A DNA stretch of 64,000 bases from Ulota crispa. Lineage: Eukaryota > Streptophyta > Bryopsida > Orthotrichales > Orthotrichaceae. Of this stretch, positions 1-64,000 are shown piece by piece. The notes beneath the pieces were generated by a model. That model had not been told where the DNA came from. It made no database searches and saw only the letters and a program-made list of their open reading frames with translations. The translations under genes and the position numbers were made by a program. The DNA lies in NCBI GenBank assembly GCA_963920765.1, contig OY987249.1, positions 1,862,501 to 1,926,500 on the forward strand, written 5' to 3'. Numbering within the stretch: the first letter of the stretch is position 1; the number at the start of each line of letters is the position of its first letter.

Positions 1-92
1 TGTCAAAACTTGTGTAGATCTGATAGATTTGTGGCTTATGCGCATTTTTTTGGTTTGGGAACTTACGGTGAAAATAATGTGCGTGCCTGCAG
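1..92 (+). other. 3' end of a CSLD intron (gene continues off the left edge)
   Basis: The sequence before 93 does not match cellulose-synthase-like protein, and it ends in a pyrimidine-containing acceptor, gcctgcag, at about 85-92. Coding similarity begins immediately after it. The first coding base, G at 93, completes a split Arg codon. An open frame runs through the intron from 10 but is not coding. Confidence 0.6.
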
Positions 93-2895
93 GTTAATTG
101 TGTTTATTCGGATGGTGGTTCTTACATTCTTCCTCATGTGGCGTGTGAAGCATCAGAACCATGACGCCATTTGGCTGTGGGGAATGTCAGTGGTCTGTGA
201 GATATGGTTCGCTTTTTCTTGGATTCTGGATCAGCTGCCAAAGCTGTGCCCTATTAACCGCCTGACAGATCTGACAGTGTTAAAGGAGAGATTTGACACG
301 CCGACTCCTGAGAATCCCAGTGGTAACTCCGATTTACCTGGAATCGATGTGTTCGTGTCAACGGCTGATCCCGAGAAGGAGCCTCCTCTCACAACTTCCA
401 ATACAATTCTTTCTATTCTGGCATCCGAGTATCCGCTGGAGAAGCTGGCTTGCTACCTTTCGGATGATGGTGGTGCTCTTTTGTCATTTGAAGCTTTGGC
501 TGAGGCTGCAAGCTTCGCTCGCATTTGGATTCCCTTCTGCCGGAAGCACAAGATTGAGCCCCGTAACCCGGAGACCTATTTCTTGCTGAGGGGAGATCCT
601 ACAAAGAACAAGGTGCGTTCTGACTTTGTGAAGGACCGTCGTAAGGTGAAGCGAGAATACGACGAGTTCAAAGTCCGTGTCAATGGATTGACCGATTCTA
701 TCCGTCGCCGGTCAGACGCTTACAATGCGCATGAAGAAATCCGAGCAAAGCGCCATCAGATGGAGTCCGGAGGAGATCCTTCTGAGCCTCTGAAAATCCC
801 GAAGGCTACCTGGATGGCTGATGGAACTCACTGGCCCGGAACGTGGAGTCAATCTGGGAAGGAGCATGGACGTGGAGATCACGCCGGCATCATCCAGGTA
901 AACTTTTTAAGCATTGAAAACTTAGCAGTAATTTTTTGAATTTTACAAAAAATCTGATGTTCAGTACCTTTTAAGCAAGTGTGCTGAAGAACGGATTTGG
1001 CTTTTGCAGGTGATGCTTGCCCCTCCTACAGCTGAGCCACTAATGGGCAGCAGCGACGAAGAGAACATCATAGACACCACGGATGTGGACATTCGTCTGC
1101 CAATGCTTGTATACATGTCTCGTGAGAAGCGTCCAGGGTACGATCACAACAAAAAGGCCGGGGCTATGAATGCCCTTGTCAGAACCAGTGCTGTCATGTC
1201 GAACGGACCTTTCATTCTCAATTTGGATTGTGATCACTACATCTTCAATTCTCTCGCCATGCGGGAGGCTATGTGCTTCTTCATGGACAAGGGTGGAGAT
1301 CGCCTTGCGTACGTTCAGTTCCCTCAGCGTTTCGAGGGTGTGGATCCCAACGATCGTTACGCCAACCACAACACAGTCTTCTTTGACGTGAACATGAGAG
1401 CTTTGGACGGTTTGCAAGGGCCTGTATACGTCGGAACTGGGTGCGTCTTTCGAAGAATTGCATTGTATGGATTCGATCCTCCCAGGCTCCGAGAACATGG
1501 ATCCTGCTTGAGTTTGTGCTGCTGCTGCGGGTCAAAGAAGCCCAAGATGATGAAGAAGTCGAAATCTCAGAAGCGTGAATCTGAGGTGACTGGGTTAACC
1601 GAGCACACCACAAGCGATGACGACGATGACATTGAAGCCACTATGCTTCCCAAGCGTTACGGTTCCTCAGCTGTCTTCGCAGCATCTATTCCTGTCGCAG
1701 AATTCCAAGGACGTCCTTTAGCTGACAAAGGAGTGTTTAATGGCCGACCTTCTGGTGCGCTCACCATTCCCCGTGAACCTCTTGATGCGGGAACTGTGGC
1801 TGAGGCTATCAACGTCGTGTCTTGTTTCTACGAGGACAAAACAGAGTGGGGCGGCCGTGTGGGATGGATTTACGGATCCGTGACAGAGGATGTCGTTACT
1901 GGATTTCGCATGCACAATCGTGGTTGGCGCTCCATTTACTGTGTCACAAAGCGTGATGCCTTCCGAGGAACTGCTCCCATCAATCTGACTGATCGTCTGC
2001 ATCAAGTAAGTACAAACGACGCTCTTCAATTCTTTGACAAGATAAACCACATTTAATCTTAAACCAGTGCTGGTGATTCTTGTGCTAATGCTGTTTACAT
2101 CTGGAAATGCAGGTGCTTCGATGGGCTACAGGATCCGTGGAGATTTTCTTCTCTCGCAACAACGCTCTCCTTGCTAGCTCTCGACTGAAGTTCTTGCAGC
2201 GTATTGCGTACCTGAACGTTGGCATTTACCCGTTCACGTCCATCTTCCTGTTGGTCTACTGCTTCTTGCCCGCTCTCTCACTCTTCAGTGGCCAGTTCAT
2301 TGTGCAGAACTTAGATCTTTCGTTTCTGGTTTACCTGCTCACCATCACTGTCACCCTGTGCGCGCTCGCTGTGCTTGAAGTCAGGTGGTCCAGCATTAGT
2401 CTTGAAGAGTGGTGGAGAAATGAACAGTTTTGGGTTATTGGAGGAACTAGTGCCCATCTGGCTGCTGTCTTCCAGGGTATCCTCAAGGTTATGGCTGGAG
2501 TTGAGATTTCCTTCACTCTGACGTCCAAGTCAGCTGGAGAGGATGAGAATGACATTTACGCAGATCTATACATCGTCAAATGGTCGTCACTCTTCATCCC
2601 GCCCATCACCATTGGTCTCACCAACATGGTCGCCATAGCCGTGGGCATCTCCCGCACAATCTACTCCACCGATCCGGATTGGAGCAAGCTTTTGGGAGGA
2701 GTTTTCTTCAGCCTCTGGGTGCTTATGCATCTGTACCCGTTCTTCAAGGGTCTCATGGGCAAGGGCGGGAAGACACCAACTATTGTCTTCGTCTGGGCAG
2801 GTCTGCTCTCCGTCATCATCTCTCTGCTGTGGGTGTACGTCAGTCCTCAAAATAGCGCAGCCAACGCGGCCAATGGCGGTTTCACATTTCCGTAG
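93..2895 (+). CDS. CSLD: Cellulose synthase-like protein D (CSLD), 3' part
   Basis: This is a family GT2 processive beta-glycosyltransferase of the plant CSLD group, a multi-pass membrane enzyme that makes cell-wall beta-glucan or mannan in tip-growing and dividing cells. Visible exons are 93-897, 1010-2005 and 2113-2895, with GT-AG introns of 112 and 107 bp. About 860 residues are visible. CSLDs are usually about 1,150, so the N-terminal RING-like part lies outside the window. Two N-terminal membrane helices ([19 protein letters not shown], then [19 protein letters not shown]) are followed by LSDDGGA (first catalytic Asp, near 462), LDCDH (DxD, 1226-1234) and VTEDVVTG (TED, 1880-1891). The QVLRW motif (QxxRW) is split by the second intron: Gln ends exon 2 and VLRW opens exon 3. 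About six C-terminal helices follow, and the protein ends GGFTFP. The acidic/Lys-rich, Cys-rich loop before TED (near 1500-1640) is typical of CSLD rather than CESA. No frameshift or stop interrupts it. Which CSLD paralogue it is cannot be said. Confidence 0.96.
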
Positions 2896-4159
2896 GCGGG
2901 ATGCGGACGTCATGTCCTTCCTCCAATACCACTGGACCAAACTCGAACGCACAAAGATCTATGAAGAAGAAGCTGTCCTAAGGGTTATAAGCTACAATAT
3001 CGAGGGCAGCAGATCACAGGCAATGCATGCTTCGGCATCTATTCGCTAGGGACTTCACCTATCTGTAACGTCAACGTACATCTGTGGTAGCCAGATAAAA
3101 TTCTGCAATCGCTGGATTTGTACATTAGTTGAACATTCTTTGAGCTCATGCATTCTAAGATGAGACTGCTCGGACACGAGCGGGTGAGGCAGAAAGGTGC
3201 TTCACTGCCAGAAAGAAGATGGTCCCGATCCTCAATTCTCTTTGAGGTGGTAGTGATAGCGATGGTGGATGCCGATGCATTACAATAACATCGTCGCCAT
3301 GCAGTTGCGTAGTAAGTATGGTAACTGATTGAGTGTGGAGCTTTATGTGGCTTTTGGACGGTCTCTTGTCGGTTGTGTTCCTGATCTCCCATCCAATTTT
3401 GTTTACGTTGTAAGCCTCTGCTTGTATTCTGGTTCTTTTTCTGTAATGGAACCCTATTTTTTTCAGTGCCCTCACGGTTCTCATTTGAAAAGAGTTGCTG
3501 TATCTATAGTCCAGTAGTACCTGTACAGGAGGATCGACTCATTTATGCTATGCTTGAACATCCACAGTTTTGTATGCCTTCAAGTCACTCATCTAGGATT
3601 GAAACATGTGTTGATCATGACGATTGAAGATTTGAGCACCTCTTATATGTACGCCAGTCCAGTCACATTTTATAATCTCATCATCTCAAACTGCTTTAAC
3701 CTAAAGTCACGCATAGCCAGACTCTATCAATCTTGAGCTTAGCATTTATATGCACATGATGTGGCACTGAGTAAACAAATTTACAAACGTTTAACTGAAT
3801 GTAGAATGTGCGGTTCTAAAAAGTACTTAAGCTTACTTGTTAAAGTGAAGACGGAGTTTGAGATGAATAACGTTGTGAACACATGTGTTGATTCTGCAAG
3901 TGAATATGTAGCACAATGCATGTCTGCTGATGAAGTCGCTTGAAGTGTGAACTTCATAAAACGTGTCCAAAAGCGTAAGAGTCTACGAACACAGCCAGCT
4001 TCATCCCGACCTCAGCAAAAACTTGTGTTCCGCACTTTATTCTGCCTCCAATCACACCATAATTCCTAATCTTAGCAAAAAAGGCTAGTATTCAGTAATT
4101 TGAAACCTTTCTTCCCTCCTGAATCAGCACCATGAGAAACTTGCTTGAGCTAAAGCATG
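2896..4159. other. 3' flank of CSLD and unassigned intergenic DNA
   Basis: This holds the 3' UTR and polyadenylation region of CSLD followed by unrecognised sequence. Open frames at 3329-3943 are short, overlap on both strands and show no recognisable protein. No clear AATAAA near the stop was identified. I see no gene here. Confidence 0.6.
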
Positions 4160-4167
4160 CGATCCAC

Positions 4168-4408
4168 TGGACCGCGAAGAACTGACCGCTAGTTCAAAGC
4201 TAGCCGGTTGAAATGAGAAAAAACCGTTTGCAATTTTGGAAAATACCGTTTGCAATTTAGAAATTTTGGCTAAAAACTGGTTAAGAATCTTTCAAAAAAA
4301 ATTATAGTATGAAATAGAAACAATAACCGAATTGGTTCTTGGTAACCGGGTTCTATACGGGAATTGAAGGAAATCCACCGAAAAAATTCAAACATTTCCC
4401 AGAGCATG
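4168..4408. mobile_element. hAT-like MITE, copy 1 (degenerate)
   Basis: This is the oldest-looking copy of a ~225-240 bp family also present at 13,060, 61,591 and 62,672. Shared internal sequence includes GCTAGTTCAAAGCTAGCC near the left end, GTATGAAATAGA in the middle, and a GAAGGAAAT..CGAAAAA block near the right end. It is flanked by 7/8-matching 8-bp repeats, CGATCCAC (4160-4167) and CGGTCCAC (4409-4416), as expected for hAT target duplication. No coding capacity. Confidence 0.7.
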
Positions 4409-4416
4409 CGGTCCAC

Positions 4417-4879
4417 ATGTATCTTTCCCTGGAGAGAAAAGAAACGCGGGCTGAAACGGCGGATTCTTCAGTCTGTATGATCAATGCAACGCGTAGCCTA
4501 AATTTGGAAAACACCGAATCGGACGCCATCTCCATAACTCCAAAGTTCAGCTTCTCAAACAGTCGCCATAGCCAAGCCAAGCACCGTTGAGAGTTTCCCG
4601 CCTTCGTCCATGCTCTTTGTTCGCTCCGCCTCGCAATGGCCAAGATCTACTTTGCCGCGTTTGAAGGAATCACCCACTTTCAAATTAAATATTGGATTAT
4701 CCTAGATTTTGATAGGGGAAATGGTGGATTTAATACGCTGGATGTTAGAGGCTTGTTATGATACGTGACGTTCCCCCCGCCAATGAGGTTGCAAGAACTT
4801 TTGGAAGGTAAGGTAGGAGGCTCATAAACCGGGCACGCATTTTGAACTGCCCAAGTAGGGGTTTCTAAAACAGTGCATA
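4417..4879. other. Intergenic, with one stray AGGTAG terminus
   Basis: No gene is recognised. A sequence TA-AGGTAGGAGGCTCATA at 4809-4826 repeats the terminus of the adjacent TA element 69 bp upstream of its true left end. It may be a remnant of an earlier related insertion. Confidence 0.5.
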
Positions 4880-6133
4880 AGGTAGGAGGTTCATATTCCG
4901 CTCAGGTTCTAAAACAGTTCATCTTTTCAAATGTACTCTTCTTGTACACGTTGTTTTTCATAATCTTAATTTTCTAAAGGTTCAAGTCCTTTTTTTTGTG
5001 AAAGTCATTGAAAACTGCCACTTTGGGAGGAATGAGTAGAAAAGTAGGAAATAAAGTTTGTTTTGTAGATCCAACCGTATGATCTTGCCTTAGATTGGAA
5101 GAGGTACTTGAGGGAAAAAAATTAGATCATTCTAAATAGAGAGGACAAAAATATTTACATTTGAAGTGAAAAAAAAGGTTTTTTTTATGCTACCCAAAAA
5201 ATTTCAAAAGCCTTTGACCACTCTTATATGAAAAAATTGCTCTACACAAAGTTGAGGTTTATTTTTTCCATATAGAAGACCAAGTTAGGTACGTGTGGGA
5301 GAATTTTCAAATCAATTGGAACTATACAATACATAGGAAAAAAATAGTAAGTAAAAAGAAATAGAGAATGAGTCAAATCACTAAATTATTAAGAATTTAA
5401 TTATTGAAATGAAAAATGCAAATACCAACGGTTATAATGTTGTAATAAACAATCTACTTCCTTAGGTTTAGTTTTTTTCCAAAATATTGAAAATTGCATA
5501 AAGTAAAGGACTTCAAAGTTTATTTTAGAGTAGAGAATCCATAACTACCCACAAACTAAAACATCTCATAACTTTCATCTCAACGATTGAAGTTGAATGA
5601 TTCAAAGCTTCTCACATATGAAAAAGTCTAAAGAACCAATTTCAGATTTTTTTTAATAGAAAATACAAATTTTAAAGAAGTTTTTGGGCTGCCCGGATTG
5701 CATTCCTCCCCCGGGTTGCAGAAATTCTTGCATAGCTTCTTTGTCAAATGTCAAAATGAAGAAAAAATTAGATGCCCAGGTAGGTCTTGGAACTCCCCAC
5801 CTTCAATAAAAGTTTCAAAAATTTACACAAAGTAGTTTAGCTATAGGTAATGCCTGAAATCCATTTGTCTCCCAAGGAGACAATTGGGCCTTTAGGGTTA
5901 ACTATGTACAAGCAGTCTACATTTGAGGAGGTAGACGGTTTTAGAGCCCTATATCACTTCAACTTTGAAATTTCACAACTAATTCCACAAAACTCCAAAA
6001 AATATGAAACAACTTGGGGTTAGATGCCAATTCCTTGTCTTTCAAGGAAATTTACTGAAAAAAATTCAAGAGGTTTCACCTCTCCAAAATTCAATTTCAG
6101 CTCTTAGATGGTCAATTTATGAGCCTCCTACCT
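4880..6133. mobile_element. TA-target MITE (AGGTAGGAGG family) carrying a nested insertion
   Basis: The ends AGGTAGGAGGTTCATA (left) and TGAGCCTCCTACCT (right, inverted) are each bordered by TA. The 1,254 bp span includes the 928-bp TTAA element at 4970-5897 plus one duplicated TTAA. Removing these leaves 322 bp, close to the 312-bp uninterrupted copy at 40,200-40,511. Sequences on both sides of the insertion (CAAATGTACTCTT and ACATTTGAGGAGGT) are shared with that copy. Confidence 0.85.
4970..5897. mobile_element. Non-autonomous TTAA element, 928 bp, nested
   Basis: It is flanked by TTAA at 4966-4969 and 5898-5901. The left end (TTTTCTAAAGGTTCAAGTCC) has drifted from the family consensus CCCCTAAAGGACCAAG; the right end is CCTTTAGGG. 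Internal blocks match the 6,372-7,320 element (for example AATGAGTAGAAA near the left end and GATGCCCA near the right). No ORF of interest. Confidence 0.8.
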
Positions 6134-6371
6134 TAGAGCTTCTTAAATGGGTTGCGTTCTCTGTGTTCAAAAATTGTACTTGTGCATGCACTGTTTTAGG
6201 AGTGACATGAGTCATTGTTGAGTGTGCTTATTGGTCATAAATGTGTTTAGATTTGTCTTTCAGTAAAATATAGACATATACGACAACCTTTGATCAAGAA
6301 TAGCTACCTATGCAACTTTTGCTTTGATAAATTGGAGATAATTCATAACAACTCAGTAAATTTCAATTTAA

Positions 6372-7320
6372 CCCCTAAAGGACCAAGCCCTATTTTCTTT
6401 GAAAATCACTGAAAATTGCCAGTTTTGGAAGAATGAGTAGAAAGTTAGGAAAAAAGGTTTTTTTGAAAATTTAACCGTAAGATCTTGCCCTAGACTATGG
6501 GAGGTACTTGTTGGAAAAAAATCAACTCATTCTACTTGTAGAGGAGTGAGATATGACCTTTGAAGTGAAAACAAAAGTTTTTTTCCCTGCTGCCCAAAAA
6601 TTTCAAAAGCCTTTGACAGCTCCTATATCAAAAAAATTGCTCTACGCAAAGCTGAGGTATATTTTTCCCATGTAGAAGACCAAGTTAGGTAAATGTGGGA
6701 GAATTTTCAAATGAAACGGAGGTGTAGATCATACTTTGTAAAATCTTGCAATGCTATAAGGTCATGAAATTTGCATATAGACTAGGCAAAATTGGAGGAT
6801 TTATGTAAAATTCAAAAACCCAAATTACTTTGATCCAAATGGTGAAAACCAAGGAATCTTAGTCTACTACAACTTGCAAAAAGAAAAGTCAAAAAACAAA
6901 TACACAAAGAGCTCAAAAAAGTAAAGCAACAAGTTTTACAAGGGGGAAAAGAAATGGAGGTTTGAGAGTTCCATACCTACCCGCTAACTAAAACTTCTCA
7001 TAACTTTCATCTCATCTATCAAAATTGAATGATTCAAAGATGTCCACATATATAAAAATCTAAGGAACTAATTTCAAATTTTTATTTTTAAAAATTACAA
7101 TTTTGAATTTTTTTTGGGCTGCCCACCCTCGCCCTTTTTCAGAAATTCATGTATAACTTCTTCAATAAATGTTGGAATGAAGAAAAAGTTAGATGCCCAT
7201 GTAGATCTTTGAATTGCCCACCTTCAACAAAAGTTTCAAAAAATTACAAAATGTAGATTAGCTATAGGTACATGCCCAAAATCCATTTGTCCCCCGAGGG
7301 GACAGTTGGTCCTTTAGGGG
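6372..7320. mobile_element. Non-autonomous TTAA element, 949 bp
   Basis: The ends are intact. CCCCTAAAGGACCAAGCCC at the left and GTTGGTCCTTTAGGGG at the right give a 15-bp perfect terminal inverted repeat (CCCCTAAAGGACCAA), bordered by TTAA at 6368-6371 and 7321-7324. TTAA target duplication with CCC-starting termini is the hallmark of piggyBac-type transposition. It encodes no transposase. Length and internal sequence match the copies at 4,970, 12,098, 39,124 and 56,487. Confidence 0.88.
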
Positions 7321-7324
7321 TTAA

Positions 7325-7923
7325 ATGGCCATAGGACTGCTTCTTCTTTGACTTTCTACCAAAAATGTTTCTAGATTGCTGAGCTAACTTGATTTTTCTA
7401 CAAACTTTGTGTTCCCTTAGCCTACCTTGGCCCTTAATTGACTGAGAGACCCTTTGCGACCAGTACAATACTAGATATTTTTCTTCTATTTGGAATGGAT
7501 CCACACCTTTACTACATTTGAAACCAACAAGAAAGTTGAAGAATAGATCGATGCAGTTCTAGTGGGCTACTTGAAATCCCAAATTAAAATTCCTTCCTAG
7601 TAGCAAATGACAATTATACATCAGCGTATATACTATGCCCTGTGGCTGTTCAAGGGTTAGTGTCATGACTCTTGCCGACTGCATTCGCACTAACAATAAA
7701 TCATCTCGATTTTGAACAGAACAAAACAATTCTACCAAGATTGAGGAGTCAAAATAATCAATCCATTCTTTTTATAATCTCACTTTTTTCATAAGATAGG
7801 GTTATGTTTTCCTTCTCAACTTAAGCTAGTATAAGTGTATCATATTTGGAAAATTTTTGGAAGTGAATTTTGAATCCAATTGGGATGGTGTATGAATCTA
7901 GTTGGTTGTTCAAACTAAATCTA
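7325..7923. other. Intergenic, nothing recognised
   Basis: AT-rich sequence with no recognisable gene or repeat end. Confidence 0.5.
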
Positions 7924-8319
7924 GGGAATGGCTAAATCCACCACATTTTTTGCAAAATCCACCACATGGCACCATGTTTAACAGTTCCATATAGAAAAGA
8001 AGGGTGAACTTCATTTTTATTGAATGACCATTAATTGATGACAACAAATGTATTTATTTTGGGATTATATGTACTCAAAGTTATGAAAGTTAAGCTAACT
8101 AAAGAAGAAAAAAAAGGGAAAGTGGATAAAGAAATGAAATATGAAAAGAAAAAGTGGACAAAAAGAAGAAGAAGAAAGGCAAGAGTGGAGTATATTTGTC
8201 ATCATCATTAGATGGTCATTCAATAAATATGAAATTCACCCTTCTTTTCTATATGGAACTCCTAAACATGGTGCCATGTGGGGGATTTAGCAAAAAGTGT
8301 GTTGAATTTAGCAATCCCC
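7924..8319. mobile_element. Fold-back MITE with TA target, 396 bp
   Basis: The ends GGGAATGGCTAAATCCACCA and (inverted) GGGGATTGCTAAATTCAACA are bordered by TA at 7922-7923 and 8320-8321. The arms stay complementary for about 130 bp, including CCATATAGAAAAGAAGGGTG on one arm and its complement near 8,240. The element can therefore fold into a long hairpin. Only one copy was recognised in the window. Confidence 0.75.
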
Positions 8320-8417
8320 TAAATATAATGATTTTGAGGAAAGCAAGTCAAAATTTGAACTCTTAAAATGATATGTTTGTAATGCAAAGATCCTCGCATA
8401 AGTTTGAATGTGATTAA

Positions 8418-8886
8418 CCCTTAAAGGACCAAGCTACTATAATTCATACTATGTACGTAATTTTATAAATAGCATTTGCTGCCAACAAATTTTTTAAATT
8501 TGGAATCTTGACTACCTCACTACAACAACATTGATCTATATTCTAACTTCTTTATTGATCTCAAATGTAATAAAGGTTTGGGTGCACTCCAAATACAAGA
8601 AAAATACTCCATATTGTACTGCTCGCAAAGGGCTGCTCGATCGTTCTAACCCCTAATGGATGTTGCCTACCAAAAGTGTTAGTTGTATTCTTACAAGGTC
8701 CATTTATACTTGAAGAAATGGCTTTATGAAAAATGCTAAAATTCCTCAAAAAAGCCTAATTGATCGGTAGTATGTTTGTGAGTTGGCTTAAAATTTACAA
8801 CTCTGATGGGATTCATATACTACTCAAACAACCCATCTGTATACAACACATGATAGCGTACGCATTATAGCAACATCCTTTAGGGG
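8418..8886. mobile_element. Degenerate TTAA element
   Basis: The left end is TTAA-CCCTTAAAGGACCAAG and the right end is ATCCTTTAGGGG-TTTG, where the right TTAA has mutated. An internal TAACCCCTAATGG at 8647 could be a third, inner terminus, so the span may represent two overlapping remnants. Confidence 0.5.
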
Positions 8887-8989
8887 TTTGTGTAGTTTTG
8901 AAAATAGATTTTGAATGACTTGCAAAATACAATTAACTGAATGCACGTTTTCTTTGGATAGGTTTTTTTAGGAGTTGAGATGAATTCCA

Positions 8990-9009
8990 TTTTTTTTTTT
9001 TTTTTTTTT
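8990..9009. repeat. Poly-T tract (20 nt)
   Basis: An uninterrupted run of T directly visible in the sequence; no associated gene. Confidence 0.9.
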
Positions 9010-9634
9010 GTGTAAAACATGTTTTCTATTGGTTTGAGACCTGGTACTTATAGGTATACTATTGAGGGTAGTTACTTTGAAATCTTTAATTGCTTAACAA
9101 TAGACATGTCTCTATCTTCAAACACCAGATTTTGTGTTTTATAAAATCATAACTAGCATGACTTTTGGCTTAATCATAAAAGCTTGTCATTCATTACATC
9201 TGTATAAAAGAGATTTTTTATTACGCTATTGCATTCATTAAAAGTTAAGCAATTATGTGTAGTTTTAGATTACTAAACGAAGAGTACAAACAAAAATGTA
9301 ATGGAAAGTATACTGTAATCTGTAAACTAGAAGTGTAAGTTTTAAAAACTAGATACCTTTATTATAAATTAACCATGTTATGAAAGGTTTGTGCACAAAA
9401 TGGATGAGTAATGTCTAACCTATTATTGCAATGTGTGATGAATAGAAAAGGAGTTGTAAATGAAAACATCGGACTCATCATTTGCATCAAATATAGTTTA
9501 TTTGTGGATTAATATGAACAAACACAGTTCTTTCTTACCTTTTAAGGTGGAGCGTTTAAGTAAAAAATTCATCTTGAACAAAGAAGTCCGCTAGTGATGC
9601 TTTGGTCATCTTTCTTCTATCCACCTTGCATTAA

Positions 9635-9857
9635 CCCCTGAATGGCACAAAAGCCCTTTGCGACCGTATGTATGGCCGTATGTACACACGTATTTGAGCT
9701 GCTCTAAGGGCTTGCCAATTTTTTTTATGCACCCACCACATACAACTCTTCAACATATATGATTGTAACACTTAATTTCTAGTTGATTCAAATTTTTTAA
9801 TACTGGTTGCGACCGTATTTGGTACCATATCTCCAGACCCCAAGGACCCTTTAGGGG
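9635..9857. mobile_element. Short TTAA MITE, 223 bp
   Basis: The left end is TTAA-CCCCTGAATGGCAC. The right end is GGACCCTTTAGGGG-TTAG, with one target base changed. Two internal GCGACCGTAT blocks (near 9660 and 9808) lie toward the two ends. It is non-coding. Confidence 0.65.
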
Positions 9858-9861
9858 TTAG

Positions 9862-11611
9862 TTTTCTTTAAACATACAAGTTTAACTATCTTTCAGTTAT
9901 TCTGTGGTTGTAACCTTCTCTTTGATCATTTAACATCTTTAAAGCCTATCTCTTTTTTGACACATCCCACTTGACAATGGCTTTTGCCTGAATAGGATTA
10001 TCAAATTACTACTTCCTTTGTCCCTCCAAAAAGCTCCAAATTAGACACATTTCTTGTGCCATTAAAAAGCCCCCTTTGTTAATTTCAAATGTTGAGAAAG
10101 CGTTTGTCATGTTAGATGATCTCATGAGGGCAAGTTAAGCAATTAGAGAGTGTTCCTCTCCTAGCAAGCTTGGCCTTGCCTAAATGAGGAACTATTGTTC
10201 TTGTTAATCTTTAAATCATCAATAATGAGGAGCTAGCCGCATACACAAACATGATAATTTTTGTATGGAATTTGGGTACCTAGTTGGAGACATCAAAACT
10301 GAAAATTTTACATACAACTGGTAGATGACATATTGATTCTAGAATACATGTGTCGTTAGCACAAAGACTAAAAACAAAGTTGCAAGGAAACTTTTTGGAC
10401 GTTTTTAGAGGGACAGAGGGAGTATACAACTTTTGTTCATTTGAGCTAGAGCATCAGCAAGAGCTATCAAACATCATATTTGTCGTTTATGCAAATCAAA
10501 CTCATGAAGAATCCACTACATTGTCACACCTTAAGCAATTCAAGGAATCTCAAGTTGTCTTTGAAAAAAAATGCAAACATCCTAAACAAACATTGTTTCA
10601 AAGATTACATTATTGATTTTCAAGTATGGTCCATTAGTCATTTAACCCCAACCTACAACTTGCTGCAAAATGAGATATCAAGTTGAAACATATAAAACTC
10701 GAATGAAATATTAATTGTTCACTCAAAATTCATATACTATTTTCATAAATGTAGCATTGCCATCTCAAAGTTATGGATCGTTTCACCAATTTCACATTGA
10801 AACGAGGAATTTCTTGCTGACTACCCCGTGCAAAAGAAACCATTTTGTATGGCTTTTGAGCCCCACACACAAACAAATCCCAAAATAAAAGAAAAAGAAA
10901 AAGAAGTTGCTCAGAAAGGAAATCCACCGTGAGGTTCAGAGTAACACAAAATGCACACACTGTCTGTAGTATTAAGTTTATTATAAATGTTGCAACAAAA
11001 TGGTACAGCACGTTCATGAAACTGCTGGAAAAACAGGGCTCGGTATACTGCAAATAAAAGTTTGTGTAGCAAGGTGAAAAAACTCAAATTTTTTACAAGA
11101 AAGAGCAAAAGTATATATTTGCCCCTGGAACTCGCCCTGGGAATGCTATATTGTGAGCAGGGATCCGTGAGCCTTGATTAGTGAGCCTATATTTTTGTCA
11201 AAATATTCAATTTTTTCTATAACCATGTACACATGATATTATGATTATACATCTTAAACTTTTATTTTTTTGAATTTTTTTTATTTTTTTTCAGTTTTTT
11301 CATTGATTTTGAGCTCAAAATTGATTCCTACTCATCAAAGCTTGGCTCACTGCTCACAAGCTCACCATCTTACGCTCACAAAATAGCATCATCCTTCAAG
11401 ATTTCCAAATTCAAGGTAAATTTTTAGTCTCTTACTTTCTTTACACAGTGAAAAATGTAAACTTTCCACCCTCGCCCCCAAACACATTTGTGTAGTAAAC
11501 CAAGCCAAGAACCAAGCCAAAAAATAGTCAAAGGAAGAAATACAATTGACAGCTGCATTGTTTTGCAATATATTTATTTTCCAAGTACTGTATTATATAG
11601 CAAGTACTGTA
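9862..11611. other. Intergenic, no gene recognised
   Basis: Short open frames at 10,350-10,686 and 10,730-11,108 have AT-rich, low-complexity translations and no recognisable family. No repeat ends were identified. Confidence 0.5.
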
Positions 11612-11999
11612 AGTTGAGAACAGATTCAGTATAAAATAATTCCCCAATTTTTTTTCTAATTATTATATAAATTATTCTCCAAAAATGCCTAATGTCAAAC
11701 AAATTAAAAAACTGAAATGTCTAATATTATAAAAGTCATTAAGCTTAAGTAACAACGGAAGGTCAAGGTTGATTCCAAGAGGGCTCAATCTACTACAAAT
11801 TCTATACTAAGGGTTAATTTTAGAAAGTGGAAGATGCTTAGAAAAAAGCTTAATTCTACTATTTTTTTTATTGAATGGCAAATAACAACAACTTTTTCTG
11901 AAAGTGCCTAATTTTTTTAATTATGAAATTTGATGCCGAATTGGTTCTTCCCCAAAAAATAATCAATTTGGCATAGGCCTGCCGAGTCTGCTCTCAACC
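11612..11999. mobile_element. TA-target element with GGTTGAGAGCAGA ends, 388 bp
   Basis: The left end is TA-AGTTGAGAACAGATTC and the right end is GAGTCTGCTCTCAACC-TA. An inverted full-length homologue occurs at 30,057-30,441, sharing for example AAGCTTAA, CCAAGAGGGCT/AGCCCTCTTGG and GAAAGTGGAAGATGCTT in opposite orientation. The two copies define the family. Confidence 0.75.
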
Positions 12000-12097
12000 T
12001 ATAGTATTATCAAAGATTTGGAAACATCAAACATATACACCCTTCAATTTGTCAAGTTCAATGGATCTAGATGATTCCTAGAGAACAAGGCCATTAA

Positions 12098-13032
12098 CCC
12101 CTAAAGACCCAGATAGTGTTTTTTGGCAACATAGCAATTTTGGGCAGCTCACCACAAATGGATTTTTCATTTTTTTTCTTTGAAATTTTCACACATGATG
12201 TGTCTGAGGAGTAGCTTTAAGGCCCAACAAATTTCATAACTTTTGACTTCATGGTTCAAAAGTTATTGCATGATAAGTAGTTTTCTTTGTTCAGGGGGCA
12301 GCCTGGGCAGCTCAAAAAACTTCTTTAAAAAATACATTTTTTGAATTTCGTTTTTTGAAATTGGTTCTTTAGATTTATATATACTTGGAAAGCTTTTAAT
12401 CATTCAATGTTCATCAATGAAATGAAAGTTATGAGGAGATTCTCTTTGTGGGCAGTTTTGGATCCCTACTCTAAAAAAAACTTTTAAGTCCTATGTTTTA
12501 CTCAATTTTTAATATTTTGGAAAAAAAAACAAAGCCAAAGTATGTAGATTGTTTATTGCAACATTTTGACCATTGGGATTGGAATTTTTGTTTTTCATAA
12601 TTAAATTCTTAACAATTTAGTGTTTTGTATCATTCTCTACTTCTTTTTACTTACTATTTTTTTCCTATGTGTTATACATTTCCAAATGATTTGAGATTTT
12701 TCAAGTATGTACCTGACTTGCCTTGAAGAATGAATACAAAAAAGCACAACCATTTTGAAACTTTTTTCATACAAATATGACCTTGTGAAGTGCAGCTGCC
12801 CGGATTTTTGCATGGACAAAAAATGACTTTTTGTCAATTCAAACTCAATCACCTAACAATCCACATGGCAAAGATTTCTGAATTTTTTTCCACATCTTTA
12901 GATACTAATGTACTACAAGATCTTATGGTTAGATGTGTCCAAAAATAACTTTTATCTAAAATTTGATACTTGCACTATAAATGACAATTTTGGGACAGTT
13001 TTGATGAAAACATAGTCAAAAGCCTTTAGGGG
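12098..13032. mobile_element. Non-autonomous TTAA element, 935 bp
   Basis: TTAA-CCCCTAAAGACCC at the left and AGCCTTTAGGGG-TTAA at the right. The left half matches the arms of the fold-back element at 41,383 (TTTCACACATGATGTG, GAGTAGCTTTAAGG). The right half belongs to the other half-type shared by the ~930-bp class. Confidence 0.85.
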
Positions 13033-13059
13033 TTAATAGGATTAGTTATGACTTCTACC

Positions 13060-13292
13060 TAATGTCTGGGAAATTTTTTGGGCTTCACTAGCTAAAAACT
13101 GACATTTTCCGTGTTCAACCAATTTTCTGCCAGACTACTCCAAATATTTTTCTAAATTTACATAGTAATACTGTATTCAGATTTTTCAGTAAAATCTAAC
13201 AGGATTTTCTGCCGGCAATTTTTAAATGCAACCGATTTTTCCCCAATTGCACCGGCTAACTATGAACTAGCAGCCAGTTTTTCTGCACATTG
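13060..13292. mobile_element. hAT-like MITE, copy 2, with perfect 8-bp target duplication
   Basis: It is bordered by CTTCTACC at 13,052-13,059 and 13,293-13,300. The ends TAATGTCTGGGAAAT and TTTTTCTGCACATTG have drifted from CAGGGTCCGGGAAAT and TTCTTCCCGGACCTTG. The internal GGCTAACTATGAACTAGCAG matches CGGCTAACATTGAACTAGCG in the copy at 62,672. Confidence 0.75.
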
Positions 13293-13616
13293 CTTCTACC
13301 TATATATCATGAACAACAATTGGAGTACTCGAACGTAAATTTCGAATAAAAAATAGAAATTTCTTGACAAACAGAGTAACAAAAAAAACCGGTTTAATAA
13401 TACAGAAAAGGTGTTTTCTTTTATTTTTGCAAAGAATGACTTTTTACAGTACATTAGACTATCTATAAAGAAAATAAAAAGCAATATTTACAAAACACAA
13501 ACTCCAGTTTCCTCACAATCAAATTCTGGACCTTTCCATCTTCATAGAATGGTCCATTTAAAAATAAATATTAAGTTTGACTCCTTAATTCATTCACCTT
13601 AGAAATGGAGTTTAAC

Positions 13617-13972
13617 CCCTAAACGTTGAGGAGGATGAAAAACGTCCTTTGGCTCTAAAAAAAGATTTTGTGATTCAAAAAAAAGTTGTTTTTCATCTGA
13701 TTTTTTTTAGAAGTGACCATAAACACATGGTTCATCATGGAAGACAAAAGACTACCTCTTCAGATGCATTCATTTTTTTGTAAGCCAAATTGTGATAAGA
13801 TTCAGAAATATGGTGTTAGCTCCCAAGCTGCCCTTCTTGTAATTTTCATGAGAGCACCAAGCACTGTTGACTTTTCCAACTTTTTGAAGCAATACTACTG
13901 GTGCCCATGTGCAAAACATTATAGAAATCTACAGGTAGGGCAAGCCACGGTGATCCATCCGTCCTTTAAGGG
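13617..13972. mobile_element. TTAA MITE, 356 bp class
   Basis: TTAA-CCCCTAAACGTTGAGGAGG at the left and CCGTCCTTTAAGGG-TTAA at the right. In inverted orientation it matches the elements at 29,057, 29,807 and 42,119 (for example CTCATGAAAAT and CTTCCATGAT blocks). A short open frame inside has no protein similarity that I recognise. Confidence 0.8.
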
Positions 13973-13976
13973 TTAA

Positions 13977-15674
13977 TATGTCACTCATCCTTCCGCAACA
14001 TTCTAAAATCCATTGTCCTCATCGTCACTTCTTTCCTTCGCATTCCAACTTACAAGTGGTTACTTCAACTATTGTGGGTTGTGTAAGGCCACAAATAACA
14101 GTGGGACCTCGTATGTATCTTTAAGCAAACAAGGATTACAAAATGTACTTTCTACTTCAAATTGCATCAACAAACAGTGCGAAAATAGTTCAAAATTATG
14201 TCTTTGCTAAATGAAGGCATAATGGAGCACAGAGAGGGACATCGAAGTAAGCAGTAGGACGGAAGAAGGATGAACACTATTTATGTTAGAATTTGTTTTG
14301 AAACCACCTTCATGTGGTTCTCTCATTGATTCTAAACATTCATTGTTACCATCACCCTTTCTTGTCATTTTCATTGTCACACAGCAGAAGGCAACCAAAA
14401 AGAGAGATAATCCTCTCTTCAATTCACTCTTAAGAGAACCCTCTAAAGAAAATTAGATCAAGGCTTTTCATCTTTGGAAATCTACAGCTCTCTCTCTCCT
14501 AACCGGCTAAATACTCTGCGGCTCAACCAAATATGTAGCATATAATGGAAACCCACATATTGCATTGCAAGGGTGCAATGCCCATTAAAAGGACAAGCAC
14601 TAGGAGACACTCCACTTTCAAACAAGTTTCATGAAAACGCCTTTTCAAGCTGCACATTAGTTACAGCTCAACTGATTTCAGGTCACCAGCGAGCTTTGGT
14701 CCTTGTGTCCTTTTCTTCACAACAGAAAAAGGACTCCCCAGTCAAGGCACGTTAGCCAAGAATCTGTCCAGTTTGAGATGAAGATCAAAGTAAAAATGTA
14801 AGCTAACGACAGAATATCCTACCAAACCTAACGCAATGTCAGCAAAATAAGAAGCTGCAGTATGAGGAGATTCTAGAGAAAAAGAGAATCTTACAAAAAT
14901 ACTTGAGATTCTGGAGTCTACCAAACCATAGTTTCCTAGATATATAAAATGTTTAGTAGGGATGTCTCAAACCTACCACTCAATTAGAGCATCCACAAGC
15001 TAGCAAGTTGTGTCAGCCCTCTAATAAAGTCTCTCCAACTTCAAGACTTGCACCACTGCACCGTAGCTCATTCTTGGCATGCTCCAGCTCCACTACAAAG
15101 GAGACTGGGTAAGGAGAACGTCTGTGGCACAGCAAAACTTTGTCCATGCCTCCAAATTTCTCTTTCAACGAACAGGGTCAAAATGAAGTTCAAAGCAAGT
15201 AAGATCACAAAGAGTGCAAGGGAGATCATGGGCACAAATTCTTCTCAAACAAAAAAAGAGGAGCAATTCATCCAAAGAAATGCTCTGGAGTACTGGCGCA
15301 GAGAGATTAGCCTTCTCTAAAAAAGCCAACCCACTCAGTGCTCAAACATCCTCAACCTTGGACAGCATGATTATGTGACTCACAGTTCCCCATACGCTAC
15401 ATTACTCTACACTTGCAGGACCACAATGAGCCCTCCCTTAGTCAACCTGAGATTTCAGGTCACCCGTAACACAATGTAATCCATAAAAACCCATCCTTAA
15501 ATCTGTCATGAAACCCCAATAGAAGCGTGGACATCTCTCCCTTAAATTGCTGCGAATAAATTTCTTCACCAACTGGCCATTGACACCTCAATTGTAGGTA
15601 ACCATTCACATGAGACGCAAAAAAACGCTTGAGAAGTAACAAACAGATCACCACCACACCGAATTCATAGATAA
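13977..15674. other. Intergenic, downstream of the left VHA-E copy
   Basis: No gene is recognised. The open frames here are below 100 residues and on both strands. The sequence carries none of the MITE ends seen elsewhere in the window. Confidence 0.5.
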
Positions 15675-18600
15675 CGTGTGCAGCAAACTCCGGTAAAACG
15701 TCAATGCTGTCGTCCCGTTTTTCTGAACCGGACTTTTACTCCTACCCAATGCTCCACCACAGCACTTGATCCTCCCACAAATCGCCTCCCACAAATCGCT
15801 TGCTTCTGACCTGAAACGCTCATTTGCATATTCCAAAAACGCTTGCTAAACCTCAAACAATGGCGTTGGCTGTGTACAGCATCAAAACCTCACGCAGGCC
15901 ATCTCACAAAACCACAAACTCATGCACACGGACAAAACATCCACCATCGCTCCCAAATTGCCCCGATGCCCTCCTTTCACCGGAGTCCACAGCACCAAAG
16001 CAAACCAATCCACCTCGCATGTGAACAGGACTTCTGGTTTGAAATCCTGACCACGACAACAGCGGCCATATTTTCGAAACTCACACGGGTGTGAGTGAAA
16101 CTGCAATACAAGCTCGTGTTCCAGATACACAATCCCTACCATATTATACCACCCAATCGCTTATTACCTATCGCCAGCTTTCTAACGAATGGACGAACGG
16201 AACTCCTGAATACTCCCGCCGGAAGTCTCGAAGGAACCCAGAATGGAGCTGCACTCTAAGCCCCTGCTTGACCGCCTGCAGGGAAGAGCCGCTTTCGGAT
16301 CTGACCACGCCAACATCCCACACGTTAGTGAACAGAATCCCCCATCCCTCAAACCACCATCCCCTAAACTTTAACGCTCGTCCTTGCAGTAAATGAGATT
16401 CACGTCACAACTGAGTCGAGCGATTACGGACACTGCTACAAATACAGGAGTGGCAACGGCGAGGACAGCGCTCTACGTCCACGAAGAGGGAACCCATGCC
16501 CGAGAACGGTAACCACGAGACTATCCACACCATATTGAAATGACTGGCAAAAAAACGATTCAGCTTCGAACACAGTGACTGGATACAAGTATCTACGAAA
16601 CACGCAGAAGACGACCACACTACCAGGAATGGATTGCGGTTTAAGACCCGCCCACTTTTCAGGTTTCCAACTACTTGCTTTGTGCTTGCCAAATCCAACT
16701 TTCAACTTAAACATACAAACAGGAGCACGAGATGCAAGCCGTCCAGATTAGGACCCCTACCTCGGGCAGTTGTTGCTTGAACACCACTTCCAACCGTGCA
16801 TCCAGCGTGTTCTCCAACACGATGCGACCGTCCTTCGTCGCCAGCACCACTCCCCCCGTGCTGCGCTCACATACCCACCACCACATCCTCTCCGTCAGAC
16901 CAAACCCGTCCACCACCCCACTCCCAAAGGATACCCACAACGGCATTCAGATCTACACACACACATCTCACGCCCTCCAGTACCAACCAAACATAACATT
17001 ACACCTTCCGTTGCACTTCAGCCATCTTGCCAGAGACACAACCAAACCCACTGCCACCCTCCACAAGAACCGACAGGTGGCGTCCACATTCACCACCGTC
17101 AGCCCTCTGCTAACGATCAAATCAACCCACCTTGCTTGGAAACTCCGTCTCCACTACCACCACTTCCCTATCATCTACAACTCCATCAACATCACCCTGG
17201 AACTGCCAGGAACACCATGCCGCACTCTCTCTCTCATTCCACGCCCCATGCTGAACCAAAACAGCACAAATGGTGGATAAAGGGAAATCCTTCGTACCAG
17301 GAAGACCCGTGGTTCGTCGATCCCGGTGGGCCCGGAAGGAAATGCTTGTCGTCCACGAACACCTCCGGCACCTCCACCTCCTCCTTCTCCGCGTACGCCT
17401 GCTTCGCCGACTCGATCACCGACTGCACTGTCTCCAGATCTTGCTCCCGGCACCGCAGCTGTGTTGACGGCTCCTTCAGCCTCAACAATCCCTGCGCGCC
17501 CCACGTCACGTCCCTCAGCTCCCCGCAAAAAAAACATCTCCATCCCGCTCACAATCTCCCCCACAAAACATCATCTCCACACAAAAACATCATCTTCACA
17601 AAACTGCCTGCAAATTGCTGGAACCACAAACAAGGGCCCAGCGCTCAAGGCTGCTGCGTACCTGAATCACCAGCGCTTCCACCAGCTTCGGGTACTCCTC
17701 GTCCTCGCTCGACCCCACCTTCCGCAGCTGCTTCTCCGCCGCGTCCTTCATCTTCCGCACCAGGTCATCCTGCGCTTGCAGCAGCTTCAACCGCGAAGCG
17801 TTCAGCTGCGTCGAGTACTCGCTGCACCACATTCCCCACCACCACACATCCGTCATAACCACTCCTTCCAACGCCCTCACTGTGCCCAACTACGTCACCA
17901 CCACATCACACATGTCACCACCTGCCACAACCCCTTCACCCTTCCTGCATTACCCGGTGCACCGCCCCCACCCCCTTCTTCCATTCTGACCTACTTTTTG
18001 CACACCGTCTTACATTTTCCGGCGAACTTCCACCTGCTTCTCCTTCCGCTCGAACTCCTGCCGGATCTTCTTCTTCTCAGCTTCCACAATCTGCAGCTTC
18101 TCGATGTTGAATTCCTGCATTCCACCCCCCATCCACCGCGCTTTAGCTCCGACGTTAACTCATCCATGCCGCCACGACCAGGCTCAACATCCACGGAGAA
18201 AGCACACGAGAAGCTCCCCGCCGTCAATTTACCACCCCAAACCACATAAAGCCCAACCACTCCCCACCAGAAAACCGCAGAAACATTCATCCATGCAGAG
18301 TCCGACGCGGTGAGCTCGCACCTCGGGTGGTCAAAGAGGACGGGCCTAAGCTTTCAACTCGTGGTAGTGCGAGACATTCAAACTCAATCCAAGCCATGAT
18401 GATTATCCCCCCCGGGATACAGAGCTTGTTCACATCAAGAGGGACACTTTTCCCCTCTACCGAAAACAAATGCCACAACTATCTACCACCTTCAAGGGGT
18501 CAGAAACGGGCACCATGATCCAACGCTCCTCTAAGATTCAAACCACCTCGCTCTATCCCCTTCCAAAATCTACATGCTTTGCCATGTCGGATTCGCAAGC

Positions 18601-19870
18601 ATATATTTGCCCACTCCGTGCACGCACTCGAGATCCAAATCTCACCCTCATTTTTTCGACATTCCTTATCCTTGGCCACAATTTCAAGCAAGACGGGAAA
18701 AGCGAAGACCAGTTGGATATACCAGAATACACATCCCATTCACACCTCAACCAGCTCACCACCACGCTGCTCAACTGAGGCGAGCCCTTCAACAACCTCC
18801 ACTTCCTGCCCAAAGCCTCACGACCACCTGCTGTTGCTGGGAGCTCCATGAATCCCACGATTCATACAAAAAGGTTTTGGTCCTCTCTCACATTCGCAGA
18901 AGCAACACCGAAATTCGACTAACATTTACTACCAAGAATTTCATGCCACGTCGCGATCACGCTTGTTCAAGACACAGGTTTCCACCCATTCAACCAAGAC
19001 AGACAGAAACCGCACCACAACACACAGCTTGTCGACCGACTTGGAACCACAGAAGCTCTTCCCAAAGACTCTCCCGAGCCTCTCACTCCCGTGCCAAATT
19101 AAGTCACCGAGCATGCCGACGAGGTGGTGAAAAGCAATCCCGGTGCCTTTGCAGCTACCAAATTGCACTCAAAAAGCTCAACGTACCGAAACTCGCCCAC
19201 CCTTCCTCGTTCACAGAAACAACACACACATCCACGGACGTCACTCGGGTAACGCATGCCATTGTCGCGATCTTATTGTCCCAGAATTCCACATTCACGT
19301 GCCATTTCACACTTCCAAACCCTCAACCCTAGAATTAAAAACCACGGAAACCCTAATCCAGATGAATCAGGAACAACCATACGATCCCCTGAAGACATTC
19401 GAGACTCAAAACAGACCGCCAATACCACGACGGCGACACACGAGCTCAGGGTGGTAGTGTGGTTACCTCCTCGGCCGACACGGAGATCTCGTTGGCCTTC
19501 TCCTCCGCTTCCTGGCGGATGAACTGCACCATCTGCTGCACCTGCTTCCCCACCTCCATGTCGTTCATCTTGCCCGATCCCCGCACCAACCACCTCCGGC
19601 GACGTTCTCACCCCAAGTTCAAGTTCGCCCGCCAAAGCCTGGAGTGCAAACGCACGAATGTCTTGATCCAAAGCTTCGACGATCGCGCCTTGGCCGGATC
19701 GCGAGAATTGCGACGGGACGACGTGAGGATTTCTGGGGCGATCGAGCATCACTCTCGAGCATCTCTGCTTCCGCTCTACTGGGAGAGAAGCCGCGGTCGT
19801 AGGCGCCCGCGGTGACGGGTGCCGCTAGATGAGGGCATATTGAATCGGGCATCCTTCCTAGTACTTTTGA
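15675..19870 (-). repeat. Left arm of a ~4.2-kb inverted duplication
   Basis: Its reverse complement matches 30,539-34,680. The outer limit is CGTGTGCAGC at 15,675-15,684, matching GCTGCACACG ending at 34,680. The inner limit is near the CTAGTACTTTTGAA at about 19,859-19,872. From 18,287 to 19,815 paired coordinates sum to 50,409 without change, meaning no indel for about 1.5 kb. Further out the sum drifts (50,422 at exon 3, 50,428 at exon 5, about 50,355 at the outer end) and substitutions become frequent. Confidence 0.95.
16560..19568 (-). CDS. VHA-E: V-type proton ATPase subunit E, left copy
   Basis: Subunit E is a peripheral-stalk (stator) protein of the V1 sector that holds the catalytic head of the vacuolar/endomembrane proton pump. 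Exons on the minus strand are 19568-19467, 18114-18014, 17821-17662, 17491-17298 and 16860-16761, all GT-AG, giving 219 codons. The protein begins MNDMEVGKQVQQMVQFIRQE and contains the N-terminal coiled coil (EFNIEKL.., RKEKQVEVRRKIEYS) and the C-terminal core (GGVVLATKDGRIVLENTLDA, then RLEVVFKQQLPE). The family is about 225-240 residues. The start Met is the family start. The last exon is uncertain: an acceptor at 16,593 would add ILVSSHCVRS and stop at 16,560, but the usual IR(K/R)xLFG end is not visible. Compared with the right copy only three synonymous changes are seen, all in exon 2. Intron 1 is 1,352 bp. Long open frames on the opposite strand are shadows. Confidence 0.9.
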
Positions 19871-20254
19871 ACAGCAAGTTTTATAAGTTTTGGTTTCCTT
19901 CCAGTTTTTGGGTTTAGTCATGGAATGGAAAACTCATATGAGTTTTGGTTGAGTTTTGGTTTTCAGTTGAAAAATTACTCTCGAAAGTTTTTTCCTCACT
20001 TTTGAATTGGGTCTGTCTAGTTGGACCAAACTCAAATTTTGGTATAACTTGGACATGTTTGTTTGTTGTTCTCGTGGTGCACTGTGCACAAATCTGAAGT
20101 GATCTAATATTTCAATGCTCATTCAAGTTGTAAGTAGAATTTTGAGATTGGGATTTTTAATGCACAAGAAGTGAAATTGGTGTACCCATATTTGCAACAC
20201 GAGGGCAAGTAAAGAGGGGGTTTCGAAATGACAATCTTGAGTACATTTTGGTTG
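19871..20254. other. Spacer between left arm and the 8-kb element
   Basis: This is unique sequence upstream of the left VHA-E start. It must contribute to that copy's promoter, because only about 300 bp upstream of the ATG is shared with the other copy. No clear promoter motif was identified. Confidence 0.4.
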
Positions 20255-21548
20255 TTAACCCCTGAGCGTTCCAATGCCCCAAATCTGGCCTCTTTAATTT
20301 TTATTTGGGGTGCTGGGGGCGCAAATGGGCCTGTCTTGGCTGGGCAAGGGTATCATGAGTACAAGCCGTGCTTCCTTTATGTCATGTCATGGAGTTGTTG
20401 CTTTTACTGGTCGTATGCTCTGCCAGGTAGGGATTGATGGTTTGTAAAAGTGGCTTTCTAGGCGGTTTCAAGGAAAGCATGAATCTAGCGCAATCGTTTG
20501 CAGCTAGTGCAAGACCGTTGGTGACTGTCCAGTTGGAGCGGACGTAGAAGGGGTCCCGAGCTCCGCTTGAACTCTCACGCAGTTCGTTTCTAGTTCAGAG
20601 GATTGGTGTTGAGGGATTCAAGGTAGGTCATTACGAATCTCCCTCCACATTGCTAGAGTTCCTTGGAGGGCACATTTTGCATTGGCTTCGTGGCGGCGCT
20701 TGCTGTTCAGAAAATTTGTTGAACGCCTGTAGTGCATTACGTCCTTGCAAGAGCCATCATCGCTCAGAGTGGCAATTGCGCATTTACTTTTTGCAAATGG
20801 ATTTGGAGGACTTTGGCAGCGCCTCTAAGAGAGCAAGTTCGTATTGTGGAGGGTGGGGTGCCATGGCCGGCGGTTCAAGCAATGAACGCGCACAACAGGT
20901 TCTGGAAGTCGTGAGTGCCAATTCTCGAGCTTCGCCGGCGGAGCTTCTCAAAATTGAGGCGTTGCTAGAGGTGTGGGCTATTTCCAGGCACCATGCTACA
21001 CCAAACCAGGTACATCGACTGAAGCTTTGTTTGCAAGAGGGTTTTTTGCTTTGTTGGTGGAACCAAAGAAAAACCACTATTGGCTTGCTGTGCTGGACGA
21101 AAGTTCCTGGAGATATTTGTTTTGACGTCAGTGTTTTAGGATTTTGGGTGTGATGGAACAAAGCTCTGAGGGGCACTTAGATCAAGTGAACCACTTCTTG
21201 CATTTGAAGTGGTGGCCGACATTGAATTTTGCTATTTCGAGCTACAGCAATGCAAGGCCAAGATTCCAAAGGGGAGGACAAGGGTCCCTCCCTTAGAGGC
21301 AATCCACACTCCTCATTTGCAAGAATGTCCAGAACCCATACCCAATCCCAGCACTCGTTCCACATTCCGGTCTCTCTGGCTCCAGGATTCACATGCGGAG
21401 GGATGAGAACTCAAGGGGTAGTCGAATTCCCCTCAGCTGTGGGAATGAGTGGATTCTAGTTATGGAGATTCAGACCATGGGGGGAGGGGTGTCTATGCCT
21501 GGGCTGGTGAGCAGAGATGTTGTTTGATGTAGAGGCGTCTCGCTAGAT

Positions 21549-22343
21549 ATGAACTTGAATGTGAATGTTCATTGCTTCAATTTGAATGAGGTGCTGCTTG
21601 TGGATGGTGAGCACACCAAATTGGCCAACGTTGTAGTCGTGGAGGAAGCAAGCACCTTATTGCCGTTGAATTTAGATAACAGAACCGGCCGTTTGCGTGG
21701 ACGTGGAGGACAAAATCCGCAAGGGCATGAGCAAAGTCATGGTCGCCTCCAACTAGAAGCTCCCTTTGACCTCAACACTTTTGCACCTGCTAACAACAAC
21801 GCGGAGCATGTTGAGGATTCCAACGGTTGTGCTGGGCATCAGAGAGGGGTGGGCCACGGCTGAGGACGCACTCAACTACCATTGCCACAATCAAATGTAA
21901 TGGGAGGGCCAATACAAGGATTGGCGCAACCGCAGGGAAGGCCTTGAAGAACTGGCCGTGGACGCGGATGCACTCAGCTGCAATTGCCAAAATCAGATGT
22001 AACGGGAGGGCCAGTTCAAGGATTGGCGCGATTGCGGGGAAGGCCTCGAGGAACTGGCCGTGGACGCGGATTGTCACGAGGTCGAGGTCACATGGCAAGT
22101 GAGACCGCAGGGTCACGGTTGAGTTAAGTAGCAATTGAACTAGACATGGAAACTCCTCTTGGATGGACTGCGCCTGCCATCAAGCCACTCCCAAGGTCTC
22201 CACATGGTTTGAAGTATTTGCCTAGGCGTCAAAAACATACTACAATAATCGCTGCCCCAATTGCTAAAGGTCCCGCAAATTGTACGCATCAGACCATGAG
22301 CTTCACATCAAATACTTTGCCGACCTCAGCAACTAGCCAATAA
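21549..22343 (+). pseudogene. Decayed Gly/Arg-rich (GRGRG, AT-hook-like) repeat ORF
   Basis: One reading frame stays protein-like from 21,549 to 22,343 apart from stops at 21,861 (TGA), about 21,942 (TGA) and about 22,126 (TAA). Two 34-residue repeats encode xxQLPLPQSNVMGGPIQGLA-type sequence followed by QGRP/RGRP and TGRGRG, so the motif resembles AT hooks or RGG boxes of DNA- or RNA-binding proteins. In the second repeat the codon at the first repeat's TGA is CGA (Arg), so that stop is a C-to-T decay. It lies inside the 8-kb TTAA element, upstream of and on the same strand as the transposase. It may be an N-terminal part of the same gene or an accessory protein. Function not known. Confidence 0.45.
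21849..22070. repeat. 102-bp tandem repeat, two copies plus a partial third
   Basis: The block TCAAATGTAA...GGCCGTGGACGCGGA recurs with a period of 102 bp (TCAAATGT at 21,891, TCAGATGT at 21,993). The end of a third copy begins after 22,050. The period is a multiple of three and preserves the reading frame of the decayed ORF. Confidence 0.8.
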
Positions 22344-23436
22344 CGTCAACGCAGGCGCCTTAGTGAACAGAGGTTAGCTTCCAAGTATAGCTGTAATTGG
22401 AACTTCTTAGTTTTAGTTTCTGTATCAGTCCATGTTTACGTAATTTCAAAATCAACATATCCCTCTGCATTCTACGGTTTCTCATTTGCAATTGAATGGA
22501 CAAGCATATGTGTATTTGTTGGATGTGTGGTGTCTTTTCTTGTATGGATTTTTTTTTTGGAAACTGTTGCATGCAAGTGTCATCCGCTAGTGGGTGTTTT
22601 CATGTCACGTTTGAGTCTGTATGGGTGGACCGAGGTTGTCCAAAATGAGAGGGTTTGGTTTTTTAGGCTCGTTGTACTATCTGTATCCGATCACAGAGTG
22701 ACCGAATACAGTAAGAAACTGTGGATGCTACTGTTTGGTCGTTGCATTCATGTTTGTTTACCTGCTGTCTTACTTGGTGCTACACATGAAAGTAATCAGA
22801 CTCATTTCCCCCAAATCCTTTATGCGGTCTCAAGTACTTTGCGTTTCTTCTCAAAAATAAGTATGGGTCATTGTCATGTCAAGATGGATGCAGAGAATAA
22901 ATAAAGCGGTAGTATATTGCTTATCAAGTATAGTCTGATATGAGGTATCCCAGTACTCACTTCGTCTAGACTCCACCAAATTTTCTTTATACATTGATGC
23001 CACAATGGGCGGGGTGAAGCCGCAGTCCAGTGTATCCATAGAGGGGTGACATGGCCTTTTAGTTTGGAGCCTGTTTCTCTTCGTGCCTACGCTATGGTTT
23101 ACCGATGCAGCATGTACGTCTATTCACCTTTGATTCGGCAATCTGTGAATGTCTGATTCAAGGCTACACAAAACTTTTGAGTCCAAGTTCTCATGTTACG
23201 TGATCTAGCCTATATGTGCCCCTACGTGGCCATGTATGAGTCGTGCATGAAAGGGGATTGGTTCAATGCTAGAGTGAAAGGAGGGTAGTTATTGGTCAAA
23301 ATTAGCAGGTCGTAATAGCAGAAATTGGCTTGCACATTCCACGTTCTTTCTTTCCAAGAGAAAATGTGTGAATGCATGCTGGGACATGGTCTTGTACTAG
23401 GTCATCAGAGTCCTTCTCTTACCATGTCAGGTCTCT

Positions 23437-23770
23437 GTCAGAATTATAAACTAGGCAACATCAACAGGATGTGCTGCAGCAGCAGTCCTACAAAACCTAC
23501 TGAATTCTGATCGACGGTTGTGGCATGACTGGGTCCGTCATTGTGCACTGGGCCTAATTTCAATTAGTTCAGCCATCCAGTGAATGTCGTCAAAATTGTA
23601 AACTAGGCAGCATCAGTAGGGAGCTCGCAGCAGTGATGTGCTGCAGCAGCCATCCCTTGGTACGTGCTGAAGTTTGATCGATGGTCCTGGCATGCTTGGG
23701 TCCACGACTGTGTACTGGGTTTAATTTTAGTTGGTTCAGCCATTCATTGAATTTGATTCAATAGTACAAA
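23437..23770. repeat. ~152-bp tandem duplication
   Basis: GTCAGAATTATAAACTAGGC at 23,437 recurs as GTCAAAATTGTAAACTAGGC at 23,589. Similarity continues through GGCATG..TGGGTCC and GTGCACTGGG/GTGTACTGGG. The second copy carries a small insertion next to GATGTGCTGCAGCAGC. Non-coding. Confidence 0.8.
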
Positions 23771-23887
23771 ACTGTGTTGAAGTGAACATAAACTACATGA
23801 TGTTTTCATGCTTTTAACGCAAATTTTTGTGTTAGAAGCATGAAAACATCATGTAATTTATGTTCATTTCAACACAGTTTTCTACTA
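23763..23887. repeat. Near-perfect hairpin, ~125 bp
   Basis: The arms AAAACTGTGTTGAAGTGAAC and CAACACAGTTTT (with the complementary ATGATGTTTTCATGC centre blocks) are inverted around 23,820, with stems of roughly 50 bp. It is probably a small MITE inside the 8-kb element. No clear target duplication. Confidence 0.8.
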
Positions 23888-24221
23888 GTGATTGCAAGGA
23901 ACGTGTCAGGTAGATCCGATCAAGTCCTCCCCTTCCCCATTTTGCTTGCTTCGTTGCTTGCAATCTGCATATGTATCACAAGAGTGGAAGAGTTCGATTT
24001 ATGTATAGAGGCGTCTAGATTGTATGGGCTCTGTTAGTGTGCGCTTCATCTCAGTTTCCGATGACTGAAATGAATACAAACTTGGGGGCTTTCTTCAACC
24101 ATGAAGTGGTGTATAAACAATTCCAAGCCTGTCTCACAAAAAAGTAATTCATAGTAAAGAGAGCTGCCATGATTGTCTACAAGGTAGTTATTTGTATCCT
24201 TCACCATGTAACATACCCTGA

Positions 24222-26745
24222 GTGTACTCTAGTACTCAGCAGTGCTTTTGTTGGACCGCTTGCAGGACCAAGTACAATTGTCCAGGAGGGGACACGCCAC
24301 CGACAAGGGCAGTGCAAGAGGCGTTTGCTACGACGGAACAAGTGAATCGTTGGCTCTATAACCAAGGCAATCAGACCAACGACGAGCACTACCCTCCTAT
24401 CAATGGTTCCTTTGGGGCCATGTCTAGTCAAGCACTACCAACTCTTCTGTGGGTACCATTGCCAGTGTTTGGATACAATCCAAGAGATTGGGACGGTTTG
24501 CTCAACTTTGTTGGCGAACCGCAACAACAATGGCAAGAACATGGCGTTCAATTTTTTTTCATTCAATTCAAAGGAAGCATTGGTGGGAGGAAGGTGCACA
24601 ACTTTGACTGTCGCTGTGTTGAAGTGGGAACAAATATAGGATTGCATCGCTGTCTTCCAGGTCCTTCTTCTCTAGGTGTGCCTAACTCGGAGGAAGGTGA
24701 AGTTCCGGAGTTTGCCACACAAGGACTTGACGACAATTTTGTTCCTCCACTGTATCAAGACATTCAAGAGACCATTGCTCGCTCGCTGTATTGGCGTGAA
24801 GAAGTCCAAAGCACACCTAATCAAACAACATCACCGGCAGGGCTGATGTCCAGTGATCCAGCGTGTCCATCATTGAACGCTAGATCACTCCAGCTAGTCC
24901 CAATTCAAACTCCTCATTCACTAAATGGTCACTCTCCTTTTTGATTGCTTGTCAAGGCACCTCCTAGCCCTGCCAGTCTCGGCGCACATATGAGTTTGGA
25001 CTCAGAATGGGAGGCCAATTGGCGGGACTATGCGGGAAACGCTTCTTTGTTCAACTGTAGCTACAACTCCGGCTCGAATGATTGCGAGGACCCTATTGAC
25101 CTCCGTCACGAGGTGGGAGTATATGAAGACATTGATCAGCTATAAGACATGGATTTCCAGGCTCAATACAACGATTGTTTTTGGCACAGCACGGAGTCGA
25201 CATTGCTTGGAGATAGAGATCTATTTCTAGGTGCAACTGCTGGACCAAAGGATAGGGTGTCTTGCACCAGGCGTCCGTCGGCTGTGGAGTTCTTTGATTT
25301 GTTTCTCAATGATGCTCTACTCACAAGTATCGTAGAACAGACAGATCTTTATGCGTTGCAGCAGGGGACCGGTCGATTGTAGGCAACGAATAGACGACCA
25401 CATTAGATACCTATTCATCCCTTAGAGACCTGTATTTTTTTGGGTGTCTGTATCTTGATGGGCATCAAATTGTTGCCCACCATCAGGGATTACTAGAAAA
25501 GTGATGGCTTTCTTCAATGCTCCCTCATTCCACGTGTCTTCACACGCAACTGTTTTGAGTCACTGCTTAGATGTATTCATCTAGTAGATAATCACAGCAT
25601 AGTCAGTGACAAGGAATCCCCTGAGTTTGATAAACTAGCTAAGATGAGGTGGTTGATTGTGGATTATGTGTCTAAGAGTCAGACTTTTTATAATCCAGAG
25701 AAATTCATCACTGTTGATGAAATTATGGTAGCATACAGGGGGCATTACTCTAGCTTCAGGCAATACATGCCAGCAAAACCCTCTAAATATGGGTTTAAAT
25801 TTTTGCTAGTGTGTGTAACCCATCCTGCTACATATATAACCTTTAGCCTTATGTGGGGGCATCTGACATCCTGGATGTAGGGCAAGAAGAGAGAGTTGTC
25901 TGTGACTTGACAGTGGGACTAGATGATGCTAGCCACACTATAGTGTGTGACAACTTCTTCTCCTCCCCAAAGCTCTTTGAGGAGTTACTGCGACAAGACA
26001 CATGGGCCACCGGCACAGCGAGGGAGAATTGAATTGGTTTACTGGCATCTATTCTTGGCATGAGGAAGGGCCAACACCCACGAGGGACATTGTTGTGGCG
26101 GATGCATGCTCAGCATTGGATGGCCCTTACATGCTGGTATGATTCCAAACCCGTATACATTTTATCTACATCTGCAAATCTAGTATCCATCACTGTACGA
26201 TCTCTTCGTTGGATTGGAGGGGTGCGGGAGTCCATTCCATCTACTCCAAAATAGCTGGAGTACCAATTGAACATAGGCGTGGACATCGTCAACTAGATGT
26301 GCACAGATTATACCGTTTAGTTCCATTTGCATAAATGGTGGCACAAACACCTGTTTTTGTAATGGACTGTTGGTTGAACAACGCATGGGTAATACTAAAG
26401 CACAATTGGGTAACTCGTGGAGAGGTGATTTATCGGAAGAGGTTGCAGTTCCACATGGAGGTTGTCAAGGCTTTGATTGCGCCGTGGTTGGATTTGCCAT
26501 CAACATGCAAGGTCAATTGCCTTCGTCACTTGGGCGCTATCCACTACAGTAGCCAGAGACCAAATCTTTGGAGGCAGTGCATAGTTTGCAAAAACAAGAC
26601 TAGGTTCAGTTGCAAGACATGTGGAGGGGCTCATACGTGTGTTGATAGGTCTTTTGTGAAGGTTCACACACAACAGAAGTGGGCAATGCGGGTAATCCGT
26701 CTTACGCAAACTTGGCACTTGGGAGGTATGTTCAGTAAGTGGTAG
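24222..26745 (+). pseudogene. piggyBac-type transposase, decayed
   Basis: This is a DDE/D transposase of the piggyBac superfamily (DDE_Tnp_1_7 fold), which would cut and paste at TTAA. One frame runs 24,222-25,880 with in-frame stops near 24,942, 25,143, 25,380, 25,404 and 25,491. Typical blocks are SAVEFFDLFLNDALL, MGIKLLPTIRDY, then FITVDEIMVAYRG with the first catalytic Asp at 25,716. A one-base shift in a G run near 25,855 moves to the next frame, with TIVCDNFFSS (second Asp, 25,949), a stop at 26,030 and WYDSKPVYILST (third Asp, 26,141). Stops at about 26,252 and 26,294 and another frameshift near 26,300-26,335 precede LNNAWVILKHN and a C-terminal Cys-rich ribbon (QCIVCKNKTRFSCKTC, about 26,578-26,667). 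The N-terminal ~300 residues before 25,149 are not recognised. The gene cannot make a functional protein as read. Confidence 0.88.
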
Positions 26746-28254
26746 TAGTCAAATTTGTGAGAGGAATTTTAGCATACCATGAGAAAGCCCTATGAAGTTC
26801 TAATCTTTATTTGGAAGTGCTGCTTTCCTAGTGGTTGTATTTTCTTGAGTTATAGATTAGTGGATTAGACCTGTAATTCTAGCACTTCAGACGTTGTGAG
26901 GTAGTACAAAACAAATGACAACTTCCCATGAGTATAGAATTTTCAATCAATGGTGACCATATTTACTATGTGACCCTTACCTAATCCTAAACCTGCATCG
27001 CAAATACGTTAGCGTGGAAGAGCCGAAGAACCTTTCCACCCTAAATCGTAACAAAGGCAGAGGAGGGTACCGTCACAAGACAAGAGTGCAACAAATTTGG
27101 CCAAGAGGGATGAGGCTTATTCATTCCAATTTGAAGAAGGATTACCACTGCAGCACGGCCAGCACAAGACGCCTAGAGGAGTTTCTTGTGCATTTTGCCA
27201 TTGAAAGGTAGAAGTTGCAAGAGAATTGTCTCGAGCGGGTGCAACTAGCGGGGTAGGCAAGTGCTCGGAACTGCATGAGCAGGCGCAGGGCTTGTCGGAA
27301 TCAACGACGCAGGGGAGAGCTCTGAGAAAAAAGGGCAGCGACAACAGACGGAACAGAGGAGGTTTGATGGAGTACAAGAAGGTTGTAGCTCTTGAATTTT
27401 TTCCTTTTTTTTTGTTAGGTCTCTTAGACAAATGCTTGAGTTTATTCACTGCCTTAGGGGAGCGAATTGTGCTTGGGTTGTTGCTTCTTATCTTGTAGGA
27501 CTTGGTTGGTCCTCATTGAAGAAGCACCACAAGAAATTTTACAAGGACTCTTTTTTCCGAATCTATCTGTATGCGGGTATTTTGCGTGTGAACCCTAAAC
27601 CCTAATTTGTGCGGCAAATATCAAAATTCCAAACTAAAGCACGGCAATTTGTAAAGTGAAATGTGTATTTGAATAATCATCGTATTGCAAATCGGAATCC
27701 ACCTTGAAATGAACTGATCACAACTTCGGAAGCCTCGGCCGAAAAGGAATTGTCCATGTTGCGGGCTAGAGTTTAGCTGGCTCGGCGGTTTGGACATTGG
27801 ACGCGGGAGTTCCTGCATGGCGGAGCGTCCACCGCCTGCCCAAAGAGGCTTTGCCTTTGTGTTAGTCTGAGCCGTACCTGGCTCCCGGTACTTGATTCTG
27901 AGCACTCACACTTTGTGGGCATGTCTGATCCATTGAAGTTGGTCAAAAATCTTTGAAAAATGGCAGGCAAGGAATCAACCCATTGCCAGACCGTGCTAGA
28001 AAAAATCAAACCTTACTTTTATCAGGAACCCCCTCAAACAAAAGAAAAAAGAAACAAACATGCCCAAAATTGCACAGGAAATAAAAATTCAACGGTGCTT
28101 TGATTGCTATAAAATAGCAGATGGTACGGTCAAGCAACACAAAATTTGAGGAGGGGATCCGGAGTTAAGTTAACTTGAGATTTCAACGATCTATTCAACC
28201 AGATTAGATTTTTGACCCTACACCATGCTTTTCAGAGCCTTAGGGTCTACTGGC
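26746..28254. other. 3' non-coding part of the 8-kb element
   Basis: No conserved protein is recognised. A short open frame at 27,226-27,498 is not protein-like. Two joined telomere-type heptamers (AACCCTAAACCCTAA, 27,591-27,605) are present. Confidence 0.4.
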
Positions 28255-28295
28255 TCGGACCAAGAGCAGTCATGAGCTGGGCGCTCAGGAGTTAA

Positions 28296-29056
28296 GCAAG
28301 ATAACTATTTGCATAAGTTGGATGTCAAGCAATAACTCCACTTCACAGAAAAAGTGTTAATGCAGCCTAATGTTATGCCAATTGTAAGATTCCATAGCAT
28401 ACATGCACATTGTTTATACTTTATATTATGTTCATTTACTTCATTTTTACAGTGATTTATCTACATACTTCTATAAGTTTATTGTGCTTAGAAAATTTGA
28501 GGAATACTTAATCCATAAGTTTTTATAGATTGAGTTTTGTCTTCTATTTTGTTTGGAAATGAAATGAAACATCTCACCTTAAATATTCAAATACTTAATT
28601 TTGACAAGTATGCTTCATATGCATTTTGCGTTGTGTCTCACTTCATTGTAGGTGACTTTAAATGTGGCTATTCACCTTTCCTTTTCATACCTTTTCCTCT
28701 CCCTCCCCTCTTGAATTTTGAATGATGTTTCACCCTACCTTCCCTACTTTTTGCTCTCGTTCCCTTTGTTTTAATTTCAAGATTTGGGTGACAAACATAC
28801 GCCCAATGCTCAACACCCAATATTTGTAATAGAAAATACTAAACTTTTAATGTTTATGGAAAATTATATCATGAGACAAACAAACACTTCAGGTTTATAA
28901 TACACATGTGTGGAGAAAAACATAGTATGCCCTTTAGTCACTACATGTGACAATTTCTTGTCAACAAAGTATTATGGCGGATCTTCCAAATAAAATACAA
29001 TCATTTTAACTTTGCAAAATAAGTACTTATTTACCAACAAAATCTTGTTTTCTTAA
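28296..29056. other. Intergenic, AT-rich, nothing recognised
   Basis: No open frame above 65 residues and no repeat terminus was recognised. Confidence 0.5.
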
Positions 29057-29423
29057 ACAATAGGCTTGTAACTATGGCTAAAAGCAAGTAGCTACTATAG
29101 TGTAGACATAGAAACTACTTGCTATATTTGTGTGGCAAAATGCCCACACAATTTAATACTTTTGCCATAAATTGCATAAGCTAGCATACATGGGAATTAC
29201 AAGAAGGGCAATGTAAGGCTTAACACTATCTTTGTGAATCTTCTCACAATTTAGGGTACTTGAAAATATGTGTGCATTAGATGCAGTTATTTTTTGTCTT
29301 CTATGATGAATCACGTTTACAAGATAAAAAAAAATTAAAAATTAATAAGTGGATTTTTAACATCGAGCAAATTGTTCTTTAGTCATCCATTGGACAAAAA
29401 ACATCTGCATTGGTAACTAAGGG
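29057..29423. mobile_element. TTAA element, 367 bp (356-bp class)
   Basis: TTAA (29,053-29,056) precedes ACAATAGGCTTGTAAC, and AAGGG is followed by TTAA (29,424-29,427). It is colinear with the elements at 29,807 and 42,119 (GTGTGGCAA, CTTCTCACAATTT, CTTCTATGAT blocks). The left terminal CCC has been lost or the true end differs. Confidence 0.6.
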
Positions 29424-29710
29424 TTAAACAAGTCAAATTCTTGATTTACATTGAACTTCCTTAAAACATAAATAAATAAATGGGTTTTTAGAAAAGGAGG
29501 TTCTTGACTTCTACAAAGATACATAACATTACAAAATTCCTAACTACTCCATCCAAATGTTGGAATATCAAAGATCAAAGGCCAAGATAATGTTGATTTA
29601 TTTTATGAATTGAAACTGTCAACCATAAGACATTTAAGCTTTCAATCACTAATGTTACCTTATAAAACAAAAATTTGAAAAAGACAAAATGAAACTTCTT
29701 TAACCCTTAA

Positions 29711-29802
29711 CCCTTGAAGGACCATGGGGACAATTTTTGTCCTTGCTGCATACATGGGGGGTCGTGTATTCATAGTGACCCCCCCCCCCTCCACCTTCAG
29801 GG
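29711..29802. mobile_element. Very short TTAA MITE, 92 bp
   Basis: TTAA-CCCTTGAAGGACCATGGGG at the left and CCTCCACCTTCAGGG-TTAA at the right. It consists of little more than two imperfect termini, with a C10-11 run in the middle. It shares its right TTAA with the next element. Confidence 0.65.
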
Positions 29803-29806
29803 TTAA

Positions 29807-30535
29807 ACATCAGGCTTGTCACCATGGTACTTTCTAAAAAAAAGCACTATAGTGGTATGGCAAGTACCCTCACAATATACATTGTTTCCAAAAATTGCAA
29901 AAGTCAATAGTGCATGTTGTCCTCATGAAAATTGCAAAGAAAGGCAAAATGAATCTAACATTATATTTGTGAATCTCCTCACAAATTGGGTTACCTAAAA
30001 TATAAGTGCATGAAGTGAAGTTGTTTCTCGTCTTCCATGATGGACCGTATATTGTAGGTTGAGAGCAGATTTGGCAGGTCTCTGCCAAATTAATTGTTTT
30101 TTGAGAATTATCCATATAGCATCAAATTTCATAATTAAACATGATTAGGTACTTTCAAAAAAATTGTTATTATTTGAAATTCAACCAAATTTTTAGTAGA
30201 ATTAAGTATTTTTATAAGCATCTTCCACTTTCTAAAATTAGTCCTTGGTATAAAATTTGCAATATATTAAGCCCTCTTGGAATCAACCTTGACCTTCCAT
30301 TGTTAATTAAGCTTAATGACTTTTATAATATTTGACATTTCAATTTTTTGATTTATTTGACATTGAATATTTTTGAAGAAATTCATAGAATAATTAGGCA
30401 AAATTTTGGGGAATTATTTTATGCCGAATCTACTCTTAATCTACACTGATGAAAAATGGCTTCTTTCCACATTACAGACTTACAGAGTGTTATTTTTGTC
30501 ATGCATCGGACGAGACCCGTCCGCCGGTTTAGTAA
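29807..30535. mobile_element. TTAA element of the 356-bp class, interrupted by a TA element
   Basis: It begins next to TTAA at 29,803-29,806 and follows the 29,057 and 42,119 copies as far as CTTCCATGATGGACC. It is then interrupted by the TA element at 30,057-30,441 and resumes with GATGAAAAATGGCTTCTTTC and TTTTTGTCATGCATC, matching the 42,119 copy. Its right end (near GGTTTAGTAAATT) coincides with the start of the right duplication arm. Confidence 0.6.
30057..30441. mobile_element. TA-target element with GGTTGAGAGCAGA ends, 385 bp, nested
   Basis: TA-GGTTGAGAGCAGATTTGG at the left and CGAATCTACTCTTAATC-TA at the right. It is an inverted homologue of 11,612-11,999 and is inserted inside a TTAA element. 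Confidence 0.75.
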
Positions 30536-30538
30536 ATT

Positions 30539-33500
30539 CCAAAAGCACTAGGCAGGATGCCCAATTCAATATGCCCTCATCTAGCGGCACCCGTCACCGC
30601 GGGCGCCTACGACCGCGGCTTCTCTCCCAGTAGAGCGGAAGCAGAGATGCTCGAGAGTGATGCTCGATCGCCCCAGAAATCCTCACGTCGTCCCGTCGCA
30701 ATTCTCGCGATCCGGCCAAGGCGCGATCGTCGAAGCTTTGGATCAAGACATTCGTGCGTTTGCACTCCAGGCTTTGGCGGGCGAACTTGAACTTGGGGTG
30801 AGAACGTCGCCGGAGGTGGTTGGTGCGGGGATCGGGCAAGATGAACGACATGGAGGTGGGGAAGCAGGTGCAGCAGATGGTGCAGTTCATCCGCCAGGAA
30901 GCGGAGGAGAAGGCCAACGAGATCTCCGTGTCGGCCGAGGAGGTAACCACACTACCACCCTGAGCTCGTGTGTCGCCGTCGTGGTATTGGCGGTCTGTTT
31001 TGAGTCTCGAATGTCTTCAGGGGATCGTATGGTTGTTCCTGATTCATCTGGATTAGGGTTTCCGTGGTTTTTAATTCTAGGGTTGAGGGTTTGGAAGTGT
31101 GAAATGGCACGTGAATGTGGAATTCTGGGACAATAAGATCGCGACAATGGCATGCGTTACCCGAGTGACGTCCGTGGATGTGTGTGTTGTTTCTGTGAAC
31201 GAGGAAGGGTGGGCGAGTTTCGGTACGTTGAGCTTTTTGAGTGCAATTTGGTAGCTGCAAAGGCACCGGGATTGCTTTTCACCACCTCGTCGGCATGCTC
31301 GGTGACTTAATTTGGCACGGGAGTGAGAGGCTCGGGAGAGTCTTTGGGAAGAGCTTCTGTGGTTCCAAGTCGGTCGACAAGCTGTGTGTTGTGGTGCGGT
31401 TTCTGTCTGTCTTGGTTGAATGGGTGGAAACCTGTGTCTTGAACAAGCGTGATCGCGACGTGGCATGAAATTCTTGGTAGTAAATGTTAGTCGAATTTCG
31501 GTGTTGCTTCTGCGAATGTGAGAGAGGACCAAAACCTTTTTGTATGAATCGTGGGATTCATGGAGCTCCCAGCAACAGCAGGTGGTCGTGAGGCTTTGGG
31601 CAGGAAGTGGAGGTTGTTGAAGGGCTCGCCTCAGTTGAGCAGCGTGGTGGTGAGCTGGTTGAGGTGTGAATGGGATGTGTATTCTGGTATATCCAACTGG
31701 TCTTCGCTTTTCCCGTCTTGCTTGAAATTGTGGCCAAGGATAAGGAATGTCGAAAAAATGAGGGTGAGATTTGGATCTCGAGTGCGTGCACGGAGTGGGC
31801 AAATATATGCTTGCGAATCCGACATGGCAAAGCATGTAGATTTTGGAAGGGGATAGAGCGAGGTGGTTTGAATCTTAGAGGAGCGTTGGATCATGGTGCC
31901 CGTTTCTGACCCCTTGAAGGTGGTAGATAGTTGTGGCATTTGTTTTCGGTAGAGGGGAAAAGTGTCCCTCTTGATGTGAACAAGCTCTGTATCCCGGGGG
32001 GGATAATCATCATGGCTTGGATTGAGTTTGAATGTCTCGCACTACCACGAGTTGAAAGCTTAGGCCCGTCCTCTTTGACCACCCGAGGTGCGAGCTCACC
32101 GCGTCGGACTCTGCATGGATGAATGTTTCTGCGGTTTTCTGGCGGGTAGTAAGTTGGGCTTCATGTGGTTTGGGGTGATGAATTGACTGCGGAGAGCTTC
32201 TCGTGTGCTTTCTCCGGGGATGTTGAACTTGGTCCTGGCGGCATGGATGAGTTAACATCGGAGCTAAAGCGCGGTGGATGGGGGGTGGAATGCAGGAATT
32301 CAACATCGAGAAGCTACAGATCGTGGAAGCCGAGAAGAAGAAGATCCGGCAGGAGTTCGAGCGGAAGGAGAAGCAGGTGGAAGTTCGCCGGAAAATGTAA
32401 GACGGTGTGCAGAGTAGGTCAGAATGGAACAAGGGGGTGAGGGCGGTTGGCCGGGTAGTGCAGGGAGGGTGAAGGGGTTGTGGCAGGTGGTGACACGTGT
32501 GATGTGGTGTTGACGTAGTTGGGCACGGTAGCGTGGGGGCAGCGAGGGCGTTGGAAGGAGTGGTTATGACGGATGTGTGGTGGTGGGGAATGTGGTGCAG
32601 CGAGTACTCGACGCAGCTGAACGCTTCGCGGTTGAAGCTGCTGCAAGCGCAGGATGACCTGGTGCGGAAGATGAAGGACGCGGCGGAGAAGCAGCTGCGG
32701 AAGGTGGGGTCGAGCGAGGACGAGGAGTACCCGAAGCTGGTGGAAGCGCTGGTGATTCAGGTACGCAGCAGCCTTGAGCGCTGGGCCCTTGTTTGTGGTT
32801 CCAGCAATTTGCAGGCAGTTTTGTGAAGATGATGTTTTTGTGTGGAGATGATGTTTTGTGGGGGAGATTGTGAGCGGGATGGAGATGTTTTTTTTGCGGG
32901 GAGCTGAGGGACGTGACGTGGGGCGCGCAGGGATTGTTGAGGCTGAAGGAGCCGTCAACACAGCTGCGGTGCCGGGAGCAAGATCTGGAGACAGTGCAGT
33001 CGGTGATCGAGTCGGCGAAGCAGGCGTACGCGGAGAAGGAGGAGGTGGAGGTGCCGGAGGTGTTCGTGGACGACAAGCATTTCCTTCCGGGCCCACCGGG
33101 ATCGACGAACCACGGGTCTTCCTGGTACGAAGGATTTCCCTTTATCCACCATTATGTGCTATTTTGGGTTGAGCATCAGGCATCGCGCGAGAGAGAGAGT
33201 GCGGCATGGTGTTCCTGGCAGTTTGAGGGAGATGTTGATGGAGATGTAGGTGAGAGGGAAGTGGTGGTGGTGGAGACGGAGTTGCAAGCAGGGTGGGTTG
33301 ATTCGGTCGTGAGCAGAGGGCTGACGGTGGTGAATGTGGAGGCTATGTGTCGGTTGTCTTGGAGGCGCAAGTGGCGGAGGGTTTGGTTGTGTCTCTGGCA
33401 ACATGGCTGAAGTGCAACGGAAGGTGTAATGTTATGTTTGGTTGGTACTGGAGGGGCGTGAGATGTGTGTGTGTAGATCTGAATGCCGTTGTGGGTACCC

Positions 33501-34680
33501 TTTGGGAGTGGAGTGGTGGACGGGTTTGTTTTGATGGAGAGGATGTGGTGGTGGGTGTGTGGCGCAGCACGGGGGGAGTGGTGCTGGCGACGAAGGACGG
33601 TCGCATCGTGTTGGAGAACACGCTGGATGCACGGTTGGAAGTGGTGTTCAAGCAACAACTGCCCGAGGTAGGGGTCCCAATCTGGACGGCTTGCTTGTAG
33701 TGCTCCTGTTTGTATGTTCCATTTTGATCCATTTCTATCAGTGTGCTCGTCCCCTCTGCGTGTTTCGTAGATACTTGTATCCAGTCACTGTGTTCGAAGC
33801 TGAATCGTTTTTTTGCCAGTCATTTCAATATGGTGTGGATAGTCTCGTGGTTACCGTTCTCGGGCATGGGTTCCCTCTTCGTGGACGTAGAGCGCTGTCC
33901 TCGCCGTTGCCACTCCTGTATTTGTAGCAGTGTCCGTAATCGCTCGACTCAGTTGTGACGTGAATCTCATTTACTTCAGGGAAAGAGCGTTAATGTTTAG
34001 GGGATGCTGGTTTGAGGAGAGGTAGAGATTCTATTCACGAACGTGTGGGATGTTGGCGTGGTCAGATCCGAAAGCGGCTCTTCCCTGCAGGCGGTCAAGC
34101 AGGGGCTTAAAGTGCAGCTCCATTCTGGGTTCCTTTTGAGGCTTCCGGGGGGAGTATTCAGGAGTTCCGTTCGTCCATTCGTTACACAGCTGGCAACTCG
34201 GAATAAGCGAATGTGTAGTGTAATATGGTAATGTTTGTTTATCCTGGAACACGAGCTTGTATTGCAGTTTCCCTCATACCCGTGTGAGTTCTGAAAGTAT
34301 CACCGCTGTTGTCGTGGTCGGGATTTCAAACCACAAGTCCTGTTCACATGCGAGGTGGATTGGTTTGCTTTGGTACTGTGGATTCCGGTGAAATGTGTGC
34401 ATCGGGGCAATTTGGGAGCGATGGTGGATGTTTTGTCCGTGTGCATGAGTTTGTGGTTTTGTGAGATGGCCTGCGTGAGGTTTTGATGCTGTACACAGCC
34501 AACGCCATTGTTTGAATTTTAGCAAGCATTTGTGGAACATGCAAGTGAGCCTTTCAAGTGAGAAGCAAGCAATTTGTGGGAGGATCAAGTGCTGTGGTGG
34601 AGCATTGGGTAAGGAGTAGAAGTCCGGTTCAGAAAAACGGGACGACAGCATTGACGTTTTACCGGAGTTCGCTGCACACG
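30539..34680 (+). repeat. Right arm of the ~4.2-kb inverted duplication
   Basis: This is the reverse-complement match of 15,675-19,870. The block from about 30,594 to 32,122 is essentially identical to its partner, because overlapping frames translate identically on both strands. From about 32,130 outward the arms differ by substitutions and small indels. It starts roughly 300 bp upstream of the VHA-E start codon and ends in GCTGCACACG. Confidence 0.95.
30841..33803 (+). CDS. VHA-E: V-type proton ATPase subunit E, right copy
   Basis: This is the same stator subunit as the left copy, transcribed away from it. Exons are 30841-30942, 32296-32396, 32601-32760, 32931-33124 and 33568-33667, with introns of 1353, 204, 170 and 443 bp (the fifth intron has an uncertain end). 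All exons join in phase to 219 codons with no stop. The coiled coil spans roughly residues 10-100 and the C-terminal globular core follows, including CTGGVVLATKDGRIVLENTL. A possible last exon at 33,771-33,803 adds ILVSSHCVRS. Reading straight through instead gives VGVPIWTACL and a stop at 33,700. Neither resembles the IR(K/R)xLFG terminus of plant subunit E, so the true 3' end is unresolved. The open frame at 30,657-31,136 starts upstream and is not the product. A telo-box-like TTAGGGTTT (about 31,054) lies in intron 1. Confidence 0.9.
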
Positions 34681-35183
34681 GTTTTTTTTTTGTGTAGTCG
34701 TTGTGGTAGCAATTGTTTTTGTGTTGTCTCCCAGTTTTTCATCACACTGCACTAAATATTTCCTATACATGTAACTAATTTTGAAATATCTTAGGCCAAT
34801 TCTTTGGCCACCAGTTTCAGGTTAATCCAATTCTTTTGCAACTTCATGTGCTGACAAAAAGTCCCGTAGTCTAGGGAATTAAATTGCAAACTGCTTCTTC
34901 AAAATCCTGCCCCGTAAGTTTTCCTTGGATTAGTGCAAGTTAAAGTCAAAATTTTGGGACGCAATAATTGAATGAACTTGCATGGTTGAGTTGGTAGTCT
35001 GTCTTTTGTAGAAGCACAATACTAGAGAGCTTGGGTAAAAAACACACAAAGGTCGTAATGCTCGTTGTGTCGCAACACCGCAGTCATTGCTGCAGGTACG
35101 CTCTTTGCTTTGACAAAGAAGATGCAAATGTAATTTGAAGCTCAAGTGAAAGTGCTTGTTATGCCCACATTGCACAAGCTTTA
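34681..35183. other. Intergenic, nothing recognised
   Basis: Sequence just outside the right duplication arm. It starts with a T-run and shows no gene or repeat end. Confidence 0.5.
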
Positions 35184-35560
35184 AGGTAGGTCGCTCAAAT
35201 TGCGTCCCCTCTCAAATAAAGTGTCCCATAGGTAGCTCAAGAATGGACATGAGGTGGTTCTTGAATGGACCCTCATTAGTAAAAAACATAGGTATATTTT
35301 ATTGCAAAAGTCAATCATACTCCTTTAATTTCACCTCATTTCTTTACAAGTTGCAAGTGATCAACTTATGAGAAACCTAGAATCACAAATAGGTGCCTAC
35401 TACAAATAACTTTGAAAATTCATCAACAATTCAATAATGCTTCAAAAAATATGAAAAAGATTGTGTTATATCCATTTCACTTTGTCTTAAAATTGAACAA
35501 AAAGTTTTCTTGTCTAAAAAGCCCATGAGAATGTAGATCCACCCTTCGAGCTACCTACCT
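35184..35560. mobile_element. TA-target MITE (AGGTAGGTCGCTC), 377 bp
   Basis: TA-AGGTAGGTCGCTCAAATT at the left and TTCGAGCTACCTACCT-TA at the right. It is a member of the AGGTAG-ended family; the middle is AT-rich and non-coding. Confidence 0.8.
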
Positions 35561-35717
35561 TAACTTACACCAGCAACAATGCAAAAAATAGTGTACCACA
35601 TTGAGGATATTTTCCATTACCAATCTAAGTCAAATACCTGAATTCGTAGATTGTCCTAAGAGCCCCTTTTACACTAGACCTTAGCCCTACTCCACGTGAT
35701 GAGGCCTGGAGTCCATA

Positions 35718-35844
35718 ATGTTCCCCCACTTTTTGCCCGTGTTCCCCCACTTGCTCCCCATGTTCCCCCACTTGTTGCCCCATGTTCCCCCACTTGTTGC
35801 CCATGTTCCGGCACTTGCTCCCCATGTTCCCCCTCTTGTTCTCC
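35718..35844. repeat. Minisatellite, six units of 21-22 bp
   Basis: Units read ATGTTCCCCCACTTGTTGCC with small variants, repeated six times. One unit has an extra C. On the minus strand two overlapping frames (35,625-36,023 and 35,674-36,102) translate it as GEHGQQV-like repeats. The extra C shifts the frame, so I do not call a gene. Confidence 0.9.
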
Positions 35845-36599
35845 ATGGATATCGATGGCCCATGCTTGGGGCTGAGATCGGACGGCCCCAGTCTCAAGTG
35901 CATGAAGCTGGACAGTCCTAATACCGCCAAATGACGAGAGTTGCTGAATGGGTGGCGGTGGCATTTTGAGGTTTGCTGGCGGCTGTGCATCTTGATGCTG
36001 ACAACCTTTTTGTCGCGGTGCAAGGTTTACAGACGGTATGGAGTCTGTGGCGCGGCCTGCGATACAAGCGAAGTACCCCTTCTGCAATTGCGAAGGAGCC
36101 ATGATACCTAGCGACGAAAATAAGTAAGAGCTTCACTTACATGGTTGCTGATTGAAAGCGTTGCTTGAGTATACTCAAATAGCCAGAGTTAGTGATTGAA
36201 CCCGTTTTGTGGAGGATTTTGCGCAAAGCTCTACTACCAAACTAAACTAGCGTACTGTAGAAGATTGCAACAATGATCTCCTTCACACCACCAGCATAAG
36301 AACATATATAGTTCAGGACTTTGTCACCAATTGCAGCATGCGTTTTTTATATTGGATGTTTGAGCTTTGGATTCTCGGGTTTGTCCACATGAGCAAGTGC
36401 TGGTGAATGGACTTTACCCAACGTTGTAAACCGCTTTGGCTTCTTCAGGTTGTTTAGGGTTTAGTGACCTCCTTCGTGAATGCATAAGTCTTCAATCTTC
36501 TTGTGACATACACAAGTCAAATTTGGTATTTGTTCTGATGGAAGTACATGAACTGCTTGGAAACCAGAAGGATGGCATTGAAGAGTTTTAGGGTTTAAG
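35845..36599. other. Intergenic next to the minisatellite
   Basis: A minus-strand frame starting at 36,102 (MAPSQLQKGYF..) runs into the minisatellite. There is no recognisable family and no supporting splice context. Confidence 0.4.
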
Positions 36600-37982
36600 G
36601 TGATGGTTGTTTTTTATCGTGGTTCAGATTCTGGAATTTTGATCAAGTGTTTTGTCACAATTATGTATGTTCTAGAGGTTCAGATTTTATTAGTGAGTAC
36701 ATATCACAAAGGAGGTCAATTCGTCAATCTTCCTGCGAATGACCTAATTGTAAGAGTCGGTGGGTTAGGGATTTCAATCATGCATTCAGCTTTTGCAAGA
36801 GATTACACTACCTTTGCAGAACTTGAAAACCTCAGAAAGCATCCACTAGATTGGTCCGACCCACTTCTCCTTCCTCCATTTCCAAATGCAAGCCCTGAGC
36901 CAGCATGCCCTTATTTCAAACCCTTTGTGTCTGAATATGTTGTAGTGAATCTCAACTGACGTGAGTCAAGCAAGATTGCTTTTACTTTGAAAAGCATGGC
37001 TTTGTGTATGATATCCTGCAGTGTTGTGGAAGAACTACAAGTGCACACTTCTCATGACTTCTTTTGGTCTTGAATGTAAATACAGGCAACAATTGATAGA
37101 AGACAGCAAAGACGACAATTTAGAGCCAATGTAAGCCATTCTTACCTTGAAATCATGTGTGTTTGATTAGTTTCTTCCTAGCACACGAATGTTGATCTTT
37201 GTAGAACTCTCACACCTCTTTAATGTGAGAATTGCATGACGTGTGCTTTGGAACATTGTAATAGTCATCAACTTTACATACTACCGGATTTTATTGAAAC
37301 TTTGTAATTATGGATTGTGTTGTTACACTTTTGACAACTGATATTTGGCATTGTAATTTTTCTTAGAATACTTTAGGGAAGTGGTTTTACGAACTTGTAT
37401 TATTACTAGAAGCTATGATATACTGTCATCTCTTATGTTTTTAAACACGAATTGTTTTACTAAAAATGAATACCATAGACTTGAATAAGTATAGTTATTT
37501 CATGTTAACCTTGTACTTAGCGGATGAAATGTACCTAAAATGAATATATGTCTATTGTTAAGTGTTTCTCTATGTATTGATGTGTATTCTAAGTAAATCT
37601 TACCATTTTTTGGTTGTAGGATGGCAAACAAGAAGAGACGCAGAGCAAAGACAAAGAGATCCCAAGCAAAAAGACCAGAATTGAACAGCAGAAAGAGGCT
37701 GGCATTCCAGATCCTACTATGTACTATTATGTGGATTGTGAATGTTCTATGCCAAACAATAGAGTGACTTTGGATGACCATAATTCAGGAAAACAACATC
37801 GCCGTCTAGAGGAGCTCCAGGTGTATCTTCCGTTTTTTTCAGAGCATGGTCTTTGTATTGCTTCTGATAAAAAATCCTATACGTGTAGAAAATGTGAGGA
37901 TACCACTGGTACTATTCCAGCTGATGCTAACTATCTTAAAAGACATCTTTTAAACACGCATGGTATAGGGTTTAACCCCTAA
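36600..37982 (+). pseudogene. Possible gene fragment with two zinc-finger-like motifs, cut by a MITE
   Basis: The best-supported piece is a candidate exon at 37,620-37,982, after an acceptor ggttgtag. It reads DGKQEETQSK.. and then YYYVDCECSMPNNRV..HNSGKQHRR, a C-x-C...H-x5-H pattern like U1/matrin fingers. YTCRKCED..LKRHLLNTHG follows, a C2H2 finger. A short candidate exon at 37,086-37,130 would join it in phase. An open frame at 36,600-36,959 (containing RKHPLDWSDPLLLPPFPNAS) has protein-like composition, but its link to the rest is unproven. The reading frame ends at TAA 37,980-37,982, which is supplied by the terminus of the TTAA element inserted at 37,972. I do not recognise the family. 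It could be a remnant of another transposon. Confidence 0.35.
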
Positions 37983-38160
37983 AGGACCAAAACGGCGTTT
38001 CTTTGGCAACATAGCTATTTAGGGCAGGCTCTAGTATTTATAGAATAATGTATACGTTTTCACACAAAAATTAGAGGATGTGTATACAAGGAGTACCTTA
38101 CTAATGCATCAATTTTTGAACTATTTTTAGTTGTGAAAAAAAGGTTATGATGGTATATGT
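37976..38160. mobile_element. Orphan left half of a TTAA element
   Basis: TTAA (37,972-37,975) followed by CCCCTAAAGGACCAAAACGG and then TTTGGCAACATAGC, matching the start of the 12,098 element. No right terminus was found before the next element at 39,124. The right limit given is only where similarity fades. Confidence 0.6.
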
Positions 38161-39119
38161 ATTTGTGCTTGTCTGTTGAGTTGCATGGGCAGAATCTTTT
38201 TTAGTGCAGCAAAAAAAACTGGGATCTTGCTCAATGGTTGTCAGATTGGACCAAACCTCAAGCCATGGGTAGAGACTTGCTATAGCAGTGTCAAAGGTGA
38301 GTTGAAGTGCAATCTGTGCATATCAACTTGAGAGATGGTTATTTTCTTCTGCATTGAATTGTCATGACAGACGGAAGGAATGAATTTCTTTGGTTCGCAT
38401 GAAGTTATGGTTGACCTAAAAGTCCAGGTTGGTTGAGGTAGGGTTGCACTTGGTCCTGCACATTTCATGAACTATGTTTGTTCTAAGACGAGCATTCGAG
38501 GAATTTTGAAGCTCTTCTAGGTAGTTTTTACTTGTTGCATGTGTGGACCGGTTTTCTGCGGTAGCCCTTGGTTGTTTCGCTTGCTTTTAAAGATCTCGTG
38601 TTTAGGGTTGAGGGACTATCTCCCTTTTAGATTTTCAGTTTGGGTTGAACCTTCCAAGTCCATATAAAATGCCATACATATAATACTGAATGTGGAGACC
38701 AAAATGTTGTTTTAGGAGGAATCTTACTTGGCGATGTCCTTCACCGTGTTTAGGTTCCGTATCATATAAAGGTCATGGATCCTTCCTTCAATTGAGCTAC
38801 GATTAAAAAAAATTTGAAACTCATTCGATCATCTGAAGACAATTTAGTCATATTAGCAGTATTCTCAAACATAAGATTCTTCATCGGTCTTAGATGTTTA
38901 TCCAAAACTATTCCTTTTTTAGAAAGGGAATAGTTAGTGGCATGTATTGGAATAAAATGCAGTTAGTATGTGCAAAGTACGAACTTACCTTATCATCTGT
39001 CATCTAGTCCTCCCAAATAATATTTTCTTAGCCTGGGCTGTTTCAAATGGGTATTTTCAGCTTCTTCTTGTAGCAAAGGCTTATTGTTTGCAAGCTCCAT
39101 CTCTCCTTGCTAAACCCTA
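38161..39119. other. Intergenic, nothing recognised
   Basis: No gene-like open frame and no repeat end. Confidence 0.45.
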
Positions 39120-39123
39120 TTAA

Positions 39124-40052
39124 CCCCTAAAGGACCATTGTTCCTACGGGGGACAAATGGGATTTTGGGCATGTACCTATGACTAAACTACTTTGCGTGA
39201 TTTTTTGAAACTTTTATTGAAGATGGGGAATTCAAAGATCTGAATGGGCATCTAATTTTTCCTTCATTCCAACTATTATTGAAGAAGTTATACATGAATT
39301 TCTGAAAACATGCGAGATCGGGCAGCCAAAAACTTTTTTTAAAATAATTTTTTTTCAAAATAAAAATCTGAAATTGGTTCTTTAGATTTATATATATGTG
39401 GGGAGCTTTGAATCATTCAATTTGGATTTATGAGTGATAAGTTTTAGTTTGCGGGCAAGTACAAGACTCCCATAATTCCTTTCTTTTGCCTTTGGTACTT
39501 TACTTTTTTGTGCTCTTTGCGAATTTGTTTTTTGAATTCTTTTTTTTCCAAGTTGTAGTATACTAAGATTCCTTGTTTTTCACCATTTGGATCAACGTGA
39601 TTCATATTTCTCAATTTTACATAAATCCTCCAATTTTGCCTAGTGTATTTGCAAATTTCATGGCCTTACAACATTGCAAGATTTTACAACGTATGATTCA
39701 CACCTCCAATTCAATTGAAAATTCTCCCACACTTACCTAACTCGGTCTTCTACATGGAAAAATTAAACCTCAACTTTGCGTAGAGCAATTTTTTTGATTT
39801 AGAGGCAATCAAAGGCTTCTGAAATTTTTGGGCAGTAGGGAAAAAACTTTTTTTTCACTTCAAATGTCAATATCTCACTCCTCTACATCTAGAATGAGCT
39901 GATTTTTTTCCCACAAGTACCTCCCATAGTCTAGGGCAACATCTTATGGTTGGATTTCCAAAAATAATTGTTTTTCCTACCTTTCTACTCATTCCCCTAA
40001 AAGTGGCAGTTTTCAGTGATTTTCACAAAAAAAGGGCTTGATCCTTTAGGGG
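39124..40052. mobile_element. Non-autonomous TTAA element, 929 bp
   Basis: TTAA-CCCCTAAAGGACCATTG at the left and TTGATCCTTTAGGGG-TTAA at the right. It is colinear with 56,487-57,402 and opposite in orientation to 6,372-7,320. Internal landmarks include GGACAAATGGGATTTTGGGC and CATTCCCCTAAAAGTGGCAG. Confidence 0.88.
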
Positions 40053-40199
40053 TTAATTGGCCTATGGTTTTCCTTTTTGGTTACGAGATAGTTTTGTTGT
40101 GGTACAAAACTTCCCTGTATGGTTGTAATTGGGCACTTTCATGGAGCAAGACTTCCCTTTTCTGCAGTGAAACCAAGCTCCTCTTTTACTGTGGCTATA

Positions 40200-40511
40200 A
40201 GGTAGGAGGCTCAAATTCAGAGCAGGCTCAAATTCGGAACACCTCCTCAAATGTACTCTTTCTGTACATCTTGTTTTTCATAACCCTTCAACAATGTACA
40301 GCTCATGTACATTTGAGGAGGTGCTCCATTTTAGAGCCCTATGGCCTTTCCACTTCAAATATTTATAACTAATTCCACAAAGTTCCAAAAAATATGAAAC
40401 AACTTGGTTAGATGCAGATTCTTCTTATCTTTCAAGGAAAGTTTACTGGAATTTCACCTACCCAAAATTCAGTTTCAGCTCTTAGATGCTCCATATATGA
40501 GCCTCCTACCT
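40200..40511. mobile_element. TA-target MITE (AGGTAGGAGG family), uninterrupted copy, 312 bp
   Basis: TA-AGGTAGGAGGCTCAAATT at the left and TATGAGCCTCCTACCT-TA at the right. This is the empty-site counterpart of 4,880-6,133: where that copy has its TTAA insertion, this one reads CATAACCCTTCAACAATGTA without interruption. Confidence 0.85.
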
Positions 40512-40641
40512 TATAACAAAATCAAAGCATGAACTCTATATCTTCTAGAAAATTTTGACGTGTCAGAGTGGCTCCACCAGTTTCAATTTAAATAGAATGC
40601 AAAAAGTTCTTGAAGAGTCAAGGCGCAAGTTGCTTGAAGTA

Positions 40642-41059
40642 AGGTATGTACACTCATAACCGACCCTTCAAGGGTTTGGGGTACTGCGAGGTCTCCGAAA
40701 ATTCAGGAATTTCTTTTGTAGTATTAGGGTTTCAACAAGCTATCACATAATGTCATTTTTGTGGAAAAATGTACTATAGAATGTCTTGTATTAAAGGGTA
40801 AAGTTACAGCTCCTATGATCTCTAAAAGCAACTCTAGACTACCCTTGAAACTACTTGGATGTGTTCCTATACATGTACTTGAGGGTCACAATCTCAACCC
40901 TCCCAAACTAGCTCCCAAGTTGACATGTGACAGAATTTGCTTGTGCAAGTGGCATTCATTGTTTCACTTTAGGTTCACAATGAGTGGTGAACACCCCAAA
41001 CATAGCTATGAGCATAGGGGTTGGCTTTGGAAACCAGTTGAAGAAAGGTGTACATACCT
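40642..41059. mobile_element. TA-target element with AGGTATGTACAC ends, 418 bp
   Basis: TA-AGGTATGTACAC and GTGTACATACCT-TA are perfect 12-bp inverted ends. The interior is homologous to 61,871-62,267 (shared CTCTAAAAGCAACTCTAGAC, then TTGGATGTGTTCCTAT). An open frame at 40,761-41,294 runs out of the element and is not a credible gene. Confidence 0.82.
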
Positions 41060-41382
41060 TAGTGTCTCCATTCCTTTTGGGACACTTGCACCGCACCTCC
41101 CTCTCACCCCATTTGTGATGGCTACAATGGATTTGAGTTGTTGCATGACCTTAAGTATGGTCTCAAAAAACTTGCACAATGATATGAATGAACATTATAG
41201 TGTCTCCCTACAAAGTGTGGACACTAAGAGTGCAAGTCTTCCCAATAAAGTATTGGTGATGTGTCACTTTTTGTTTGTAGTGAAGCTACTCTAACAAAGA
41301 AGGTGAACTCATTGTTGAGGATCAAGATTTATCTTTCAACTCCACCTTTTTGTCCCTTTGCATTCAATATGGAGGACAATAA

Positions 41383-42114
41383 CCCCTAAAAGCCCATTTG
41401 TCCCTTGGGGGGACAAAATGGATTTTGGGCAACTCATTACAAGTAGAATTTTCATTTATTTACTTTGAAATTTTCACACATGATGTGCCCAAGGAGTAGC
41501 TTTAAGGTCCAACAATTTTCATAATTTCTAACTACATGGTTCAAAAGTTATTGCATGACATGTTGTTTCTTAAAAACTCCAGGCAACCTGGGCAAGCTCA
41601 AGGAACTTCTTTAAAAATGACATTTTTTTTAAAATTTGGTTTTTTAGATTTATGTGAACGTGAGAAGCTTTGAATATTCAGTTTTGATTCATGAAATGAA
41701 AGTTATGAGAAGTTTTAGTTTGTGGGTAGGGTATGGAGTCTCTCAAAACCATACCTAGCCACTAACTAAAACTTCTTGTAACTTTCATCTCATTAATTGA
41801 AAGCAAATGATTCAAAGCTTCCCATGTGCATATAAGTTTAAAGAACCAATTTCAAAAAAAGAAACTAAAAAGAATGTCATTTTTAAAGAAGTTTTTTGAG
41901 TTGCCCAAGCTGTCCGGAGTTCAAAAACAACAATATATCATGCAATGACTTTTGAACCATGTAGTCAAAAGTTATGAGAATTATTAGACCTTAAAGCTAC
42001 TCTTTGGGCACATCATGTGTGAAACTTCCGAAGAAAAAGAATGAAACATCCACTTGTAGTGAGTCGTCCAAAATTGTTGTGTTGCCAAAAAAAAAGTGCT
42101 TGGGCCTTTAGGGG
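41383..42114. mobile_element. Fold-back TTAA element, 732 bp
   Basis: The left end is ATAA-CCCCTAAAAGCCCATTTG and the right end is GGGCCTTTAGGGG-TTAA. Unlike the ~930-bp class, the whole element is an inverted repeat with arms of about 350 bp meeting near 41,745. For example CACACATGATGTGCCCAA on the left is answered by GGGCACATCATGTGTG on the right. Confidence 0.85.
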
Positions 42115-42118
42115 TTAA

Positions 42119-42481
42119 CCCTCAAACAACAATATGGTCATTGTAACTACCCCATAACACTAGCATTATAGTGGTGTGGCAAGTGCCCATTCATTATAAT
42201 ATTATTTTCAAAAGTTCAAAAAGTCAACAAAGCTTTGTTGCCCTCATGAAAATTGTATGAAAGGCAACATGAGACCTAACACTATGTTTGCTAATCTTCT
42301 CACAATTTTGGTCACCTAAAAATATAAGAGCATTCAATGAGGTAGTTTTTTACCTTCCATGAAAATCCATGTCTTTATGATCATTTTTTTAAAAACTAAA
42401 TGAAAAACAGCTTTTTCCCATCCTACGAAGTAAATTTTTGTTATCCATCACACAAAAAATGCCCACCTCAACGTTTATTGG
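42119..42481. mobile_element. TTAA element, 363 bp (356-bp class)
   Basis: It begins CCCTCAAACAACAATATGG directly after TTAA 42,115-42,118, which it shares with the preceding element. It ends CCTCAACGTTTATTGG-TTAG. It is colinear with the inverted 13,617-13,972 copy, including CTCATGAAAATT and the CTCAACGTTTA end. Confidence 0.75.
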
Positions 42482-42485
42482 TTAG

Positions 42486-45376
42486 ACAACACTAAATTAA
42501 AGAACAATACACCTCAGTGCTAAATTCAATGATTGACACCTTGTTTGTGAGACTAGGGTGAAAAAACGTTTCTTTTGCACATGCCAAGAAGTACAAGAAG
42601 TACAGCAGTTTAGAGATTGATTTTGGGACTTTTGAATGCATATTTTGAATTCAAAGTCCTTGATTTGGTATAAGAACCTCGAAAGGAAATAAAAGTGACC
42701 AACTTCGAAATAGGTACATATTCTTATTGTTTCCATTGTTCACATAATAGCGGAGCCTACAAACAAGGTATCAGTCATTAAGTCCATCATGAGTTTTAGT
42801 GAAACTCATCCAGAATTGCAAGGATTTGGAATAACAAATGATAAGACGTGCTTTAAAGGCCCCTAAATTTATATTTCCAATATTTCTCAATGCTCCATTC
42901 AAAACCTATACACGCGTATGTCCATCTAAATCTTGCACAATTTTATATCAACCCCCATATGTATCAATTAGCTTCTAAAATGTTTTACCAATTCAATGTC
43001 TAATTCATAAAACGATGACTAGCTAAAAGTACACAATATTTGGATATTGGGTAGTTAAAAAACACAAATGTTTTTTCTCTCACTACTTGATTTCTATTTT
43101 ATAATTTTATAGCATTTAAAATTTTGCTTTTATACTTTCGATTTCTTAGTGCTAATAGTTCGTTTTCCATTTGCTCAATTGCTATTGAATGAACTTCTTC
43201 TTCATATTAAAGCAAACTTCAATGTTGGCTTAAAGTTTGAATAACAATGAGAAGACAACCAGGTTTGTACCTATTCAAAAAAACTCTATGAATGTTACCT
43301 TATTATGTGTTAATTTGTATGTGTAAAGAAAATCTCTACTCTGTACTTGGGAGAATAATAAACATGTTAAGTAATAGATGCTAGCTTTAGTGGTAATCCC
43401 GTCTCCACGAGTTTCCCTCGAACAAGTGTTAAATAGGAAATATTTGCGTAATATTGTCATCCAACCAATGACAAATTTACTATCCCAAGAAAATTAGATG
43501 ATCCTTCCTCTTTCACAGCTACATGAATTTTTTAAATTATTATTCAACTTTGAACCATATGATCTATGTGGAGCATTTTCTATCTTTGAAGTGCAATTAC
43601 AAGGAGAGGTGAATATTGTAAGGAAAATGAGATGGAGAAGGATACCACAAGAGCAATGTGAGAGGGGGATTAGAAGAGTGGAGAAGCTTTTTGATTGGAA
43701 AAAGAGAGTGATAGAGTAGTGAGGGATGCAAGGAAGTGGAGCAAAGAGGTGATTGAAGATGGAACAAAGTTACCCACTAGAGTCAATCTAGAGGTGAGTT
43801 TTTTAATAAATAAAGGGTCCACCTTCATTTTTCCTAAAACTCTTCTTTCCTTTTATTAAATTCTAGGATGAACTTTTTTTGTTTTTTGTGCATGTAATAA
43901 AAGAAAGTAAGATCTGCCCTTATTTTGGAGTTGTTTAATATTACATAGTTTAGTTGTGATAGACAAGCTTGAACTTTCAAATTCCAAACATGAAATCAAA
44001 ATTTTAAAACTTGATTTTTCATGATAAATTTCTAAATTTTAGCATTTTTTCCAAGAGCAATTCTAATTTTCTTTTACCATAGGTCCATATGAAGGAAATG
44101 AAGGGTTTTGGAGAAAGATGGAGCTCAAACCTATGTTTATAAAAAAACTCACTTCCAAACTAACTATAGTATCCAGCAAGGATAGAGAGGGTGGCAAGAA
44201 GGGCTAAAGAGGTTAGGAGAACGCTTGTAGGAGACAAGTCTAGAAGAGGGATGAGGATAAGCAATTTAGAGTTTTGATTCATGTTTCCAACACGTTGTAA
44301 CTAAATTATTTAATCTTTGTTTCCAACAAGAATGCAATATTTGTTAATTTAGAAAGAAAAATACTTGAAATTTTTGGATTTTATGTTATTAGGAGATTTA
44401 TGGTGATTTCGAGTGAATTTTATGATGATTTATTCAAGACCGTACACAGTACATCAATGGAAAAATATTCTAAAGGAATTATCAAAAAACTCACTTTGAA
44501 TCACCAAACTATTCTCACAAATGCAAAATTCAATATCTCAAAAACAGTTTTGGCAATGAGCTTTTCCCAAATTAACAAATATCATGTTCAAAGCAATGTT
44601 GTACTTCATGATATGAAAATATGTACTCCGTATTAAAGAAAATCTCAAAAAATGGTTGATTTGTTATATTACTTCCCATGATAACAAGCTTATTGATGAT
44701 TGGTTTAGGTACCCATTTTTGGGCTAATTCCCTTCTCATACTACCAAAAAATGATATTCTTGCCGAATCCGAGTTTGCTACTTCAACAATTATCAAACTA
44801 ATTTGTTAAATACTCAAGTGATAATGTTTTTGGTGTTCTACGCTATATTTTCTAAAGGTATTAGAAATTTATAAATGTGATGCTCTAAGAGCTTCTCTAG
44901 CCTTTCTCGTTAGACGGTGCACGCCAGACATGATGTGCAGTGCGGAAAGTCACTTAGCAAGGGCAACTCCTGGCAGGGGACCCAGCGTTCATCAGAAAAT
45001 CAAGTCGGGAAGTAAAAAAAGCTGAGCCCTTGCAAATCCTGACCCCACATCGACGTATGTCATGGCCACACATGAACGTATGTCCAGTAAAGTCAGCCTT
45101 TGCAAGTCACGTTCAACTCCTTTCTCCTCAGGAAGCACAGAAAAGCTTGCAAGCACACAAAGCAGTTTTTGTCTCTTACGCGAGATTTAAGCTCAGTAAA
45201 ATGTGAGAAGACACTCAACATTGCCGTGTCCGAGGTCGCATTTGCCGAGCCCGCTCACAAAATTCAGTGTAGCGTGACTGCGCTGGACCCAATTTTAGAC
45301 ACTAGTCAAGTCAGGGCATGGGACTTGCCAGAAAGGCTTGAGGTGCTCTAATGTTACTCCCAAGGAATAACCTTTA
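42486..45376. other. Intergenic, no gene recognised
   Basis: Open frames (43,498-43,719, 44,400-44,636, 44,572-44,796, 45,100-45,351) are short and unrelated to known families as far as I can see. ACCCCACATCG at about 45,045-45,055 resembles the plant snRNA upstream element, but no snRNA body follows. Confidence 0.5.
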
Positions 45377-45771
45377 AGGTAGTAGCATCCATAAGCGTTG
45401 GGTCCTATATGCCCGTCACCTGACAGTGGCAGGGCTAATCAATAAAAAAACAAATGATTGTGCGTGACTAAGTGATGATTATGGGTAATGAAATGATGGT
45501 TGTAGGTGATTAGCATAAGGTTTGAAGTACTCATCTCACTATTTAAAAACCAACAAACCTTGTTTTTAGCATCTCTTACACATGGTTCTTACAATTTCAG
45601 TGTTTTTGGACTTTGAAAAATCTTTGTGAACAAATGCTTGCAGTTGGAACCTTGAAATTGATACCAATATTTTTGGTTTCCATTTCCTAACTTACAGTAT
45701 TTTTTCAAAGTTAGTCAATTATTTTACCTACTCCAAAACCCTTATTTCCACGCTTATGGGTGCGCCTACCT
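45377..45771. mobile_element. TA-target MITE (AGGTAG..CCATAAGCG), 395 bp
   Basis: TA-AGGTAGTAGCATCCATAAGC at the left and GCTTATGGGTGCGCCTACC-TTA at the right. It is colinear with 46,321-46,748: both contain GTGACTAA..., CTCACTATTTAA and a TAACTTnnCA(A/G)TATTTTTT block. Confidence 0.8.
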
Positions 45772-46320
45772 TACAGAAAGCCTGCTGTAGTTTGAAAGTC
45801 AAGAGCAGACTGGTACATGCTACTGAGAATCTGTTGTTTTCTTTAGAAAAGCAGAGTTTGACAATTGCCAAATCACGTCTTAATTAATTTAGTTTTAGTT
45901 TTACATGAAAGTTAAAGTACATTTGCATGGGAGTTCTTTTTGGTTTGTTTACTGTTGAGAAGAAAAAGGGCGCTAGGGTCAAAGCCTTACTAGTAACCTA
46001 AAAACAGGATACTCTACGGTAAGTTACAAATTAGTTGAGCTGTAGTTTAATGTACAGCTCGAAAGCCGATGCTTTCATGGGAGGCGTTGGATCTTTTAGA
46101 AATATTTTGAGGAAACTTTGTTCGCAAAGGCAAGAAAGTAGTTATACATAACCCAAGTCGTTTTTTTCTTGTACAACCTTTGTGGACCTAGCTATGAATT
46201 TTCAAGGTCTACAAGCAAGTCAGCAACTATTTGTCTTCAAAATAAAATAAAAAGAGCAACTCCGTTTAGCACTATGTGAGTTATTTCAATTAGTACACCT
46301 TACATTGATAATGTTAACCA
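45772..46320. other. Intergenic between two related MITEs
   Basis: No gene or repeat end recognised. Confidence 0.45.
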
Positions 46321-46748
46321 AGGTAGCAACACCCATAAGCGTTAGTGTCTCCATGGGTGTTCCTTACTGTGCCAAATCATGTAGTGACTAAACAATACCA
46401 AAAAAATCGATTATGGGTGACAAAATGATGGTTTTGGGTTATTGGCATGACAATTTGAGTGCCCCATCTCACTATTTAAGAACTGCTCAAGTTAGTGTTA
46501 TGAGCATATGAGCACTTTAAAGGCCTCATTACATGTCTTTTTTAGCATCTCCTACTCACAACTATTCAATTTCAGTGATTTTGGACTCTTATAAATCTTT
46601 CTAAACAGATGTTTGCAATTGAAACTTTGAAATTGATTCCAACATTTTTAGTTTCCTCTTCCTAACTTGACAATATTTTTTTCAAAGTTCATCTATTGGT
46701 TTTCCTACTCCAAAATCCTTCGTTTGACACTTATGGATGTTGCTACCT
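46321..46748. mobile_element. TA-target MITE (AGGTAG..CCATAAGCG), 428 bp
   Basis: AGGTAGCAACACCCATAAGC at the left (preceding dinucleotide CA, changed from TA) and CACTTATGGATGTTGCTACCT-TA at the right. Same family as the element at 45,377, same orientation. Confidence 0.78.
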
Positions 46749-47988
46749 TATGCATTAATTCAAAAAATTAAGTGAATTTACAAGAGGCACTCTTGATGAA
46801 ATTTGAAAATTACATTTAGGTTGCCTTGCTTTGATAAGTTACCTCATGACTCATCATGTGGTCACTTGGGGGCAAGTGCAATTCTCTAAAAACTTGGATT
46901 TCACATAGTTTACAACTTGGAGGCTGCTAATTTGTTTTTTTGCAACTTCATTGTTGTTGTTACAACCTTCAAAAATGATTTGTACAATATTTTTTGATGA
47001 AAATTATTGTAGGAGCATAAAATCTTTATATAGTGTAAACTGTTGAGAAATTAGTGTGGGGCAACCTAAACGCAATATTCAATATAATTCAAAGTAATTT
47101 AGGTATTTTTATGTATTCGATGGGTCATGTTGTTTAACTACTATCTCAAATAGTGCAACTCAAGTGGCTAAAATTTTGAGGAAGTTTGCAAGTAGATATA
47201 TCAACTAAAGAGTGTGTGAAGGATACTACTTAAGGGAGGTTGTCCCACCAGGTTGCAAACTCAAAAGCGGCATAGAATTGTGGTCAAATTTTGATTTGGT
47301 AAATTAGAGTGCAATGCATGCTATAGTTCACACTTGAATAGAACTTTTTGGATGTCTTGAGAAGGAATTCTAGTGTGCATTGCTCTAATGGAAATTGATT
47401 TTATTCACATAGAGCATTGGGTGATAGAAAAAAAGAGACAAAACGTTCCAAATGATGAAAATAGACTTAGAGACATGTTAGGAATTCAAAAAAGTAGGCT
47501 TAGATCCTTCATTTGGGTATGCCCAAAGCACTAGTGTGTTAGAAATAATATTTTAACCTTTGAATTTCAATTATGTCTCTTAGAGATTATTATTATTATT
47601 TTCATTGGTAATTGTCAATAAAGCAATAAGAATTCAATCTAACATTTGGGTTTTAGTTTTCAAAATCATGCTTTTGAATTTTGGTTTAAAAAAAAATTAA
47701 ATGTATTGTGTATTGTGAATTCTTAGCACATGGATGCAATGAAGCGCCATGGAGGATGTGCTTCTTGTCTTCATTGGCCAAGAAAATTTGTGGAAGTATG
47801 CTTAACATGCTCTAGAGCAAGTTAGATTAATAAATTTAGCATCTGTAATGCAAAATATGTTCACAATAGGCAATCAAAAAAACTTGAAACTTTTGGATAG
47901 GTGCCAAAAGAACATTTAAATTAAATGATCATATTTCTCAACCCCTATGGTCAAACTTTACAAAAGTCTTACCATGTCTTTTTGTGTA
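46749..47988. other. Intergenic, nothing recognised
   Basis: AT-rich, no gene-like open frame. A short TTA repeat occurs near 47,590. Confidence 0.5.
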
Positions 47989-48204
47989 AGGTAGATATAC
48001 CTTATTCCAACCCCTGCTCCAATCTCGTGCATATGTACGTAGTGCGGTTACTTACCCCCAAAATCTAGGAGGGGCATAGATGCACTATTTTTAGGTCCTA
48101 AAAATAGGGCATCTATGGCCCTCCTAGATTTTGGGGGTAAAATAACCGCTCTACGTACATACGTATGGGATTGAAGCAGGGGTCGGAGTAAGGTATGTCT
48201 ACCT
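47989..48204. mobile_element. Near-perfect hairpin MITE, 216 bp
   Basis: TA-AGGTAGATATACCTTA at the left and GTAAGGTATGTCTACCT-TA at the right. The arms are complementary almost throughout (CCCCTGCTCC and AGCAGGGGTC, CCCAAAATCTAGGAGGG and its complement) and meet near 48,096 at CTATTTTTAGGTCCTAAAAA. RNA from it would form a ~100-bp stem. Confidence 0.88.
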
Positions 48205-48331
48205 TAAATCTAATACAAAATCTTGCAAATGGATCATTCTCCAAAACAAAAACAAAATTGTTCTTGAGATCAAAGGACTACATTTGACAATCATGTGTAT
48301 TATTTGAGAAAAAATGGGCTTGATCCTTTAA

Positions 48332-48870
48332 CCCCTAAATGCCCAAGGGGGTAAGGACAAAACATAGATGCGCTATAAAATTATACTTTTGTAACTTTGA
48401 TGAAGTTTGCTTCAAAAGAGAAAACAAGAATCATGATGTTTAGTAATTATCCATATGGTCAAACATTCAAAAAAGGTTTCGGACTCTTCTTTAATGTATT
48501 TAGAAGCATTTACCATTTAATATTCTCCAAAATTACAAATTTTATTCATAGAATATAAAATTTGGTATGATTGGTTAAAAACAAACACTATATTCTAGAA
48601 CTAAAAAATGCAATATTTTTGAAGGAGAGAACATCATTAGTTTCCCAAAATAGTAAGTTTTATAACACTAACAAATATTAAAATATTTGTCTTTGAAAAT
48701 TTATCCTTGGTGGAGTTTAACTTGGATTGACATGATTCTAATATGGTTGGAAAGGACTTACTTTCCTATATTATTTTTGTTTTTGTTTTTTCAGCAATTT
48801 TGTTTTTTCATCTCAGGCAGCTCACTAAAAAGGGCAGCGATCCAAAAATGGTTGATTGGGCATTTAGGGG
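48332..48870. mobile_element. TTAA element, 539 bp (CCCCTAAATGCCC type)
   Basis: A perfect 15-bp inverted end CCCCTAAATGCCCAA lies at both sides, with TTAA at 48,328-48,331 and 48,871-48,874. It is colinear with 57,912-58,438. The left flank GGGCTTGATCCTTTA resembles the right end of a ~930-bp element and may be a remnant. Confidence 0.88.
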
Positions 48871-48874
48871 TTAA

Positions 48875-49531
48875 AGGAGTTAATGAAAAGCCACCATTAT
48901 TTAGGGCATCTCAACCCCAACGTCAAAAAGATCATCCTTGGGAAGCAAAATGTTTCTTGTTTCCAATGTTGACAACTAGTTCTTCCCTCTAGTCCAAATA
49001 GGTAAATCAACTTTCAACCAATGACAAATCTCCTTATTTACAAAAGCAAATAAATTATAGAATTGATTATATAACTTACTTTTGTAAAATAAAATGCAAT
49101 TTTGAAAGAGTTGTACTTGGTGTATAAAAAAACTTTGATTTTTTTGCCGTACCCAAAATATTCTTTTGACAAGTCCATACATTAATTGCTCCTTTTCCAT
49201 CTAAAAGACTCCCAATTTGTTGCTTTCCAGTACGAGTAGAGAAGCTCTTGCAACCTGAATGTAAACAAGGTCCCGCCGGGATTCCTTGAAAAGGACGATT
49301 TTGGTTCACCATGAAAGGCAACCTTATTCTTTTTGACCCTGGCCATCGTAACACTGAAAAAGAAATGGATGAAAAAATGGATGAAAAAATGGATGAGGAT
49401 GTCAAATCTGCCTCAAACAAATAGTATTTTTTTTGCTAATGCTTGGATGAAATCCACCAAAACACAGCCAAATTTTTGGATGAACGTACACACACCAACG
49501 ATCTACTGCATTTACTCATTAGCATGCATTA
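48875..49531. other. Intergenic with a small 12-bp tandem
   Basis: Three copies of AAAATGGATGAA at about 49,362-49,398. Otherwise unrecognised sequence. Confidence 0.5.
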
Positions 49532-49910
49532 GGGGGCTTCAAACATAAAATCTGGTCTTCGATTTTCTCACCTCATAGGATCTCAGCTCACTAGTGAATT
49601 GTTTTTGTTCCCATGCACGCATAAAGTCTGAGACACCCATGAGTTTGTGGAAGTTTCTATGAGAGAAGTTTTGGGGTTTTGAGGACACACGTGAATGAGC
49701 CGTGAGAAGCCACGAAGATGAGTTTATGAAGTTCACTTCTCACGTGAATGAGCCACAAGAAGCCACAAAGATGAGTTTATGAAGTTCACTCCCCACGTGA
49801 ATCGCATTAGGAGTGAAGTCCAGAGGTGCGTCACCTCGTGGTTCACGAGTGAATTCACAAAAATGAATTGTAACGTGAGTCACCTAAAAACGTTGATGTT
49901 TGAAGTCCCC
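49532..49910. mobile_element. TA-target MITE with GGGGGCTTCAAACAT ends, 379 bp
   Basis: TA-GGGGGCTTCAAACATAAAA at the left and GTTGATGTTTGAAGTCCCC-TA at the right. It carries the 53-bp tandem at 49,688. Confidence 0.7.
49688..49803. repeat. 53-bp tandem repeat with G-box at each unit start
   Basis: CACGTGAATGAGCC starts at 49,688 and 49,741, and CACGTGAAT starts again at 49,794: two full units and the start of a third. Each unit begins with the palindrome CACGTG, the plant G-box core. No adjacent gene was found. Confidence 0.85.
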
Positions 49911-49912
49911 TA

Positions 49913-51852
49913 TTCTATGGTAGATGAAAAACTTTAAAAAAATCCCATGCATACAAATGACTTAACCCCCTAAAAGTAGCTATATATTTTGATTAAAGGT
50001 ATTGGGTGAAAGAAAGGATGGAAATCACCGAAGAACTCTCAAAGTCACAATAAGTTCACCAATATTCGAGTGAAAGAAGCTAATAATAGCTGATTTATTC
50101 CATGAACGTACACATGGAGGGCCCAATCTATTAATTATCTGGCATGCATTGCATTCTAAGGTACGTTTCACTTGCCTATTGGACACATACAAAGTAAAAG
50201 TCTTGCTTGATTGTACCCGCCTGCATGCAAGGAATTTACTACGGAGATTTGGAGTTTGGACGGCAGAAATTGCAATGGAGTTAAAATCAACGGTTCACAT
50301 AAGCTTATAGCGCAATTGCCCATTGCCCTAGGGGCTCTCATTGGACACGTACAATATCATTGGACACGTACAGTATCATTGGACACGTATAGTATCATTG
50401 GATTTTTCCTTCATTTGTTTTTATTTTTACGCAAGTGATGGAATGCAACAGGCTGGGGCTAGATGATTTGCCCTATGGCGGGACCGGAGTGGCAAAATCT
50501 CATTGTTTTCACAAACTAAGGTAAAAGTAAATATTATGTGCCCTATTTTGGTATTTTTCAATGATATTCTCCTTGAGAGTTCTATACAAAATTAGGATCA
50601 TTGAATCTATATCTAAATTTAGAATTCCCAAATTCAATCTCCCAATGGTAAATACCTAAACTCTCACATTTTTTGATGGGGGTGGAAAAGCTGAAATTTT
50701 CTACCAAGCCCCCACGTAAGGGCATGCAGTCTAACCTCACCCAAGAGCAACGTAAGAGCATCTCCACTTGTACTGATAGTCAACGGGTTAGAGGCTTTTG
50801 GATGAAAATGGGGCTTAATCCTTGGACCTATCACATTATATACTCTTTGGCAAGGCTAAAAATACAATTTTTTTGTGCATAACGATTTTTTTAGACATTA
50901 CCAATTTTTTTATAAGAGTAAGTTGAAAATTCCATGAGAGAATATTTATTTGCTTTTGCAAGGAGACTTCCCATTACTTGAAATTGGACACGTGGAAGAA
51001 ACAAGTGGTCAACACTGGAAAAAAAAAACACTTGTTGTTTCCTAATGATGAAGTTTATGAAGCTGGGTGGATATGCCCTAAGTTATTGCAAGAAGAACAC
51101 GTATAGCCTTACAAAGAAAGTTACATCGGAGCTTTAAAAAACTGTTTGTGGGTGGGAAGGGTGGACCATTTTATCCAAAATTACATGGACTGTGCAATGA
51201 AATATGCAACCAAGAAAACATCGTTGTTGAATAAAGCGTGGTTTTGTTTTGTTTTATTATTGGAAGTATTGTGTTCTTTCTTTGTCAAGATTGTCACCTA
51301 TGGGGAAGATATGATAGCAGTTTTTATGAGACATGGACTTTTTCTTGAAGATCAAAACTTTTAGAATCTAATTTTCATGGAAGTGTCTAATTTATGTGAA
51401 TTACGTGAATTACGGGTTTAATTGTTTGTCCCACGTGTATAACTTTGTATATATGTGCATAACCAATGTCTTGTGTCTAAGTGTGCAAAAGTGAAAATAA
51501 TAATAATAAATATTATAATTGTTTAACGTAACAACTTTGTAGTAGAAAAGTATTATTTGTTGGAAAACTGGGGGTTAGCTTGATTGAGCTAATATGAAAA
51601 GGTTGGGAAATTTTAAAGGTAGATCATATCATCATTGTATGTTTGATGACTCAGATCTTATAGTAGCTAACATATTATACTCATACATCAAAGGTTATGC
51701 ATGACAAAATTTTGTTTCAAAACGGATTTTTAATATTTGACTGTATTCAAAGTGGCTTAAATCTTTGGAAGTCAAAGCCTGTTGGATGCGAGTCTTGTTT
51801 GAATTGAATTTGGGTCAAAGGCGTTGGTATTCATTTGAGATAGATTTACAAC
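49913..51852. other. Intergenic, no gene recognised
   Basis: Only short open frames. It contains the 19-bp tandem at 50,339 and is otherwise featureless to my reading. Confidence 0.5.
50339..50402. repeat. 19-bp tandem repeat, three copies
   Basis: CATTGGACACGTACAATAT starts at 50,339 and recurs with small changes at 50,358 and 50,377; a fourth start lies at 50,396. Confidence 0.9.
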
Positions 51853-51856
51853 TCAA

Positions 51857-52060
51857 CCCCTAAGCGCCCAAGCCATTCTCACTAAAATTAGGCTTTTCAG
51901 AGACCTACTGCAACTTTGATGCATCATATCTCAGTCAATTGGATGATCCACAAAAGTGACCATTGAAAATAGTGGCACATCTACTTAGAAAATGGCTTGC
52001 AAATTTTGGGAATGGGAGATTATGACATTTGATCAAACAACTTGTGATGGCAAAATCTCA
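51857..52060. mobile_element. Orphan TTAA-type terminus
   Basis: TCAA-CCCCTAAGCGCCCAAGCC. The terminus is the closest in the window to the right end of the 8-kb piggyBac-like element (CTCCTGAGCGCCCAG). No right partner was found, so the end coordinate is arbitrary. Confidence 0.45.
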
Positions 52061-52447
52061 TTTTTTGACTAGTAGTTACTATTTATTAATTTTTACAAAA
52101 TTCTATGAATCCTCTCAATTTTTGTGAGCAACAAGATTAGATGTGAATGCACATACTTGCAAATTATTGAAGATTTTACTTCTTTGTAGGTTAAGCTTTA
52201 GGGCTTCAATTTGCTATTGCACAAAAAACAATGACCAACACAATTGGTGAGGGTTGTTGTGACAAGGGTTTAGAACATGCTTGAACCCTTGCTTGTGAAT
52301 TTCTTGCTATCCTAAAGCACATGCAAGGAAGCTTGCAATTAGTATTGACTAGTTGTAGCTTGTAAGACATTGCTTGCCACCATGTCCCATATGGTGTTTC
52401 ACCCAATAGAGGCTCTTGAGGCACTTGTACAATGAGGTACAACAAGT

Positions 52448-53101
52448 ATACAAACATCGTGTTATGTCAATCAAAGAACTTTGTGTATTATAGAATGTAA
52501 TTGGTAATTGTGTTGTTTTGCATTATTGATATTGGGTTCTTATGCAATTCCAATCAAGCATACCAAATTTGAGTTCCTAATAACCAAAACTCCATTTTTG
52601 GTGGATAATTTTGTTAGAAATTCATGGTTTTACATGATAATTGCTTGAAAAACATTGGTGATGAATTTTTGAGATTTGATTCCATGGGTATGTAGAAAAC
52701 ACCCATAAGCACATCTTCCATGCTAAAAAGTACCCCCTTAAGTAACAAAAATTTGATCTACAAAAGGTTCACTAAAACTTGTGATAGGCCCAACTTTTGC
52801 AAAATATTTATTTTTATTTCTTAACTAGCTTTTTTATCAAGTACACAAAATATCATATTCAAAGGTACAAACTTCATGACATTCAACAGCGCAATTGTGA
52901 GCTGCCTTGGAGGGTGTGGAATATTCCACACCATTCCATCCATAGGATGGAATGGTTGGATGGATGGAATAGTTGGATGAAATGGTGTGGATTATTCCAC
53001 ACCCATCTTCACCTACGGGATAATTGGCTGAATTTGTTAGAGAGTTTATGAAAGAGAGACTTAGTTCAGGGCACATACGTCAATGTGGGGGCCTAGACAT
53101 G

Positions 53102-53135
<34 letters not shown>

Positions 53136-53620
53136 GTCAAGATGCAGTTTCATGGATGATACCTGAAGAAGGGGAAAGGGAGCCTCTTTTCAAGCTACTG
53201 AATGTTATGTTAGTCACAACATTTGAGTCAAACAACAAAACTTGATTTTCATAGGAAAGTATATATTTGGCAAAAGTTGGGCCTATCACAAGTTTTAGTG
53301 AACCTTTTGTAGATCAAATTTTTGTTACTTAAGGGGGTACTTTTTAGCATGGAAGATGTGCTTATGGGTGTTTCCTACATACCCATGGAGTCAAATCTCA
53401 AAAATTCATCACCAATGTTTTTCAAGCAATTATCATGTAAAACCATGAATTTCTAACAAAATTATCCACCAAAAATGGAGTTTTGGTTATTAGGAACTCA
53501 AATTTGGTATGCTTGATTGGAATTGCATAAGAACCCAATATCAATAATGCAAGACAACACAATTACCAATCATATTCTATATTATGCAAAGTTCTTCAAC
53601 TGGCATAATAGGGCATTTGT
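52448..53620. mobile_element. Large palindrome A (fold-back element)
   Basis: Arms of about 350 bp (52,448-52,800 and 53,270-53,620) are highly complementary, for example GGTGGATAATTTTGTTAGAA against TTCTAACAAAATTATCCACC. The ~470-bp loop holds a second, small palindrome (52,912-53,004) and a T29 run (53,107-53,135). The arms are also homologous to those of palindrome B. Confidence 0.85.
52912..53004. mobile_element. Small palindromic MITE, 93 bp, in the loop of palindrome A
   Basis: GGGTGTGGAATATTCCACAC and GTGTGGATTATTCCACACCC ends, each nearly self-palindromic, with CCATCCATAGGATGGAATGG inside. Confidence 0.75.
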
Positions 53621-53639
53621 ATACTTTGCTATACCCCAC

Positions 53640-54466
53640 TGTACAATGGTGGGACAAAAAGATTGGAAACACCTTGTTATGCCATTCAAAGAACTTTGCC
53701 TAAAATATTGAGTATAATTGACAATTTTTTGTCTTGCATCACTGGCCTTTAATTCTTATGCAACCCCCATCTAGCATACAAAGTTTCAGCTCCAAAAAAT
53801 CAAAACCCTATTTTTGGTGAATTATTGTATATAAAATTCATGGTTTTACATGATAATTAACTAAAAAATATTGGTGATGACTTTTTGAGATTGGATTGTG
53901 TTGGTATGTAAGAAACATCCATACACACATCTTTCCTTCTAACAAACATCTCCAAAAAGTATTGAAATTCATTCTAAAGCAGTTTTAATGTTGGGATGAT
54001 CATGACCAAATTTTGTAAAATAGATATAATTATATGGTTATCAGATTTTGGCAAATTAAACATATTTCTGTGCTCAAAGTTACAAACTTAATCATAATGG
54101 ACAAGTGAAATTGCAAAATTTGATAACCATATAATTATATCTATTTTACAAAATTTGGTCATAATCATCTCAACATTAAAACCGCTTTAGAATGAACTTT
54201 GAAACTTTTTGGAGATGTTTGTTGCAAGGAAAGATGTGTGTATGGATGTTTCTTACATACCCACACAATCCAATCTCAAAAAGTCATCACCAATATTTTT
54301 TAATTAATTAGCATGTAAAACCATGAATAGATGGGGGTTGCATAAGAATTAAAGGCCAATGAAGCAAGACAAAAAATTGTCAATTATACTCAATATGTTA
54401 GGCAAAGTTCTTTGAATGGCATAACAAGGTGTTTCCAATCTTTTTATCCCCCCACTATACAACATT
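53640..54466. mobile_element. Large palindrome B (fold-back element)
   Basis: Left end TACAATGGTGGGACAAAAAG and, inverted at the right, TATCCCCCCACTATAC. The arms of about 370-400 bp are complementary up to 54,050/54,110 (GATATAATTATATGGTTATC against GATAACCATATAATTATATC). The left arm is a direct-orientation relative of palindrome A's left arm (CATGGTTTTACATGATAATT). Confidence 0.85.
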
Positions 54467-54652
54467 TGGCTTGCCTCGCCACTACTCCACTTGCATGGAC
54501 CAAGGTCAAAAGATTAGATCCAATACCCCAAACATACTTGTGGAATCATGTCAGGACCAGTTTGGTTCTCTGGGATGTTCAAGGGTTAAACTAAAGTTTT
54601 ACTTGACATTGGACAATGCAACTTGCCTACAAGAGAGTTATGCCACATTTAA

Positions 54653-55534
54653 CCCCTAAAGGACCAAAATCCCCTTAGGAGACTTTCGGGATTTTGGGTA
54701 GGCTCGTGTGACCTCAATTTTTGACATGATTTTTTGAAACTTTTTGATGGGTGTGTAGGAATGTATAAGGTTTGTGGGATGCAAAAAATCATGTGATTAT
54801 GTCACACTGATCACAAGTTATGGGTTTTTTTTTACCAAAAGCAATTTGAGGGTAGCTTGGGCAAGGGAAAATATATTGACTTTGGAGGGGGAAGCAAAGA
54901 GAGGCTGCCACATGTTGCTCTAGTGGTCCCCATTAATTTGTCATTGCCCCCTTTCATTTCCAATTTGGAGGTTAGATTGGGTTTTGGGAGCTTTTTAATT
55001 TTAGATATTTTGAATTTTCTAATTTTTTTTTTTTTTACATTTGAAGTACATGTTTATCTTCAAACACACCATTTGGGTTCTCCATATCTAAAAACATGTG
55101 GTGGGAAACTTCACTCAAAAATGTCATAGTGCATTTGCAAAACTTGTCATATAGTGGCATTGCAATATTTTTTAGGATGTGTTTTGTGTCTTTGATTGCC
55201 TTGAAAATTGGTGTACAAAGGTCTAACTTGATTACCTATAAGAAAAAACTACATCTTCAAGGTTTGTAGTGCAAAAGAAATCAGCAAATGTCAATCCAAG
55301 CCATCTGAAATTTTTGGGCACAATGGGAAAAAAAAAGTCCCTTCAAATGCTCATAACTTTCAATTGATACTGTCAAATGTCACAAATTTTTTATCACTTC
55401 TTCTTCTACAAGTGCATTACAAGATCCTATGATTATATTTCAAAGAAAAACATTTTGTTGGAATTTTTGATGAACACATCAATAGGGCAGTTTTGAGTGG
55501 TTTTTGGCAGAAAGTAGCCTTGGTATTTTGGGGA
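54653..55534. mobile_element. TTAA element, ~880 bp, degenerate right end
   Basis: TTAA-CCCCTAAAGGACCAAAATC is intact at the left. The right end GCCTTGGTATTTTGGGGA-TTAA is degenerate. The left half resembles 39,124 (GATTTTTTGAAACTTTT); a T-run of 14 sits inside. Confidence 0.65.
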
Positions 55535-55538
55535 TTAA

Positions 55539-56349
55539 TTAAAGGAAGTTTTATGGATGCCCTCAAGGTTTGCCATGTTTGACTAAGTACCCTTGATTTG
55601 TCAAAAATTTCACAATAGCCTTGGATCATAGTTTTCAAGCATTTTTTTTGTTATGCACTCTAATTTCTTTTATGACCAATGTTAAAGCAAGGAGTGCAAT
55701 AGAATGGAAAAGGAGCAGCAAGTGCACAAGGGAGAAAGAAGTGGTATGCACAATAGAACAAATGCCTGAAAATTATGGTCCAAGGATATTTGCGCACTTT
55801 CTAAAAAACCAAGGGTATCTATACAAATATGGCATACTTTAGAGATATCCATAAAAATAAATCTTTAATTAAATAAAAGTTATCTAAAATATGTAAGAAA
55901 TTGTCCAAAAATTGCTTTAGTTTTCAAAAAATTGGAAAATACTTGCAAAATATGAAGAGATACTTGCAAAACAATGAGAGTTATGCCCAAATCATAAGAC
56001 AAGCAAAACTTCAAGAAAAATATATGCAAAGTATTGAGAACTTTCTAATGTTCAAGGACACACAAAAAAATCATAATTACATGAATAATTCATGAGTATT
56101 TAAATGTGCTGTGAAGATTTAAGAAGTTTCGCTTTTGTTTTTTTGGTATACCCTTCAACCAAAGCCCCCACATTTTTTATGCCAAAAGAATACCATGGTT
56201 GCATTTCTAAACTAAGCAAAACATACGAACATGGTGTGAAGTTATAAGAGCGTCATCAACGCAACACTTTAGATGACTCACTAAGTATATTATTATCCTT
56301 TGTTTGATGTAATATTAGAATTTGTGGTAACTATCATCGAAAACATATA

Positions 56350-56382
<33 letters not shown>

Positions 56383-56482
56383 AATAATAATAATAATAGT
56401 ATATGGATGTGGAAGTTGGACAATCAAAATAAAGCTCATTGACAAAATGCATTAGGAAAAATTTGAGCCCTCTAGAAGGCTC
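55539..56482. other. Intergenic; T28 run with following TAA repeats
   Basis: A run of 28 T at 56,351-56,378 is followed by TAA/AAT repeats. Open frames 55,621-55,842 and 55,901-56,095 are not recognised. Confidence 0.5.
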
Positions 56483-56486
56483 TTAA

Positions 56487-57402
56487 CCCCTAAAGGATTG
56501 TTGTCCCTTTGGGGGATAGGTGGGAGTTTGAGCATGTACTTTTGGATAAGTTACTTTGTGTGATTTTTTTAAATTTTTGCGGAAGGTGGGGAATTCAAAA
56601 ACCTATGTGGGCATCTAAATTTTTCTTCATTCCGACATTTGATGAAGAAGTTATGCATGAATTTATGCAAATTTGGGGAGGACTGCCCGTTTGGGCAACC
56701 CAAAAACTTCTTTTAAAAGAAAACTTTGAAGTTGGTTTTTTAGATTTTATTATACATGAGAAGCTTTGAATCATTCAATTTCAATCAATGAGATTAAAGT
56801 TGTGAGGAGTTTTTGTTTGCGAACAATTATGGATTCTCTACTCTAAAATAAACTTTGAAGTCTTTTATTTTACTCAATTTTCATTATTTTGGAAAAAAAA
56901 AAGTAAAACAAAGGAAGTAAATTGTTTATCACAACATTTTGACCATTAGGATTTGCAATTTTCATTTTAATAATAAAATCCTTAACAATTTAGTGTTTTG
57001 ACTCATTCTCTACTTCTTTTTACTTACTGATTTTTCCCATGTGTTGTGTAGTTCCAATTGATTTGAAAATTCTCCCACACTTACCTAACTTGATCTCCTA
57101 CATGGGAAAAATAAAGCGCAAAGTTGTCTAGAGCAATTATTTTCATGTAAGAATGGTCAAAGGCTTCTAAAATTTTGGAACAACATGAAAAAAAACTTTA
57201 ATTTTCACTTTAGATGTAAATATCTCACTCATGTCTGTATGGAATGACCTGATTTTTTTTCCACAAGTACCTAATCCAGTCTAGGGCAAGATCCTATAGT
57301 TGAATTTCCCAAATTTTCAAAAAAAATTACCTTCTTACTAACCCCCCAAAAGCGGCAGTTTTAAGTGTTTTTCACTGAAAAAATGGCTCAATCCTTTAGG
57401 GG
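56487..57402. mobile_element. Non-autonomous TTAA element, 916 bp
   Basis: TTAA-CCCCTAAAGGATTGTTGTCC at the left and AATCCTTTAGGGG-TTGA at the right (one target base changed). It is colinear with 39,124-40,052. Confidence 0.85.
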
Positions 57403-57406
57403 TTGA

Positions 57407-57907
57407 GATATGCATATAGAGAAAAAGTTGCCATTTTTGACAGTCAGATATGACATCTGCAAGGCAGTCAGATCATATGACACGACGGTTTAAATATTAT
57501 TATTGTTATTCTTTTACTGTTTTTTTTACCTCCATTATGTAGCGGGCATGGTTTTGTAAAGGCCCTCTGGAGGGCTCAAAATTTTGCTAATGCTAAAATC
57601 AAACAAGGCAGCAAATCATGCCTAAGATAAAAATCTATGATAATTAACAACATACCAAATTTGAAACTTTGTTGTGCCACTACCATGGATTTTCTTTCTC
57701 AAACATAATTTTCAGCCTTATTTGTCTTTTAGCATGTTTTCAATAGGCTCTATTTTGATTGTCCATTGTTCTAACTCAAGTATTATTATGTTTTTTTTAG
57801 ATTTTTGTTTATACGCTTCAAATTACACTAACCGCAAATTCTAATATAACACTAGATAAAAAATAAATAAATTAGTGAGCCATCTAGAGTGCTTGATTGG
57901 TGGTGCC
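57407..57907. other. Intergenic, nothing recognised
   Basis: AT-rich, no gene-like frame. Confidence 0.5.
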
Positions 57908-57911
57908 TTAA

Positions 57912-58438
57912 CCCCTAAACGCCCAATGGGATAAGGGCAAAACATAGAATGTATTACAAAATAATACTTATGTACTTTTGATGAAGTTTGCTTCAAAAGA
58001 GAAAATAAGGATCATGATATTTACTAATTATTCATATAGTCAGACATTTAGAAAAAGTTTTGGGTCCTTATTTAATGAATTTAGAAGCATTTACCATTTA
58101 ATATTCACCAAAATTACAAATATTATGTATAGATTTTAAATTTTGGTATGATTGGTTAAAAACAAACATCCTATTGTGAACTTCAAAAATGCAATCTTTT
58201 CAAATGAGAGAACATAATTAGTTTCCCAAAATAGTAAATTTTACAACACTAGCAAATATTGAAGTGTTTGTCTATGAAAAATTCTCCTTGATGGAGTTAA
58301 CTTGGATTGATTTGATTAAAGTTGGGTTGAAAAGTGCACTTGATTTTCTATTTCAAAAAAAAGTTTTTTTTTGGGGTCTTGGGCAGCCCGCAAAAAATGG
58401 GGTAGCGACCAAAAAATAGACAATTGAGCGCTTAGGGG
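57912..58438. mobile_element. TTAA element, 527 bp (CCCCTAAACGCCC type)
   Basis: TTAA-CCCCTAAACGCCCAATGG at the left and CAATTGAGCGCTTAGGGG-TTAA at the right. It is colinear with 48,332-48,870 (AAGGGCAAAACATAGA, GATGAAGTTTGCTTCAAAAG). Confidence 0.88.
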
Positions 58439-58442
58439 TTAA

Positions 58443-59260
58443 GAGCACCATCAACCCAAGATGGTAGATGAAACTATAACTTCATTTTTGTTGGTGGTGG
58501 CTAGCTATGTGGAAGAATGAGGTACTTTTAACACTCCAATGCAACCATGGCAACACATAACCATGATAGGGCTTGCGTCAAAATGACGTCCTTCCATTGC
58601 AAAATTGCTTGTTTCCCAATGTCCTCAATCTTCTCTTGTATTGTGCGCTTGATTGTCATGTTACTTGCAGTAGCTCATAGTTTCTTTGCAACATCTTGCA
58701 AGAGGTTGCACACAACTTTCTCCAATGTTTGGATTTGCGATGGGAATGGAAAGATTTGGCTAATGAATATAATTGGATTTTTTTGGGCAAGAGCGGTGCA
58801 AAAGAGGCCAATTCCTAGTCCAAAACCTCATTTCCGGGTTGATGATGCCTTGAGAGCATTTGCACCCTTGCATACAATTTGGAATTGTCAAAAGTAGGTG
58901 TCGAGGTTTTATCCACAACTGCAAGTCTCAAATACCCCACCTTTGCCCCTCAAGCAAGAACAAAGGGCGTATCACAAAGGACATATGCCAAGCTTCAATT
59001 GCGAGCATCTATTGCCGACCAACCAATAAGCTTGGATTATTTTGGAATTGGGCCCACTAATGATTATCCAAACCCTTCAAGTTCCCATTTTGTGTTACAA
59101 TTGAATACGCCCTAGCTTGCATACAACACTAGTACATTTGCAATGAGGCATGCTAAGCTGAGCAAACACATCAATATGTATTCCATATACTGTATGTTTT
59201 GCGAATAAAGGTGCAGATGCTCCAAGGGTATGTTCACACTTGATGTTGAGAGTGGTAGTA
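58443..59260. other. Intergenic with an unassigned 116-residue open frame
   Basis: An open frame at 58,547-58,897 (MATHNHDRACVKMTSF..) and overlapping frames to 59,115 have a Cys-rich, partly hydrophobic translation. No family is recognised and there is no splice or promoter support, so I do not call it a gene. Confidence 0.35.
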
Positions 59261-59480
59261 TGGTAGGTACACCCAATGGCGTGGGTGTACCCAATGCCAC
59301 TGAAATGTCAAGCATGCAGTCATTTTTGACAAAAGGTGTAAGCTATTTAAAAATGACTTACCTTCTGAGTTTCAAAAGGTAAGTCATCTTTACACGACTT
59401 ACATCTTTTGTCAGAAATGACTACATGCCTAACATTTTAGTGACAATTGGGTACACCCACGCCATTGGGTGTACCTACCT
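59261..59480. mobile_element. Hairpin MITE, 220 bp (GGTAGGTACACCC ends)
   Basis: TA-TGGTAGGTACACCCAATGG at the left and CATTGGGTGTACCTACCT-TA at the right. The arms are complementary through TTTTGACAAAAGGTGTAAG and meet near 59,370. Outside it, GTTCACACTTGATGTT (about 59,232) and AACACCAAGTGTGAACAC (about 59,550) form a further inverted pair, so this hairpin may sit in the loop of an older one. Confidence 0.85.
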
Positions 59481-59599
59481 TAGAGAAACAGAATTAAATG
59501 CATTTGGACATACCTTTAAAATACATTCATATTGCTAATATCCCTTCCAACACCAAGTGTGAACACACCGTTAGACATCAATTTCCCAACCTCTCCACC

Positions 59600-61582
59600 A
59601 ATGAGATTTGGCAACGTGAGCAGGTATAGTAAACACCGCCCCGAAGTTTCCATGTACTGGCACGTTTTGGAAAGCCACTTGGGGAACGTCACTTTATATT
59701 ACAAAAACCACGTTTCAAAATTTGAACAGCTCCTGGCCTGCTGCCACCCATTCAGACACTCGGACAAACGAACAATCCTTTTCAGACGTGCTTCTTGGGA
59801 AGGGAAATAGCATTCTGATCCGGAAAACATGCGTCAACAGTATTCTCTAATATGGCTAAATCTGAAAGAATCCAAAAATCTATAAAAGTATAGAAAGTTG
59901 TAGTTGAAGTTTTAATTTAAAAAATAGAAATATGAACCAAAAGAACACTAAATATGAATGTGTGGTTACTGTAGTACGTTTAGCAACGTTCTGTTAGAAA
60001 GTGAAGCTAAATTTGGCTTCATTGATGGGGTCCACTATAGGTATGGCGCGTGGATTGCCATCTAAAATGACTCGGTTTACTGGACATACGTGGATGTAGG
60101 GACCAGAGTAGAAGAGTTCAAAATTTACGCCGCATATTGCGTTTGGGTTGCCCTACACTAATTTTTGGGCATTTTAAGCCACATATATATTTACGGCTGC
60201 TATAGTGATTTCCATCAAAACTTGCTGCCATAATTTTTTTAAAGGGCTTGATAAAAACATCTAAATTATAAATTTTTTTAGCCGTGTCCAAGTCGTAAAT
60301 CATGTGAAATTCAAGCATATAAAGAGTTGCATGTGCCTCCAAGTTGTCAAGTGATGAGTCATGGGGTAACTTGTTAGGGCTAAGCAACCTAATTGTCAAG
60401 GCATTGTAAATAAAATATTTGGTGTATTACAAAAAAATGTAAAAGTAATAACTTGTTTCATATCGTGAGGGCTGAGGTTATATGGCATGCCATTATATGC
60501 GGCTAAAGTATAAAACTTCAACTTTTTCATTGACCTAGAAAATTTGAGGGCTTAGATATTTATCATTACGAGATTGAATATGGGAAATTTAAATCTAGAT
60601 TTAGATTCATAGACCTTAGTTTAGTATAAGACCTTGGGAGTAGGATACCATTGAACAACACCAAAATAAGGGGAGATTGAATGATTACTCTAACCCTTGT
60701 TTAGAAATACAATGGGGTGTTGCCATTCTAGTCCCACCATATGGCATGCCATCTGATCCCAACCTATCAATAGTGGCTTCCTCCTTGGTTCTAGATTAAG
60801 GGCTGGTTTATACTTGAAGTGGACAGTGGGCAAAATGCTTTGTCCAATGTTTTGTCCACCTTCATTTGGTGGGAAACTACCATGTCATCATTGATTTTGT
60901 CCATTTGGTAGAAGGTTTCATATTAGAGGTTGGACGTCTAGTGAAATTATAGATTTGCTCCCACTTGACATGATTTTGTCTTTACTTCACATGAAGTGAG
61001 AGAGAGTATTTTGTCTAATGAACAAGATTGAAGGTCACCTTGGGAGGTGACCCCAATCTTGTACACTACAAATGAACTTCTTTTCAATTTTGGTAAGAGT
61101 GGGTGATGACATGCATTTGCACCTATTGGCCATCTGCTCCATTATAAAAGCTCCATTGACCAATGAGACGTTCCTAAATCTTATCCACTTCCTAGTCTGA
61201 ATTAACCCTAAAACAAAGTCCTTGAATCCAAATGTGAATTCAAAATTCCTGAATTCTATTCCCAAATTCTATTCCCGGATGGTAAAAACATAAACTCTTC
61301 CATTGTCTGGCGGGCTGAAAATTAAAGCTTTTTCATCCTGGCCCCACATCGACGTCTGTGCAGTAATGTGAGCCATCGAAAATGCTATATATAGGGAGCC
61401 CACGACAGTGCATGGCTATTGGAGAAACCCTCATTTTTGTATCAAATCCTGTTCGACAGCGTCTCATTAAACCGGTGGCTTTAAGAAAGGGCAGCTGACA
61501 CCCGGGAAGTTTAAATTCTGGGTGTTATTGGTCGAGTGACACGCAACCCTAGGATGCACATAAGTTTTGGAAGGAAAAAGAG
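59600..61582. other. Intergenic; possible snRNA-type promoter motif near the right end
   Basis: No gene recognised. GCCCCACATCG at 61,341-61,351 matches 10 of 11 positions of the plant snRNA upstream element (RTCCCACATCG). A TATATATA box starts 34 bp later, but the sequence downstream does not look like U1, U2, U4 or U5. Confidence 0.4.
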
Positions 61583-61590
61583 GCTTGGAC

Positions 61591-61814
61591 CAAGGTCCGG
61601 GAAGAACCGACTGCTAGTTCAATGCTAGCCAATCACAATGAGAAAAAGTCGTTTGCAATTTATAAACTTCAACTAAAAATCGGTTAAAATTCTTTAAAAA
61701 AATTACTTATAGTATGAAATAGAGAAAATAACCAATAGAGCTCCTTGATAAACTAGTTCAATACAAGAGTTGAAGGAAATTTATCGAAAAATCTCAAATA
61801 TTTCCCGGACCCTG
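61591..61814. mobile_element. hAT-like MITE, copy 3, 224 bp
   Basis: It is bordered by a perfect 8-bp duplication GCTTGGAC (61,583-61,590 and 61,815-61,822). The ends CAAGGTCCGGGAAGAACCG and TATTTCCCGGACCCTG form an imperfect inverted repeat beginning CA(A/G)GGTCCGGGAA, as is usual for hAT elements. Non-coding. Confidence 0.85.
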
Positions 61815-61870
61815 GCTTGGACTGCATCCATGTGTGCACGGTTATTCACAATTTTTTTAAAGAGCAGCTA

Positions 61871-62267
61871 AGGTAGACAGACCCATACCCAACCGTTTAA
61901 GGTTTTGGGGTACATCAAGGTCTTAGAAAATTTAGGAAAAAAATCATTAGGGTTAGCCCTTTCAATAGGCTATCATGGAACATCATTTTTGTGGAAAAAA
62001 GCATTGTAGAATATTTTATATTAAAGGGCAAAGTTGCAGCTCATTGGGTCTCTAAAAGCAACTCTAGACTAACCTTGAAATTGCTTGGATGTGTTCCTAT
62101 ATGGCACTTGACAGTTTGAATCCCAAGCAACTTAGTAACTGGCATGTGGCAAAATTTGCTTGTGCAAGCAACGTTCACTACTCCACTTTGGGTTCATGAG
62201 TGTACTTTGAAACCCTCAAACCTAGGGTGTGGAATTGAGTGCCTCTCAAAAATAGGTTTGTCTACCT
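61871..62267. mobile_element. TA-target element with AGGTAGACAGACC ends, 397 bp
   Basis: TA-AGGTAGACAGACCCATAC at the left and AGGTTTGTCTACCT-TA at the right. The interior is homologous to 40,642-41,059, although the outermost bases of the two copies differ (AGGTAGACA against AGGTATGTA). Confidence 0.82.
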
Positions 62268-62494
62268 TAGGATACACTGTCAAGAGAGGGTTTTGAGAGG
62301 CCTAGCACTCTTCATCTACTTTAAGCGTGTTGGAGTCACTGGTGGAGATGCTCTTAGTCCATTAGGATTGACATAACTTTCACTTTGGGACACATGGCAT
62401 GACCAAAGTGGTCCTGACCTTGAAAGACAAAAGAGTGCATTCCAAAGCACATATCCTTGCTTAGGTTAGAAATAACACCTATTAGTTTTGGGTA

Positions 62495-62603
62495 AGGTAG
62501 ACATATCCATTCCTGACCATTGAACCTAATGTCGCTCAAATGTACGCCGTATGTTCATTTGAGCGACATTAGGTTCAATGGTCGGGAATGGGTATGTCTC
62601 CCT
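62495..62603. mobile_element. Short hairpin MITE, 109 bp
   Basis: TA-AGGTAGACATATCCATTCC at the left and GGAATGGGTATGTCTCCCT-TA at the right. The arms are almost perfectly complementary (GACCATTGAACCTAATGTCG and CGACATTAGGTTCAATGGTC) and meet at GTACGCCGTATG. Confidence 0.88.
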
Positions 62604-62671
62604 TATGGGGGCATTGTTGGCTATGGGTGCTTCCGCCTGAGTCCATGAGGAAAAGTGTAGCCACTGCTAAC

Positions 62672-62898
62672 CAGGGTCCGAGAAATATTTGAGATTTTTC
62701 GGTATAATTCCTTCAATTTTTGTATTCAACTGGTTGATTTGTCAAGTAGATCTTTCAATTATTTTCTCTATTTCATACTATAAGTAACTTTAAAAAAAAG
62801 TTTGATCGATTTTTAGCCAAAGTTTATATAATGCAAACGGTTTTATCTCATTTCAATCGGCTAACATTGAACTAGCGGTCGGTTCTTCCCGGACCTTG
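62672..62898. mobile_element. hAT-like MITE, copy 4, 227 bp, inverted
   Basis: It is bordered by CTGCTAAC (62,664-62,671) and CTGCCAAC (62,899-62,906). The ends are CAGGGTCCGAGAAATATTTG and GTTCTTCCCGGACCTTG. It is the reverse-orientation homologue of 61,591-61,814. Confidence 0.85.
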
Positions 62899-62928
62899 CT
62901 GCCAACCAACCTGTCGATACTAGACATC

Positions 62929-62970
62929 TTTGACTTTCATGCTTTGACTTTCATGCTTTGACTTTCATGG
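62929..62970. repeat. 14-bp tandem repeat, three copies
   Basis: TTTGACTTTCATGC twice, then TTTGACTTTCATGG, directly adjacent. Confidence 0.92.
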
Positions 62971-63532
62971 GTCATTAGTCAAGAAAACAAAATCTACAAT
63001 ATGGTTACAGTGTTTAGTATCAAGCTAGCACGAGAATCAAAATTTGGATCCTGGCGTGCCTGGTAATCTAGTCTAGTGTAGTACTTGCTGAGGACAGCTG
63101 GCAAACCACTTCCGTCGTTTAAGCTTACAACAACACAGCTTTTTCCAGCTTTTTCCCGAATCGCTTTTAGAAGCCACTAGTACACTAGCGAATCTTGCCG
63201 GGACAACAAAGTAGTAACTTACTACAGCCATATACCGTATAGTAGCACAGCCATGGAGTATCAATGACTCTCCAAGCAAACCCAGCAAAAAAAATTCCAT
63301 GTGCACCTCGAAGCACTTCTACAGCCCCTGAGCGCCTCTAAAATTCCATCGTTTGCAAGATCGTGCACACCTCCGCCGCTTGTTGTTGCGACGACAACAA
63401 ACGAGATGTGAGCGAGCACGCGTGTGTGCGTCTCCGAGCTGCTGTAGAGCTGACGGCGAGCGAAGTGTGGATTGATTCGTGTTGAGGGGTTTGTGAGGGA
63501 TTTTTGTGGCAAGGTTTTTGCTGCAGGGAACA
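62971..63532. other. Upstream region of the right-edge gene
   Basis: The base composition becomes less AT-rich towards 63,400-63,530, as expected for a promoter and 5' leader. No TATA box could be assigned with confidence. Minus-strand frames here are not recognised. Confidence 0.4.
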
Positions 63533-63715
63533 ATGAAACCTCGAGTGAGGACGCCGGTTTCGGTGGTGCTAGTAACAGTTACCCTCCTCGTTCTGCCGTG
63601 TCTCTTCTTCTATTACAACCCATCCACATCGTGCGGAATTGCTTGCCTGATCAGTCGCAGCAACAATCGCGAAAATCCCAACAATCTCAACGATCTTGTT
63701 GCAGAGTCGCCGTTG
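63533..63715 (+). CDS. First exon of a type II membrane protein (gene continues off the right edge)
   Basis: ATG at 63,533 opens MKPRVRTPVSVVLVTVTLL. This is a short basic cytosolic tail followed by one membrane segment of about 20 residues (VSVVLVTVTLLVLPCLFFYY), then a polar Ser/Asn-rich stem (SRSNNRENPNNLNDLVAE). The frame ends SPL at 63,715 directly before GTAATG, a plausible donor. A short tail, signal anchor and stem is the usual N-terminus of a plant Golgi glycosyltransferase, but nothing catalytic lies in the window, so the family cannot be named. An in-frame ATG at 63,506 would add nine residues; 63,533 is preferred because it gives the classic basic tail. Without the splice the frame stops at 63,733. 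Confidence 0.6.
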
Positions 63716-63823
63716 GTAATGGCCAAGTTCTGAATCCCCCTGTCAATTCTCTTCTGTAGAACTCTCCTTACTGCAAATTTTCATGTCTGTTCCTCGCTTT
63801 TCGTTGCAACCCAGCTTATGATC

Positions 63824-64000
63824 GAGATAGTTGCTTCCAGTGCACTGAAAATTTTGAATGTCTCCTGCTTTGTAAATTTACCGAGCGGAATTAGAGTACT
63901 AGATCTTCAGGAAACGCTATGCAGATTTGGCGTGGAGCTTACGAGATAGTTGCTTCCAGTGCACTGAAATTTTGAACATCTTCTGCGTTGTAAAATTTCG
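63824..64000. repeat. Direct repeat, period 119 bp, in the presumed intron
   Basis: GAGATAGTTGCTTCCAGTGC begins at 63,824 and again at 63,943. Similarity continues through CACTGAAA and TTTTGAA.. to the window edge, so the second copy may be longer. Confidence 0.85.

Follow-up and report, generated by a model that had tools for sequence, protein, structure and literature searches.

A decayed piggyBac-like element and a swarm of TTAA-flanked MITEs of probable piggyBac origin in a land plant genome

The window, the whole 64-kb stretch of DNA that was analysed, encodes a cellulose synthase (932-2,892), in keeping with the plant host proposed by the sequence-only reading; the host is a land plant and probably a nonseed one. 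The same stretch holds a decayed 8-kb piggyBac-like element with its transposase pseudogene and many short TTAA-flanked repeats:

20259..28291, + strand: decayed piggyBac-like element, 8,033 bp, ends CCCCTGAGCGTTCC / CTCCTGAGCGCCCAGC, TTAA on both sides
25458..26684, + strand: piggyBac transposase pseudogene (DDE_Tnp_1_7) with stops and frameshifts, from PF13843 match and DNA alignment
4970..5905, - strand: family-A MITE with decayed ends, from alignments to family A and the C7 element
6368..7324, - strand: family-A MITE, 949 bp plus TTAA on both sides; matches the C7 piggyBac element at either end; one diverged element-free site
39120..40056, + strand: family-A MITE, 929 bp plus TTAA on both sides; C7 match just 53 bp on the left, 368 bp on the right
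56483..57406, + strand: family-A MITE, 916 bp; right target TTGA on the + strand
12094..13036, + strand: TTAA MITE, 935 bp; C7 element match at the right end only
54649..55538, + strand: MITE, ~882 bp, its right motif decayed; match to the C7 element over the rightmost ~530 bp
41379..42118, + strand: MITE, 732 bp, left target ATAA; against the C7 ends, left 52 bp at 90%, right 33 bp at 91%
13612..13976, unstranded: TTAA MITE, 357 bp, with a different interior, from the end-pair scan
48328..48874, unstranded: family-B MITE, 539 bp plus TTAA, CCCCTAAATGCCC ends
57908..58442, unstranded: family-B MITE, 527 bp plus TTAA, ends CCCCTAAACGCCC / CCCCTAAGCGCTC; joined flanks span four other loci
9631..9861, unstranded: short MITE, ~223 bp, ends CCCCTGAATGGC / CCCCTAAAGGGTCC, right target TTAG
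8414..8645, unstranded: short element, ~230 bp, adjoining 8646..8890; matches a ~235-bp element in L036
8646..8890, unstranded: short element, ~240 bp
51853..52432, unstranded: incomplete copy from the 729-bp family with intermediate ends, CCCCTAAGCGCCC

The 8-kb segment lies between TTAA copies at 20,255-20,258 and 28,292-28,295 that flank the ends CCCCTGAGCG/CTCCTGAGCG, and positions 25,497-25,877 match the transposase profile PF13843 (E = 1.7e-17), as expected from the earlier description of a TTAA-flanked segment with related ends and a piggyBac transposase pseudogene; positions 26335-26742 gave no Pfam match. At the DNA level, 25,458-26,684 and the transposase region of locus L034 share 64.5% identity across 1,244 bp, and pieces of the pseudogene are recognisable near the three catalytic Asp motifs, whose positions we take to be those of Trichoplusia ni piggyBac, and in a Cys-rich C-terminal stretch (motifs picked by eye). 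We read the segment as a dead copy of one piggyBac clade. When its joined flanks were searched genome-wide, no empty site was found, and only its own two flanks matched.

More than 15 further loci had been read as carrying TTAA-adjacent CCC-type ends, and motif counts bear this out. TTAA followed by CCCCTAAA, with up to two mismatches, was present at 15 of the 18 listed loci (all except 4,970, 29,057 and 29,807) and occurred 41 times across the 64-kb window against 8.28 expected, a count reached in 0 of 100 shuffles; TTAACCCCTAAACGCCC, with up to three mismatches, matched 18 times against 0.14 expected. The locus at 4,970 has a decayed end, TTAA-TTTTCTAAAGG, and a body that aligns with family A. 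The terminus at 51,857 had been called intermediate between the two end types, and this holds for its family: the element is 76% identical over 596 bp to a bounded element at 89,604-90,340 of a longer, 264-kb stretch (the window plus 200 kb downstream), whose ends CCCCTAAGCACCC / CCCCTGAACGGCCC lie between the two types. Its target, however, is TCAA rather than TTAA. Across the 264 kb, 17 elements of 224-949 bp were bounded by TTAA on both sides (up to one mismatch per end motif; one inverted duplicate counted as two), drawn from 39 left-type and 25 right-type ends, compared with 2 and 0 single ends in the reversed sequence. This amounts to 64 ends, or about one per 4 kb. The swarm occupies 5.5% of this stretch as 24 listed copies and 8.4% with relatives.

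The preference for TTAA extends genome-wide. Exact copies of CCCCTAAAGGACC numbered 9,597 (reversed-pattern control, 3), and TTAA directly preceded 8,154 of these, or 85% (control, 0), contrary to the flanks lacking TTAA that would have spoken against piggyBac. Among 37 end motifs in the 264 kb, the four bases just outside the end (-4 to -1) are T, T, A and A in 31, 32, 34 and 34 cases, with mixed bases at -5 to -8. Sites free of the element were also recovered: joined-flank queries from 4 of the 17 bounded elements gave 14 spanning matches, compared with one in 82 queries of mismatched joins and 0 of 50 for random 900-bp cuts. When the joined flanks of seven of these elements were searched genome-wide, one gave empty sites (family B, four loci), bringing to 5 of 17 the bounded elements with diverged element-free sites. 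None of the 14 alignments contains a second copy of the target; one retains an exact TTAA, and the others carry substitutions or a gap.

Transposases of the same superfamily are plentiful in this genome, with 120 PF13843 matches over the cut-off (four loci counted twice), many near full length, and matches in 0 of 14 control genomes. DDE_Tnp_1_7 was also found in L029, L030, L033, L035 and L042. The L029 frame aligned to the solved transposases of piggyBac (6x67, E = 4.1e-20) and piggyBat (9c0f, E = 5.8e-17), the printed PDB alignment spanning the first two catalytic Asp positions; all three Asp residues are readable in piggyBac contexts in L030, L032 and L035, and the third is N in L029. Around these transposases, five of seven loci outside the window show, on inspection by eye, a CCC-type end next to TTAA at each side, delimiting elements of 5.0, 5.6, 6.6, 7.1 and 8.0 kb, in which one right target is TTGA and one of the ten ends, a right one, starts with TCC. 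An end pair was not found for L034 (right end only) or L030 (none). A nearest-end search by repeat score alone missed several ends that were found by considering all TTAA+CCC sites and more flank, and the left end nearest the L034 transposase was rejected as its terminus, being probably a nested ~390-bp MITE. The genome search suggested earlier for intact transposases thus yielded many profile matches and CCC/TTAA-ended elements, but none of the transposases read is intact. Because of this, and because copies within families are only about 75-84% identical, the MITE families are old.

A link between MITEs and transposase came from an ~8-kb piggyBac element on contig C7 (11,814,408-11,822,432), which bears a transposase and was matched by 10 of 24 MITEs; the elements at L029, L031, L032 and L033 gave no match to any of the 24, and MITEs in reversed form gave no match at all. 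Of 11 MITEs compared with the C7 ends, 8 match both ends in colinear order, 5 of these with left matches of 173 bp or more and right matches of 367 bp or more, and 2 match the right end only. An 893-bp MITE (L039) has 95% of its length covered, by 257 bp of the left and 591 bp of the right end, as expected of an internal deletion. Beyond the terminal ~50 bp, MITEs of the window area are 58-65% identical to the C7 ends under permissive scoring. The repeats are thus short, bounded, present in many copies (8,154 exact TTAA ends) and alike at their ends to a transposase-bearing element, and the superfamily of this partner, which carries PF13843, is the one that the sequence-only reading named. Judged from these alignments, the ~930-bp MITEs probably derive from a C7-type piggyBac element, a deletion origin that applies to family A; among the elements compared, no parent was found for family B, the 729-bp family or the 0.2-0.4 kb kinds. 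Three elements match only a probable nested MITE near L034, and the C7 element itself holds a nested ~925-bp MITE, which is chiefly what the L002/L003 MITE matches.

This parent link rests on one locus read with a transposase and both MITE-A-like ends, and at the end density found in the 264 kb the ends flanking the C7 transposase could be unrelated, two broken MITEs having come to lie around a transposase by chance in a region that has other MITEs. We consider such an accident unlikely. The two end pieces are correctly ordered and oriented, TTAA is intact on their outer sides, and together they account for 95% of L039; at L041 the right tail (the part of this locus that was read) runs ~370-435 bp beyond the MITE breakpoints; and at L035 the only left-end-like matches between the transposase and the right terminus have three differences (6,527-6,528). 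The MITE-like right end of L035 was briefly taken as a separate MITE, a reading dropped when its tail offered no good partner and its left end was found upstream. Genome-wide, the C7 right tail gave 1,751 first-look candidates, and 38 of the 39 scored non-self matches reach the terminal TTAA; the left flank (40 of 2,802 candidates scored) matched, besides itself, only a repeat at query positions ~520-900, and so gives no left-end count.

Kolobok and Sola3 also target TTAA, so the target by itself does not single out piggyBac, and the window's piggyBac element and the MITEs are alike in the end motif only; the MITEs could then stem from one of these superfamilies, with the piggyBac copies as bystanders. 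That is very unlikely given that family-A MITEs match both ends of a PF13843-bearing element, over lengths reaching those in L039, and that transposase-bearing elements have the TTAA+CCC end motif in common with them. A search with PF20700, which we take to cover Kolobok, found no match here or in the 14 controls and is uninformative either way. Even less probable is a direct derivation of the window MITEs from the 8-kb element in the same window: this element has related ends and elements with intermediate ends exist, but 0 of 24 MITEs resemble it beyond the end motif. Because no MITE matches it whereas 10 of the 24 match that at C7, the window element is, by these comparisons, a cousin of the MITE parent and not the parent itself, at least for family A; its parentage is largely refuted there, the 729-bp family being the remaining case. 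Least credible of all is a superfamily that targets TA or TWA (Tc1/mariner Stowaway or PIF/Harbinger Tourist) with a TTAA-like preference, in which TTAA before CCCC would represent TA followed by a repeat that begins with A and which the empty sites fit equally, whereas conservation is about the same at all four bases of TTAA and the transposase link goes to piggyBac.

We therefore regard a piggyBac origin of this land-plant MITE swarm, with family A arising through internal deletion of a C7-like element, as very probable; target, CCC-type ends, genome-wide transposases and the MITE-to-transposase-element link all agree with the piggyBac interpretation first drawn from the window. A land plant, probably nonseed, would have been colonised long ago by several piggyBac clades, and a piggyBac transposase, presumably of this clade, would have bound the CCCC-type ends of non-autonomous MITEs of 0.2-1 kb, which would have been excised at TTAA and reinserted at TTAA. 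The ~930-bp families would have arisen through loss of the interior of a piggyBac element of ~8 kb resembling that at C7, and would then have multiplied to thousands of copies before activity presumably ceased.

These elements resemble the piggyBac superfamily in their DDE_Tnp_1_7 domain, DDD motifs, Cys-rich C-terminus, TTAA target and short CCC-type ends, which begin with CCC or CCY and form short inverted repeats. piggyBac is a genetic tool known mainly from animals. Unlike the animal elements, those described here reside in a land plant and measure 5-8 kb; T. ni piggyBac is 2,472 bp and complete bee elements are 2.23-3.52 kb, according to the available text of PMC10140906. Animal piggyBac MITE families, as partly available accounts describe them, are likewise tied to piggyBac-like autonomous elements, but there conservation between families is greater in the interior than at the ends, whereas here the parts in common are the termini and the adjoining few hundred base pairs. 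The earlier remark was that piggyBac is seldom described as a major MITE source in land plants. The word is absent from the accessible text of a 2022 land-plant review, which gives six TIR superfamilies (PMC9033089), and from that of two liverwort papers (PMC9985172, PMC13182070), and both matches in PMC10619864 are to 'piggybacking'. In the portions available, a C-fern repeat table gives piggyBac 1,230 copies and 122 kb (PMC6890710), and the superfamily is listed among angiosperm MITE superfamilies (PMC10004981) and plant class-II superfamilies (PMC10794571), though these passages give just names and counts and describe no ends, empty sites or parent element.

What is notable is the host and the copy number, and the new point is MITE parentage, the ~930-bp MITEs being linked to the two ends of the C7 element. 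This places high-copy piggyBac in a land plant, where accounts of plant genomes often omit it, names the parent type of a TTAA repeat swarm, could allow nonseed-plant repeat libraries to be corrected, and raises the question of whether plant piggyBac reflects descent or horizontal transfer. More tentatively, and slightly on the doubtful side of an even call, nonseed land plants may have piggyBac as a major, long-resident DNA-transposon superfamily, represented in a single genome by at least four transposase clades, and repeated internal deletions may have made it a main source of MITEs there; if so, an entire superfamily is missing for nonseed lineages from the usual classifications of plant transposons.

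A piggyBac origin is very probably the best explanation of the TTAA-flanked MITE swarm. The end motif TTAACCCCTAAA (≤2 mismatches) has 41 matches in the window versus 8.3 expected, among them 15 of the 18 loci at which the sequence-only reading had placed such ends; 4,970, 29,057 and 29,807 are not among these matches, but 4,970 is a decayed main-family MITE. Loci 29,057 and 29,807 have in common a different start after TTAA (ACA..AGGCTTGT.AC.ATGG) and may represent another TTAA family; sequence near them aligns between both and also to 42,162–42,362. Exact TTAA and the end motif (≤1 mismatch) bound 17 elements on both sides in the 264-kb stretch comprising the window and 200 kb downstream, two of the 17 being one inverted duplicate, and single ends there number 39 left-type and 25 right-type (2 and 0 in a reversed-sequence control). 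Across the searched genome (274.8 Mb, 157 contigs), in which the window is contig C8 positions 1,862,501–1,926,500, CCCCTAAAGGACC occurs 9,597 times versus 3 for the reversed pattern, with TTAA directly before it at 8,154 sites (control 0), and the end of the ~530-bp family B, TTAACCCCTAAACGCCC, occurs 445 times (control 0). Together, 24 elements (the 17 bounded and 7 hand-picked, some of these with decayed ends) cover 5.5% of the 264 kb, or 8.4% with relatives added; the figure for the window alone, 15.3%, leans high because all seven hand-picked additions lie there. Best copy-to-copy matches (≥400 bp, inverted duplicate excluded) are about 75–84% identical. Both ~100-bp flanks of the MITE at 86,399–87,316 of the 264-kb stretch recur with 100% identity on contig C2 (C2:23798957–23800074) at about the same ~910-bp spacing, so that a stretch of sequence there is common to C8 and C2.

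At the target site, the four bases before CCCC are T, T, A and A in 31, 32, 34 and 34 of 37 end motifs, and the fifth is mixed. When the flanks of the 17 bounded elements were joined with one TTAA and searched for paralogous sites, element-free sites were matched for four of them (14 spanning alignments, 71–81% identity), with 1 spanning match in 82 queries for mismatched joins and none for 50 random 900-bp cuts. Exact TTAA is kept in 1 of the 14 alignments, the other 13 differing by at least one substitution or a gap, and no second target copy was seen in any. Seven of the 17 joins were also searched genome-wide; one of them, that of the family-B element 57,908–58,442, spans four loci in alignments at 71–75% identity.

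We searched the whole genome with the piggyBac transposase profile PF13843 (528 first-look candidates, 116 scored) and obtained at least 120 matches over the cut-off, four loci being listed as two rows each; 10 of the 120 listed rows lack in-frame stops, most of them covering only part of the profile. The sequence-only reading had proposed a search for intact transposases: piggyBac transposases proved abundant, but none of the copies read, at seven outside loci and in part of L042, was intact. L029 encodes a nearly full, stop-free transposase (profile 2–340) in which Asn replaces the third catalytic Asp, and its frame matches T. ni piggyBac and piggyBat structures in a sequence search. L030 (profile 30–349) keeps all three catalytic Asp, with stops upstream and before the Cys-rich end. 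The other six transposases are 32–61% identical to the first in protein alignment, and we read these identities and DNA matches, rather than a tree, as suggesting at least four clades. L042 (C1:1180250–1182500) holds a transposase with all three catalytic motifs in two open frames ~270 bp apart, the gap resembling an intron, and an apparently frameshifted C-terminus. By inspection, CCC-type ends at TTAA flank five of the seven outside loci on both sides; L034 gave a right end only and L030 no end.

Transposase-bearing elements with paired ends, and MITE L039
L033 element, 5.0 kb: both ends CCC-type, each at TTAA
L032 element, 5.6 kb: CCC-type ends on both sides; right target TTGA
L029 element, 6.6 kb: both ends CCC-type, each at TTAA
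L031 and L037 element, 7.1 kb: ends at TTAA on both sides; right end TCC
L035 and L036 element (the C7 element), 8.0 kb: both ends CCC-type, each at TTAA
MITE L039, C1:568,092–568,984, 893 bp including both targets: right target TTGA

The C7 element (C7:11,814,408–11,822,432) begins CCCCTAAAAGCCCACTTGTCCCTTTGGGGACAAAG, with CCCCTAAAGGCCCAAGCCCATTTTTTCTGA as its other-strand end, and over their terminal 50–60 bp these match the two different ends of MITEs of the ~930-bp family A at 81–90%. Under permissive scoring, 8 of 11 tested MITEs match both ends of this transposase-bearing element in correct order and orientation, which, with TTAA before 85% of CCCCTAAAGGACC sites, supports piggyBac as the proposed MITE source. 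For five of the eight, the matches span ≥173 bp at the left end and ≥367 bp at the right; the three with shorter matches start at 39,120 (53 bp left), 86,399 (150 and 218 bp) and 41,379 (52 and 33 bp). For two of the 11 only the right end is matched. The L002/L003 MITE matches chiefly a ~925-bp MITE nested inside the C7 element, which slightly reduces our confidence in the overall explanation. In L039, 257 bp match the left end of the C7 element (65%) and 591 bp its right end (74%); the two parts are separated by 45 bp. A genome-wide search with the right tail gave 1,751 first-look candidates, of which 40 were scored (39 non-self); terminal TTAA is reached by 38 of the 39, and 37 matches start at query 1,493 (12) or 1,555–1,561 (25), which places these starts some 655 and 590 bp inside the terminus. 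In L041 the tail extends to 1,038 bp, so it is more than a MITE that was disrupted at a single locus. The parent link comes from one locus read with both a transposase and both family-A ends; no parent was found for family B, the 729-bp family or the 0.2–0.4 kb elements, though they share ends and TTAA. A CATA microsatellite of ~600 bp (L035, about 5530–6130) directly follows the C7 transposase.

The window's own 8-kb segment (20,259–28,291), whose type of ends the sequence-only reading had seen in the MITEs, is probably not their parent, at least for family A: in a second run 0 of 24 MITEs match it beyond the end motif, whereas the C7 element is matched by 10. L029, L031, L032 and L033 were likewise matched by none of the 24, three short MITEs align to a sequence near L034 that is itself probably a nested MITE, and reversed MITEs match none of these elements. 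The segment's predicted TTAA-flanked ends (CCCCTGAGCGTTCC and CTCCTGAGCGCCCAGC) and transposase pseudogene were recovered, the latter at about 25,458–26,684 with a Pfam match at 25,497–25,877; its longer extent rests on the L034 copy (64.5% identity over 1,244 bp), whose right end, CCCCTAAGCACCCAGCCCA, is by eye similar to that of the segment. The joined-flank search found no empty site for it. The segment lies in the 10.7-kb spacer between inverted arms at 15,675–19,869 and 30,540–34,680 (97% identical across 3.18 kb and 91% across 0.97 kb), which have a GC content of 53% and CpG o/e of about 0.93 versus 36–38% and 0.41–0.57 in the remaining window; no target duplication was seen at their outer borders.

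The MITEs would have spread by ordinary cut-and-paste piggyBac transposition, with transposase from full elements mobilising deletion derivatives in which both ends were retained; we infer this chemistry from the superfamily. Copy divergence and broken transposases suggest that the MITEs are likely inactive now. A 729-bp MITE near the window is duplicated in inverted orientation, the copies 34 kb apart, and paired transposase copies with identical or nearly identical scores lie in opposite orientation 15–109 kb apart (C7:18203169/18223004, C2:36765124/36779670 and C10:676128/785346); inverted duplication may be frequent in this genome.

Lists and tables in several papers name piggyBac as occurring in plants (PMC10004981, PMC6890710, PMC10794571, PMC10140906), but a 2022 land-plant TE review covers six TIR superfamilies and nowhere uses the word piggyBac (PMC9033089). 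In the open-access literature, judged mostly from listings, we found no report of piggyBac giving rise to high-copy MITEs in a nonseed plant.

The host is a plant, since the window encodes a cellulose synthase at 932–2,892 (PF03552, E 4e-148 and 5.2e-126), which by eye we take to be of CslD type. PF19086 is also matched 14 times in the genome, and 12 of these matches lie in open frames of 336–511 aa (0 of 14 control genomes match), which is compatible with microbial-type terpene synthases. These genes give a hint of a nonseed-plant host, and a hint only because the PF19086 family is known outside plants too. Microbial-type terpene synthases are described in one paper as absent from seed plants and widespread among nonseed plants (PMC13137197). 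Nine of the 14 matches form a terpene synthase-like cluster inside C6:11.24–11.71 Mb (C6:11241661–11712246).
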